Of a DNA stretch of 64,000 nt, positions 1 to 64,000 are shown one piece after another; position 1 is the stretch's first letter, and the number at the start of each line of letters is the position of its first letter. A program made the translations under genes and the position numbers. The DNA is from Hymenopellis radicata (taxonomy: Eukaryota; Basidiomycota; Agaricomycetes; Agaricales; Physalacriaceae): assembly GCA_015501595.1 (NCBI GenBank), contig JADNRX010000281.1, forward strand, positions 1-64,000. The letters run 5' to 3'. The notes under the pieces were generated by a model. The model saw only the letters and a program-made list of their open reading frames with translations, had not been told where the DNA came from and searched no databases.

Positions 1-1925
1 AGCATTAGGGCTCTCTTAGGACGCGAAGAGACTCCTAGGTGGCCAATACGCGCCTACGGACCGAACTACCGAAACCCGGCATTTCCCGTAACGTTCTACA
101 GAAACCTTAAAACGTACCTGAATATCAAATACTCAATGCGCCCGGGTATGTTACTACAACCCGATGAGCCTCGAGTTCGACTCGATTACGCTTCATAAAA
201 GACAAGTACTTAAACAAGGTGTTTAGACAAGACCTCAAAGACAAGTCCAGAAGTCGGAAGTTGTTCAGAATGTGTACCAAGTGTACCCATGAACCCTCAC
301 GTACCATGTATCGGGACCTCTACGAACCCGTATCGTCCCTGAGTATGAGTCAGGAAACTTCACCGGAATCAAGCCGGCTTGCATTTAATTCCGAGTGGCG
401 CAGTACGTCATATGGACCGGCATTAAATAAGACTCAGAACCATGCAGAGTCATGCAGAGCAATCAGGAACGGAACAATTCAAGTCCCTTACTCTTGACTA
501 GACCAACCAGTAAAACCACCATAGTGGCGTAGTTCCCAGAGACACCCTTGACAAGTTGGGTATCCTTTGAAAGCTACGAATCAGACCTTTCACCAGAACC
601 TAAGTACAAGGGTACTTAGTTAGTACCCAGAACAGTAACAGCACTACGACGAGTCGGACCAGCTGGATTCCATAAGGAACATCCTACCAGTTGAGCCCGG
701 CAAGCACAAGGTGTTATATCAAATATCACCCAAAGCACGCAATCCGCAGGCGAAATGAGTCATCCGGGATACAGTGCACCCGATAACATAGCTCCCATAG
801 GCCCGAAGAGTAAGTAGTTTATACCCGTATAGTCCCGGATTGTAGTATATAAAGGCCTGTACAACGTCGTAGTCAGTAGTTAATTTGCACCCGCGTATAC
901 AGCATAAGTGAAATACCAGTGTATCTTTGACTCGGAAACCATTGCTTCCACCCGGTTTAAGTTTATCAACCGATCAGAACCCCCGTGAACCAGTAACAGT
1001 TTTACTTGGTGATCTTTGAGTTAGTACTCGGGAACTTTGCGAATAGCACTTGTGAAAGTCCCTCTGTCCCGAGACGGAGTTTAAACGACAGAAACAAGAG
1101 CTGTGGACAAGGTAACTTAAGAACCCTTGAAGTCACCGCGCTTGCAACTGCTTCGGATTCATATAAGAAGACAGGCACCTGTGGTTAGTTTAGACCAACT
1201 TAGTGTACCCAAGCCCCGCGGATCTTTACGTACCCAAAGGCGATCTTGGTCCCTATACTCTGTTGAGTTAAAAGAGTGAATACACGAGATTAGTCAACCG
1301 GTTAGTCCTCGAGACTCAGTATACTTGAGTGTCACCTCATTCGGCTAAGACCACGGGAACTTCCACTTCCCCGGAATCCCATAAGTTAAAGACCCCTAGC
1401 TCCCTCGAACTTGCACTTGTGTTAGTACAGGAAGTACATCACACCCCTCCGTTTGGAACCTCCTTGAGTCACCAGATCCTGACTAAGGTTGTAATTCGTT
1501 ACGAGTGATAAGGTCAGATCCTTGTACTTGTTCATTAGGGACTTCAGAAGTCCCGAGTGTTTGTTTTGTTTTGTGTTTGTGTGTTGGTTGTGTGTATTTC
1601 TGTGGTGTATTTCTGCACTGCACATCAACGGTTGTATAATTTGTACAGGTCAGATATAAACCTCGCGATAGGAGATGGAAGGCCGGACGGTCCTTCCATT
1701 GCACCCGTTGATGGGGCTCGTCCGCCCTCTCCTACCCCCAAGGATCAGAAGGACTCCCAAATGGATGGAGATGTCGCCATGGAGGAGTAGCTTCAACAAC
1801 AAGGTGGCGAAGTGTTGTCCTTAGGGTTTCCCTTAGTAAAAAGTAACACCAGTCGCAGTAGTCTAAAATGGATTACATCTTGATCAGCGCAACCTAATAC
1901 TAAGAGTACTGAGCAAGTATCTAAG
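1..1925. other. Unassigned AT/GC-mixed DNA, no supported gene
   Basis: Six-frame reading shows only short, unrelated open frames up to about position 1556. A TG-rich stretch (about 1558-1615) precedes a 77-codon open frame (1557-1790, plus) whose end is proline- and acid-rich (ends DGDVAMEE). This could be the tail of a larger gene or of a retroelement gag, but nothing decisive is visible. The block could hold an old LTR; no matching second LTR is present in the window. Confidence 0.3.
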
Positions 1926-3394
1926 TTAAGGGGAGCCAAACTCGTCCCAGTCGGGTTCATCAAGCGCGATGTGGAAACGGATGGTATCCTGACCTCTCCG
2001 CCACTGCCCTTGGTATCCCGACCACCACAAGACTAGTTCCCTATTCCAATAAGACAAATCATTCTCGCCAATGAGCAATTCGTCACAAAGATGAAGGCTT
2101 GGTACCAGGTTGCGGTAGAACACGGAAGAATCCAAGATAGAGACCCTCATGGTGTGCAACTAGGAAAAGCGAACTTTTAGTCACGGAAGAAACCTTCCGT
2201 TACAATTACAAAAAGACGTACCGCCAAGTTGACCATGGCTTCTTCATAAGTCGCACGGAAGTCGGTGGCAAAGTGTCGAAATTCAGGAGAAAGGATGTTG
2301 AGCAAGGTCACCCCTTGGACCGTGACCTGGTAAGACACCATGAAGTCTTCGACCAAGGCGTACAATGCAACAAAGAAAGTACGAGCCCAAAGCTTTTCGA
2401 CTTCAGACATCGAACGGCCAGGACTAATCCGCCAGATAAATGTAGTCGCACCCTACAAAGAACAATATCAGATCATTGGTAACGGCGCGGAAATAGGCTT
2501 CCGTACCAATGCGCGGATGGCAAAACGCAGCAAGGGAGAGTCTTGTGTTCCCCTAGGACCGATATCACTCCCAACCCGAATGGTGGTGGTAACATCGACG
2601 AAGCTAAGAGCCTGCAAAGGCACGCGATGTACAACGATAAAGCCTCCCAGAGACCTATGAAGTTGTAGAGCCATGCGTAGGTCTAGCAACCTGCACGCTA
2701 AGTCGTAACGAATGGGATCGCGCGTAGCCTCATCCTGAAACTCAGGGAGCAAGTGCAGCTTGAAGTTGGCGAAAATGGGTACAGATTCCATGGGTCGTCA
2801 ACGAACCAAGCAAGACTACTTATACCCGTCAGTGAATTGCAAATAACGGAAGCGGCACCATATCCATCCGTGGATCCGCAGTGTCCCCCTATTCTTATCA
2901 ATACAAGACGCACGGGAAGTGTTGCTAGGCTTCCGGAGATTGTGTACAAATTTAAGTTCACACTAAAAGAAGTTCAAACAAAAGACAACTATGATTGTAG
3001 CACTTGTCAAGTGTCTAAAGATACTACAAACATACTAGAAACTACAGACAACTCATCGCTAAGCCTACTAGAAAAGAAATATACAACAGGCTAAGCGGTA
3101 TTTTGTTAAAGACGATCCGAGTATTTACAACGTAACCCCCAAGCTCTGAGTAGTGCTAATGTATAACGAGGCCGCCCGGTTGAAAACCTGAATCTCGCCA
3201 TAGATACGGTTCAAAGCAGCAGTAAGGTCGAACCTATATTGAGACTCTGCTTTGACGGCACTAGGGGACAAGTTGCCGAGTTGGGCACTGTCTTTAGACA
3301 AGTGTTCAAAAATGCGAACCAAACGATTGACTTGATTGCGATAACCTTCAATGTAAGGTGGTGCTACGGAGGTGTCAAATTCCTTCCGTCGCAT
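1926..3394 (-). CDS. Hypothetical multi-exon protein
   Basis: This gene is not recognised. A run of leftward open frames (3394-3125, about 2961-2830, 2790-2500, 2410-2177, 2159-1926) is separated by plausible short introns, for example GTAAAT..TTTTAG after the first exon and GTATAAG..TTCAAG near 2830-2760. The first frame starts with an ATG at 3394 and the last ends in an acidic, aromatic tail (WDEFGSP). No signal peptide or known motif is obvious. The start lies only about 20 bp from the left terminal repeat of the KDZ element, so the promoter and perhaps 5' exons may have been separated from the gene by that insertion. Exon borders near 2410-2480 are uncertain because two frames overlap there. 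Confidence 0.4.
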
Positions 3395-3414
3395 TTACAA
3401 AACAATGACCGACT

Positions 3415-3467
3415 TTTCTTAAGATATGCCGATCGCGACCGGGATAAGATAAGATTTAGCTTAAGTC
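3415..3467 (+). repeat. Left terminal inverted repeat of the KDZ element
   Basis: It begins TTTCTTAAGATATGCCG and contains GCGACCGGGATAAGATAAG. It matches the reverse complement of 17154-17206 with three substitutions over 53 bp. Confidence 0.9.
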
Positions 3468-3732
3468 TTAAGTCAGTATTCTCAGTCATCTCACCGCCGG
3501 ATACCCAGCTCACAGGATCTTAAGATGCCATCTTAAGATCGTACAAAGAAGAATGCTAATCGAAACAGTCTTAAGATCCGGATCTTAAGACTTTCACCCA
3601 AGCAGAACCACACAACGTGAAACGAAGTCTTAAGATTACGTCTCAAGACAACTTTACATGAATCCTAAGTTCGACGACATCTAGCCAGTCTTAAGATATC
3701 CCGCAGCCAAACCTAAGATGCTCGACTTAAGA
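3417..3732. repeat. Left subterminal array of TCTTAAGA
   Basis: Exact TCTTAAGA occurs at 3417, 3518, 3531, 3569, 3583, 3628 and 3689, with variants at 3641 (TCTCAAGA) and 3725 (ACTTAAGA). Several lie as close pairs, such as 3518/3531 and 3569/3583. Such arrays at transposon ends usually serve as transposase binding sites; that role is inferred here. Confidence 0.85.
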
Positions 3733-3857
3733 TGTGTAACGGTTCTCCAAGCACTACACTCACCCTTTACTCATCGTCATCCGACAGTGTACCGTCAATG
3801 CCACATTCCACGTATATGTCGTCTATCAAAATCGTCTCCGCACTGATATATGGTCAG

Positions 3858-6800
3858 TTATATCCATCGGGCAGAGGAGAGAAACAACGCGACATACACA
3901 TCATAAACAGCCTGCCCGTCCTCGTCGTAATACATGGGCGCCTTCCCGTTCCGGACACGCTCACAGTGCTTGTAGAACAACTCATCCGACGGTAATTCAA
4001 GAATGTGTTCATACCCTGCCTCCGTAACGCGCCGCTTCGCACGTTCTAGATCGTCGTTATATCTGGCCGCCTGTTCCCGCGCATAGGCAACGTACCCCGG
4101 CTTCTCGGGCTGAGTCGCTTCGAAGGCAGTCGCGCAATCTTTCCAGGCATCGCGCTCCTTCGTTCGGTTTCGAATCGCGTTCAGGAACTCCATTTGCTTC
4201 CTCTCGTGGTGTTCTCGCCACCGTCGCATCTCGGCCTCAAGTCGGAACCATCGTACACGCTCTCCTATTGCAGTCTTAGCAGCGGTCTGTTATCTGACAT
4301 TGATTTCACTTACCGTCTTTCTCCCAAGCTTCTAGGTCTTCGATGTTCAAGTTGCCACGGGTCATTAGCTGATAAGGCCATCCATCACCCCGAGCAGGCA
4401 CCTTTTTAACTTCAACGTGCCATTAAAATATGTAGAGAAGAATAAGAATAAGACATACCATTCTTCTTTTTGGGTGGTTTGTTGTTTTTCTTGCGGCGTT
4501 TCGAAGGACCGGCTTCATCCTCGCCATCAAGCATATGCTTGCGTGCGCGTTCTGAATAACCTTTGCCCATGTTCGTCGTCTGGTAGTTTCGATTCCACAG
4601 ATAGGCTTGGCCATCCTGTCGGCTCGAATCCAGTGGATTCCGAACACCGTCTACTGACTTCGCGACGTAGGTGTCTTCCACGGTCATGGCGTCGAGACCG
4701 GCCAATTTCGTGTGATCCAGCGCCTTCAGATTGAGAAGGGCGATCCGGTGCTCGTTGTAGTTGGCGATTGCAACGTCGCGCCGCCATTTTGCCCGTGAGA
4801 TGCGCTCGCGCGCTTTTGTCATCGGTCCAGTGTACTTGGCGTTCTTCTTCTTGTCGTAGCCAAGAGCCAACAGTTCCCGTGCGATTAGGACTGTCAATCG
4901 TATACTCTGGAAAGCAAGTGCTTCGCGCATGGCCACCTCCTGGTCAACAGCTGGCCCAATCTTCGCCTGCGCTTCGGGTGAGAGCTGCGAAGGCAGGCAT
5001 AGGATCCACTCTTCAACTTTGCCCGTTGCCCCCATCTTATCACGATGTTTCTCCTCTCGTCGAGTCCTAGTCCGCATAAGACGATCTTTGTCCGGTTCGA
5101 GGTCCCCGAAGTACTGCTTACGCAGGGCCAGCCAGCTGTCCATGTCCTTTTTGAGTGCTTCTCTCTCACGTCGAATGTCCTCATCATCACTGGGAGAGGG
5201 GTATTTCGCGACGCGGACAATTAGCATCGATAAATGTAATCTGACAATGTGGACAGTTAGCTGAAGTGACGGAAGCGAAGAGGTTGCACGCACTGTCGAA
5301 TCTGGAAGGAGATGCCATCGCAAATCCAACTTGCCAGCTTGTCGGAGCCAACATTGCCAACACAAGCAAGTGTGAGAGGATTCGCCACGAGGAGAGATAG
5401 GACTCCATCTAGACAAGGCACTGGAGAGACATCAACATCGTGATCAAACCAGAGAAAACCGAAAGCTACCTTTCACCTCCCTATGCTTGTAAGCACTTGT
5501 TATTACCGCGTTCTTGCCTTTGCCCGTCTGACGATAATGTTTGCCGCGCTGATGACGTTCAGGCCACTGAGCGTCCCATTGCTTCGTATCGGCCATATTT
5601 TGTTGGCTCGCGATCTGGAATTCACCTTTATATCGAAGGTACATACTTCGGCCATATCGGACCTCGCGATGAAGTTCGTTCGCTAATACCAATGCGTCAA
5701 TAAGGCTCTATCATGCATAATGTCGACTCACAGATGTTGATCTCCTTCAGATAGTTCCAGTCCATGGCGACATGGAAGTACACCTCATGCCCATGGTGTA
5801 AGTTCATCTTGAAGATCATCGGCGCGAATCCATTGGACTTCGGCCAAAAGTGTTCGCAGGTCTCGCCGTGGAAATGACCGAGTCCCTCCATGTAGAAACA
5901 TCCGAATCGGTAGATGCAGTCACCAGCATGGGAGTAAACGTGTGCCGCGTTGATGACTTTCGTAGCCTTCTTAATGTGTTCCCGCATGGATTGGAGATCC
6001 TTGTGCTGGAAGCGATGGTCCACGTGCACGCTGTACTGACAATTGGAGTCGTAACAGAAACGGCTTGGCTGGTCTCGTTCCTCGCTGGGGACGTCCGACG
6101 TCGAGGGCGGAGGGAATCCACTGCGCTCATACCCAAGTTTGACCACCATGTCATTTGTCTTCTGGCTGTCATAAAATTAGATTCTGATTTGTCGAGGAGC
6201 AAGGCGCTACTCACTCTTCGCCCTTAGGGAAATCAGCAGTGGACTTGACAAAGACATGTGAGCACTGGAATTGACATATTCCATTGTACACGCAGTCCGC
6301 GTTTCGTACATGCTGCTGCGAGGCGGCCTTGAGATTGTTGCATGGAATTTTCTGCGTAGACTGTCAGGACATTCATACAACAAATGAAGAGAAGACGAAC
6401 CTCGCTACCGTTCGTCGGCGACGGAATCGCAGTTGCTCGATACGCCTCCATCTCTTGCGTTAGGGGCTGCAGCCCCCGACCTTTCAAAAGGTCGACATCC
6501 ACAACGTCCGAGTTCATCGTGCCCATCGCCATCTTGAAGTTCCCGTCTGTTGTATTCTCGGCTGCGATGAGATGGCTACCATTCATGTTAGACACTGTCA
6601 GAAGCGACCACCGATGTGAAAGCTTACTCATATTCTGGCGGGGTTGATTGCCAGTCGTCCTCCATACTAACGCCACGCTCCGGACATACCGGGCAATAGA
6701 CCAGAAGAGAATCTGCCTGGCGAGTGGGGAAAGCAAGTTTATTCTTCTCAAAGATGTAGCCAGTTCGACGTTCGTCCTTCAAGAGGTTCCAAATACGAAG

Positions 6801-7872
6801 AACACGTCTCAACTGCTTGCTGACGTCCTATCAGCAAAAATTAGCCACCAAGCTCACAAAGGAAAGTCGATGTACAACTCACAGGAGCCGCCCATGGATA
6901 TTTGTTGTCCGTCATCCTTTGCAGGAACGAATTGATGTCGTAGGTGTTTGCTGTACATTCGAGATGCAAAAGTTGAACATGTCGCAGCAGTCGGAATGTG
7001 AAGGCGAGTCCCGGTCTTGCTGTAGACGATGGGAATAGACTGTCGTTCATCAACTGGTCCAGTCGGTTCGGGGAGGTGTTCAAATCGCAGCCGCAGAACT
7101 GCAATTTCGTATCGTGCACGCCGTTGACATCAACGATGATCATTTTGACGGGATCGTGAGGGACGGGACAGTTGTCGCCGTTGTGGCCCAGATGAGGAGT
7201 AAAGCCAATGGTGTGTATGTCCTGGCGCACGAAGAACCCCACTACTGGTCGCCATACTTGAACCCAGTGATGCCACAGACTTCGATGTCGAGAAATGAAG
7301 CAAGTGCGGCAAGTCAGACGCCTGTTCTTGCACTCGCCGCACCGCACGTCGCGGATTAAGCCACTTCCACAGTCGCAAACAGTATTGACGCCGTCGGCAA
7401 CTTCGTGACCCATGAGAAGGTCGTGAAGCCTGGGAAGAATGTACATGAACGATTCAATACATCGGCGGGTCTATAGAAATGGGCAAGCATCACTAACTGA
7501 AAGCAACTGTAAGAGAGAGCCACATACCTGTGTTTTGCCCTCATGAACTACTTCCTCTGTCTCATCGTCATCCTCGTCAGCCTCGCGCTCCATGTCTGGC
7601 AAAGCCCCCTCAGACTCTTCATGAGTGACCGGCATCCGAGGTGCCGCCCGCAAAGGAGCACGGGGGGCGGGCTCTGTCACTTTCGTTCTAATCTCCACAC
7701 CTCCGTCGGCGTGGACCCGCCTAAACCTAGACTTCTCAGCCGCATGGGCGCGGATGGTGGCTGCAGTCTGGATAGGTCCGCCAGGCCTCATGAGTTTCGC
7801 CTGCTCTCTTTGGCTCTTCGCCACGATTTCGGCAATCTTTGGAGGTAGTGGCGTCGGTTTCGCTGTAGACAT
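3858..7872 (-). CDS. KDZ transposase with CxC2-like cysteine cluster
   Basis: This is the transposase of the surrounding element, expected to cut and join DNA at the terminal repeats in the nucleus. The ATG at 7872 opens an acidic, proline-rich exon (7529-7872). The next exon (6883-7470) carries the cysteine cluster (CDCGSG, CGECKNRRLTCRTCF, then H-rich residues and DVNGVHDTKLQFCGC), typical of the CxC2 module found with KDZ transposases. Downstream exons hold the catalytic core: an early Asp/Cys region (NADCVYNGI, CSHVFV, FPKGEE), then CYDSNCQYSVHVDHRF (about 6050), HVYSHAGDCIYRFGCFY and the late acidic motif GLGHFHGETCEHFW (about 5850). A helical, charged C-terminal part (5200-4440) ends in a lysine/arginine-rich nuclear signal-like stretch, and the last exon stops at 3858. 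About seven to eight exons with short introns keep an open frame, so it may be functional. Confidence 0.85.
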
Positions 7873-8009
7873 GGTGGTGAGAGACTGAGTGAGGTACAAC
7901 AATAGTAAACACACCTTTGTTCAGACGAACTGGTCCACAATGCAGTCACGTGGTGTGCGCCACTCAGCATCGGGCGCTGATACTCAGTCAAGGTTGTTCG
8001 TGTTTGGTA

Positions 8010-8036
8010 CTCGTATTCGTATTCGTATTGGTATTC
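8010..8036. repeat. ATTCGT microsatellite
   Basis: There are about four near-perfect copies of the hexamer ATTCGT between the two leftward genes of the KDZ element, 3' of the 303-aa gene and 5' of the transposase. Confidence 0.7.
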
Positions 8037-8125
8037 GGCAAGAGGAGGATAAACTGAGATACATTGGTACATAAAGTGTTGTGGTCTACAGCGAGAGTAC
8101 ATAAGTGTCCATAGAAATGGTTCAA

Positions 8126-9137
8126 TTATTCAATAAACATCTTCTTGAATTGCTTCCAGCCACACCCTTCGGCAAATACGTCAAGATCGTCGATTTTCAT
8201 TGCGACGACCTTTGAGGTTTTGCTGACAGGGAATGCCAACTCCCAAGGTGACATGCGCCAGTCATGTTCCTGAGGTACGTATCGCCGGAACAGTCCTTCG
8301 TTCGTGATACCGGCCTCGTGAAGGCGTCGAAGATTGGCTGCCACGCCAAGCTTCAACATGCCCTGAGGGTCGGCTTCGACGGCAACTTGAACGGGAAATG
8401 CTTTGGCCTGGGAAGAGTTTGAGTGATGTGTACGGCAGATAGAAATTGAAAACTCACCGTACGCCAAATCAACAGGATGATTAGAACTTTGGAAGGCCCT
8501 GCCTCGCCAACGTCATTTTGGACTGGTTCTTCGTCGTCCGAAATATCGATCACCTCGAGGACCTTTGCCTTCTTGGTGGACGGAGCATCTTCATCTGCAT
8601 CCTGACGGGCTCTCTTGGTAGCGCCGCGAGACCGGCGTGCCACAGGCGTAGGGGACGAACGAAGGGGGGAAGATGGAGGGGTTGGTTGGATGTCGGGCTG
8701 AGACTGGGAACGCGGAGTCGGGAGAAACATGCGTCGCATCACCCAAAGAGACTTCAATTCCGTGTCGTTCTCCAGGACGTCTAGGGGAATACGTTTACCG
8801 ATGTGATCGACATAGCCTTTGACTTTCAGGTGGGGTTCAGCCCTTAACTGTAGCAGAGTCAGACAAATGAATTCACGACAACGGCTTAGAAACATACAAA
8901 ATAAACCCATCGGCCCACATCCTCAAAGCCGACATCTCCTGGAACAAGCTGCTTGGCAGACCCATTCGACATATGGGGCGCCCGTCCGATGCGTTTAGTC
9001 GGGGCCGTTGGATAGTCGAGGTTGAGCACGGACCGAAGGTGGATTAAGCGCGCGCTAATTGCTTGATCGACACCTTTGCGTTGGACGGTTTTGCCATCGG
9101 GCTTGGGGGTTGCGGGGGTAGACGGTGCGGTAGACAT
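8126..9137 (-). CDS. KDZ-element cargo protein, 303 aa, unknown function
   Basis: This gene is not recognised. Three exons join cleanly: 8898-9137, 8458-8847 and 8126-8407 (80, 130 and 94 codons). The two 50-nt introns (GTATGT..CTACAG and GTGAGT..TCCCAG) are both in phase 0, which gives 303 residues. The middle exon has a proline/serine-rich stretch, a basic KRAR segment and an acidic motif (VIDISDDEE) that resembles a SUMO-interaction motif, so a nuclear protein is likely. The last exon is compact and hydrophobic (LGVAANLRRLHEAG, WELAFPVSK, GWKQFKKMF) and looks folded. It is transcribed in the same direction as the transposase and starts at a divergent promoter region shared with the Spt5-like gene. 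A role in transposition or its control is only inferred from position. Confidence 0.75.
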
Positions 9138-10085
9138 GCTGGAGGATAGATTTCGAGATGAGGAGGAGAATGAGTCGTCTTGGACATCGCAGCCTTTATA
9201 TGTGCAGAAGAACAATGTCTGGCCAAAGTTAGTGAATTACCATATGGGCGACAGAACACGGACGAACATTTTGAAGACAATGGGCAGAATAAGCCTAAGA
9301 TGAGATCGAGGAGATTGGACCAAGTAAGCTAATTGCAAAATCAGTGCATTGTTGACCGTGGACGAAGACAAGACGCACTGCGCTCGCCACAAAAGACCAT
9401 ATCGGACTTCAGCCTAAAGCTAGACACGACAATAAGACGGCTAATCTGTCATCAGTTCAATGGTCCACAATGAATGCGCCACTGACCTGACATTGTAGTC
9501 TCGGGCGGTCCGCAGCCCGCCGCACGAATAATGCACCTCATCGCGACCAGTGCGCTGCTGGCGGCGGTTCATGCGGCGTGCTTCGTTGCCACCCAGTCAA
9601 TGAAGGCGTGCTGCCTTTCGCAGTTCCTCGATCAATAAAAACCGTTCTCAAGACGCAATTTACACTCCATGTACTCTAGGCTGCGTATGTACATATCTAC
9701 GTCGACGCTCACCAACGCGGCCGCCACCAGCAGCAACGATGCTGTGGTGGTGGGGACGAAGGTGGGAAAGATTGTGGTCGTGTTTGGCACCACCACTTGT
9801 GGTACGCCGCAATCGGCATCGGGCCCTTTGCCATCAATAAGCATAGGGACACGGTCCGATGTTCCATTTGTGCCGCCGCTGATGTCAGCGGCAATTTTTC
9901 CATCTCTCCGACTTTCCACCACTACCTAATAATTGGGCAGTGGGGTGCGAGTCGGTAGGTCCGCCAGCCTTACCGTAGTTATAGCTATCGCTAATATATC
10001 AGACCTTAGTCGATTTACTTGAGAGAAATAAGACGTTATCGTCCCGTAGTATACTAGATACGCCCAGACACGCCGCGCAATTGTT
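9138..10085. promoter_or_regulatory. Divergent intergenic region inside the KDZ element
   Basis: This 950-bp stretch separates the leftward 303-aa gene from the rightward Spt5-like gene and must hold both promoters. It contains one 96-codon leftward open frame (9922-9632) with a central hydrophobic, alanine/valine-rich segment; there is no further support that it is a gene. No other feature is visible. Confidence 0.5.
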
Positions 10086-13000
10086 ATGTCCACCTCTCTA
10101 TTCCTTGATCTTGAGGCGCAAGAAGACCCTGACGTCGATGACTTGGATGTCGCCGAGCTGGAAGGAGGAGACGATATCTTTGAAGGTATGTTGCCGCCTC
10201 AGTGCGGCGAAGTGCTCACCTCCGGCAGATTTTATCGATGACAGCGAGGACGACACCGGCGACGACACAGTGCCAAGCGCCACACCCAGACTCGAGCATG
10301 CTCCCAAACGCATGAGACTGCTGGACGATTTCGATCGAATGGAGTTGCGCATCCGCGCCGAACTGGCTCAGAAAGGCGCCAACATTCCTCCCGACCTACC
10401 CCGCCATCTCTAGCTCGTGATATGTCCCCCGCTCCCGAGTCGACGTCATCTTCGCGGGCCCAGCCAGTGCTTGTCCCCACAGATGCTCCGCAACCTCATA
10501 ACTCCGTTGAAGGATTCTCCGTTCTGCCAGCCATCCCCTCATCTGAGGAGATATGGCAAATGGCGTTACATCCGAGGAATAATGTCATTCGTTATCGTCC
10601 TCGAGTGAGTCTCCGCCGTTTGATCAATGTTATTCTTCTCATAATTTCTGGTCAGTTCGGTTTGGCTCATGTGGCACGAAACAACATCGGCGAAATGATT
10701 CGTGCCGCTGGACATCAGGAGGAAGCAGATCCCGCCTGTGATTTCGACGATGTTGAGCGCACAGTCGTGGAGCTGTGTCGCCCCGAACAACACATCGCCG
10801 CCGTTTGGATCGACAAAACTACATCACGATTCGAAAGCTTCTACGTATTTACTACGGCTCCTCGCGTTGCGCCCGTGCTACGATGGTTCGATCTCCATTT
10901 CGCTCACTCCCTCCTCACCTCCCAGCCAATCTTCATCGAGAACGTTTCGGAAAAGAACACCCTACTGCGCGACTTCTACGGATCCCCGATTCGTAAATGC
11001 AGCACAGGCTGGGTGACTTTGAACGGTGGAAGGTATCACGGAGACGTTGGCCTGATGATGGGACGGGGACTATGGGTCGATGTGATTGCCATTCCCCGCT
11101 TGAACGTGGATTGGAGCTTGCTCAGCTCCACCTCTGACCTGAACAAGAACGGCAAGCGTGTTCTACGCTCTCACCTCCCTCGTTTCCCCAGCAATCGTCG
11201 TCCCCCTGCACGGTTATTCCCCTACCAAGAATTTACCGTTTCTGTGTCTAAACCTTCCCGCAACAACGAGAGCTGCCAGCTACAGTACTACACCGAATTC
11301 GGAAGTATCCGCTTTGCCGGCCCATTTGTCGTGTTATCCTGCAGACGAGACAAGCTGTCGCGAGCGGCAACCATACGCGCAGACCTTCGGCAGATGTTTA
11401 TCTCGGCAGATCATCCCATCGCTGCCTGGTGTCGCAGGATGCCGGACGCCACGTATCCTGATCATCCCATGCTACCTCCCGTGGCCCATTGGTCACTGGA
11501 GCGATTCGAATTAGTGGAGGATCTCGTCAGTGGGTTGCAAGGACGCGTCTCGCATGTGCAGGAGAAGGGGCAAATTGCTTTCGATGTAACGACTTTGGAC
11601 GGAGTTTCCCATCATTTGGAAGTGCCCTGGCGTCAAGTTCGAAAGGTGTTCAGTGTCGGAGACTTCGTATCTGTATCATCGCCGTTACGGGAACCGAAGA
11701 CTGCTTGGGTCATTGCAGCTGGTACCGAAGACGAGATTCGAGATGACGTTGCCTCCATTGTTGAGCGGCAGAAGAGGCGCGTCGCTGAACGACCCGAGGA
11801 ATTCAAACCCGAATACATCTGGACGGAGGAGCAACAAAAGAAGGTCATCCGGTATCGACAAAGATACTTGCAAGTCATGACACATCACAGAAATTTCCAT
11901 GGCATTGTTTCAAACGAGGTCAGTACCTTACCTTCACTGCATGCCGTCGCTTATTTTTCTCAATGTTAGTTTCTATTCGTCGAGAAGAACGCGTGTGTCA
12001 AAGTCGAGCCCGACCTTTATATTCAATCGACATATAGTGAACAAGAATCCCTCCATAAGCCGCCGTCCACTCCTTCGGAGAATGACACTTGCTTAGGGAC
12101 TCGCCTGCAGATTAGATATCTGAAAGCTCGAGCCGAAGACGCCTCGTCTGGACTTCGCTATCCGAATCCGGACAAGGGCCCCGTCCCACCTTCTGTTGTT
12201 CTCCGAGGTTTTCCCGCCTTCGTTGTAGAGAAGGGTTACTTCACTGGGCGGGAGCCCTGGGTGGGACGTGCAGTCATTATTCAGGGCGGAGAGTTCAAAG
12301 GACGGAAGGGTCATGTGTGTGGCGTCAGCGTGCATAATTGGAACATAAAGGCGGGAGTGGAACTTAACAGGAACGACACCGCTCTCGTTCTGGCGGACCA
12401 GAAATCCATGAAGAGAAACGAGAGTGGACTATGGGTTCACATCACGCTCTACGAAGGCGGGAGATCGACCAAGCACGACGTTACGGTCAAGTATGACCAT
12501 GTTATCGATGCTGAGTACGTGTCTATTAGTAACAGCCCATGTCATTCTGTCTAACTCATTAAGATAGGTCTTCTGCACCTCTTCGCATAGTCCGCCCGTT
12601 GACATCTCGTCAAGTCAAAGCCGGGTATGTGGGCAATCGTTCGTTCTACCTCGAAGAGGTGACTCGGATGTTCATGATTGGACGGCGCGCTTTCTTTCAC
12701 TCAACCGTTGGCGATACACCTTCTGTGAAGCCTCTTCGCCGACAGGACCCCATGGCCCCTACTCTTCCACCGCCGACCGCCATACAACACGCTGAGTCAC
12801 CCCCCGCTGATCCTTGGTATGCGAAAGACTTCCTCGTGGGGTGGGACCTGCGTACGATGGATTCCAATTCAAAAGCTCAGCGACCAGCACCTATTGCTGT
12901 TCGGGTGCTGCGTTCTTCTTCTGACACTATCGAAATGTTTAAAGTTGGTGGCAATGGGACCGTCCTGCCTACACCACTCGACGGCAACCGTTATCGTCCA

Positions 13001-13342
13001 TTACACCCAGGGAAGAAACCCAATATCAAAAGTCGTTGGGTTTGCTTCAGAGGTCAACATGAGGGTACCTTTGTTCGTGGCATTCGCATCCAGCATCGTG
13101 CATCGACACCATTCGAGGAGTTTGACGCAAACGACATGGATTGGTATTGTTTCGCTGTTACCCCGCGTCGAGGGGCGAAGGACATTGAAACCAATTTCGA
13201 GTTGTGGCCACATGACGAAGACCTGGTGGTAATGGCGGACGATGGCGAAACCATGAAGGCCAACGAAGAGTACAGCCAAAGGAAGGAGGGCTCTCGTGAC
13301 GGTGGTCGTGGCATGTTCTGTGATGGCGGTAGACGATTCTAA
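10086..13342 (+). CDS. Spt5-like NGN/KOW protein (transposon cargo)
   Basis: The product resembles the transcription elongation factor Spt5. The ATG at 10086 starts an acidic N-terminus (DPDVDDLD, FIDDSEDDTGDDT) like that of Spt5. An NGN-like region follows (AAVWIDKTTSRFESFYVF and onward, about 10790-10990), then a clear KOW module (TGWVTLNGGRYHGDVGLMMG followed by VDVIAIPRL, about 11000-11110), a second (about 11510-11730, QGRVSHVQEKGQIAFD, FSVGDFVSV) and a third (WVGRAVIIQGGEFKGRKGHV, about 12260-12320, ending in KYDHVIDAE). Introns seen are 10186-10228, 10605-10655, 11919-11969 and one starting near 12514. The frame of exon 2 stops at 10411, while the next frame opens just before 10422. 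This needs either an unrecognised splice or means a one-base lesion, so function is uncertain. The short, charged last exon ends at 13342. It is not the host's housekeeping Spt5: the order of modules and the C-terminus differ. Confidence 0.7.
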
Positions 13343-13629
13343 TCAAAACATGCCGTTTTTGTATACTACGAATATCTGCCTGTGTATGACTACTCTGTAC
13401 ATTAATGAACTCCTTTCACATTCGCCGGTGTGATCTCACACCTAAGCCTCACAATCCTTGGATACACGGAAGGGGGGTATTGCCATGCGCCACACCGAAG
13501 TCATTGTTGTTTGTGGGTTTCGTCACGTGCGCCTTTATATTGATCGAAAACGACTGGTCCACACTCACCATCACAACTTTCTGTTGCAGTGCGTTCCCAT
13601 TTCTTTGCGCCTGAGGTGGAGACTTATTG

Positions 13630-14123
13630 ATGACAGAGATCATGGCGCGTCCCAACAAGAAGATGAAATTTGACGAGCGCGAACGTTTCCAAAGGACCAT
13701 CCTGCCTCACCTGCGCATAACGAAGAAAGCTCGCGGTGCTCGCAGAGAAATCAAGCGGACGACAGCTCTTCTCATATTCTACTGCCCAGTGAGTTCAATG
13801 ACTGTTTGAAGTGATTGCAATTGATGCCCTTCTAGGACGGGGAGCAGCGTAGTGTGCTTCTAACGAACACACCTCTTCGCATTTCCCTCGACGAACATTA
13901 CACGCAAATTGCCGCCGCTGGAGTCCCGAAGAGACTACAATCACGACGCTTGCACACAGCTGGGAAGTACATGGTGGGCGAAGACGACTGGGAACCCCAT
14001 GGTTGGGGACAGTTCTTCACGGTCTCGACAGACGTGAACAAGCCCGTTTTCTTTCGAATCGGAGTAGGGCCCCTCCCAGAAGATTGGCTCGAAGACGTAG
14101 GCTCATACTTGGACGCTCTGTAG
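13630..14123 (+). CDS. Small KDZ-element cargo protein, 148 aa
   Basis: This gene is not recognised. Two exons (13630-13788 and 13836-14123) are joined across a 47-nt intron (GTGAGT..TTCTAG) in phase 0. The N-terminus is very basic (MARPNKKMKF, KKARGARREIKR), which suggests nucleic-acid binding or a nuclear signal. The second exon is mixed and ends in an acidic, aromatic stretch (PLPEDWLEDVGSYL). It lies between the Spt5-like and HMG-like genes in the same direction. Two ATGs in frame (13630 and 13642) could serve as the start; I chose the first. Confidence 0.65.
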
Positions 14124-14450
14124 TACACATATTTTTGCAAAGACCAGTTTACTAGGTACCTATGATTCTATAGCTTGCGCTGTACTATTGTCGCTGTATT
14201 TACTATTGACATTCGATGTCCTTTGATCGAAGAGAGCGTGGACCGGAGGGCCTTTGATCGAAAGTGCGTGGACCGGTTACCATTTATATTCGCTTAGTTG
14301 TGGACAATGGAAAGGTGGCGTTACCCAAATGGGCCACGCTGAACAAAGACGAACGGCAGGCAAGTCATTTGTTTTATTGTTATGCTTTAACCTTGACCAC
14401 CACCTTCAGCATAGGTTTGCCTTGTCTCCTGCTCCCCATCAGCCACGACG

Positions 14451-16945
14451 ATGAAGCGCGCTTACAACCTCAACGATGACAATCCCTGGATCGCCGACCC
14501 CTACGACCCGAGGAAGTTGCCAGAATCCTCCCTTCGCAAAATCGATGGACGCCAGAGCGAGGCTAACCGCTTCGACCGATACCAGTTAACCTTGATGTGG
14601 TACCTGATGCCAGACTGGGTACACCAGGTCGCCAAACACAAGGGGAACGCGCCTGCACTGCGAAAATGGAAGGGCAAAGCCTCGAACGCGCTGCTCAAGC
14701 ATCCGGTCTTCGAGACTTTAGTGAACCCTGCCGGAGCAACGGAAGATGCGAAGACACAGGCCAAGAAGCGGTGGAAAACAGTACGTGCATTGATGTAACT
14801 GATCTACACATGAATGACAAGATCCACAGAAAATCGAAAAGTTTTTTCAAAACAAAAAGAACAATACCATCGACCGAGGGAAGAACATCAAGACCTTGGG
14901 CGGTGAGGACGACGACGAAGACGAAGACGGAGGGGCAACGAGCGATGAGGAATCGGAGGACGTCGACGAGAAGAGCGCGAAGATTGTGCCATCCGGCGCG
15001 GGTGGAGGAGGATTGCTCAAGTTTCCGTTGGTTATGTCAGGCCAACGTCTCTTCAAGTTGACGAACTGGGCGGATATTCAAGAGGAAGCCGCCATCGCGA
15101 AGGACTCGGTGAAGGATAGCAACAACGGTGCGGCTAGTCGTAAGGCTACGAGCGAAGCATGGCAGAAGTTGTCCCCTGAGGAGCAGGAGGCGTATACAGA
15201 GCAAGCCAAGGAGTTGGGTGATCGAGACAGGTAAGTGTTTACTGATTCGCACAGTGGTCCGTGACTGAAGACATGTTTCTTGCAGCAAGACTACCGCGCT
15301 GCCGCTGTCGTTACAGAACCACATCGTGAAATTGGGCAAGGAGGTCCAAGCCTTTGGCCCTACTGCAATGGCACTGTTGTATGGCTATCGTGATAGCATA
15401 TCTGGTAACGTTGAGTATGGAATGTAAGTTACCTTTTCTTCAGAAGTGTATCCGATTTGACAACAGCTTGCAGAGCGGAGTATAATGGTGCCACTCCCGA
15501 CAACGAACAGCTGCATTTCAGTGACGTCTTGCCAACCAAGGTGTACGACGACATCGAGGACTGGTTTCATGCAAATGTTCCCCGTACGTGACATGATTTG
15601 AATTACGAGCGAGTTCTAACATTTCTGTGTAGGGCTCAAAGTAAAACAGCACCGGTTTGCAGAGTCGGACGATGGAATTCCTCTGTTTCCGAGCATCGAC
15701 CTCGACAACGCGACGGGCATGCAGCAGGAGAGTACGATGAAGGAGTACCTTGCGGCGTTATGGGGTAAGATGATTTGGTCTATTTTGAGGCATCGTACTA
15801 ATACAAACGACTTAGAACATGCACATTCTAACCGCCGTGTTCCATTGGATCTGGACGCTATCATTTGCGATCCGGACATCTACTACGACACCGATTTACT
15901 TCCCGAACTGCACCTGTACTTGACCGCTGCACCTGGTCGTGCGCTCAGCAGTGCTCGCGTTACCCTTGTGGCCCGACTCATTGAAGACTTCGGCGAGACA
16001 ACCGTAACACCGTTTCGCTTTTTGACGCCTGAGGAGTCTCCGCGGAAGACTGCTGAACCATTGCCTGGCTCGCCGAAGAAGGCTTGTTCCCAGGACCCAG
16101 GGACTCAACCAACATCTGCCTCACCTGCGAAACAGTCAACCCCGGAAGGCATTAGAGCGTCCCCGGCCAAACGTTCCGAGCGAACAAAGAAGAAGGAACG
16201 TGAAGAGGAAACACGTCGGGAAGAAGAGTTACGGGCCGAAGAGAAGCGTGCTGAGGAGGAGAAGCGTGCTGAGGAGGAGAAGCGTGCTGAGGAGGAGAAG
16301 CGTGCTGAAGAAGACAAGCGTGCTGAGGAGGAGAAGCGTGCTGAAGAAGAGAAGCGTGCTGAAGAAGAGAAGCGTGCTGAAGAAGAGAAGCGTGTTGAAG
16401 AAGAGAAACGCGTTGAGGAGGAGAAACGCGTTGAGGAGGAGAAGCGTGCTGAGGAGGAGAAGCGTGCTGAGGAGGAGAAGCGTGTTGAGGAGGAGAAACG
16501 CGTTGAGGAGGAGAAGCGTGCTGAGGAGGAGAAACGCGTTGAGGCGGAGAAGCGCGTTGAGGCGGAGAAGCGCGTTGAGGCGGATGAGAACCATGAAGAA
16601 AACGAGACGCCTACTGAGGACATAGCCGATGAAGTGATGGACGATGTTGAGGACGACACCCAGAAGCAACCGGCGGAGGCGCGCTCGAGTAGGAGAAAAG
16701 GTGGCGCTAGCAAGCGCAAGGCCGACGACAATGTTGACAACAGGGAGGCAAAGAAAACCCGTGTGACACGGGCATCAGCGAAGGAACAGGCACCGGCTCA
16801 GAGGGAAACACGTTCGACTCGCACGGCAAAAAAGACTAGCAAGGAGCTACAAGCTGAAGAGGTTGCGGAGGTGAAGCAGAAGGCCCGCTCTGCGCGGAAC
16901 GGTGGAGGGAGGGGTGGAAGAGGGGGAAGGAGTTCTAGACGATGA
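14451..16945 (+). CDS. HMG-like protein with KRAEEE repeat, 746 aa
   Basis: Six exons (14451-14780, 14830-15230, 15286-15423, 15474-15583, 15633-15764, 15816-16945) join in frame to give 746 residues. The early part is basic and tryptophan-rich, followed by an acidic linker (EDDDEDEDGG). A segment around 15120-15220 (ATSEAWQKLSPEEQEAYTEQAKE) has the pattern of the second half of an HMG box (W-x-L-S-x-E-E-x-x-x-Y), so DNA or chromatin binding is likely. The last exon holds proline/serine-rich sequence, 19 tandem hexamers of the KRAEEE type that should form a long charged single helix, basic stretches and an RGG-like tail (GGGRGGRGG). HMG-type proteins have been reported with KDZ elements; a role in target choice or packaging is inference. 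The stop at 16945 lies just before the right subterminal array. Confidence 0.75.
16244..16585 (+). repeat. 19 tandem 18-bp units encoding KR(A/V)E(E/A)(E/D)
   Basis: The in-frame minisatellite lies inside the last exon of the HMG-like gene. Units differ mainly by AAG CGT GCT versus AAA CGC GTT codons and drift to KRVEAE at the 3' end, as expected of unequal exchange. All three plus frames and some minus frames stay open across it, so the long antisense frames here are artefacts of the repeat. Confidence 0.95.
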
Positions 16946-17206
16946 TTTTAAGTCATTGCTCATCGTTGTTGTTCGATCTTAAGATCGACCTTAGCATGCC
17001 GTGGCTTACATGTTTAGATATATCTTAAGATACTGTTGTTTTCTTCAGCCGGAGTCTTGAGACTGAACTTAAGATTCACGCATCCTCACAATCTTAAGAC
17101 AGATGTATTCTGGGGGTGCGACTGAGAGCGGACGGTTTTTTAAGCTAAGATATGACTTAAGCTAAATCTTATCTTATCCCGGTCACGACCGGGATATCTT
17201 AAGAAA
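16946..17206. repeat. Right subterminal TCTTAAGA array and terminal repeat
   Basis: Exact TCTTAAGA occurs at 16977, 17023, 17092 and 17197, with variants at 17055 (TCTTGAGA) and 17067 (ACTTAAGA). The terminal inverted repeat is 17154-17206 and includes a perfect hairpin-forming block (ATCCCGGTCACGACCGGGAT). Confidence 0.85.
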
Positions 17207-17539
17207 CCTTGGTCAGGTTTCATTATTGACCACGCCGGGGCGTGCTGAGGTTAAATCCACCACAAAAAGTGTGCTACTGTTGGTCTGCGTGACGCCGAAC
17301 GCCCAGGCAAGCGTGGTGCTGGATAGAAAACACGAAGCGCAAGCGACTAGACCCTACGCGCTGCTCCGGATCCGGACGAGGAACACGTGGGCGACGTAGA
17401 GGCTGTGGAAGTTAGTTTACACCCAGGAAGAATGGATTCGTCACGGAAAACTGGTGCGTGTATTCCGCTTTCGTGTGAGCCCTGGATGGCTTTTTTCGTG
17501 CACTTACCTTCACGCCCAGGCAGGACCTTTGATGCTCGA

Positions 17540-18261
17540 CTTATTCAGTCGTACCCCGCGGCGTAGTGCAGTTCTGCCTCGTCTAGGAGGATGACCAGGG
17601 CGCGCCACGAGTAAACCGTGGCAATCGTGTGCAGGTATGTTTAGGCCGCCTCACCAAACCCGCGTTGCTTATTTTAACAGGACCGCTCCGCACTTAAAGG
17701 CGGTCTGCGTCTGCGCCCCTCCGTCAACCTTTCCATCCTCAAATTCCTCGGCCTCCAGCAGACTTTCAAGAACGCGCTTACCGGCCTCAACATGGGTTGT
17801 GGAAAAGGTGGATCCGACTCTGACCCGGGCAAGAGCGACAGCGAGATCCGGCGATTCTGCGTCTCATTCATACCTGAACCACCTCGCCACATCGGCCAGG
17901 ACATCGATGTTCCGGGTGCGTTTCTCTTCCAGGGCGTATTCAGGCGAGATTCTTACATTAAATTGCAAGGCAGTTGGCGATATCGGAACTGGCGGGCGCG
18001 AGATCGGCTTCATGTTCGGCGCCCACAAGAAGCTGGCGTGCTTACGGGCAAGGGAGGGACCTGGAGTGGCAGCTTTATTCGCCCCGAAGCCACTGGTTAT
18101 GGCGTTATTTATTTACTACCTTGAACATGTGAGCCCTTCGTTCTTATCTCCTCCTTTACGTGGTGTTCATACGTCCCTGTTAGATGATCGCGAAGGCATG
18201 CCCAAGATATAGTCTCTTCAAGCCCTCTACCCTCGTCGCCATCTCGGGCGCTGGAAACGCG
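17540..18261 (+). pseudogene. Relic of NADP-specific glutamate dehydrogenase
   Basis: The reading shows GDH landmarks in order: VNRGNRVQ (about 17605), [19 protein letters not shown] after an intron, [18 protein letters not shown] (substrate-lysine region), [19 protein letters not shown], an intron, [28 protein letters not shown], an intron, MIAKACP and KPSTLVAISGAGNA. The enzyme makes glutamate from 2-oxoglutarate and ammonia. Here it is broken: an in-frame TAG replaces the expected tryptophan just before EDDQG (about 17590), several frames shift, and the gene stops abruptly inside the nucleotide-binding domain at about 18261. Introns are retained, so it was copied from genomic DNA and not from mRNA. 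Both 5' and 3' parts are missing. Confidence 0.9.
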
Positions 18262-18612
18262 CGAATAATCAGGAAATCAACGATCTATTGAAGAAATTCA
18301 TTGCGCGACCAGTCGCGGTCGTCGTAGACGTGCGACCATCAACAGCGGGAGTCCCAACCACGCTTATTTCAGAGGATATCAAGGATGTAAGTCCTCTCGC
18401 TGTTTATGTGATTTATTGATACATCAGGCTTACACAGGACGGTACGGAAACAAGGCAAACCTTTCTTCACGCCCCATCTGCTATTGAAGCCGAAGAGGCA
18501 GAAGAAGTTGGTGTCGAACGCCTTCTTCAGGGCGTAAAGGATTCAACAACAACCACTCTTGCGACTCGCCTCGCCGAACAGCCCTCCTCCCTGCGCCTCC
18601 TTTCCAATCTGG
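18262..18612 (+). pseudogene. Relic of 26S proteasome subunit RPN8
   Basis: Two exon pieces (about 18262-18384 and 18438-18612) around a retained intron (GTAAGT..TACACAG) match the RPN8/PSMD7 MPN-domain protein. Landmarks are EINDLLKKF, RPVAVVVDVRP, then DGTETRQTF, HAPSAIEAEEAEEVGVERLL, KDSTTTTLATRL and SLR. Neither end of the gene is present, and the fit around the first exon's end (GVPTTLISEDI) is degraded. It begins within a few bases of where the glutamate dehydrogenase relic stops, forming a chimera. It is not expected to be functional. Confidence 0.85.
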
Positions 18613-19082
18613 GCGTGGTGCCGTCGTCGAAGGCGCTGCTATTTACAGTAATTGTTGCCTTGCGCGTATGTATGCCCCACAGATGCGAAATGTATTAGAC
18701 AGAGGCATTTTGTCGAACTTAGGAGGCTTCAAGATCACAAGAACTGCCTTCGCTTCGCTCCGCCATGATTTACCGGCACCAGGAGCATTGTTTTTAGAGA
18801 GTACGCGAGGATCAATTAACTTCAAAAGACATCATGAGCAATGTAAGAAGCCGGCCCACGTCTGTGAGGGTGATCCAATCTGCAACCGTGCGTTGACCCC
18901 GTAAGCGCGGTGTTGGAACATGATCTCCAAAAGTCGGATAGAGGCTAAAACAGAACACGGACCCACTGCGATAAACAAACGCTTAGCCTCAAACGACAAG
19001 ACGTGAATGTGAAACGAGTTGTGAGTTTGGAAAAACCAGAGTCGACGCTGCACCTCTCAGATCTCAGATCTCAATGCTGACC
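18613..19082. other. Unassigned stretch between relics
   Basis: A 78-codon plus frame (18668-18904) is open but resembles nothing I know. I see no promoter, repeat or RNA gene here. Confidence 0.3.
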
Positions 19083-19580
19083 TACATGGATGTAGAGAGG
19101 CAAGAGAGAAACCGCGAGAATTGATTGCCTGTTCAATCAGTACCCTCTGAATCAGCTCGTCCGAGCCGCTCGGACGACCCATTTCGGGCCGCTGTATGAC
19201 GGGCAAGGAAATACTTTCTCACGCTTCTGCTCTTGCTTCTGACCGTCATGTCCAAGGTCTGCACAGGCGCAATGACGGCGAGCGCCTTCGATTTTCGGTA
19301 TAGCATTTCCCACCAGGCTTGCAGGTTCTCTACCGTGAATGGCCGCCACTTCGCAGGAAACGACGGGCTTTGGACGTTTGTTGCCCACGAGATACAACAC
19401 TGAAAACATTTGGCTACCAGCCGAAATCTCTCCCCAACGACTGGTCCCCTAAATCTCTCACAATTTCAAGGTGCGTCTTTTCAAGAGTCAATTCAGTCTT
19501 CGTTGACTTGATTATCTCTAGATCGATCTGCCCCAGTTGTGGCCCATCACGTCGTTCACCGCAAGCGTACAATGCATTAT
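19083..19580 (-). repeat. Dispersed repeat R3, copy 1
   Basis: This is one of five related copies (others near 32250, 40310, 51240 and 56810). The minus strand encodes fragments of a conserved peptide (KWRPFTVENLQAWWEMLY in the best copy) followed by an arginine/lysine-rich tail. Here it is frame-broken and directly follows the C-terminal end of the J-like relic. Confidence 0.7.
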
Positions 19581-20508
19581 CTAGGTCGTCTTATACATAT
19601 TACCCGCCTCTACCGCTTTATCTGTATCATACACTCCATTGACAATTTGAGCGACTTTCGTCACATGCTGAAGTATCTCTTTTCGATTTTGGTGGGGGAA
19701 TGTCTGCAGTCGTGAGTGCCATTTGTCGGGATGAAAATGGATGCGGGACGTCCGGACCAAATTTTTGTATTCCTCCCAGGACAACGCTGTCTTTGCGTAG
19801 GTAAAGAAGGCGCGAATATTGGTTTCATTGATGGTTTCGGAATTGATCGAGTTAGGAGCGTAGAGGACAGGCCAGGGAATGCTCATGACGGTGACAGGAT
19901 GAGCTTTCGAGCATTCTCTGTCGCGAAACTCCGACATTACGACTTGAAACCGGTTCAACCAATTGTCTTTGGTCGGAGGGTGCCGAAATTGTTCGTCGCG
20001 CTCATTGCAACGAGATAGTTCTTGTTCGATGGCCTTCTCCCAGGCATATGTTTCGTCCACCGGAGACCCGTCCGCTCCTGCCGCCTTTTTGAGTCGCTCT
20101 TCTAACTTTGACGAGTAGGCTCGTGCATCAGCAAGCGCCTGTTCTAGATCCGACGAGTTCGCTCGCATAACTCTGACAGTCTCTACGGCCTCAGCATACT
20201 GAGCGCTATTGGCGGCTGTGGCGGCAGCCAGGGCGTCTCTAGTCTCTTTGTGGGCGTCTCGTTCAGCCGTCAGGTGAAGGCATGCCGTTTCGAGTCGTCG
20301 TTCGAGGACGCGAATCTGCTCAATCAAAGATAGATGCAGCGCTTCGCCGTTGCAATGCGCTATTTGGTGGCGCATTACCGCGTCTGGATGAGGGGAGAGA
20401 TCAATAGCTTCTAGCTCTTGGAGCGAGAGAGTTTAATCTGTCGTAGAGACTTTGGAATGTGGGAACGGGATGATGGGCAGAATATCCGACGGACGGAGTG
20501 GCGTCCAT
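19581..20508 (-). pseudogene. J-domain-like coiled-coil protein, frameshifted
   Basis: The frame encodes a central coiled coil (repeated A/L/E heptads, ALADARAYSSKLEERLKKAA), a linker (WEKAIEQELSRCNERDEQF), IPWPVLY, then AFFTYAKTALSWEEYK and RIHFHPDKW, a J-domain-like HPDKW core, and QIVNGVYDTDK. Such proteins form a large agaric-specific family of unknown function. The ATG at 20508 is in a different frame: a T inserted at about 20432, compared with the copy at 63.5-64 kb, shifts the frame after about 25 codons. Further copies are at 40.7-41.0, 59.3-59.8 and 63.5-64.0 kb. Calling it a chaperone cofactor would go beyond the evidence. Confidence 0.7.
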
Positions 20509-21315
20509 TATTGGAGAAAGCAAGCTATGACACGAGTGAGACGTGGAGAGCGCCACTAAAGTGGCGACACACTATCGAGGACGCGTTGAGTGGTATGAAA
20601 GATAGGTGCTGGAACTCGCTGATCAGGATGAAATTAGTGTACCGTGCGATGGCCACAGCGCCTAACCAAGAGCCTTTGTGCAATACCCAATATGGTGTCG
20701 GTACATATATAGCGCCAGCGCCGTCACGACCTGCCTGAGAGGCCAGTTGGCCACATGCAATCCTCCCGAACTCACGTCCTAACCAAGGGATGTTGAGAAC
20801 CTTCCTCCACCTCCCATGTTCTCACGGCGCTGGGATTCTAGTTGAATTCGCAATTTCGATCTTCAATCATTCAAGCATCATTCGTACAGACTGAGTAGTC
20901 TCCATAAACAGCTGGCCTGAGCAGCTCGGATCTAGACGAGCCAAGGAGCACTACGCCATGAATCGCATGCAGCTGGGAGGCACATTCCTTTGTCGTCTTC
21001 ACAGTCTCGTGTCCTTCTCGTGCCCAATGGTGAATCTTTCATCGGCCCTCATCGCGGTCCCCTCCCCCAAATTGCAGTACTTGCTTCATGCCAGGCGCGG
21101 AGTCACGAAGGTCCCGATCCACAAGAATGAGTGCGAGGTTCAGGCGCAAATCTTCACATTGAATTACTAGTATAGCAACGCTGTAATGAATGTCCCGGTG
21201 CGTGGTGATGGTAAAGTATGCGCTTGCTTTGTTCTAGTTCCAAATCCGGTTCCCTCAGCGGCGCCTCATTGAATCGCTAATCGGGGGAAGCCTTAGGCTC
21301 GCTCTGTCAAGCTGT
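20509..21315. other. Spacer with duplicated promoter of the J-like gene
   Basis: Positions 20509-20800 match, in inverted order, 58950-59265, i.e. the 5' flank of the J-like copies. The rest (20800-21315) shows only short open frames. No gene is supported. Confidence 0.5.
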
Positions 21316-22156
21316 TCAGGCTCCCGCTGATCTTGGGGGTGGTGGTACACGAGAAGGATCGAATGGAGGGGAGCGTCGTGGCGGAATTGGAATACGAGCC
21401 GCCGGGAGGTCCTGGGGGTGGCTGAGCGGGGGGAGCGCCGCCGCCATGGCTGCTGATGCGACGTTGGTTGAGGAGATGAATGTGACAATGGACGCCTCGG
21501 GCAGCTTTTGTCCAGACCGTCGATTTTTCGAGGGCGACGACGACGGAGCCTCGCTCGTTTGTGGCTGGGCTTGAGACGTTTTGCTAGGTCGTTTGACCGA
21601 CTTGCCGGCAGAAGACTCAGCGTCGTGTCGCCTCTTCAGAGCTTTCTCGTATTTTTCACTAAAACATAGGTTTCAGCTGCACGTCAAATGTGTTTTAATG
21701 AACCTCTTACTGTTCCTCCGCGTGTCGAGTGTTTTCACCCGACAGCGGAGTGCGGAAGGAGCATATCGGACAGTAATAAATCCTTTTCAATGCCACAAGG
21801 TCAGCGCGCTGTTACAGAGGTGCAGAGCCGTGATTCGTACCCGTCAGGCCGTCTGTTGTGTTCAAGAACATGCCCCCTCATATACAATACCTCCTCGTTG
21901 CATATATGGCAAGCTCTATATCCTGGTTGCGTTTTCGGTGGAAACTGTATGTCCATCAATGAACGCGCTGTAAGAGCTAAAGAAAAGAGACACTTACAAT
22001 AGCCTGAACATTTGGGTACGCAGAAACTCCGGAAGCCGAGCCCCACGAGCGGCCGGGAGTCGATGTGCTTCCTCCAGGTGAGCGGGGGCTTTGAACTACG
22101 TCGACGTTCATGTAGAAGGGAAGAGACTGGTCTTTCGACGACGAAGAGCGAGACAT
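21316..22156 (-). CDS. Two-zinc-finger, proline-rich protein, 225 aa
   Basis: Four exons join with no remainder: 21998-22156, 21841-21944, 21711-21782 and 21316-21658 (678 nt). The introns are GTAAGT..CATACAG, GTACGA..GAAAAG and GTAAGA..TTTTAG. The N-terminus is serine-rich. A first finger has CHIC followed by H-x4-H (RGHVLEHNRR), and a second has CPIC followed by H-x3-H (RHAEEHEKY), both C2H2-like. The C-terminal third is low in complexity, with serine/proline runs and a polyproline end (PPRRSPPFDPSRVPPPP). A nuclear DNA- or RNA-binding role is inferred from the fingers. The clean frame suggests an intact gene, unlike its neighbours. The family is not recognised. Confidence 0.75.
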
Positions 22157-22398
22157 GGCTAGGAAATGGATATTTGGAGGGCACTTGTTTGATCAGTTTT
22201 ATAGACGAGCCACAGAGACAAAGGAAGGCGTCCTCCATTTGTCAATAGATTGTATGGTACAATGATGGTTATGTTTGCGGTGCCTATCGCGGTCAAATTA
22301 AGCAATGTGTGGTAGCCCTTTGCATGATGGCATCGCACCAAGTGGCGACAAAAGGCCGGCTTTGACCAGCGAGCAACCTGCAGCCTTTGGCTAATCGG

Positions 22399-24080
22399 GG
22401 GCCCACAGAATTTAGCGGGAAGCCTAGCGTGCTTGCGGGAGTAGCGGGTAGCGGGGTAGCGGGAATTACTCCGGTCCTAGCGGTCGTAACGCTGTGACAT
22501 GCAAGACTCACTTGGGGTTATTTCGGTCACTTACCGCTACCAACTTGAATTCACGTAGTGCACACTATCCTCAACCTCTATATGTGTTCTCTACGACTGT
22601 CAGGACTCTGATACTATTCGTGCTTCATCATTCTGTCGACATTTTCCCTATTGATGTGACTAATCGCCCTGGTTTGATGGCCTCTCTCTGGCACTGCTCA
22701 TCTCCAGCCTAATACGTCTGTCTGGCTCGTTTGCCATCCGTTTAACTTCTACTGAGACGCTACGAGCACTCTACACTGACGAGTATCACTGGCATAAGTA
22801 AGGGTGGATGGCGAGGAAGCGCAAAAGAGACGTACTAGAAGGACTCCGAAACAGCGAGGGGCCACTGGTTACTGACGACCAAGCATACAGAATATGTCTT
22901 GCTTGATGAATTCTGGGCCCTGGCCGTCGATCTCCTCTTGACTGTGACTCAGTAAGAAAACCCCAATGTCGATGTGTCTTCGATGCTTCTAACAGGCTGA
23001 AGCATCCTTAATAATAATTCGAAGTCATAACAGGTATGTGAATGAGCGTGACATATATGTCTCGCTAGCGGGAATCGTAACTTGCTAGCGAGATGTCTCC
23101 TAGCGGGCTAACGGGACCGCTAGCGGGACGGTCGCGAGACCTAGCGGGGTGACGGGGTAGCGGGACCCGCTAGCGGGAAACCGCTACAGACACCTAGCGG
23201 GATTCATCGCTAGCGAGATCCAGATAGCGGGAGTACTAACATCATCTGATAGTCACTGCAGTGTGTCAGAACTCCAGCAGACACTCGAAGGACTCGTGCA
23301 CAAGTATTTACGAGTTGAAGATGAAGTGTGCTGCGTTGTTCAGGTTCGAAGACGACAAGTTGATACTCTTGTAAGTTCGAAGACGGTCTAGACTACACTG
23401 ACTTAGTTTTAGCAGCCATTTTCACAGCTACATTACGACCTATGTTTAAATTAACATTCAGGGTGTACACACAAGCAAGCCTGTCCGCGAAGCGGGGGTG
23501 AGTCTCAGGAACACGTCGGCCTGCAGAATGCAACTATACCGTCCTCTGTGCCCCGTGCAGACTTTCGGTTGCCACATATGTTCTGGTCCCGGCACTCACT
23601 TCAAGTTCTCCTCAGATCTATACACGGCGGAAAGTGCAAGGTACTCTTGAACTGCCAGTTGACTCTGTACTAGCGTCTACTGTGCGGGCTCAGATGTAAA
23701 TCGGTCCTCTGACCATTCTTGACACCTCCTCGTATCGAACATTGTATGGATGTGTGCGTATAGAACCTGCGTTGCCGGACATGCTTTGACCTGCATATCA
23801 GGCACCCTTTCTGTGATTTCGGAGCTGAGGGCTAAGACAATTGGCATACCTGGCCTCGAGGAAATCATACAGGAACAGTTTAATGCCTCAATATACATGT
23901 ATAGACGCGCCAAAAGGAGTGTAGACAAGTTGGTGAGGGTGTTCGCTGGTAACACGCAGTTACCCTGGTCCTAGCGGTAACCCTAACGAGAGCCTAGCGG
24001 TAACCCTAGCGAGCCTAGCGGGGTAGCGGGAACCGCTAGCGGTCGATCCCGCTAGGCTTCCCGCCACTTTCTATGTGCCC
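22399..24080. mobile_element. Non-autonomous hAT-like element rich in TAGCGGG
   Basis: It is flanked by the direct repeat GGCTAATCGG (22389-22398 and 24081-24090). The ends are imperfect inverted repeats: GGGCCCACAGAAT..GCGGGAAGCCTAGCG on the left matches the reverse complement of the right end (GGGCACATAGAAA..GCGGGAAGCCTAGCG). Dense copies of TAGCGGG/CTAGCGG fill both ends (22412-22480, 23960-24060) and a central block (23060-23240). No transposase is encoded. The target duplication is 8-10 bp depending on how the end is drawn. Confidence 0.7.
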
Positions 24081-24225
24081 GGCTAATCGGTAGAGTGTAA
24101 TTGCCGGTCCAATGCTGAGACAAAGACTCCGTCAAAGATATTTAGAGCCAAGCGCGCAGATAGTTCAGTCGCAAAGAGCGTCCTTCAATCGAAGTCATTC
24201 GCATATATATTTAGTGTAAGGGTAT

Positions 24226-24771
24226 CTATCGAGTGGGCTTCAGCTCAGCGATGAGCTGGCCAACGAGATGATTGGTAACGACGCCGTCTACCAGGAACTC
24301 GCCGCAAAACGGACACTCCGTCGGCAGACGTTTGTTCTTGGGTGTCTTGCGGTAGTGGGTGATGTGAGCCTTTGATAGGCGCTCGAAGCAGCCGTTGCAG
24401 TACGAGTGCCCACACTGGGCACTGTATGAAGTAATGAGCGAAGATCCGGAAGAGTGAATAAGAACGTACATTATTGCGGCGAGATATGTTTTGGAACACA
24501 ACGAGCACCTCAATGCCTTTTGGACGCGTTTAACGCGCTGCATTGTATGATGGAGTTGATTTTCAAGCTGAACTGCTCGCTGCTAACCGAAGGATGAGTG
24601 TACTCAAAGGAATGAGCAAGATGGAAACTTACTGCTTGCTCGCACTCGCGGATAACGGATAAGAGCTGAATGAAAGAAAGACTTGTAAGATGTCAAAGCC
24701 AGTAAAACATAGGGACTGACGCTGCGGTCACGAAGAGAGAAAGTGCTGCGAGTTGAACGTCGGAGGGACAT
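24226..24771 (-). CDS. RING-finger protein, family copy 1
   Basis: A short leftward gene starts at the ATG at 24771. An arginine/serine-rich first exon (MSLRRSTRSTFSLRDRS) is followed, after an intron (GTCAGT..ATTCAG), by LLSVIRECEQA, and after another (GTAAGT..GGTTAG) by QRAVQLENQLHHTM, a likely coiled coil. The RING follows: CSLC, an intron, QCGHSYCNGC, then ECPFC, giving the C3HC4 pattern. The protein ends LIAELKPTR. RING proteins usually act as ubiquitin ligases. It is transcribed away from the Plavaka transposase, about 0.25 kb from that gene's 5' end, and this pair is duplicated at 60.7-61.8 kb. Confidence 0.7.
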
Positions 24772-27245
24772 TGGACGATGATGGTCCTGTGATGGGTCGG
24801 TGAAAGACAAGGCTCCAGCCTTCTGGCTTTAAAGGACGGAGCCACGAGGCGAGTTCCTTTGTTCTCGAGGGGATGAAAGATGGGTGACGCGACTCTAGAT
24901 CTGCGCGAAGCTACTGGTATTCTTTTCTGTAGTCTTGACGTGTGTTGACTATCCTAGATACTACTACTTCGCTATCGATAATCAGAGAGCAAGAACTGTG
25001 TACGAATGACATGGCATCAGTCTGATGATATTAGGTTTAAAGATCCCGAAAACTTCGTTATTGACGCTAAAGGCTCCGAAGAGGTTATTGATGAAGATCA
25101 ACTGCTTCGCGCGTTACTTTGTCCGAAGCCAGCACTCTACCAAGACACTCGATGCCAGCTCGAATTCCTGCGATTGTCAATCCCGCTCCATACTTGAACA
25201 ACCAGAACGCACGGCGCCCGCTTCATGTTGTCGGACTGCACCGTCGGCCCCACGTGGATTCACCTACCCCAACGCCACTGACATCGACGTGTTTGCGTCC
25301 ATAGTAGGCCATGAGGCTGCACCGGACGCTGACAGCGGCGACCCCACTGCTGAACAGTCCGCTAACCCGACCACGGATATCACTGGCCTGTTGCAACGAT
25401 TGTCGTTGGGGACTCTTTCATCTGCCCGAGGCTCGGACACTATTCCACGGACGAGATTTCTCACCGCACTCGTCACCCGGCCACTAAAGATGTAAGTCGC
25501 ATAATAACATCTGTCTTTAAAATCTGACTTGTAGCCCCTAGGTTACCCGACCTGAACCCAAGCGCGTTGAGTCGAGTCGAACCGCTCTTACAGCGGCACT
25601 TCGCACGATCGAGTCGCTCCGCGACGCACTCCCATCGCTCCCTGCTACCTCTAGGTGTCGCTCCTTAGGTCCCGACGAAAGAGAAAGCCTTATCAGGCAA
25701 CTACAAGCAGTGACACGCCAAGGCCATGATCTGGAAGAAATCGTTACTCGACAAAACAGGGAGGAAGTTTTTGATTTAAGGGAAGAGGCAGACAAGGCTT
25801 TGGATGCATTGAAAGAGCACGCCGACCGTCTGGCGGTGTATCATGGCCTTCCGCTTTTCATTCATAGCAGTGAGTCTTTCATGACTAGCATAATGTTCGC
25901 ATGTCTAAATATTTCCCTTAAAGGTAGCAGCTTATCGTCTCTTCCTCTCAGTGAAGCTCCCGAAATCGTCCAGATCTCAGCAGCATTAGCTCTCATTGGC
26001 CGTTACTTCGGCCGCACCGGACGCGATTTCCTCGATTTGCTGATGAAATCGTTCAGATTCTTTGCCGAGGCTCTGGTGGGAGAACAATCCACTGCAGCTC
26101 AGCGAGAAGGAATTCATTCAATTCCGAAGACCTATGAGACTGTTGAGCGTATGCTTAGTCTTAATATCAAAACGGTTCCCTACGCCGTCTGCACTTCTTG
26201 CCACGTTCTCCACAAACCGGTGTATCGAGCGGGTTCATCATCAGCCCATTACCCCGAGCTTTGCGACGCAAAGGAGTTCTCTTCGGGACCGTGCAACACG
26301 GTCCTTACTCGTGATGGAAAAGCCGCTCAAGACGTTCGAGTATTACCCTTATCCCGTGTGGTTGGCTCGCCTAGCCAGCCTACCGGAGGTTGCTGCTTGG
26401 ACGCAACAATTCTATCTTGCAGCCACCAAGGAGGAACCAGAAGAAAAGCGGGATTTCGCAGACGGTTCCTTTGTGCGAAAATTCCAATGCGCTCTCAAAA
26501 ACTCTTCATCCGGGAGCGTGGAAGGGAGGACCGCTTCCTCCACTCGATGAACGTTGACTTCTTCAACATCGAGGGCAACCGTATTCGTGGTCCTGTCCGC
26601 TCCATGGGCGTCATTTCCGTGCTCACCTACAACATTCCTGGCTCTCATCACGATGACCCGGCCTACATCTATATTCCTGGACTCATCCCAGGGATCACCG
26701 AACCCAGGGCCGTCCTTGCCCATATTCGACATTACCTTGTGCCATTCCTGGAAGACCTCAAGATTGCATATATAAGAGGAATCCACATCTCTCCCTTACC
26801 GTCTGCAGCGGAAGGTCGCTTATTCCGCTCTGCCTTGGCGGTGGTCGTGTGTGATCGCAAAGCGGCTGTTAGCGTTGGGGGATTCACCGACGTGACCTCC
26901 AACATCTTCTGCGTTCAGTGCCAGCTTCAAGGCCAACGGCACGTCCTAGAGACCGATGATCGCCTCTTCATCCCCTGTGATCACAACACTATGCGCCGAA
27001 ACGCCGAGAAATGGGAAAAGCAGCCAACATTGGAGGATGCATTGGCTTTCGCTAAGAAAGTCGGTTCGCGTTCGTCTGCTTTCTGGATCTTGCCTTACTG
27101 GAACCCGGTGGAGCAGCTTGTGGTTGATCCTATGCATGTCTGGTCGCGCGTTTGTGAATGTTTCACCAGACAGGCCCTTCGCTTCGAGGCCTCAAAGGAG
27201 GACAAGGAAATACCAAGTGCGTCAGGAAAAAGGCACGGACCCATT

Positions 27246-27661
27246 TAGAGCATGCCACGAGTCTAAACCCGGGTCTGGCGGGTCGAGTTTGCGCGAGTTT
27301 GCATATCTGAAGTCCGGACTTGCGACTTGTCTCAAACTCGCGAGTCGTGGGTCTAAAACTCGCGAGTTTGCGAGTTTTTGACGAGTTTTGAGCTATAACC
27401 CACTCATATCCCCTTCAACTGAGGTCAAACTAGTGCAAACATCATCTCTACAGCCTATTGCAACTCTGTTGGATCATATTCATATGTATAACACAGTTTA
27501 TATGCATAATATTATATCTTAACTGACTACCGAAACCTGCGCAAGTACTTGCAGAATCCTCCAACCTCAAACCTGCGACTTGCGCGAACCCGGGTCGCGA
27601 GTCGCGAGTCGCAGGTTACCTGCGAGTTACCTGCGCTGGCCAAAACTCGTGGCATGCTCTA
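27246..27661. mobile_element. hAT-type MITE 1 (416 bp), inside the transposase gene
   Basis: Perfect 17-bp inverted repeats (TAGAGCATGCCACGAGT) are flanked by the exact 8-bp duplication GACCCATT (27238-27245 and 27662-27669). The interior is built from variants of CTCGCGAGT and GCGAGT. TAGNG ends and 8-bp duplications are the mark of the hAT superfamily. It contains no gene. Confidence 0.95.
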
Positions 27662-28289
27662 GACCCATTGCGTTTGTATACCCTTTCCATGTTCCGACTA
27701 GGCAGTCGGCGGAAGCTGCTGACAAGGACCCTGATGATATGATTGACATTGACGAAGATGATGCTGATGACGAACTACCAATCAAAGAGGTTCTGTCTGC
27801 GACAGTGGAGCCTGAGCCGTTGTCTCACGCTGAAGAGGCATTGCGCCAACAGAATTTCAACGAGATCACGAGTTCGTCGAAGGGGTGAAGGCCAAAGATG
27901 TCCTAGACTTTCATCGGCGCTTGATGGCTGGGTTAGAAGGGGACCTTGATGCAGCAGTGAAAAAACTCGAGCATGCGTTGGAGAAGCAGAGTATGCACCA
28001 CGCCCTCAAGTTCGTGTGTGCTGATCTCAATTGTCTTCCTTCAACTGGAACAGGACGCGACGCGACCAAAGCCGTCTACGCACAGAGCTTGGCCTCTTGG
28101 GTCAGTCATTAAGTTTCGGGAAAGTGAAAGCTTACTGATTCCTGTGGTCACTTAGCGGAAGACGATGCCCATCCCTCCCCTTCAATGGGTCGACTTTTCA
28201 AGCCGCGAAGCTCGAGAGCGGATTCAACAAGTGATACGTGAAATCATCACGCCCTCTTGGATGGGAAGTGTTCCTCATGACTTCGGTAC

Positions 28290-29159
28290 TAGAGTTTACA
28301 AGTCCAGTTGCAAGGACTGCAAAAGACCGCCAACCGGACCGGACTGCAACCGGTTAGGACCGATTTTGAGATGGACCGGTTGGCGGTTGCAACCGGTTGC
28401 GGTTGGCGGTCCGGAGCATATCTAGAATTATCTGCAACCGGGTCGGACCGGTTGGGACCGGTTGCAACCGCTTTTTGGCTTAAAATGAGTACATATGCTA
28501 GATTATGGGCTACACATTGGTTTTCGGACTTAGGTGTGAGTGTACGAAATGTAGAGCGGTGAATTCTGCACCGGATAGTGTCCGGGTCGATATTTGTAGA
28601 GGCCATAACACCTGAGTAATCAATAAAATACAGTTGAAATTACGCTAAATCGCGTTTTATTGCCTAATTTAGTCATGAACTGCTATCCGATTTAAATTCC
28701 ATTAAATCCAGCTCTCAAAACCGAACATTTCACTCTCTGGAAGTATGATATTTCATGCAGTATTGGTTGCAGCAGCAGCAGATGTCTACTAGATATCCGA
28801 TCATGTCCTAATTTGGCCTACTCTGTAGACTGAACAGAATGCAAAAGTGCTCAGAATGACTCCGTACACTGTTCTTCTATTATTGAAGCTGTCTCTCACT
28901 GTATGTATCTGACTATGGTGTAGACTAATGTAACCTTTTGAGTAATCGTGTCCGGTCCGGACTGGTCTCAACCGGTTGCGACTGATAGTGGTCGCGACCG
29001 GTTCAGACCGGTCTTAGGACTGCGGTTGCACCCGGTTGCTTCTCCGGACCGGTTGCGGTCCCGGTTGCTCAAAAAATGGTAAGTTTAGGACCGGTTGCGG
29101 TTGCCAGTCTTTCCAAATTGGGGTGCCGCAACCGGACCCAACCGGACTTGTAAACTCTA
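28290..29159. mobile_element. hAT-type MITE 2 (870 bp), inside the transposase gene
   Basis: The inverted repeats TAGAGTTTACAAGTCC(A/G)GTTG (one mismatch) are flanked by the exact 8-bp duplication TTCGGTAC (28282-28289 and 29160-29167). Both ends are filled with CCGGTTGC-type palindromic words (28320-28470 and 28950-29150); the AT-rich middle is non-coding. It is unrelated in sequence to MITE 1 but has the same design. Confidence 0.95.
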
Positions 29160-30439
29160 TTCGGTACTGCCACTGCTGGGACACTGAAAGCGTATCAGTG
29201 GCGCATTCTCTGGACAACACATATTCCTCTCGCACTGGTCAGTCTTTGGAGTGAACAGAGCCCGATTCACTCCGATATTCCGGACGCCCTTCTTCTCAAA
29301 ACATGCATGCATTTCTCCGCTACCGGGCTGCTCATCTACAAACGTGTAGTCACTACGACTTCGGGCTCCAAATTACGTTCCCATCTCAAAGCCCACATGG
29401 ACGGCCTTAAGGTTTTGTTTCCTGGTATAGGCGTACCGTCATATCATCATACTCTCCACGTCCCGGATTTCATGCCGTTATTCGCAGCACCAAAAAACTG
29501 GTGGTGTTATCCATTCGAGCGGCTCATAGGAAAGCTTCAGCGCATGAGGCATAACCACAAGTACGGTGAGTATCATTGGTCTGCACGAAAGCTCTAGTCT
29601 GACTACCAGATTGGCTTAGGTCAACTCGAGAGAACTCTTTTCCATACTTGGTACGGGGCATCGATGTTCCGCCAATGGCTGACTCGGATGGATGCACCTC
29701 CGTTTGTCCAGGCAGTGTGTGCATCGTTCCAGCAAGTCTTTGGAACTCGAACAGGCGAGTCGAGTCCATTCCTGAAGTCTCGTCTATCCGCATTGGACGC
29801 CTTGGCGAATGGTGCAGATGTAGAATGTTCTTGCCGCGTCGTCCACAATGGGCTTTTTTACACACAACCCTCGACTCATCTCGGCAATAGTCTGGTCATG
29901 ATTAAAGACGACAGTGGCTCGGCGTTTCCCGGTCAGATTCAACATATATTTCGGGAGCCGTCAAATGCGCAGATTTACCTCGCGATCAAGCGCCTTCTAC
30001 CTTTGCAGCAAGCCGATCCGTTCGCTGCATTCACTGATATTCCTGCTCGTGCCTGTGCAGGTTATCACGACGTGCTTGAAAAAGTGCCACTCGAAGCCGT
30101 TCTATGCCACTATGCGCGATGGGATGTAACGCCTGAAATGTGCTTTATTATGAGTCTCGACAAGGTGATGCGCATAGACTAAGTAGACGTGGGCTCTTCT
30201 GACCTTTGCTTAGGATTGAGTGTATGAACGTCATCAACCCAGGTGCTACGTACTGTTACTTACTACTTCCACTTGTTCGTACTTCGCGTGGCTGTCTAGC
30301 TCATGTTGACGGCCGCCATCAGTGTATACGTACTGTAGCGAGTACTAGTCTCTCTTTCTCGTTACCGAGTTTACTTGAAAATGTTCTTATTTACTGCCCA
30401 CCAATAATAGTTACATTCTTGAAAACGCGCCATCCTCTC

Positions 30440-32069
30440 CTAACCAACGCTTACTATAGGCTTGTCCTGAGTGTTTTGCATTGTGAGAGTCTCAAACCCC
30501 GTCTCAGACATTTGGAACATGGAGGCCTGCTGGTTGAACCACACCACTGAGCCTCGACCATTTCCCTCTGCCCAATCCTCTTCCGAAACCTCAGGCCTTC
30601 GTGGAATAGGGATTTCGATGTCTATAGAGTAAATTTGAATGATTTCTGCCATGGACGAGTGTTGGAACGCACCCTTAAGATCGACGTTGAAGTGAAAGAA
30701 AAGAGAGGAGGGGTATAGCAAAAATACTCCGGGTGGAAGTTCAACACATATACCAGCCTCCCAGATAACTAGCCACACCATTTCCCGATGATTAAACCAG
30801 CCTTTGTAGGGTTCAGCTCACTTTTAAAGGATAGCAGCTCTGGGCTTACCATAAACGAAGACAATACATATTCCAAGTGCGAGGTTTTTAGTGTCTACCT
30901 GCGGGTCACAATGAACGCGCTTTACCCCGGCCCTTACCGAGTTCAAACACCAGTTCCAATACATTATAATAAAGGCCAAATTGAGGGGATATTCAGTGCT
31001 TTTTCTCCATGTACTCTTTACAGTCTTGGAAGCGCTGCGCCACGCTGGGGAAGTGCTCCACCAGAAGGTGGTTTGCAATCCTGCTTGACACCTACGACTA
31101 AAGTACTGCGCTGAGGGCGCGCGGACGGGGGAGTAAGGAATGAGGCGGTCTGCCCAGTCGGGAAATGGAATCTCAGATACGTCGCATCGGCAGCGACGGG
31201 GACGACTTGCGGACTGGCATCGACCAACAATGTCCTCCCAGCGAAATATCCAAGTCTCGCGATCGGCAGGTACTTGCCTGTGGGCGAAACTCGATGGACG
31301 CAGATGCTGATGCAGACCTGACTGGAGCAGGCAGCTATGGACCGCGCCTGGAAGACGGCACACACAACCGCACATTTGCATGGTTGAGGGATCAGAGAAG
31401 CGAATCGGAGGCACAATTCGCGCGTCGGGAGTAGAAGTACTTACCGTTGAACTCGAGAGTGTAGACGAGCCTGCGTTTCGGGGGATTCAGGCCATGGATG
31501 AGGCAACCAAAGGAGACAACGAACTGGAGTAGTTTCCTTAAGTAGGCGGGGATGAAAATGATATTCATGAGCGTTCCCGAGCGCGCGTTGACCCATGACG
31601 CTCGTTGCAGCGCGCTCTAACATTCGCAGAGGGGGCCAACGAACGACTCTGCCCAATTGAGAGAAGACAATGTTAGACATGTCGGGTCGGCAAAACATCA
31701 TGTCGAAAGGTAGGTAAAAGTCAACGTGACTGGATTCAGGCAGCTTCGTACTGCGCGTGAAAGACGGCGCATCGTGGACAGCACAATTGCAACGGTTGAG
31801 GGAGGAGCCACGGGCCATTTCGAGCGGTGAAAGGAAGGATGTAGAGAGGAACCAGCGTGTTGAGGATTTCGGGCCGTTGATGAGGTAGGCAAACAGGACA
31901 TATATATGTTCAATTGTACACGTAGAGCCTTGAAAGAGTGGTACGGCTGGTGGCCTTCTTCTTCGTCCTCTTCTTCTGAATCCTCTACCTGCGCCTCCGC
32001 ATCCAGAAACCTCACCATAGTCTGTTGAACGGTGAATACCAATAATGGCAGCACGAGGTTACGCACCAT
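30440..32069 (-). CDS. 2OG-Fe(II) oxygenase-like protein (agaric family)
   Basis: The distal half is clear. One exon ending at 30850 has VKRVHCDPQVDTKNLALG, an H-x-D-like metal motif, then IVFVYG. A 48-nt intron (30802-30849) leads into the last exon (30440-30801), with WFNHREMVWLVIWEAG, VELPPGVFLLYPSSLFFHFN (distal histidine) and GRGSVVWFNQ near the end. This arrangement fits the large agaric family of oxygenase-fold proteins, of which some relatives (TET/JBP type) oxidise methylated bases; I cannot say that this one does. The 5' part (31100-32069) starts with ATG at 32069 and an acidic stretch (EDSEEEDEEE), but its exons are not resolved and it may be damaged. The first exon and promoter are duplicated at 56530-56800. 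Confidence 0.55.
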
Positions 32070-32229
32070 AGTTGGCCTTACAGCAATACAACTAGAATGG
32101 TGAGCACGTTAGCGCCCGAACGACACGATGTGAAGACAAGAACAATCTCATTGAAAGGTGAAATGGATCGCCTCCCTCCCCTTCTGTTTTCCACTACCAG
32201 CGTTGGCACATTAATAGAATTCTGAAAGC

Positions 32230-32400
32230 ATGAAGCAAGAGAGAAAATCGTGAGAATTGATTGCCTGTTTAATCAGTACCCCGCTAAACAGCTTGTCCAC
32301 CCATTTTGGACCACTTTATGACGGGCAAGGAAATATTTTCTCACGCTTTCTGCCCTTGCTTCTTACCTCTGCATGGGCGCGATCACTGCATCTTTCACTG
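32230..32400 (-). repeat. Dispersed repeat R3, partial copy 2
   Basis: This short segment (AATTGATTGCCTGTTTAATC through CGGGCAAGGAAATA) matches the other R3 copies and lies directly next to the oxygenase 5' flank, an arrangement repeated at 56.8 kb. Confidence 0.7.
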
Positions 32401-33473
32401 TTTGCTCCCAATGCAGCCTGAACTCCAGCTCGACAACGTCTCCACGGCCGACGGTCCTGACATCAAAATGCTGCGCGGCCTATCATTAACCGATGATCCT
32501 GGCCTGAGGTGGCCGCACCAAGTGAGATTTGAAGTACGTCTCTTCTTCGTTTTCCTGTAGGAACGGAATGACCTACCCCGGCCTCAGGAAATAAAACGTC
32601 GCCTTGGCGAGCGTAAGGCGCTTGTTCTCTTCTCCAAGTTGAAAGCCATGGACAAGGCAGACAAAGGGTGGAGGGCTAAGGCGATTTGCACGGTGTGTAC
32701 TTTTGTCCCTTGAGATATTCTTACCGAGTTCGTACAGAAATGCAGAGACCCTCAGTTTAAGCCCAATTTCACCTTTGTCTGCCCGTGTCGGTTTGTGCTC
32801 CATGCTGTATGTACAGCGATCGTTTTATTCGGTATGCTGATACTCAGCGGCCTTCAGTCTTGTCTTGATGGATGTCGTCGTCAGTCGCATTGTAAGGCTT
32901 AGTAAACGTACAAGAGAGGCGTGTTTTACATTGATTCTAGGTCCTGTTTGCCCCCAAGTCGATCAAGTGGGAGGCTTTCAGATGGTTCACCTAAACTGGG
33001 TGTCTGCAGATCCAAACAAGCCGTCGTCAAAAAAATTCGCAATCAGCGGTTTCTCAAGAAAACTGTCAGTCCCGAAAAGGAACGGGCTTACATCCAGCTT
33101 GCCACCAAGAAATACAAACACCTTGTCGATAGACGGCCAGAGCCACCACAGCATAAGCGGCCACAGGGCCAGATCCTGCCTGGTTTGCAGCAAGGCAAAT
33201 CGGAAGGATGACCGCTTCTCGTGCCTTTGGCAGCTTACCGCATCAACGTCCACCTCCGTCTCCCCCCAACTGGAGCTATTCACCTTCGGAGGAGGACCCA
33301 GCGACTCAGAAGTCATGTCTGTTGACGACGATGACGACGATGAAGCGAGCGAAGGTGATAGCAATGATGCAGAGGATCGAAAGAAGTGGCAGGAGCTATT
33401 AGCATCAAAGCGGATGGACGTGTCGAAATATGTAGAAAGGTGTGGCCCTAACGCGCTGGTTTACGGCCACTAG
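32400..33473 (+). pseudogene. Degenerate multi-exon hypothetical gene
   Basis: Rightward coding-like pieces are separated by intron-like gaps: an exon with DNVSTADGPDIKMLRGL, one with RRLGERKALVLFSKLKAMDKA, a cysteine-containing exon (FTFVCPCRFVLH), and a basic/serine-rich tail followed by a long acidic run (VDDDDDDEASEGDSNDAED) ending GPNALVYGH at 33473. Two frames compete at 32950-33400, so it is probably broken. The family is unknown. Confidence 0.35.
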
Positions 33474-33479
33474 CATCCC

Positions 33480-34031
33480 TGGCTCGGGTGAATGGTTTGG
33501 GGAGGGTGGATCAAGGAGATTTTGAGGTGTACGGGAGATTGTTTTTTTTTAATGATTCAGAGCTTGAGAGGTGATGGAGCCCTGTTTCCTTGTTGTATGT
33601 CGTACATTCTACATCTTGTATTTTCAAGTCGGACAAATCTCTGATCCATTATAGCTTTACCTCCCTCTGTGCGTGCTTGTCTGGTTGGCCTCCTTTTCAA
33701 TGTTCGGCCGTCGTACCGTTCATGCTCACTTGATGGCCGGTTCGCAGGTTTATCTCGCATGTTGTAGTGACATTTGAAAATTGCTTGGACTATGTCTGGT
33801 CGGTCTTGAGAGATGGTTAGATGCTCAATTATTCCGGTCCGTCCGTCCGTTCGTTTGGTCGGCAATTTGTAATTACACGGATGCCTTGTTTTGGTAGTAT
33901 CAATTGAAAGTCCGCCGAGCGCCTGTTCCCCGACGTCGAGCGGGGTCTTGAGCGTAATTCTACAGACCGTTCCGCGTATATTCTAACAAACACTACTCAA
34001 CTGTCTTTACTACCTTATTATTTATTAAACA
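33480..34031. other. No gene seen
   Basis: There is one leftward 102-codon basic frame (33865-33557) without other support, and otherwise nothing recognisable. Confidence 0.4.
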
Positions 34032-34716
34032 ATGAGCTTTAATCCCCTTGTAAGGCTACTTCTAGCTCCATTCTCTATATGCTGACTTTTTCAAGGACCT
34101 ACTTGCTGGCTGTGCGGCAGACGAGCTCAACACACGCAAAGATGGTGACCACAACCCACTTCCACGCGACCACGGCCCCGACAACATGACCTTGCAAGAG
34201 TACAGTCCACCTTCGGCTATGTATGATGACGAGTATCGTACGGCTCCCCCGCGACAAAAAAAGAGCCAAAACTTCGCTGGAATGGGCGTATTTCGTCTGG
34301 ACACACCCTCCAAGCCGCCACAGCCATCACGCCCTGCATCGCACATTCCCGCTCTGGCCAGTCCTCCATCTGCAAATCCAGTCACCCCACGGGCAGGACC
34401 AATGCCGGGCATTCCAGTCTACACCCCCATCCATCCTCCACCACACATGATGTATACCTTGCCTCCATCATTCAGCCCCTCCGTGCAAAGCTATTCGCCA
34501 ACTCCGAGTCGCGCTCACCCTCCTCCCCGTGACCGCTCCGTAACACCGCCACTATCGGCTCCGACTCTGTCGAGTAAGCGCGAGGCTTCTAGGTCCCCAC
34601 AGAAAAAGCGAGACCCGAAGCGGAATAAGAGTCAGAAGCAGGCTGAAAAGGACACAAAGGTTGCGAAGGAGTTGATGGATTTGGATCCCACCGCGGCCGA
34701 GTTTGGTCATCACTGA
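34032..34716 (+). CDS. Proline/serine-rich hypothetical protein, 212 aa
   Basis: A six-codon first exon (34032-34049) is joined over a 46-nt intron (34050-34095, GTAAGG..TTCAAG, with an ideal CTGAC branch site) to a 621-nt exon ending at 34716, in phase 0. The central two thirds are rich in proline and serine (PSKPPQPSRP, PIHPPPHMMY). The C-terminus is strongly basic (KREASRSPQKKRDPKRNKSQ) and then acidic (ELMDLDPTAAEFGHH), so a disordered nuclear protein is likely. The family is not recognised. The gene appears intact. Confidence 0.6.
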
Positions 34717-35180
34717 AGTGTGGCCGAAATGACCGTTGTATTTATCTTTCTTCTGGGGGCGGATAATGATGAGAACTTTGCACATGTAAAAGACAGACTC
34801 GGCGATGAGTATATCTTCAAGAAGGTACGTTCTACATGACATCTTTGCAGCGGTGGTGGTGGTGATCCGGATCTTGAGGAGGGTGACGAGGCAGCGCTAA
34901 ATGCAAGAATCACAAATAAAATCAAGCTTGCTAAAGCGAAGGGAACCGCGGTGGGAAACCTTACGGACAAGAAGTATAGGCAGTGGAAGGTTAACGGATG
35001 ATTCGACCTCTTTTACGAGCGGTTAGTGCATTGACTACACGTTGACAATTCACTGATGGTCGTTCAGGTTTCACGCGTCTGCTCGTGTCTCGCGTGCCGT
35101 CGATTATCACTCAGCAACACCGATCTCTGACGATGATGGACCAGCACAGGCTGACGACGATTCTCAGGTATGCACACGCA
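34717..35180 (+). pseudogene. Coding-like fragment, unknown family
   Basis: Pieces in frame read DNDENFAHVKDRLGDEYIFK, then GGGGDPDLEEGDEAALNARI and TDKKYRQWKVNG before a stop, then FYERFHASARVSRAVDYHS after an intron. It may be a continuation or relic of an agaric-specific gene. No function can be given. Confidence 0.35.
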
Positions 35181-35867
35181 TGTCTTCAAATAGATGGTTT
35201 GGTTCTGTTGCCCACTTTATCCACGCATCTGCCATTGGGTTAATGGTCTCATTGGGGGTCGGCTGAGTATGGGTTTGTGAATAACCTCCGAGGCCATGTT
35301 GGCGATAGCTGATGGTAAAAAAAGGTAGTATGTTAGGTGCCTGTCAATCGGGGATTCGGGAAGTTCGCCTTCATTTGAGGAGATAGGGGGAGCCTCGCAT
35401 AACTGTATGCCAAGGCGCTGCGAAAAGAATGCGGTGACGATCGGTGCGTGTCAATTGTAGAAATCTGATGGGCCGTTCATACCTCGTTGAGGAGTGTAGT
35501 CGCCTCGGGGCAAATATTTTCTATAGGTGATCTTGACTCTCACTGAATCAAGATAGCCTATGAGCTGAGTGTACGGAAGGCTCAGACGTTCGAGATGGTA
35601 GTACATTTGGGCATACAATACAGCACATAAACTTCGGTCTTTATGTCGACGCGATGATAAGAGGCAATCAGCCGCGATACTCAGAGACCGATAGCACGGC
35701 CTGTGTCCTGTGGTCGCCCCAGGTGCGAAGGCCCATCCACAACCTTGAGGCTAAAACCGCTTTCAATGGAAGATACGTGATACATACACAAGAGATGTGA
35801 TAGATGTACTGTTATTCTAAGAAAGGATGAGTCCTTGAGTGGGAAACCAGCGGTACATTGGGCCAGG
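35181..35867. other. No gene seen
   Basis: All six frames are closed at short range; there is no repeat shared with the rest of the window. Confidence 0.4.
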
Positions 35868-35949
35868 CTACACTTGTCTACGCGAAATACAGCTAATCGT
35901 TTCTACCAATCCTTCAGTCACTGTAGCCTGAAAAGGTGATAAGAGACAC

Positions 35950-36478
35950 TTACACAATATGACGGAACCCTTCAACCGCGCAGCTGCTCGATGACCTCTT
36001 CGACAACAAGATTTTGAATAGGATTTCGAGGAAGGATTCCTTGCAGACGGGGCATTCAATGGGTAATGCATGAGAGGTTTCTTGCGCCCGATGTCTATCC
36101 AGCAGGCCTTGCACAAGGTGTGTCCACAACGCCACCTGGAAGAAGCATTTGAGCGAGGGAGGGCGAAAGAAGAAACTACAACGCACGTTTCTGGCTCAGA
36201 GAGTGTATCTTGACAATACGGGCACTCCAAGGCTTCTCGATGCGCGAAGGCGCGCTGTAGCTTGACGAGGCGGTTTCCAGATCCTGAAGTCGATCTAAGC
36301 TAGAGGGGAGTGTAATGAAAGAAACGGACAAGAAGGAAAAGCCTCCCGTTCATTTGCGCGGACAACATCCGGAGCTGTATGAAAAATGATGTCAGAAGGC
36401 AGTACTCGAACAGTAAAGGATGGAAGCAGACGGAGCGGTGACGCAGAGAGTTTGTGTTGCGGGAGAACGTCGGGGCAT
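35950..36478 (-). pseudogene. RING-finger family copy 2, frameshifted
   Basis: The ATG at 36478 opens MPRRSPATQTL, the equivalent of the start in copy 1. The RING reads LECPYCQDTL, an intron, RWRCGHTLCKACW, but the last Cys pair (IECPVCKESF) is in another frame, so one indel near 36055 breaks the domain. It is closest in layout to the copies at 24.2 and 60.7 kb, and its 5' region is shared with a fragment at 52.3-52.5 kb. Confidence 0.6.
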
Positions 36479-37253
36479 TGGGCGATGAAAGGTTGAAATT
36501 GGGCGATGATGGGTCTATGAAAGAGTATACGCGTCGGACCATTGGCTTTAAAGGGTACAGACACGAGGCGAGTTCCTTTGTTGTCCAGGCTGAAAGACAA
36601 GAATGAGGTGAGTGATCGCCAATCAAGTCACCTACTGCGCCCGTTCACATTCCAGTCATATTCTCTGCTGACATTGGTAGTGGGGAGGAGGAGCTGAATA
36701 TAGGAAAGCTTACCAGCAGTCACCTATTACGCAGGACTGGTTGTAAATCGCGCTGAATACACGTCCATGTCATTGTGAAAATAAGGCTCGATACATGCCG
36801 CATATGCAGCCCGTCATCGCCGATGAATTTTTGTCGCCTAGGATGCCAACCAGCAAACCTACTTGGAAGCAGAAAGGCAAGAAGGAAAACCGTGGAAGTC
36901 AGTTGCCTTCCCGATCAGTACCCATCCTAATCGGGTTGGCCGAGCTCCTCTTGGACCATTGCTGCACCAATTGAGCTATGATAGACCAGGATCTCTCCAA
37001 ACGTTGTAGAAAATACCTCGAGTTCTTGGCCTTCATCTTGCGTTTATCGTTGGTTTTATTTAGTTTGCCTCTGGGGAACGGGTGAACAAGCTACAGAATG
37101 ATTATTGGGGAAGCTTATGTGACTCAGTGGTAACTGTCTCTGACGCTATCCTATGATGAATGATGATTGGCAGTTTGAACCCAGTGTTTGTCCAATCAGT
37201 CAAGTTTTTTGAATTTGCTTGAACAGTTTGCAGCACTCCCTCAAACTTCAGAC
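36479..37253. other. Duplicated non-coding stretch
   Basis: Positions 36480-36905 match 52010-52470 in inverted order (including a block around AACCAGCAAACCTACTTGGA), and 37005-37120 match 45365-45480 in direct order. No gene is seen. Confidence 0.5.
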
Positions 37254-37589
37254 TAGGGTGGTGCAGTAAATCTCCCGGGGGTGTTAGTAACGGTATTGAT
37301 ACCGAGGCCATGGTTTTGAAACCGTTACTGACGGTTTCGATACCGGCACGTGTCTAAACACGTGATGTGGCGCCGCGCGACCGTGCGACGCGACGCCCCC
37401 ACCCCGCCTTTGTCCTGCTGCTCTCAGCTTCTCCCTGCGCCAGCGTGCCGGCACGTGAATGATCACGTGCTGGTATCGAAAACCTACCTCCCAACCCCCC
37501 CCCCCAGGGTTTCAATACCTTATCAATACTGTTAATAACCACAGTAAACCCGAGGTGTATCAAAACCTAGGGTTTACTGCACCACCCTA
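37254..37589. mobile_element. hAT-type MITE 3 (336 bp)
   Basis: Perfect 17-bp inverted repeats (TAGGGTGGTGCAGTAAA) are flanked by the direct repeat ACTTCAGAC (37245-37253 and 37590-37598). The interior consists of GGTATCGATACC- and GGTTTCGATACC-like palindromes plus CACGTG words. It has no coding content. Confidence 0.9.
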
Positions 37590-38549
37590 ACTTCAGACTT
37601 GTCACTGTCATCCATGACTATTCCCAAAACGGTCTTGAAATCAACTGCCTAGATAACAAGTCTGAATATATAGTGTGCTAAGGGATTTATGGCAGTGGCG
37701 CTATAAACCTATCTTACATCTCCACAGTATGCTGTTTGATGGCTCCATTCACCATCTCATGTTCATGCACCATGCACACTCTCAAAACCAAACAGCTTGT
37801 CATCAGTGCTCTGACGGAAGTCTACCCCACAGACTCCAAGTTGACTGACACCATAGAATCCTTCGAATCTCAGACTGACCCTTATCACATCGGAACCAGT
37901 TCTTGTTAAAAATCCACCACTATTCTCACAAGACCCATAATTATACCGCACCCTTGTATATCCGTGCTACCTCAGAGACTTTGTAAATAGGATTAGAGCC
38001 GCACAGTACCGCAACAGTTGAATCTTGACCATCCTCATACATGATGCCTGAAAGCACATTGGTTGAGGGCACTGCGCTTGATCTTGATGGCCTTGAACTC
38101 AGACTTCTGACTAAACCAATGTCTCGACAGCAGTACCTAACTCGCAAACTATGGTCTCTCCCGACTAACATTCAAACAGCTCGGCAAGGTGATCGGTCGG
38201 GAGCTTGCCAGCATCGCCCGTATTGACGACCACCTATGTTGTTAGAACTCAAAGTTAGCATGACAAGAGGCTGCCAAAAGATGGTCACCCACCTTCTTAA
38301 AGAATGACACATCAAGTACGCGAATGAAGGGCGCGGCGTCTGTCTATCAGCCGCTCTCCGCGCACCGAGCCGCCGACTCCCCACCCAAGGCCATCCGTCT
38401 CGACAGTCAGACAGACGTCCACAACAAGACCCGCTCCCCCACCTACGCGGAAGCTGTTAAGCTGCCTAAGGTCGTATATAATATGCAGTCCTTCATCTTC
38501 CCCAAGAAAACCGGTGCAGCCTCCAATGCGAACCAAGCCAGCGCCCATC
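37590..38549. other. Low-information stretch
   Basis: Only short frames are present. A rightward frame (38324-38902) runs antisense to the fatty acid synthase relic and is judged a shadow. No other feature is supported. Confidence 0.4.
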
Positions 38550-39580
38550 AGCGCCTCATCGACACTCCGGATCCAGATCCAGCGGGCAGTGGCAGGAATG
38601 CCTTCACGAAAGTGGCCAGTTCGTCGAGAGAGGAGTATGACTGGATAATGGATGGCTCGCTAACGCTGCCGTTGACCCTCGGAGAAGCGCTCCACGACAC
38701 GACACCAGTAAGGTTTCGCAGGCGGCTTGAGGGATACGTGTCGAATGCCAGCAAAGCAAAAGCCGTCATGATCTCGACAGCTTTCTCGGTCGATGGGATA
38801 CCTGCGGCAACACAGAAACCGTCGATGGGGAGATCCTCGCGGCGCATCCCTTGCCAGAGCGGAAGCTGGAAGCTGAACTGGCGCGGATGCACAGCGCGTT
38901 GAGTGTGAGACCGACACCAGCACGAATCTTGGACTGGATCTCGGCGACTTTGGCTCGAAAGCAGAGCAGTGGCGTTGTAGTGGCCTCCACAGCATTGCGG
39001 TTTATGGGAGCCTTGCCAAGAAGGCGAGAGAAAGGCGTGTGGAGACGAATGGCACCATCACTGAATAAAGTCGTAAATGCTTCTCCCAAGCCTTCAATTG
39101 CAATGAGCTTACCTGGTCTTGACCAACGCAGGCGCAAAGTCCTTGCCTTCGTACTTGACTTGGGTCGAGCTGTAAAGCCACCCTTCGCGCGGTCACCGAC
39201 CACGAGCCCCTGCCTTCAAAGTCGCGAGCATTGAAGGGACCAATACTACCGAGTCCGCCGACATGAGTTGCGGGTCGATAGCCTTGGTGTGCAGTGAAAA
39301 TTTGGTCACACAGAGAGCCTGTAACCGAAGCGTCGAGAGATCGCGAATCGGAACCTAAAATCGCTGAGATAGACAAGGGAAAATGAAATGAATTTACATA
39401 CCGTCCTCGACAACAACAAAAAAACGAACAGGCTTCCTCTGAGAGAAACTCTGGTCGGTGCCGCTGGGAGCACGACCTTGCGGAGGTTGGTAACGAGACC
39501 ATAGAGCGCGCGAGAAGGTCCGGTGATAACGAACGCGCGAGGGTCGTTGTTGAGGGAAACGAACAACTTGGGAGTTATGA
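38550..39580 (-). pseudogene. Relic of fatty acid synthase subunit beta
   Basis: The leftward reading gives landmarks of the fungal type I FAS beta chain in order. First come FVSLNNDPRAFVITGP, SRALYGLVTNLRKV, APSGTDQS and FSQRKPV (malonyl/acetyl transferase region). Then ATHVGGLGSIGPFNARDFEG, LHTPFSRLLGKAPI, LCFRAKVAEIQSKI, AGVGLTLNAL, RQFSFQLPLWQ and LPIDGFCVAAGIPSTEKAVE (enoyl reductase region). The full protein has about 2,000 residues; under a fifth is present. At least three frame changes and internal deletions make it non-functional. An intron-like GTATGT..TTTTAG remains at about 39400-39350, so it derives from genomic DNA. It is a captured or duplicated fragment, not the resident gene. 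Confidence 0.85.
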
Positions 39581-39928
39581 GCAGAGGGAGGGCCGGCTGG
39601 AATATCGGCGACTTTTAAGCCAATGATGAAAGAGGTGGCGACAGTGAGACTTGAACAGCGTTGGAAAATTCCGAATTAAAGAAGCAAACCAGGACATACA
39701 TTGATACAAATGGACCAAAAACTCTTGGCCGCAAAGGTAACCCAACTGCTGGCGACATGAGGTACGGAGCACACCTTTTCTCATCCCCTTGGACGTGAAA
39801 TCACCACCTCAACTAGGCAAGCCACGTTTCACCATGGCGTAAGCAGCCGGCAGAGAGATCATCTCAATGGCGCTTTGCTTCGCAGAAGAGCAACCCCAGA
39901 CCATCAGGGACAGGGAAGGAGCCTGCGC

Positions 39929-40148
39929 GTACATTGACTGCGCTCCCGCAGAACACAGAGTGTAGCCGCGACATCGACTCCAGACAGTCGCAAGGGAGGT
40001 AAACCCTATTGACTACGGGGCCTAGATGAGCATCGCCATGTACATCGATTTCGCTCCCGCAGAACACAGAGTGTGTAGCCGCGACATGGACTCCAGACAG
40101 TCGCAAGGGAGGTAAACCCTATTGACTACGGGCCTAGATGAGCATCCG
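39929..40148. repeat. Tandem duplication, 2 x about 110 bp
   Basis: The units 39929-40038 and 40039-40148 are nearly identical (CGCTCCCGCAGAACACAGAG, then CCAGACAGTCGCAAGGGAGG), differing by a few bases and a TG insertion. They are non-coding. Confidence 0.85.
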
Positions 40149-40309
40149 GTTTATCCGTGAAAGTTAGCTTCGCAGAAGAGCCACCCCAGAGGAGGACAAG
40201 AAAGCCGACGCTGCGTGTACATCGACGTCGGCGTCAAGAAACAGTATTCGGACTCCGTCCACGTTCGCTTATCTCATCAACCTGTCCCCGGCCCATCCGG
40301 CCCGTCACT

Positions 40310-40985
40310 CAATCAGCTTGTCCGAGCCACTCGGACGACCCATTTCGGGCCGCTGTATGACGGGCAAGGAAATATTTTCTCACGTTTCTGCCCTTGCTTC
40401 TTACCATCATGTCCAAGGTCTGCACAGGCGCGATAAAGGTGAGCGCCTTCGATTTTCGGTATAGCATTTCCCACCAGGCTTGCAGGTTCTCTACCGTGAA
40501 TGGCCGCCACTTCGCAGGAAACGACGGGCTTGGACAACACTGAAAACATTTGGCTACCAGCCGAAATCTCTCCCCAACGACTGGTCCCCTAAATCTCTCA
40601 CAATTTCAAGGTGCGTCTTTTCGAGAGTCAATTCAGTCTTCGTTGACTTGATTATCTCTAGATCGATCTGCCCCAGTGGTGGCCCATCACGTCGTTCACC
40701 GCAAGCGTACAATGAATTATCTAGGTCGTCTTAGGCTACGTATTACCCGCCTCTACCGCTTTATCTGTATCATACACTCCATTGACAATTTGAGCGACTT
40801 TCGTCACATGTTTGTATTCCTCCAAGCACAACGCTGTCTTTGCGTAGGTAAAGAAGGCGCGAATATTGGTTTCATTGATGGTTTCGGACTTGATCGAGTT
40901 AGGAGCGTAGAGGACAGGCCAGGGAATGCTCATGACGGCGACAGGATGAGCTTTCGAGCATTCTCTGTAGCGAAACTCCGACTTA
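40310..40985 (-). repeat. Copy of the 19.1-19.9 kb unit (R3 plus J-like 3' end)
   Basis: It is nearly identical to 19140-19930, with an internal deletion of about 95 bp that removes the HPDKW core and a shorter one in R3. Similarity ends at about 40985, where unrelated sequence begins. The minus strand still reads AFFTYAKTAL and QIVNGVYDTDK. It is a truncated copy, not a gene. Confidence 0.8.
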
Positions 40986-41329
40986 ACTATCCAACCTTTA
41001 CCTCTGCATCATCTGTCCCCGCTTGGGCGCTAGATGTGCGAACAGCGCGGGGGATCAGTCGACGACGATGGGTGCGTCTGCCCATATGTACTAACGACTG
41101 TGCTCCCAGTTCAATTTGTCGACGCCGAGTCCTAGTTACCCCCGTCCGCCGCCATTCAGCGTCCACGTGGTACTCGTGTTCACGGACTTGCCCGTCGCCC
41201 AGGACGCTGTGGCAGTACTCGTCGGATAGTCGTTCAGAGTAGGAAAAGAGTCAATTTGCTCATCCCACGTGTCCGGACTGTTCAACAACATGGGGGTTCG
41301 ACGTTCAAATACGGCGACCGGCTTGAACT

Positions 41330-41790
41330 TTGACTCGTCTTCAATGGCCACGGTTAATCCTGGAGAAACGCTACGCGAGTTCTTCTTTTCCTTGTCTTCC
41401 GGCGCATTTCCTTTCAGTGTTACTCGGGCGTCCCGGTTCGGGCTGCAGAGAATATCGCGTCTTTCACTGTCAGGGGGATGTTCGTTTTGATTCCCTCAGT
41501 CACCCCGATGTCGATAAACACCATCGTGGCGACGTGATTTACTGCCCGGAGGACGATGTTCATTTTCCCACCTTGAGCGTCGAGCAGACAATTAGCTTTG
41601 CCGCCAAGCCCCGGGCGCCTCATCTTCGTCCGGGCTACCGCAGACCTGACCCCGATCGCGATCTTTTCTCAAACGATCGCGTAAGACCCTCGTCGGCGGT
41701 GCTGCGATTCGCGGACTCAGGCCTCCGGTGCAGAAAAGAAACGAGGCTCCATTGATCATGGGCTGGCGATTACGAAAAGGCTTTGAAGGA
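41330..41790 (+). pseudogene. Relic of a PDR-type ABC transporter
   Basis: The rightward reading shows LLGRPGSGC (Walker A), GDVRFDSLSHPDVDKHHRG, DVIYCPEDDVHFPTLSVEQT and ISFAAKPRAPHLR. A degraded signature region follows about 100 nt later in another frame. These are hallmarks of the first nucleotide-binding domain of fungal pleiotropic drug resistance transporters, which have about 1,450 residues. Only a small part is present, with at least two frame breaks. It runs directly into repeat R4. Confidence 0.8.
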
Positions 41791-42960
41791 AACGGCAACG
41801 GCTGCGGATGTGTTCCCTGACAGCGTTTGCCTTACAGTGTACACCATTTCTGTCGCCGATGGTGACTTCCGAGATTTAGAATCAATCATGATTGGACACT
41901 CAGGTTAGCATGACATTCCTGTTTGTGTTTCTGTGGGGAACTCAAAGGTTTGATACAGTTAACTGAAGGCACGCCGGAGTAAAGAGAAGACAAAGGGTCA
42001 TTATACGTGTTATAAAAGGTGAACCTCAGCCTCAGTTCCTCACAGCCGCCTCAGTTCCTCAAAGCCACCCATCGCGCCACCAAATATTTGTTTAAACCAT
42101 GTCCCTTTTCTTTGCCGTGATTTTCGGGGACCTCGCAGTAGTTAGGGTCACTGCGGACATCTTTATTGCCATCCCACTCTCCGAACACGCTACGGTTCGT
42201 CTCACATTGTCGTGCTTGTAGTCAGAATCATTGACATTCTTATAGGATTCAAGCGCCGTCGAACGTTACATGTATAATATAGCCACTTCAGACCCGCGGC
42301 CGCTTCTCGTCGCGTTTAGGAGCAACGGCCTCACGTTCAGTGCAAGACTGATTACTGCCCAAGAACATCTTCCGGCGCTCACTCCATACATTACCGACAT
42401 GGACTATGTATCCCATGTCGTAGACATCGAAGACGCGGAGGGTTACAAAGCCCAAATCACGTTCATTATCTTTTGCAGTGTATGCGGGATGATTGTGGGG
42501 GGGTGTGGAGCTCTGCTTCTCAAGGTTTGTCTTCTGTCCAATACCTGCGGGGAGACTTGTTGACTTCGTCATCTCTTGAAGTCGCTAGCTACATCTGCTG
42601 TCGCTGTGTAATAATTGCGTTGTGATGATCATGCTGTTGTTGAATATCCATAACATGCATCAGAGCGGCTGGAACATGCATTTACGCTCCATCCCGCCAT
42701 GTATCCTCTTCCCATGCACCACGCATCGCAACCCCGGACATCGCTCATCGTCGCCGCCACATTCATGCCTCTTGATAGGCCGTACCATCCATCGCAAGCG
42801 ACAGGCTCATCTTGGAGCCATAGCAAGAAGTAAGACATGAGTAGATGATCGGGCTGTTCGAACCCCATGGCCGTTGGACTACCAAAGTTTTTGAATTTCT
42901 TCTCGAACATAAGTTGCTCTCCTCATCGATTCGGAATAAGTGTACTGCCCTGGAATGACG
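41775..42960 (+). repeat. Duplicated block R4, copy 1
   Basis: This 1.2-kb block occurs again in inverted orientation at 57525-58665. It contains a 97-codon frame (42270-42563) preserved in both copies (MYNIATSDPRPLLVAFRSNG and onward, with a hydrophobic stretch near its end), so that frame may belong to a real but small gene. Small indels separate the copies. Confidence 0.85.
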
Positions 42961-43323
42961 CGTATGAGGAACATGGGTAACGTGCGTAAATTGAAACAGG
43001 TTTTCATACGTGCCCACGTGACTGAAACACGATTAATGATTTCGGAGTCTGGTCGATACCCACCGAGCTAATGCCGCCTTAATCATGCATTCATAATACA
43101 CCATTATATATACAGGTTGGTGTTGAACAGTGTGCCTTATGAGGGGGTCTGGAATTGTGCTAGGGTCAGATGTGTGTGCGCGACCGGCTAAAGTCTAGAG
43201 GCCTCATATACAGAAATCCTACAGTACAGATCCTCCCCCATCCAAAGCGCAAATAGCAATGTCTAATCCCTCGTCCTTCATCTCATGCAAAGCAACGATG
43301 GAAGCATAGCTAAGATTGGGAAA
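42961..43323. other. No gene seen
   Basis: This is a short spacer upstream of the 3' end of the F-box gene, with no repeats or motifs recognised. Confidence 0.4.
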
Positions 43324-44910
43324 TCATGCCACACGAGAAGCTGCCCACCGGAACCACGCCCGCCGCACAGTGCTCTTCCGAGAATGCAGCATGTTGACCA
43401 GATCCGGGCCAACAAATCTCCAATCTGCCCAATAGATCCAAGAAACGAAATCAAAGCTCTCAAGGTCGGGGACGAGTCGATGCCGCTCTCCCTCGACCAC
43501 CTCCAACAGGCTCTTCATCAGTTCAGCGAGCACATGCTCAATGCGCCAGAATTGATGAGCCATGGCGTCCGAGTCGGTATAGAACCCGATGCCCAGATCC
43601 GTCAAGCATGGGACGAGTTTAAGGATATCAGCGAGGGGCTCTCCAGACAATGCTGAATCGCGAAAATAAAGTCTGGTAAGAGAACACTGCGATATGTCGA
43701 GGAAAGGGGTAATGAAAGGAAGACATGACAAGTGGCTTATGTCTCCAATGTCAAGGGATAAAAGCGCCGGAAGCGACAGATAGGCCAAAAGAGTAGGGTC
43801 GTTAATAGTGAGGTGTGTAAGGGAGGTGTTCGAGATGGAAGGTTCCACCGTCTCGACTTGAAGATCGTCATCATCCATGGGTCCAACAAGATTGGCCTCC
43901 ATATAAACAAGATCCACACAGCGTCTGATGACGAAGAGGGGAGGGATAGGGCAGGGAAAATACACGCTGAACTCCGAGGTGAAGGACGTCAACAGTACGT
44001 AGTTGAGGCGCAGGAGCGCGTTTTCGACTGAGACTTGCCTCAGCTTTGGGGCCACCGCAAATGCACTAATGAGGGGAGCGTCGTCCTCTCGCCAAGCTTC
44101 CACGAGGGACTTTGGGTCACACCCTACAAATGACAAGTGCCTGAGCTCCGGCACCTTCCCTTGTACGCCTTCCAAATACATTCCTAGTTCACTAGGAACC
44201 TCCAACGATACATATGCCCAGCGTACCGAGTGGGACATTAGCACGTCCAACAAACTATGGATGCGGCTTCGATTTCCAACACAGTCATTGAACTGTATCT
44301 CGACATGCAAGTCCAGTTTGTAGGATCCACTGTAAAGCAGGGCGGTTTGAAGAATCGCGATCGGGTTTTTATATCTGACGAAAGTCGGACAACGGTGACC
44401 AAAACCTCCACCTCGGATACAACCGCATCCGCCGGACGTGATTCGGAAGGTCGTCCAAAGATGAGGGTATCGTGACGCAGAGCGCCAACTGCTACAGACG
44501 CGACTGGCAGCCCAAGCACCTTGTGTAGCATCGAGAACCATAAAGCCAGCATCAGGAATGAGCCTGAGAAAGATTTCCTGTAGGACCTCCTTCGGAAAAA
44601 ATCTAATAGTAGAAAGTGCGCCTGAAACCTGCCGCGAACGATTCTGCAACACGGCGCGGTCGTCCTCCAACTGTTCGAGTGCATGAGTCTTTTCGCAATC
44701 TGGGGATGATAGCAGCAAAGCGATTTCATCGTCGAGACGCGTGAGGCGCGTGGAGAACAGAGCATGGAGTTCGTGCAAAAGCTGGATTTCCACGTCGGAT
44801 GGAGGGTCGTTAGAGGAAAGCAGGTGTTCTAGAGTAGAAGGGACCGTAGGAAGTGCATTTAGACTGACTTGGAGCGCCCCGGGACGCATACCCGTCGCCT
44901 GGCGTCCCAT
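43324..44910 (-). CDS. F-box-like protein, 528 aa, intact
   Basis: A single uninterrupted frame runs from the ATG at 44910. The N-terminal part (residues about 25-95) is a coiled coil (ELHALFSTRLTRLDDEIALL). An F-box-like segment follows from about residue 103 (FFPKEVLQEIFLRLIP, then WAASRVCSSWRSASRYPHLW), and the C-terminal 350 residues show irregular leucine-rich repeats (LRHLSFVGCDP, LTHLTINDP, LLSLDIGD, SLTRLYFRDS). F-box proteins of this layout are greatly expanded in agarics and are thought to bring substrates to SCF ubiquitin ligases. Length and layout are typical. It is the best-preserved ordinary gene in the window. Its substrate cannot be told from sequence. Confidence 0.9.
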   Translation of the reverse strand: MGRQATGMRPGALQVSLNALPTVPSTLEHLLSSNDPPSDVEIQLLHELHALFSTRLTRLDDEIALLLSSPDCEKTHALEQLEDDRAVLQNRSRQVSGALSTIRFFPKEVLQEIFLRLIPDAGFMVLDATQGAWAASRVCSSWRSASRYPHLWTTFRITSGGCGCIRGGGFGHRCPTFVRYKNPIAILQTALLYSGSYKLDLHVEIQFNDCVGNRSRIHSLLDVLMSHSVRWAYVSLEVPSELGMYLEGVQGKVPELRHLSFVGCDPKSLVEAWREDDAPLISAFAVAPKLRQVSVENALLRLNYVLLTSFTSEFSVYFPCPIPPLFVIRRCVDLVYMEANLVGPMDDDDLQVETVEPSISNTSLTHLTINDPTLLAYLSLPALLSLDIGDISHLSCLPFITPFLDISQCSLTRLYFRDSALSGEPLADILKLVPCLTDLGIGFYTDSDAMAHQFWRIEHVLAELMKSLLEVVEGERHRLVPDLESFDFVSWIYWADWRFVGPDLVNMLHSRKSTVRRAWFRWAASRVA

Positions 44911-46176
44911 CTGATCATGAGCATTGACAAAGTCAGGAAATCATCGCTGTGAATAAGGCGGAGAGGTCTTACCATGAGTCTTTGTATGACGGAGGATATC
45001 GTGGTAATTGAATTGTGTTGCGATCTAGTGTCCATGTCAGTCAGTCAGAAATGCGTTGAAAATACATGAGACGTACAAGGCGATGTTGAGATTGAGCAGA
45101 AACAAGGAGGATAACAATTATGATAGTGAGATCCCACTCTTATAGACATCGCAGACGCCAAATCATAACAAACAGAGCGATCCATTGTTCAAATGACAAA
45201 TATACCATCTTCAGAAAAGGTAACTGCAAGCCCATTTCGAACCTGCGCGGTCCACAAAGGGTTGGACCGTCCTCAAACAAAGTGATGTACACCGGTACTT
45301 GGCATTTGAAGGTCAGCCTGGTAGGTACAAAAACGACAACAGCCATAATGGCTGCCTGTTACATCCTTACCTCGAGTCCTTGGCCTTCATCTTGCGTTTA
45401 TCATTAGTTTTATTGAGTTAGTAGGGGCTCTGATCATGAGGAACGGGTGAACGAGCTACAGGATGAGCATTACGGAAGCCTACGCGGCTCATGATCAGTG
45501 GTCAACCCTAACGCTGATGTGATAGGTCGAATCCCACGGCTCTCATTCCCGCTACGCTAGATCTTATTGCTACGCTAGACACTACAAGTTAAACCATTAA
45601 TCGTTATCGGACTTCGTGTTCATGTAATCGCATTCCATTTTATGACCGTTGACCGTCCATGCTTCTTTAGAACGTCCATACGTGCAGATCCCAATAGCCG
45701 CTACAGATTAGTTCGCACGCCCTCGGGTCAGGCACTGGCAAAAAATGTCAATCCTCGTACTACAAAGAGGGGGACACTTACTTCTGGATTTCACATCGCA
45801 GTTCGAACAGACTTGGCTTCGTTGACACTGTAATGCGCAGGGTATATTCCTTGCCGCTCATCAGACTATTGCCGATGTATCGCAACACCTATAGCTTTGG
45901 ACACAACTCGGTGAGGGCCCGTCACACGCCTTGATGCCAAACGACAACGGTTGGGCGGTTCAACAGTGTGTAGACACGAGAACGACACGAGACAGCGATG
46001 CTCCCTAGTAGTAGGATGTCGTAGAAGTTTTGCGTACCACGTTCTTCTGCACGTATGTCTTAAATGCAAGGTCGCCACTCACTTTCACGTCACGTAGCGA
46101 GGGGCACTAGTTTCTAGCAGGCTCAGTAAACACCGCTTCCATTAAAGCTTACACAAGTACTCTAATATTCTCATAG
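44911..46176. other. Spacer, no gene seen
   Basis: It contains the F-box promoter region, an approximate copy of 37005-37120 (45365-45480), and otherwise only short frames. Confidence 0.4.
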
Positions 46177-49100
46177 CTAGCTTGGTACCTCGACTTCTTC
46201 TATGTTGATATCGTACTTGAAAGACGCTGTGACCTTAAGTCTCAACTGCTCCTCCACCAGTGGGCCTAACTCGTTCAGCCAGTCCGGATCTACCAATTCC
46301 TTGGGGAATCCAGAGGGACAGGCCCTTGTGGATGTAACGCGTTCTCTCAAAGGAGGCCTGGTTCGAGGTATAAGACGCGGTCCGCGTTGCAGGACAATGC
46401 TGCCTGTCATCTCCCTGGCACTATCCACCAAATTCATGCAATTTTCCACTCGGCGGCGCCATGGGAGCCGCCTGCAGCGCAAGGTCGTCACATTGCTACC
46501 TTCCTCGCGCTCGCTCTCGTCGGAGCTCATGCCATCATGTCCCAGTACAAGAACAAGGTCGATCATGTACCTCCACACTTTCTGCGCAAGCACGTTGGTG
46601 GTCCTCGTTGCGGCATCATACATCAGGCATGACACGCGAATGCGCGCGTCATGTTTCTGAGTCTTCGTCAGTCCAGCATGATAGCTTGAGGTCTGAATAC
46701 GCACCACATGTCTCCGTGAATACCGCCTGTGGTATCGTCCTCCATATTCTACCTTGTCGGCTATCAGGCGTCTACATATGTCGCTTGCAGTCGCGTCGTC
46801 AATATCATGACCCAGTAAGTCCACTCTTTTACGCAGCTCGGACCGCACACAAGTTTCGAATTCGAAGGTTTTCCTCAGAACGCGCTCTAATAGAGATCTA
46901 ATGAGCTTGTTGTAGTCATTGGCGGGGTTAGTTGTGTTGTATTTCTTGCTCTTGTGGTCTGACATCTTGTTCAGCTTCTTCTCTATCAGGCCGCGTATAA
47001 GGTGCCGTGCCGCGAGATTCCACTGGTTATCAATTGCTTCCGTCCCGAAAGAGACGTCAAGCCCGAAGTTGTCTGCAGTGGGTCCATCTCCAGAATTCGC
47101 GTCGAACTTTGCCACAGTTTCTGGGCTGGGCTGGATACTGTAGACGATGTCCTTGATATGTTCTACTTTGAACAACATCTTCACGATGTCCCGAACGAGC
47201 GCCTGGAACCCCTTTAGAAACCTGTCCAATGAACGGGGTTGAATCTCACCAGTCGCATATCCCGCGCAACAGTTCTCTTAATTTGACGAGGTGTTTTGAC
47301 CTATTGGGTGAGGCAATGACTCAGGCAGGCTTCTGAGGAGAAAGGACATACCACTGGCTTTTTACGCGGATGGCCACTTCTCGTGACATCGTCGCTCTCC
47401 TCAGAATCGCTCGGACTGCTGCCTGGACTGCTGCCCTGAGAGCCGCTCGGAGAGCCGCTTCGCGCCCTTGAGGAACTTGGGTTCGGGGACTTGGACTTGG
47501 GTTACAGGATTAAGAGATGGCACACGAAGTATACTAGAATATAGCCACGTACACGTCGTCTGGTACGGCCTTTAGGTGCATCGCCCGATCGTCCCCCGTT
47601 CATGCCATGGCCATCGCCTTCAGCGTCCGCTTCATGCCCATCTGTCGGGGCATTGCTCCTAGAAGGGCGTTTCGACGAGCGGGATTGCTTGACCTGAATA
47701 GCTTGAGAAATGGTACACGCGTGTCAACGAAACGTGGGACGTACAGATTGTGCATCCGTTTCCGCCATCGCCTCTTTTGCGGCTTGCACGTACGGAGCTA
47801 TGACGTCCGAAGCTTTGAGGCGGCTTGGCCCATTGCGCGGTCCTTTCACAAGATCGATCCAACGCCGCCCAAATTTTTCAGGACTTGCCGGAGGCGTTGG
47901 GGTTTGAGAGGCTGGTAGCTGCATGCCGATTGGTGAACACAGAGAGATTTCAGACGATTCATCATACTTACCTTGTCTTTCAAGATAGCAAGCTCCTTTG
48001 CTAAGGCCTGTCTCTGTATCTTGGCCTCCTAATTCATGGTCATTACCACAGTCCCGATAATGTTGGAGAAGATACATACGTCTAGTTCGCTCTGCAGCTC
48101 CTAGATTTTTGTCAACTTCTCTTGCAAAGATAGGTGTACACCTCGCCTTACCTGATTACGCTGAGCTGCCGCCATCTTGTCGGCCTACCGTACCGGTTAA
48201 ACGGTGATGACGGATATGACAGAAAGACACACCTCGCTCTTCCGGAGGTTTTCCTGGGTAAGCTTAAGCGTGATCGACTGCGCGCTCTACAGTCATCCGT
48301 TAGAGGGGAAGCAATACAATGGCATGTGCAGCATACGTTCTGCTCTTCGGCAGCCTTGTGGCGAGCGGCGAGAATCTCGTGGGCCTCTCGCGCCTGCTTC
48401 TTCTCAATCTAGAGACAGATGAGATATGGGTTGACAGATGTCAAGGAATAACGCACTTCCAGCGCAGAGCATGCGCGGACTTGTTCGTCCAAGTCACGGC
48501 GAGACTGCTCTTGCTGTTCCTTTGACGCCCGACTGAGGTTGGTCTTATTGACAAAGACTGAGGAATGAGGAGCACAGATGCAGTATATGGCTTACATGCT
48601 CGATTTCAAGGGTCTCAAAACGGATCTTTAACGCGTTGTGGGAGGCCTCGTTGCTCGTGAGGTCCTGGAGGGATTGTCCCTGTAATCGATTAATGCGTTA
48701 AAAATTGAATGGGGCACGGCAAGCACAGCACACCTTTTCCTTTTCGGCGGCTTCGTGGCGAGCGGCGAGTTCCTCGTAGGCCGTTCGCGCCTGCTCCTTC
48801 TCAATCTAGAGATAGTCCGTAAGAATGAGATATGGGTTGACGTATGTCAAGGAATAACGCACTTCAAGCGCAGAGCATGCGCGGACTTGTTTGTCCAAGT
48901 CGCGGCGAGACTGCTCTTGCTGCTCCTTCGATGTCTGCAGGAGTTTCGTCTGATTGAAAGAAGTGAAAAGTTGTGACGGGGACCAGGATTAGGTTGAATA
49001 ACTTACGTGCTCATCTTCCAGGATTTTCAGGCGACTGTCCAGTTTGCTATTGGCGACGTTACTTGCTTCGAGCGCGTGTTGAATGCGCTCGAGGCCGGCC

Positions 49101-49857
49101 TGACGACGAAGCAAATAAGAACTTGATACACTTCAAACCACTTTGACACGCTCACTTGTCTTTCCTTCAGAGTAGCCTGGAAGGAATCAGCACGGAATGT
49201 ACAGATGGCGGTGGAAATGACTTACCGCAATCCTCTCGTTGTCTCCAAGCAGTACCTGCGCCACACAAGTCAGTCACTAGAAGAGGAATGCACGTTTACC
49301 AAACGTACACGTTCCTGTTCTTGATAGCGATGATGGATCGCCTCGACCTCGCGCAGCGAATCGCGAAGAAGAGACTTGAGCCTTTCAATGGCAGTGGCAC
49401 GACCTTGCATTTTGGAAATATAGAAGGCGTTGAGGCTCTGCGGAAGAAATCAGTCACCTTTACGAGATAGGCCACTACGACGTGATATACCGTCAAATCG
49501 TCCATTGCCTGTCGCTCCCGTAGCTGGAGGTCGACGTTCTCGGACTCGAGTCTCTGCAACATTTCGGTTAGCCAACGATTCGCGACAGTGCCAGGGCCGT
49601 ACTTCCGCGACTAGTATCCTGTCCCGGAGCGGTTTGATTTCCGCTTCCAGCTCGCGTCGACGATGAGCTTCATGCTGGACTCGCCGATATAGGCGCTCTT
49701 GAGCGCGGTGATCCAATGGACTTGCCAGAGGGTTTGGTTCAAATGGTTCCTCGGGGTTATGTTTCTGATTTTTGTTCAGGAACACTGCCGGGAGGTATTG
49801 GCTCAGAAACGATTCAGAGGGACTCGTCGAAGAACGTGGGGAGGAGATGCTAGTCAT
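46177..49857 (-). CDS. Many-exon coiled-coil protein with conserved C-terminal domain
   Basis: The ATG at 49857 opens a serine-rich exon (49603-49857, 85 codons) that turns into heptad-rich sequence. Numerous small exons continue the coiled coil (RLESENVDLQLRERQAMDDL, RLKSLLRDSLREVEAIHHRY, KEQQEQSRRDLDKQVRACSA twice, in a duplicated exon pair at about 48.9 and 48.5 kb). A proline/serine-rich linker (SGSPSGSQGSSPGSSPSDSE, about 47400) precedes a final 1-kb exon with RRYSRRHVVRI, LGHDGMSSDESEREEG and a C-terminus ending EEVEVPS. The C-terminal part belongs to a conserved but uncharacterised agaric family. That all exons form one gene is inferred from orientation and matching layout in relatives; not every junction was checked. 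No membrane segment is seen. Confidence 0.55.
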
Positions 49858-49887
49858 GGCCGTCGAGTCGGGGAGGCGAAAACTGGC

Positions 49888-49950
49888 GTGATATCCTTTC
49901 ACACAGATGTGATATCCTTTCATACAGATGTGATATCCTTTCATACAGAT
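49888..49950. repeat. Three tandem 21-bp units
   Basis: GTGATATCCTTTCATACAGA is repeated three times just upstream of the start of the coiled-coil gene (the first unit has CACACAG). The repeat stays open on the minus strand but lies before the chosen ATG. Confidence 0.9.
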
Positions 49951-50423
49951 GTGAAAGGCGAGGTACCAGGGAGGAACAAAGCAAGAAAAGAAAGAAGCGA
50001 TCCGGTCCCAGGTTCCTACCTGGTGTTTCTTTCATACCGACACATAAAACTCGACCTCAATGCTCAAGGAGCGGCAACACCGTGGGCGCACAGTCGGGAA
50101 CTTGCGGACACGATAAGCTTGGGCCGTAGATTAGATTACTTACCTTCTTAATAGCACACCTCCATAAGATCACCTCATGTTTCTTTCATCTGGGAACTTA
50201 CTTTCTTACTCACGGTTTTATCCCTTCACACGTGGTATAATAGCACGTCGTGTCTTTCATTCACTTACAATACTTATACTTCTCGCTTGTTGTAGTCTAC
50301 ATCTATCGAAGAACCCATTCGCACACGCACACATCGTCCGAACTCGGCTCACTGCACTCAGAGCAGTTGACATCTCTACACCGCTTTCACGCCAACACCA
50401 ACGCCACACAGTACTTTACCGCA

Positions 50424-51048
50424 ATGGACAACGTACCGGTGAGGAATGCTCGATGACTTCATACGACATCTTCACCGATATTGCTTGCAGACACCGGACT
50501 CGCCAATCTCCTCCCAAGACGTTCGCATTAAGGAAGAAGTGAGGAGCGCAATATTGACCACTAGAGTTGACATCTAAGTCTCTTAGGAAGATGAATTGTT
50601 CGATCTCGACGCAGGAGAACCAATTACATCATCGGCGCTGGCAATCTATCGCGATTCGGGATCCCCAGACTCGGTACATTCTTTCCATTCTCTGGATGTA
50701 GTTCCTTTGATAACCTTACTTCTAGGAATCATCCGACATCACTTATTCTCAAGAAATCCGAGCTATTGTAAGTGGCTATGCTCCGACCTGATGCAGCATA
50801 TCCGTTGACAGCCCTGCGCTTAGGTCGACAATATTCTCGACCTTCATCACGCCCGGTGGGCAGCAGTAAGTGGCTATACATTGTTCTGTGTGCTACATTG
50901 AATATGAACCATCTTCTCCAAGGTCGACGTCGACCGTGTCCGACGGATGAATGTTGTACTGGGGATGATGATGACCATCATCACGACGCTAGCATTAACT
51001 ACGCTACTCTTAGCGTACATTGTTTACGTCACGGTGTCGAAGGTGTAA
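50424..51048 (+). CDS. Small tail-anchored membrane protein, 119 aa, six exons
   Basis: Six exons (50424-50438, 50491-50538, 50587-50673, 50726-50767, 50824-50865, 50923-51048) join perfectly with every intron in phase 0 and of 48-58 nt, each GT..AG. The short, acidic N-terminal part (EEEDELFDLDAGE, SGSPDSESSD) is followed by a basic hinge (VDRVRRMN) and one C-terminal membrane helix (VVLGMMMTIITTLALTTLLL, then AYIVYVTV). No signal peptide is present, so a tail-anchored topology is likely. The family is not recognised; exons this small escape simple open-frame searches. Neighbouring sequence gives no functional hint. Confidence 0.65.
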
Positions 51049-51239
51049 TCAACGATAGGACGGAATGGATTTATAGAGTTGTATAGGAATCGAGGCACAT
51101 GCATGCTCCAGCGAGGTATGTAGTGTACGGGAGGGTTGCATGCCTACCGATTGTGCTCGGTTTCCGTGACGCCTGTCCATCCTTCGTCGTAAGGCGGCAT
51201 CTTCAAAACAAACGCTGCCTACTCACCGAAAGTTCCATC

Positions 51240-51520
51240 TGAGGTATCGCTGCGATCATCGGCCGTTCACGGTAGAGAACCTGCAAGCCTGGTGGGAAAT
51301 GCTGTACCGAAAATCGAAGACGCTCACCGTTATCGCGCCTGTGCAGACCTTGGACATGATGGTAAGAAGCAAGGGCAGAAGGCGTGAGAAAGTATTTCCT
51401 TGCCCGTCATAAAGTGGCCCAAAATGGCTCGTCCGAGTGGCTCGGACAAGCTGATTCAGGGGGGTACTGATTAAACAGGCAATCAATTCTCACGGGTTTC
51501 TCTCTTGTCTACATCCATGT
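51240..51520 (+). repeat. Dispersed repeat R3, inverted copy 4
   Basis: This is the reverse complement of the 19.14-19.35 kb and 56.85-57.06 kb copies. Its plus strand encodes the FTVENLQAWWEMLY motif region (51265-51315). Confidence 0.8.
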
Positions 51521-52009
51521 AAGTTGTTCAGCAATTAGAGGTGCAGCGTCGACTCTCGTTCTTTCAAAAATCACTTTACCCTCCGAATCTTTGAGATTAA
51601 GAGCTTGTCTGCCTGACTTTTGGCAGATAACATGCATCGTTCTCTCACCAGACTATCGTGGTGTACTCACAACATGCTGTCTGAAGACGAGTATGCAGAC
51701 ATTTGGAGATCGCCTTTAGTTCTCCCTTTGTTCTCTGTGAAACGGGTCGTAGGCAGCCTCCCGCTTGTGGAGAGCCAGACACTCTACAACGCGCTACTCG
51801 ACCCATTGGAGCTGAGCTACTATGAGCTATGATCGACGACTTATATGCGGTTCAGCGAATCTAGCTTGAGACGTGATGGTACCACGGCCATTCTGCAGAG
51901 AGATTGACGCTTCGGCCTTGACACGGCTAGACTATTGTTGTCCTCGTCGTCGTCGGCGCGAACAACTCGAAAATTATGCTTCCGCCCACCTGGCATTGAC
52001 GTGGAAGAG
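51521..52009. other. No supported gene
   Basis: A 70-codon plus frame (51620-51832) starts with a non-ATG codon in its longest form and has no recognisable motif. Confidence 0.3.
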
Positions 52010-52554
52010 GGAGAGAGACAAGGGGAAATGAGAGAGGTTCATGGTGGTCAACAAACTTCCACGGTTTTCCTTCTTGCCTTTCTGCTTCCAAGTAGGTTTG
52101 CTGGTTGGGCATCCTAGGTGACAGAACACGTCGGTGATGGCGCGCTGTATATACGGCAAGTACGAAGACTACGTTCATAATGTTATCGACGTGCATTGCA
52201 ACAAAGTTTACATACAATGCCAGTGACTGTAGTTTTCAGCCCGCTATCGATGTTAGCAACGAACATGACTGGGATGTGAACGGTCACTGTAGGTAACTTG
52301 ATGTGCGATCACTTTCTCGTCTTTCAGCCTCGACAACAAAGGAACTCGCTCGTGTCTTATACTCTTTCATAGACCCATCATCGCCCAATCCTCAGCCTTT
52401 CATCGCCCAATGCCCCGACGTTCTCCCAGAAAGACAAAACTTCTCCATCACTGCGCCGTCTGCCGCCATCCTTTACTCTTCGGAAGCAACGAAACCTAAC
52501 ACAGCACAGCCACCTGTCAATCCAGATACTGCACAGCCACCGATGACACCTTGA
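52010..52554 (+). pseudogene. 5' fragment of the RING family with flank
   Basis: This is an inverted copy of 36480-36905, followed by the RING gene start (ATG at 52410, MPRRSPRKTKL). The copy stops before the RING domain. Not functional. Confidence 0.65.
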
Positions 52555-52579
52555 GCAACTTCAATGTCCCACATACTTA

Positions 52580-52925
52580 GGCGTAACTGGTTTACCGCAC
52601 GCTTCGTACGGTATACCCGTACCGTACCGTAAGGCGGCTTGATGTGTGTCTTACAGTTACGAGTACGGTACGGGTCATCGCTAGCGGGACGAGGAGGGGC
52701 ACTGAGCCAAGTAGATATACCCTGCGGAACACAACACGACCAGGCGCGTTTATTTCCATCACCAGACCCGAAGTCCAATGTTCACCGACGCGTCCCCGCC
52801 ACCCGGTACACGGGTGTGTACGGCACCTGAAGCCGTCCCGTAACTGCCATGCCGTATCAGCAAAAACCGGACCCGTAGAGCACCATAAAGTTTACGGCCG
52901 TAACCGTATACGGTACGGTGGAGAC
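52580..52925. repeat. Palindromic CCGTACGG-rich block
   Basis: Words such as GTACGGTA, CGTACCGTACCG and CCGTATACGG are dense at both ends of this stretch, like the inner parts of the MITEs above. I could not find convincing terminal inverted repeats or a target duplication, so it is only a candidate element. Confidence 0.4.
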
Positions 52926-53606
52926 CCCCTACTCCCACAGCACCCTCCCACATTTGCTGGAAATCCAAGTAATAACCTTTCTAGTTCCAAATAAATGTAG
53001 GTCTATACCAATGCTATATTGAAACGATTGTCGTACTCAGCGTTCGAGTTGATTCAACATCCAAAGGCGTTGAATCACCAACATGCCTAATACAGCGACA
53101 GTCGGTAACGAGGCGCAAGCTACGGCTTTCGTCAGTCTCGACCAATGCCGATGCACTCAGACGATGCTCTACTCGCCCAATTGATCCCTCAAGGATCAAT
53201 TGCTCCTCCAGAACGCGTGCCAGCATATGCACCATTTCGTGGCCCGTGCGGCTAGCTCTACATGTCGCGCACGACACCAGATCGCATATAAGCATCTGGG
53301 ATCAGAGGAATTGCCACGGGAATACATGGTTGGTTTCGAGGCGCCCCTTCGCCTATTTCCGATTGCCTATCGTCGTCGATCCGAACTCACAGGCATGGCG
53401 AAACGGTCGAACGTTACTGGTCTTACCTCCATGACCTTGGAGTTACTTGCCCCGCCAGGGAGAGAGATCAAGCGGGGAGTCAAGCATGAGGAAGCCTACT
53501 TATGCGCGGGAGGGGGATGATTACGTTTGAAACGTGGACGTGCGTACTTATGGGTAATACGAAATATTGGGATAGAATATAGCTTTTGATAATGACATGA
53601 AAACAC
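52926..53606. other. No gene seen
   Basis: Frames of up to about 100 codons overlap on both strands (53014-53295 minus, 53200-53520 plus) without family motifs. Confidence 0.35.
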
Positions 53607-56427
53607 TTAAGGGAAACAGTGTCCGGCTGAAGGCTCCTTTAATGCCTGAGCCTGCACCTCGTTCAACCGCTTCGATTCCCCGCTCTCCTCAACCTCACAG
53701 AAATGGGTACTCGGCAGTACCAGTTCTTCGTCCGTGATAATATCGGGATGACCGGGGACCGTCTGAACGACGCGTACCGTCCAGTGTGTTATACCAGCCT
53801 CATAACGCTGACGGACTGGTCGAACCAATTTACCAATGTTCCCATATTCTCCGTGAATAACAACCAACAATCCCGACCACCGCGCTTTGGGTGCCCTAGG
53901 CTCGATTGACTGCGCTTGAATCTCGCGCTCTTTACCTCGCCGAGTGGTAAAGAGACATATGCAGCCCTTGTCCTCGATCCAGCGACGTGTCACCACAATT
54001 TGTTTCCCATCGTTGACGTTGTTAACACGAAGAAGTACTTGCCCTAAACGGGTGTACTCGGTCCAGTGAAAGGTCCCTGCCACTGGCAGATCACGAGGTA
54101 ACTCGGCCGCAGGATCCCAAGTCGGAGAGGAGTGTCGTTCAGGTGGTGGTGGAGGGGTTAAGCAACGAGGTGCTTCCTGTAATCGAATGGGTGCGGCAGG
54201 CGGGATGCGGATCTGTAATCGTTTCCGTTCATACGTTTCGGGCGGAAAGAAAGCAGATTGCTCGACAGTCAAAGGTTGCTTCAGACGCAGCTCCCACTGT
54301 GTCCTAGGCCTACCGTTAACAAGACTGTAGAAATTTAGAAAGAGAAGGCACCTACTCAGGATCTATAACATAATCATAATCAACTGTCACCATTCTCCGC
54401 GGATTGCTTCCCTGGTATGTCGTTATTTCCAGCTGCAGCATCAATCCACTGGGCGTTGACTGATGAATGAGCACGTCGCGAACAATAGCGGGGTATGTTC
54501 GAAATGGATGTCCTGGCTGCATGATAGTGGCTGGTAAACCCAACCACGGCGCTGGACCTGTACACATTCGTCTGGCAATATCATCCTGAGTCAATGCATC
54601 GACTTTCTCAGAATCGACCAAAACGATTGGGTTGCCTTTGATATACCTGGAGAACAGGTCAACTCGAACAACTTTCCCGCTCGGTGAGCCTTTATCCTCT
54701 ATCACTTCTTTGATAGTACCCGAATAGCCTCTGAATCGATGCGCTTCGTCCATGACTCGTACGTGTTGTCCGACAGACCAGCTCTCGAAATGTGCTAGAG
54801 GTTTACAGCGCGTCGCACGGGGGTTGTGGGGCAGCTCTGGGGCGGGAAAGAGGTCGCATGAGTTTGCGTGCACCGTTAACCTCTAGAGATCAAACATTTA
54901 GCTACATCCCGGTCAAAAATATCGATCTCACTTCTAGGAATTTCCTGCTCTTGTTGAGAACGTGGATGGATGACCCTTCTGTGTATTCCACCCACCCTTC
55001 TCGGCCCATGAATGCTCCGGCGAAGACCTTGACATAATCTCCTACAAAGAATACCTTCACCACCTCCAGCCAACCCAGTTGAATAGAAGACCCAGAAGAA
55101 AACATGACGACGCCGTCATGATTAACTTCCTCCACAACGCCTTCCACCATGGCATCGCCCACTCGACGCACGTGTTGGCCCGGTCGGAATACCCAGTCTA
55201 GAATGCAAGGTACGTCTCGCGCAGAGAGCAACGGGTGTTGACTTTGCAAGAAGAACTGTAACGCTCCGTAATCGACTCCTCGAACATCGACAGTAAGCCT
55301 GTTAGACGGGATCATTACCAGAGCAAGGCCATGGACGTAGCGCACGCCATTGAACTCGTATGTTGCACGCTCAACGTCGATGGTTTTGAGGGAAGTGGGA
55401 AATACCCGCTCTGGGTCAAATAAAGAAGACACTGCTGGCCGATATCCACGTTTCCGCTTTAGTGTCCAGGTCGAAGCGTCCGTCAGGTCCAGGTGTGGGA
55501 GAACGAGGACTGCAGCACACGTCGGCGTGGCATAGGAAATAACACCGACTTCGTCTTTATATCGCCCTTTGAGAACACGAACCCATCGCCCGACATAAAA
55601 GTGGGGTCTGACTGCAAGAAAGTTGTTGATGAGCATACCCCACTGCTCCGGGGCAGGGTTGAGGCCACGATGTCTCCACGTTGGTAGCATATGCCGGGCA
55701 CTTGACGCAGATGTGCACGAATATCGATAAAGGGTCAGGAGACACCGACCAGTACAGAGACCGGGGACTGGATGCGAGAACAAAGATCCTGTCATGATCA
55801 CGGCTGGCTGGTAATGTTCTCCGCAAATAGGTAGCGGCCATCGATTCATAGCCAAGCTATAAAGCGACTCGATGCATTAACATTAAAACAGCTGCCAGAA
55901 CACATAAGCTTACCTTACAACGAATGCACCAAATAGGAAAGGTGCTATTAGGCATGAAATGCTCCAGGATGTCGGGCAGATCAGAAATTGGAATCTCATC
56001 TACAATGGGCGCTGAGCGTTGATGTCTTATTGCCGCCTCCCCCTCTAAATACTCCACAACATCGAAAGGTTCGTCTGAGGAGAAAGACCAGAAGATATAA
56101 CCCGGCTCCTGAGCAAGGACGAAGAGAATGTCATGAAGGCGTCCCGCTGGAAGGCGTCTTCGAAGCTTGCGACAGACTGCTGCCTCGTAGCCCACCTTGA
56201 AAGCCATTAGATACAATGATCTCAGAAAAGAGAGATCTTACCTCGGTAGCAATCCGATAAAGAGGGTATAATTGAAAAGGGATAGCTGTAGTATCCACAT
56301 TGTCGTCCACATGCAGCGTAGGAGCGGGAACGGCAGCCCTCGAGTAGCGTCGCAGAAGATCCTCCGTCCAATCCTCCAGGGGATCGCTGGAGCTTGGGGC
56401 GTCGGGTATCCTCGATGTCCCATCCAC
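53607..56427 (-). CDS. Spt5-like protein with tandem NGN and several KOW domains
   Basis: This is a second Spt5-like gene, unrelated in position to the KDZ element. Exon 1 (56242-56427) and exon 2 (55914-56195) hold a first NGN-like domain (LYRIATEVGYEAAVCRKLRR, EPGYIFWSF). Exon 3 (54932-55856) starts with another NGN-like domain (LGYESMAATYLRRTL, PRSLYWSV), then KOW modules (YVGRWVRVLKGRYKDEVGVI with VLVLPHLDL; FRPGQHVRRVGDAMVEGVVE; FFVGDYVKVFAGAFMGREGW). Exon 4 (54356-54882) has two more (WSVGQHVRVMDEAHRFRGYS; TVDYDYVIDPE at its end), and exon 5 (53607-54309) a last KOW-like unit (WSGLLVVIHGEYGNIGKLV). All junctions fit, except that exon 3 is one base out of frame near 55650-55740. A 76-nt GTGCAC..GAGCAG intron there would restore it; otherwise it is a frameshift. 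Role: probably RNA polymerase or nucleic-acid binding, inferred from the fold. Confidence 0.75.
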
Positions 56428-56529
56428 TGCGCGCTCATGATCACTTTCTCCCGCAACAATAAAATCTGCAACTTTGAGGGTAGGCGCTTTGGAACGGATG
56501 AAGCCACTAACCTGGCAGTTCGTTCTCTT

Positions 56530-56805
56530 CTTCTTCGTCCTCTTCTTCTTCGTCCTCTACCTGCGCCTCCACATCCAGAAACCTCTCCATAGTCTGTTGA
56601 ACGGTGAATACCAATAACGTTAACACGAGGTTACGCACCATGGTTGGCTTTACAGCAATATAACTAGAATGGTGAGCACGTTAGCGCCCGAACGACACGA
56701 TGTGAAGACAAGAACAATCTCATTGAAATGTGATATGGATCGCCTCCCTCCCCATCCGTTTTCCACAATCCAGCTTTGGTACATTAATAGAATTCTGACG
56801 TACCT
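56530..56805 (-). pseudogene. Truncated first exon and promoter of the oxygenase gene
   Basis: It is nearly identical to 31960-32250: the ATG at 56641, MVRNLVLTLLVFTVQQTM and the acidic run are kept, but the coding part ends after about 40 codons. Not functional. Confidence 0.75.
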
Positions 56806-57290
56806 GAAAGCATGAAGCAAGGGAGAAAACCGTGGGAATTGATTGCCTGTTTAATCAGTACCCCCCCGAATCAGCTCGTCCGAGCCGCTCGGACGACCCA
56901 TTTTGGGCCACTTTATGACGGGCAAGGAAATACTTTCTCACGCCTTCTGCCCTTGCTTCTTACCATCATGTCCAAGGTCTGCACAGTCGCGATAACGGTG
57001 AGCGTCTTCGATTTTCAGTACAGCATTTCCCACCAGGCTTGCAGATTCTCTACCGTGAATGGCCGCCACTTCGCAGGAAAACGACGGGCTTGGATTGAGT
57101 AGGCGCCGTTTGTTGCCCACGGGATACACTGCTCAAAACGCTTGGCTGCCTGCTCGCTCGTCGTCGTCCACTTAACCGAACTCTCTTCCCAAAAAGTCTG
57201 CTCCGTTGGTCTTTTCCCGATCCAATTTGGTCTTCGTTGAATAGATACTGAGCTGCGATTCCAATCCTCTATGGCCATCCACACCATTCT
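56806..57290 (-). repeat. Dispersed repeat R3, best copy 5
   Basis: This is the longest open version. The minus frame 57287-57015 (MVWMAIEDWNRSSVSIQRRP to KWRPFTVENLQAWWEMLY) has no stop, and a splice donor (GTAAGA) follows the next codons. It may represent the end of a real but unrecognised gene family. Confidence 0.7.
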
Positions 57291-58665
57291 GCCTTTATAT
57301 AGCCGCTACCGTTGTATTTACACCGCTTCCACTCGTACCATTGTTATTACCTGTCTGCCAATTCTATCTGTATATTCGTCGGGCTATCGGGTGCCTACAC
57401 CTCTTTTATCAACCGGGATTAGCGTCAGCCGGGCCTCAGCATCCTTTATCCTTTCGGCAGCAATGTAACTTGTTCCTATAGCCTCCACAACTGATACGCG
57501 TCCTTCCTGGGCAGTACACTTGTTCTGAATCGATGAGGAGAGCAACTTGCGTTCGAGAAGAAATTCAAAAACTTTGGTAGTCCAACGGCCGTGGGGTTCG
57601 AACTGCCCGATCATCTACTCATGTCTTACTTCTTGCTATGGCTCCAAGATGAGCGTGTCGCTTGCGATGGATTATCAAGAGGCGGCGGCGATGAGCGATG
57701 TCCGGGGTTGCGATGCGTGGTGCATCGCGTAAATGCATGTTCCAGCCGCTCTGATGCATGTTATGGCTCAAATGATATTCAACAACAGCATGATCATCAC
57801 GACGCAATTATTACACAGCGACAGCAGATGTAGCTAGCGACTTCAAGAGATGACGAAGTCAACAAGTCTCCCCGCGGGTATTGGACAGAAGACAAACCTT
57901 GAGAAGCAGAGCCCCGCACCCCCCCACAATCATCCCGCATACACTGCAAAAGATAATGAACGTGATTTGGGCTTTATAACCCTCCGCGTCTTCGATGTCT
58001 ACGACATGGGATACATAGTCCATGTCGGTAATGAATGGAGTGAGCGCCGGAAGACGTTCTTGGGCAGTAATCAGTCTTTCACTGAACGTGAGGCCGTTGC
58101 TCCTAAACGCGACGAGAAGCGGCCGCGGGTCTGAAGTGGCTATATTATACACGTAACGCTCGACGGCACTTGAATCCTATAAGAATGTCAATGATTCTGA
58201 CTACAAGCACGACAATGTGAGACGAACCGTAGCGTGTTCGGAGAGTGGGATGGCAATAAAGATGTCCGCAGTGACCCTAACTACCGCGAGGTCCCCGACA
58301 ATCACGGCAAAGAAAAGGGACATGGTTTCAACAAATATTTGGTGGCGCGATGGGTGGCTTTGAGGAACTGAGGCGGCTGTGAGGAACTGAGGCTGAGGTT
58401 CACCTTTTATAACACGTATAATGACCCTTTGTCTTCTCTTTACTCCGGCGTGCCTTCAGTTAACTGTATCAAATCTTTGAGTTCCCCGCTGTGGATATAG
58501 ATACACAAACAGGAATGTCATGCTAACCTGAGTGTCCAATCATGATTGATTCTAAATCTCGGAAGTCATCTCAGCTAACCATCGGCGACAGAAATGGTGT
58601 AAGACAAAGGCTGTCAGGGAACACATCCGCAGCCGTTGCCGTTTCCTTCAAAGCTTTTCTTAATC
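57291..58665 (-). repeat. Duplicated block R4, inverted copy 2 (from 57525)
   Basis: From 57525 it matches 41775-42960 in reverse. The 97-codon frame is preserved (58152-57859). The part 57291-57524 is unique and shows no gene. At 58665 the similarity stops and a RING fragment begins. Confidence 0.8.
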
Positions 58666-58830
58666 GCCAGACGTCTGCCGACGGAGTGTCCGTTTTGCGG
58701 CGAGTTCCTGGTAGACGGCGTCGTTAGAAATCGTCTCATAGGCCAGCTCATCGCTGAGCTGAGGCCCACTCGATAGATACACTTACGGCCGTAAATATAT
58801 GCGAATGACTTCGATTGAACCTTACACCTC
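58666..58830 (+). pseudogene. 3' fragment of the RING gene
   Basis: It matches the reverse complement of about 24200-24345, encoding the end of the RING domain (RLPTECPFCGEFLVDGV-like, then LIAELRPTR) and its 3' flank. It is joined directly to R4 and is not a gene. Confidence 0.8.
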
Positions 58831-59825
58831 TCTTAGAATCAGCGAAACGAGGAAGATACTGTCTAACAACATGAAAAAATGAGAAGAGAACGTCGCGACA
58901 CCGTTGGGCCACCATGTTCCGATGAAGAGCCTATGAAAGATCCTGAGAACATAGGATATTGCACAAAGGCTCTTCTTGGTTAGGTGGAGGAAGGTCCCTT
59001 GGTTAGGACGTGAATTCGGGAGGATCGCATGTGACCAACTGGCCTCTCAAGCACGTCGCGATGGCGCTATGTACCGGCACCATATGGGGTATTGTACAAA
59101 GGCTCTTCTTGGTTAGGCGCTGTGGCCATCGCACGGGAAACTAATTTCATCCTGATCAGCGAGTTCCAGCACCTATCTTTTATGCCACTCAACGCGTCCT
59201 CCATAGTAAGTATGTCGCCACTTTGGTTGCTTTCTCCACGTCTCACTCGTGTCATAGCTTGCTTTCTCCAATAAGAACGCAACTCCGCCCGAAGGATATT
59301 CTGCCCATCATCCCGTTCCCACATTCCAAAGTCTCTATGACAGATTAACTCTCTCGCTCCAAGAGCTAGCATCTATTGATGGAGCTCTCCCCTCACCCAG
59401 ACGCGGTAATGCACAACCGAATAGCGCATTGCAACGGCGAAGCGCTGCATCAATTTTTCTTTGAGGGGATTAGCACGCTCGAGCAGCGACTAGAAACGCA
59501 ATGTCTTGACTTGACCGCTGAACAACGCGCCCATAAAGAAGCTAGAGACGCCCTGACCACCGCCACAGCTAAGCTTGCTCAGGCTGAAGAGAGTGTCAGA
59601 GTTATGCGAGCGAACTCGTCGGGTTTAGAACGGGCGCTTGCTGATGCACGAGCCTACTCGTCGCAGTTGGAAGAGTGGCTCAAGAAGGCGGCAACAGCGG
59701 ACGGGTCTTCGGTGGATGAAACATATGCCTGGGAGAAGGCCATCGAACAAGAACTAGCTCGTTGCAATGAGCGCGACGAACAGTTTCGGCACCCTCCGAC
59801 CAAAGACAATTGGTTGAACCGGTAA
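58831..59825 (+). pseudogene. Truncated J-like coiled-coil copy
   Basis: 58950-59265 is promoter sequence shared with 20.5-20.8 kb. The equivalent of the start codon is altered (about 59266), a small insertion near 59380 shifts the frame, and the coiled coil is intact (QALEDARAY-type heptads, KEARDALTTATAKLAQAEES). The copy breaks off at 59825, right after DNWLNR, before the HPDKW part. Confidence 0.7.
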
Positions 59826-60270
59826 AGACTCACCGAGCGGGAAAGTTGTTCGAGTTGACCTGTTCTCCAGGTATATCAAAGGCAACCCCATCGTTTTGGT
59901 CGATTCCGAGAAAGTCGATGCATTGACTCGGGATGATATTGCCAGACGAATGTGTACAGGTCCAGCGCCGTGGTTGGGTTTACCAGCCACTATCATGCAG
60001 CCAGGACATCCATTTCGAACATACCCCGCTATTGTTCGCGACGTGCTCATTCATCAGTCAACGCCCAGTGGATTGATGCTGCAGCTGGAAATAACGACAT
60101 ACCAGGGAAGCAATCCGCGGAGAATGGTGACAGTTGATTATGATTATGTTATAGATCCTGAGTAGGTGCCTTCTCTTTCTAAATCTCTACAGTCTTGTTG
60201 ACGGTACGCCTAGGACACAGTGGGAGCTGCGTCTCAAACAACCTTTGACTGTCGAGCAATCGGTAAACGC
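59826..60270 (+). pseudogene. KOW-region fragment of the Spt5-like gene
   Basis: It is almost identical to the reverse complement of 54235-54690: GNPIVLVDSEKVDALT, PWLGLPATIMQPGHPF and TVDYDYVIDPE are all present, followed by the same intron. It begins exactly where the J-like copy ends. It has no start and no further exons. Confidence 0.9.
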
Positions 60271-60707
60271 GGTCCGTTAAAACGGACGTCTCAGACGTCA
60301 AAATAACCACTGCTTTATCTGCCAATGACCATTCCTTTACACTAACTTGTATGTTCAGAACCCGTCATGGCCGTACGATGTGCTCAAAAGGGCTTCGAGT
60401 ACAAGGTCACATATTGGAGGGGGGAAACTTGGCACTGAAAGTAAGTTTGACGGTAGTGGTGGCCGGTCCTCAAGCTAACGGAAATGTCTTAGGTGGCAGC
60501 GCCCGAGTTTTTTTAGAGCGAACGCTAACGAAGACACGCGTACAACGGAGAATAAGAAGGAAATGCTCAAACGTTTCTGGTCGCATATGCACGAGCGATT
60601 CTCTCTGCCTATACCTTGAATTACTATTCACAATCGGATGAAACAAAGACGACTCTTATTGCTTAATTGTAACAAACTCTACGAACAAGTCCCATGAGTG
60701 CGACCGT
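60271..60707. other. No supported gene
   Basis: A 96-codon plus frame (60351-60641) has no recognisable features. A short palindrome (CGTTTTAACGG region, about 60275) is the only structure seen. Confidence 0.35.
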
Positions 60708-61235
60708 CTAGTGAGTGCTACGTAGCTCGGCGAGAACCTGTTTGGCAACGTGGTTGTCCACCACGCCGAAAACGAACAACTTCCCGCACACTGGGCAACC
60801 GACGGGGAGTCGTTGCTCGTTGCTGTTGGTCTTCATTTGTTCCACGCAGCGGGCGCAATAAGTGTGTCCACAATCTCCGCTTGAAGAAACATGAGCGAAG
60901 CACTGAGAGGATAATTGATGACACACGTCTTTGGAGAGACAATGGTCTCGAAGCAGATGGGACAGTCCAAGGAAACAGCGGCCCGCTTAATGCGCCCCCA
61001 GTTTCGACGGGCGCGCTTTCGTAAAACGACCGCTCGGAGCTAACCTAGGGATGAGTGTATTGAAAGGAGTGAGCAAGAAGGAAACTTACTGCTCGCTCGC
61101 ATTCACGATTGACGTACGAGAGCTTGATGAAAGAAAGACTCGTAAGATGTCAAAGCATTCGGCCAGTAAAACATAGGGACTGACGCTGCGGTCACGGAGA
61201 GAGAAAGTGCTGCGAGTTGAACGTCGGAGGGACAT
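60708..61235 (-). CDS. RING-finger protein, family copy 3
   Basis: The ATG at 61235 is followed by an arginine/serine-rich exon nearly identical to copy 1, then coiled-coil sequence, a basic stretch (RKRARRNWGRIKRA) and a complete RING: LDCPICFETI, an intron, GDCGHTYCARC, GCPVCGKLF. It ends LAELRSTH. The C3HC4 residues are all present. The 3' half differs from copy 1 much more than the 5' half, so copies have exchanged or lost parts. It is divergent from the duplicated transposase 5' end, as in copy 1. Confidence 0.65.
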
Positions 61236-61810
61236 TGGACGATGATGGTCCTGTGATGGGTCGGTGAAAGACAAGGCTCCAGCCTTCTGGCTTTAAAGGA
61301 CGGAGCCACGAGGCGAGTTCCTTTGTTCTCGAGGGGATGAAAGACGGGTGGCGCGACTCTAGATCTGCGCGATGCTACTGGTATTCTTTGCTGTAGTCTT
61401 GACGTGTGTTGACTATCCTAGATAATACCTTCGCCATCGATAATCAGAGAGTAAGAACTGTATACGAACGACATGGCCTCGGTCTGATGATATTAGGTTT
61501 AAAGACCCCGAAAACTTCGTTATTGACGCTAAAGGCCCCGAAGAGGTTATTGATGAAGATCAACTGCTGCGCGCGTTACTTTGTCCGAGGTCAGCACTCT
61601 ACCAAGACACTCGATGCCAGCTCGAATTCCTGCGATTGTAAATCCCGCTCCATACTTGAACAACCAGAACACACGGCGCCCACTTCATGTCATCGGACTA
61701 CGTGGATTCACCTACCCCCAACGCCACTGACATCGCACCGGACGCTGACAGCGGCGACCCCACTGATGAACAGTCCGCTAACCCGACCGAGCGCGGATAT
61801 CACTGGACTG
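61236..61810 (+). pseudogene. 5' end of the Plavaka transposase gene, duplicated
   Basis: It is a direct copy of 24772-25400 (shared blocks GATTATTAGG-like region through ACCGGACGCTGACAGCGGCG) with several deletions. Similarity ends at about 61810 and no core domain follows. The region to 62184 holds only short frames. Confidence 0.75.
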
Positions 61811-62184
61811 TTAGAAAAAACGATCACGATGGAATATCACGACACCGAAAGAAAGGCAAGCCGGACTGACGAGAGTTTCTGGAGATGCAGGACCAAGATT
61901 ACGAAAATAGCTGCGTACTACATCCGTCGTGGAAGAACAAGAATCTATGTAGAAAGATGTGGGAGTGGCGTAGGTGAAAGAGAAAACTTATCGTATGGCA
62001 CAACGCATGGTCGATACTCTATTGGCTGTTGAGCGATCTTTCATTCTTAGCGGTCGATCGCGACGACCCGGACAGTCAGTCTGAAGTGTTATTCGAGCCA
62101 CGTGACCGTATTAGACGAACTAGTACATGTAGCAGCCAAAACTCTACCACTCTTTAAATTTGCCCGTCCATGAGTGCCGGATAG

Positions 62185-63115
62185 TCAAGAACAGGGCGTC
62201 CCGTCAACAGCCAGGCAACGCAGGCAGAAAAATGCACCAACGACGAGGCGCGTTAACCTGTCGATCGTGTTCTGTGACTGCGTGAGGAGGTCGGATCCAA
62301 GTTTGGGAAGACATTTACCATTATCTACGTCGTCGTCATCCCGCTCGTCCTTATCATTATCGCTGCCCTCCGAGTTGGACTGAACAAGTGCAGGGTCGTG
62401 GACGACGAATGGAACACTTTGACTAGTAAAGTCGAAGAAGGTTGAAGGCTCGCCGTTGGCATCATCCCGTTCGTCCCCATCGTTATCGGTATCCTCCAAG
62501 TTGTACTGATCAAGTGCAGGGTCATATTGGATGACCAGAGCACTTTGACTATAGGTGGGGTCGAGGAAGGTTGAAGGCTCGTCGTGAGGAGAACTTGCTG
62601 TTGCACCGCTACGGTAAAGCTGTTTTCGTCTGATGATCAACGTACTCGATGGAAGGATGAATCCCAAAACATACCTGACTCGTCGCTAGTATTACTAATA
62701 CGGCGGCGATAATTGCAAAAATATACCAACGACGGCAAGTAGGGCCAGATGTTAGTTGGTAAATCTTGAGAACGTTGAGAGCGATAGGATCCGAGGTTGC
62801 TACGGCAATCAAAGTAGACTGTTCGTCGCTCCCAATCTGCGGCATCGAGTGTCAGGCCGAATGATACCCGGTCAAGACACTCACCGCCACCGTTTCAGCT
62901 CGTCGATGGCCATCAATTCTCAACTCCTGCAGGCAGGTTCCAGATTTGACGTTGAAGACCTGGGCCTTACCAGCGGCTGTCCCTACTACCAATTTCGTCC
63001 CCTCTTCGAAAAATGCGATAGAGTTCTGGGAGCCGTATTGCTGAAGGAACGCAGTATGCAGTCGAGTGTACCTTTCCAGGCGCCGCAGAGATGTAACGTC
63101 TAATTATCCAGCACT
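62185..63115 (-). CDS. WD40-like protein with C-terminal membrane helix, partial
   Basis: Exons read leftward. The first (about 63100-62885) has NSIAFFEEGTKLVVGTAAGK and VFNVKSGTCLQELRIDGH, the pattern of WD40 blades. The next (62675-62836) has STLIAVATSDPIALNVLKIY and a membrane helix (WYIFAIIAAVLVILATS). The last (62185-62619) follows a 55-nt intron in phase 0 and holds two copies of an acidic unit of about 42 residues (GEPSTFFDF.., DPAL.., DNDKDERDD). Further blades upstream (63115-63400, RRGIACGTA) are out of frame, so the 5' part is damaged or its exons are not resolved. The layout suggests a membrane-anchored beta-propeller. Function is unknown. Confidence 0.5.
62350..62600 (-). repeat. 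Two-copy acidic in-frame duplication
   Basis: Within the WD40-like gene's last exon, about 126 bp is duplicated (copies near 62570-62460 and 62450-62325), encoding EPSTF..DPAL..DERDD units. Confidence 0.7.
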
Positions 63116-63539
63116 TGACCGCTTACTGCGGTTCCACAAGCAATTCCCCGCCTCGACAACGACGACAACCTCAAAAGCGTTGACCGCGGAGACACGTCAT
63201 TTATGCGGCCTAAACGACCAACGTAGCTACACGCGACAAAATCCATGGCCATCCGCCACAATTTTGATACGTAGTGATGGTGGTCGAAAGCAGGGAGAGA
63301 ATAATACGGACAAACACTGTAACTTGGCACTGCTTGTTCTAGGTTCGGAGCAAGCCCCAGCACGCACGTAGCCCGGGTGATTTCTGGGCTCACCGAATTC
63401 TTCAGGACGCCCGATATACCCTAGCGCCAATCAACAAAGGCGCGTCGAGCGCGTCCACACGTGAGATTGTGAGAGCGTGAAAAGAGCGTTGATTTGTTTT
63501 TGGTTGTGTGGTTGCTTAGCCAATTGGGGCAGCGATCTC

Positions 63540-63970
63540 CCGTCCGCTCCTGCCGCCTGTTTGAGCCGCTCTTCTAACTGCGACGAGTAGGCTCGTGCAT
63601 CAGCAAGCGCCCGTTCTAGATCCGACGAGTTCGCTCGCATAACTCTGACACTCTCTTCAGCCTGAGCAAGCTGAGCTGTGGCGGCGGTCAGGGCGTCTCT
63701 AGCTTCTTTATGGGCGCGTTGTTCAGCGGTCAAGTCAGGACATTGCGTTTCTAGTCGCTGCTCGAGCATCCGAATCCGCTCAAAGAAAAATTGATGCAGC
63801 GCTTCGCCGTTGCAATGCGCTATTTGGTTGCGAATTACCGCGTCCGGGTGAGGGGAGAGATCAATAGATTCTAGCTCTTGGAGCGAGAGAGTTAATCTGT
63901 CGTAGAGACTTTGGAATGTGGGAGCGGAATGATGGGCAGAATATCCTTCGGACGGAGTTGCCTTCATCAT
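63540..63970 (-). pseudogene. J-like coiled-coil copy, truncated
   Basis: This is the best-preserved N-terminus of the family (ATG at 63970; MKATPSEGYSAHHSAPTFQS, then LSLQELESIDLSPHPDA and the coiled coil). It stops at 63540, after AAGADG, where unrelated sequence takes over, so the C-terminal HPDKW part is missing. The window ends 30 bases upstream of the start codon. Confidence 0.7.
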
Positions 63971-64000
63971 TGGAGAAAGCAAGCTATGACACGAGTGAGA

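Follow-up and report, generated by a model that had tools for sequence, protein, structure and literature searches.

Among the closest described systems to the element reported here are KDZ transposons of fungi. Kyakuja transposons (Kojima 2025, PMC12730594) have in common with it a KDZ transposase, an Agaricomycetes host, a 7-bp target duplication, a 5'-CA end and an extra gene thought to counter silencing. In Kojima's two reference Kyakuja families the ends read CA..TG, TIRs are absent and the cargo is TET/JBP, an enzyme type carried by transposons and thought to erase silencing marks (PMC12730594). The element in our window (the whole 64,000-nucleotide stretch of Hymenopellis radicata DNA that was analysed) differs in having TIR-like ends (~65 bp, imperfect), with CA on the KDZ side and AT on the other, and in carrying Spt5-like, HMG, G2 and small genes instead of TET/JBP. 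Its relatives show the 7-bp duplication of Kyakuja, but the element lacks the combination of CA..TG ends and missing TIRs. The target duplication is 7-8 bp in most of the published KDZ families compared, and the 8 bp that characterize Zisupton and Dileera (PMC12730594) differ from the 7 bp of the relatives described here.

The KDZ1-3 elements of Cryptococcus neoformans, which are about 9-11 kb long and whose movement has been demonstrated, likewise combine TIRs with a KDZ transposase that bears a cysteine cluster (PMC12810828). Their TIRs measure 139-241 bp, their duplications are 8 bp (KDZ1) or 4-8 bp (KDZ2 and KDZ3), and their cluster is CxC1, whereas the stronger match of the window transposase is to CxC2. 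The terms 'Spt5' and 'HMG' occur neither in the main text of Kojima 2025 (PMC12730594) nor in the text on the Cryptococcus elements (PMC12810828), and we found no KDZ element described as carrying Spt5 or HMG cargo in the open literature that we searched, a scope from which the founding KDZ paper falls out.

Two plant systems also invite comparison. VANDAL transposons of Arabidopsis, like the present element, encode a protein that acts on chromatin (a prediction in our case) and have diverging non-coding tandem repeats; in TEs, their VANC protein binds tandem repeats that diverge rapidly (PMC10398659). They differ in having a Mutator-type transposase and an unrelated protein that works by loss of silent marks. 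SPT5L/KTF1 is, like the Spt5-like cargo, a specialized Spt5 paralogue tied to transposon chromatin, but it is a host gene that promotes silencing (PMC3111484), whereas the paralogue here is transposon-encoded.

Boundaries and terminal arrays

The feature is almost certainly a large KDZ-superfamily DNA transposon of H. radicata (Table 1). The original prediction of a 13.8-kb unit with matching ends holds, but its limits of 3415 and 17206 do not, as the real termini lie 17 bp farther out. We set the ends at 3398 and 17223 because 7-bp duplications in relatives and copies of the flanking repeats both point there: copies of the left-flank repeat continue beyond 3397, and those of the right-flank repeat part from the window sequence at exactly 17224. 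Of the seven further copies that have both ends, six show an exact 7-bp duplication at the corrected ends, five precisely at the corrected offset and one (C21) displaced by one base on one side. The KDZ-side terminus starts with CAAAAC, and the HMG-side terminus finishes with TTTCAT.

The matching of the ends is clear, with 3415-3470 and 17206-17151 agreeing at 93% over 56 bp, and 2000 single-base shuffles of one end gave a local score of no more than 30, compared with 95 for the actual pair. Terminal arrays enclosing the genes, a further part of the prediction, are also present: the window has 11 copies of TCTTAAGA, against 0.79 expected, and all 11 fall within the two terminal arrays. Among the 23 CTTAAG motifs in the window, 10 lie within the element's first 350 bp, six near its other end, none in its interior and seven outside it. 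Elements of the type found at C685 and C462, which are described below, carry a different motif, CTCAAG, at 20 per kb at their ends versus 0.62 inside. The terminal motif arrays are family-specific.

Table 1. Coordinates of the element, its parts and its flanks, as positions in the window
Feature	Position (strand)	Description	Basis or remarks
Left flank	3098..3397 (.)	Piece of another repeat, continuous in relatives	Five other genome places
Whole element	3398..17223 (.)	13,826 bp, corrected ends	Target duplication offset in relatives; flank-repeat break-off
Left subterminal array	3398..3750 (.)	10 CTTAAG	
Left TIR arm	3406..3470 (+)	65 nt	89% complementary to 17151-17215
KDZ transposase gene	3767..7872 (-)	Many exons	Pfam KDZ and CxC2
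G2	8126..9137 (-)	~295 aa, function unknown	Model hand-split and joined
Spt5-like gene	10087..13342 (+)	Main reading 10422-13342, 921 aa	Gene model; PDB Spt5 matches
Small gene	13630..14123 (+)	148 aa, two exons, function unknown	Gene model
HMG-box gene	14451..16945 (+)	763 aa, long K/E/R repeat tail	Gene model
Right subterminal array	16940..17223 (.)	6 CTTAAG	
Right TIR arm	17151..17215 (-)	Pairs with left arm	
Right flank	17224..17523 (.)	Piece of a different repeat	Full length at two places on C1171; short and partial at two others

Gene content

All five genes predicted to lie between the ends, namely a KDZ transposase and four others, are present, although the automated gene model had fused KDZ with G2 and their boundary was split by hand. 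In the first 626 residues of the predicted transposase, Pfam recognizes both KDZ (E 1.2e-23) and CxC2 (E 6.7e-26) above cut-off, which is the pairing of KDZ domain and CxC cysteine cluster that distinguishes the superfamily. The small gene was found at 13 genome loci and G2 at seven, two of them weak matches. All three diverged copies of G2 that were compared keep the motif EVID(I/L)(S/T)DD, which we take to be SUMO-interaction-like and label SUMO-binding-like. No TET/JBP gene was found in the element, and a genome search returned three Tet_JBP matches below cut-off, none of them on C609; such an enzyme was rejected as its cargo.

For the protein described in the original prediction as NGN/KOW, similarity through the KOW modules is supported by matches to Spt5 in the PDB (P0001, E 2.8e-7; profile, E 8.4e-8), whereas KOW remains below the Pfam cut-off and Pfam Spt5-NGN gives no match in it. 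The profile match consists of three colinear stretches, individually weak (i-E 0.08 to 24), and begins beside a region that is presumably the end of NGN. P0004 reaches E 0.066 at best against Spt5 in the PDB, and a relative of the C473 type has no Spt5 match there. Colinear similarity through the KOW modules, the mark by which Spt5 family members are recognized, is apparent in the predicted protein. An acidic N-terminal piece (10087-10413) is out of frame with the main reading, with an apparent break near 10413. The sole genome place of Spt5-NGN is C851, which has a separate NGN-bearing gene of Spt5 type, and we therefore reject the idea that the gene in the element is the host Spt5 gene. A second Spt5-like gene lies within the same window, outside the element.

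The predicted HMG-like cargo is corroborated by a Pfam HMG_box_2 match (E 6.6e-5) above the curated cut-off in the window protein; the corresponding match is at the cut-off in C685 and below it in C465. Against the PDB, the best HMG-box match of the protein alone has E 0.71, and a three-copy profile has five hits, every one of them an HMG box, at E 0.022 to 0.26. By its Pfam match, the window protein is classed as an HMG-box protein, for which no database protein was found among 8000 candidates scored, its own species included. We are confident of the Spt5 and HMG homology of the cargo.

Related elements in the genome

A diverged element on C465 (35823-71486) has all five genes between matching ends and an exact CACTGGT target duplication on both sides. 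Apart from its pair of ends (63 bp, E 4e-13), no inverted repeat in 38.5 kb reaches E<=1e-6. Empty sites had been suggested as a check on the prediction; matches span the junction of the joined C465 flanks at four of nine non-self places, and no empty site for the window copy was found in the genome. The same five genes recur on C685 with one end of the C465 type, and C462, near-identical to C685 (98.5% DNA identity), displays the other end, so that each of these two displays one end only. One relative also encodes a chromodomain protein. Gene order and orientation vary among C465, C685 and the window, and the transposases of the five-gene elements share 43-47% identity.

Within 13 kb of an Spt5-like gene we found the small gene at 13 of 13 loci, the HMG gene at four of four and G2 at five of seven; linkage is given as counts because tail probabilities would require the copies to be uniformly placed and independent of one another, and they are neither. 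Given that the five genes lie between matching ends in C465 and occur together again in C685, we conclude that the KDZ, G2, Spt5-like, small and HMG-box genes, which come back together in diverged elements with transposon ends around them, are an old group that is moved as one. The original reading as a multigene KDZ transposon with Spt5-like and HMG cargo is well supported by the same cargo in diverged elements; the picture is less simple for the window copy itself, which has mixed flanks, no target duplication and a break in its Spt5-like frame. The short duplication of the superfamily is 7 bp in six of the seven two-ended short relatives and in C465, and is absent from the window copy. We consider it very probable that the cargo belongs to the transposon. 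If so, some of the numerous Spt5-like genes of the genome would be accounted for.

Ends without the genes, and cargo genes without the ends, had been named as refuting observations, and the outcome was mixed for both. Seven two-ended copies of 2.6-4.2 kb have the ends without the genes, a finding that does not refute the transposon, and among the KDZ matches listed none lies within 9 kb of the Spt5-like genes at 12 of the 24 merged places. The short copies were rejected as gene-bearing elements because only ~75-90 bp at each end are common to their DNA and the window element, and tblastn detected no cargo in them; they look like ordinary non-autonomous derivatives. Protein searches for relatives in other species, with 8000 candidates scored per search, returned only Hymenopellis proteins or none, and a search of viral contigs returned none.

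Proposed functions of the cargo

The cargo suggests a transposon that brings its own tools for host transcription or chromatin. We propose that the KDZ transposase would bind the subterminal arrays and move the entire unit by a cut-and-paste mechanism. The targets of the Spt5-like protein with its KOW modules, of the HMG-box protein and of the G2 protein may be the chromatin of the element and the elongation of RNA polymerase II along it, so that the element would be kept transcribed and accessible despite host silencing. Taken as a whole, a KDZ transposon with cargo that acts on elongation or chromatin against silencing is the explanation we moderately favour, and the anti-silencing role in itself is tentative, somewhat short of an even prospect. 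Spt5 restrains heterochromatin in fission yeast, according to one report (PMC10659198). Cargo with such a role would have counterparts in the TET/JBP dioxygenases that other KDZ elements carry and in the VANC anti-silencing proteins of plants. The likeness to VANDAL/VANC would be a functional analogy, and we know of no Spt5 homologue in that system. An Spt5 paralogue encoded by a transposon, if real, would represent a different strategy, one acting on elongation itself. A more elaborate version, which we regard as speculative and on balance unlikely, is that mushroom KDZ transposons carry an old counter-silencing module. In such a module an Spt5 paralogue coupled to RNA polymerase II would drive transcription through silenced copies, aided by an HMG-box protein, by a SUMO-binding partner and, in one relative, by a chromodomain protein, and the family-specific motif arrays would direct the module to the ends of the very element that encodes it. 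Because the genome has several diverged elements with this cargo as well as the C851 gene, it is directly testable whether the copy promotes or counteracts silencing.

HMG-box proteins bend DNA, and the cargo might instead serve transposition, with the HMG-box protein bending the ends of a 14-36 kb unit together so that they synapse, G2 and the KOW protein being structural components of the transposition complex, and none having a role in silencing. KOW modules need not bind polymerase, and the motif arrays at the termini are suggestive of a large nucleoprotein complex. However, Spt5 proteins of the type matched act on RNA polymerase, and seven gene-less copies with the same ends have spread, which is not decisive given that proteins could be supplied in trans. 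We judge this alternative rather unlikely. That the genes are passengers, captured once from the host and retained without benefit to the element, is improbable. Large DNA transposons often capture genes, the order and orientation of the genes differ among elements as noted, and young Spt5-like pairs show weak constraint (dN/dS 0.69 for C685-C675 and 0.84 for C741-C457). Against this stand the recurrence of all five genes alongside such diverged transposases and the constraint seen over longer divergence: dN/dS between the window and C14 is 0.075 for KDZ over 1126 codons and 0.18 for G2, and pN is 0.28 versus pS 0.74 for the Spt5-like genes of the window and C465. A dN/dS of 0.74 for the Spt5 pair C685-C462 was set aside, since its pS is far above what 98.5% DNA identity would give, probably through a frame mix-up.

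We give hardly any credence to a chance assembly, in which neighbouring genes and transposon fragments of a TE-rich region were enclosed by accident. The chimeric flanks and missing duplication of the window copy would agree with it, as would C675 and C1175, where KDZ and Spt5-like pieces of different origin sit side by side. However, C465 has five genes, matched ends, an exact duplication and target relatives that match across the junction, and the set is seen again in C685. Accidental enclosure was rejected through C465 and is refuted in practice unless C465 is misassembled. Codivergence of KDZ and Spt5-like genes was considered separately and is unsupported, with a Mantel r of 0.50 when a near-copy is included (180 of 5040 permutations as good) and of 0.10 without it (243 of 720). 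C675 is discordant between the KDZ and Spt5-like distances, and C1175 resembles pieces of two elements lying next to each other, among the KDZ matches listed.

History of the window copy

In place of a target duplication, the window copy has GCATTTA on the left and TATTGAC on the right. The left-flank repeat continues past 3397 in C982 and C507, with GCATTTA followed by AGAAAA, and on C1171 other sequence precedes the right-flank repeat. The window copy is probably rearranged or hybrid: two copies may have recombined, an aberrant transposition may have cost one flank, or the assembly may have joined two insertions. Both junctions are exact element ends, yet the flanks come from two different repeats, and none of 11 matches crosses the joined flanks. 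The gene content is nevertheless that of the other elements, so the interior need not be hybrid. Such a hybrid origin would be part of the history of the window copy, and it is compatible with the favoured explanation of cargo acting against silencing.

Borders of the element

The inverted ends of the KDZ transposon match over 56 bp at 93% identity (65-nt arms at 89%), with a local score of 95; none of 2000 single-base shuffles of one end scored above 30. The original prediction had placed these ends at 3415 and 17206; the inverted ends stand, and the exact borders lie 17 bp further out on each side. In the genome (75.5 Mb, 1405 contigs), the end sequence was matched at 19 places, comprising two in the window, 14 that form seven pairs located 2.6–4.2 kb apart, and three that are single. 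Six of the seven short, two-ended copies carry an exact 7-bp duplication directly beyond 17 extra bases per side, and in one of the six (contig C21) the duplication is offset by one base on one side only. Because the duplications in these relatives sit 17 bases further out, we define the element as 3398–17223. The copies on C21 and C1384 have a common left flank, and the two may represent a single event.

The seventh two-ended copy (C1362, 43196–45846, locus L012) is without a 7-bp duplication. Its right flank (CTATTGACTACG) is similar to that of the window copy (TATTGACCACGC, 17224–17236), with no more extended similarity found. The same contig includes a Tet_JBP match below the cut-off (47510–47935), about 1.7 kb from this short copy.

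The left flank of the window element is part of a repeat, and in contigs C982 and C507 this repeat continues unbroken past 3397. Another repeat forms the right flank; it has two copies on contig C1171, and both diverge exactly at 17224. We regard these repeats as independent proof of the ends 3398 and 17223.

All occurrences of TCTTAAGA in the window (11 of 11) fall in the two terminal arrays. CTTAAG occurs 23 times in the window: 16 times in the terminal 350 and 290 bases of the element, never in its interior, and seven times outside it. The array motif is family-specific. In the window and on contig C14 it is CTTAAG, at a density of 25–26 per kb in the terminal parts and absent from the interior; on contigs C685 and C462 it is CTCAAG, whose density falls from 20 per kb at the ends to 0.62 inside. 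The related element on contig C465 lacks a clear array of either sequence and instead contains a number of shorter motifs. This pattern fits binding sites for the transposase or targets of a transposon-specific regulator, as in VANDAL elements (PMC10398659).

Genes of the element

A KDZ transposase and four cargo genes are present as originally described (see table), on the basis of Pfam matches and a home-made splice-aware script that fused two minus-strand genes, which we split by hand. G2 matched no known family. Its motif EVID(I/L)(S/T)DD, which we take to resemble a SUMO-interaction motif, is kept in all three diverged copies compared.

Features of the window element and of the related element on contig C465
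Feature	Location	Coordinates	Strand	Basis
KDZ transposase	window	7872 to 3767	minus	Pfam KDZ and CxC2
G2	window	9137 to 8126	minus	script model, split by hand
Spt5-like gene, main reading	window	10422–13342	plus	script model; Spt5 in PDB
Small gene	window	13630–14123	plus	script model
HMG-box gene	window	14451–16945	plus	script model; Pfam HMG box above cut-off
KDZ	C465	36182–41275
Small gene	C465	60575–60853
Spt5-like gene	C465	62646–65501
G2	C465	67027–68094
HMG	C465	68756–70316
Junction-crossing matches to joined C465 flanks		C465:88138, C465:27088, C696:215249, C979:13085		67–78% identity

The proposed NGN/KOW protein retains its likeness to Spt5 (NCBI model P0001 matches Spt5 in PDB with E 2.8e-7); Pfam detects KOW below threshold only and no NGN. 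The protein encoded by the element is identical to one from Hymenopellis radicata, which we take to be the host. A profile of five relatives matches PDB Spt5 with E 8.4e-8 through three colinear stretches, each weak alone. Among the further proteins compared, P0002 reaches Spt5 in PDB with E 1.8e-4 and P0004 with only 0.066, and the C473-type relative has no Spt5 match there. The acidic start of the protein (10087–10413) is in a different frame from the remainder, an apparent break or an intron escaping the model, and P0001 also begins downstream of it. We considered and rejected identity with the gene on contig C851: this is the genome's only Spt5-NGN match, and the element's Spt5-like gene is therefore a different gene.

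The HMG-like assignment is upheld by a Pfam HMG box above the cut-off and by a profile of three copies for which all five PDB matches are HMG boxes, with weak E-values (0.022 to 0.26). When the window protein is searched by itself, HMG boxes do not stand out among the PDB matches, and a protein search with 8000 candidates scored found no database protein for it.

Comparison of the window with C14 yields dN/dS values of 0.075 for KDZ (1126 codons) and 0.18 for G2 (283 codons), with dS near 1.6 for both. Relative to C465, where synonymous sites are saturated or nearly so (pS 0.74–0.80), pN is 0.28 for the Spt5-like gene, 0.39 for KDZ, 0.40 for G2, 0.47 for the small gene and 0.54 for HMG; constraint is therefore stronger on the Spt5-like gene than on KDZ, and weakest on HMG. 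Two young pairs of Spt5-like copies show weak constraint (0.69 and 0.84).

Relatives with the same cargo

The C465 element (35823–71486; 35,664 bp) starts with CAGGGAG and finishes with TTTTCAT, and has CACTGGT as its flanking sequence at either end. Its ends are the only inverted repeat with E ≤1e-6 in the surrounding 38.5 kb (63 bp, 86%, E 4e-13); besides the five genes listed in the table, a second KDZ fragment and further open frames lie inside it. All five genes are also present together on C685, where the G2 match is weak (E 5e-4), along with an extra gene similar by eye to one in C465. Its HMG-side end is near 23756 and its likeness to C462 (98.5% over 14.5 kb) stops at 45075; the KDZ-side end of this type is visible in C462 at about 108487. 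From C685:27862 downwards (locus L019), a chromodomain-like protein adjoins HMG (E 2e-5; 24.8 versus a Pfam cut-off of 25.1 bits). C14 carries KDZ (81% identity) and G2, after which the contig starts.

Across the whole genome, a gene of the Spt5-like type lies within 13 kb of the small gene at 13 of 13 loci, of HMG at four of four and of G2 at five of seven, with the caveat, shared by the distance comparison below, that copies are not independent. The remaining G2 loci are that of C14 and one on C1090 that adjoins KDZ; the G2 matches on C1090 and C675 are weak (E 4.4e-4). KDZ lies within 9 kb of at least 12 of 24 Spt5-like loci (merged by hand) and, among the matches listed, of none of the other 12. 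The genome has at least 166 KDZ domain matches, counted exon by exon and so representing fewer genes. Two of the twelve pairs are doubtful: on C1175 a C473-type Spt5-like piece adjoins a C816-type KDZ, and on C675 the Spt5-like gene is 86% like that of C685 and KDZ groups with C741. KDZ and Spt5-like distances at seven loci show no correlation after removal of a near-copy.

Origin of the window copy

Of the empty sites that the original prediction proposed to look for, candidates were found for the C465 element and none for the window copy. When the C465 flanks were joined, 11 matches were obtained: its own two flanks, five one-sided matches and four that cross the junction, which we take as paralogous uninterrupted sites rather than alleles. 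This element sits in repeated DNA: several relatives of its target, 77–85% identical, lie on the same contig (27–106 kb). For the window copy, none of 11 genome matches spans the junction of the joined flanks, and there is no target duplication (GCATTTA on the left, TATTGAC on the right). Given both results, this copy is in all probability not a simple insertion, and would instead be a hybrid of two copies, an aberrant transposition product or an assembly join.

Possible role of the cargo

We propose that the transposase binds the arrays and mobilises the unit with a 7-bp stagger, as suggested by the 7-bp duplications, and that the cargo most likely would keep the element expressed. In fission yeast, heterochromatin is restrained by Spt5 (PMC10659198), and plants have a specialised Spt5 paralogue that acts at silenced loci (PMC3111484). 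By analogy, we tentatively suggest that a transposon-borne Spt5 paralogue and its HMG-box partner might take polymerase across silenced copies or displace the host factor.

An additional chromatin gene, TET/JBP, is already known from KDZ elements (PMC12730594); 'Spt5' and 'HMG' are absent from the main text of that report, and from the Cryptococcus KDZ paper (PMC12810828). Spt5-like and HMG cargo is apparently new, as no report of either in KDZ elements was found among the open-literature titles and abstracts listed. The 2014 PNAS paper, which reportedly founded the KDZ family, is outside that scope.

A second, better-preserved Spt5-like gene is located in the window outside the element (53607–57287, minus strand). 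Its KOW match in Pfam is above the cut-off (E 2e-10), it matches SPT5 in PDB (5oik, E 1.8e-7) and its N-terminus is acidic, as in the first gene. No second KDZ was found around it, in 41763–58670, with the window's KDZ protein as query. This 16.9-kb stretch lies between 1.2-kb inverted repeats (90.9%) and also contains an F-box-like gene.
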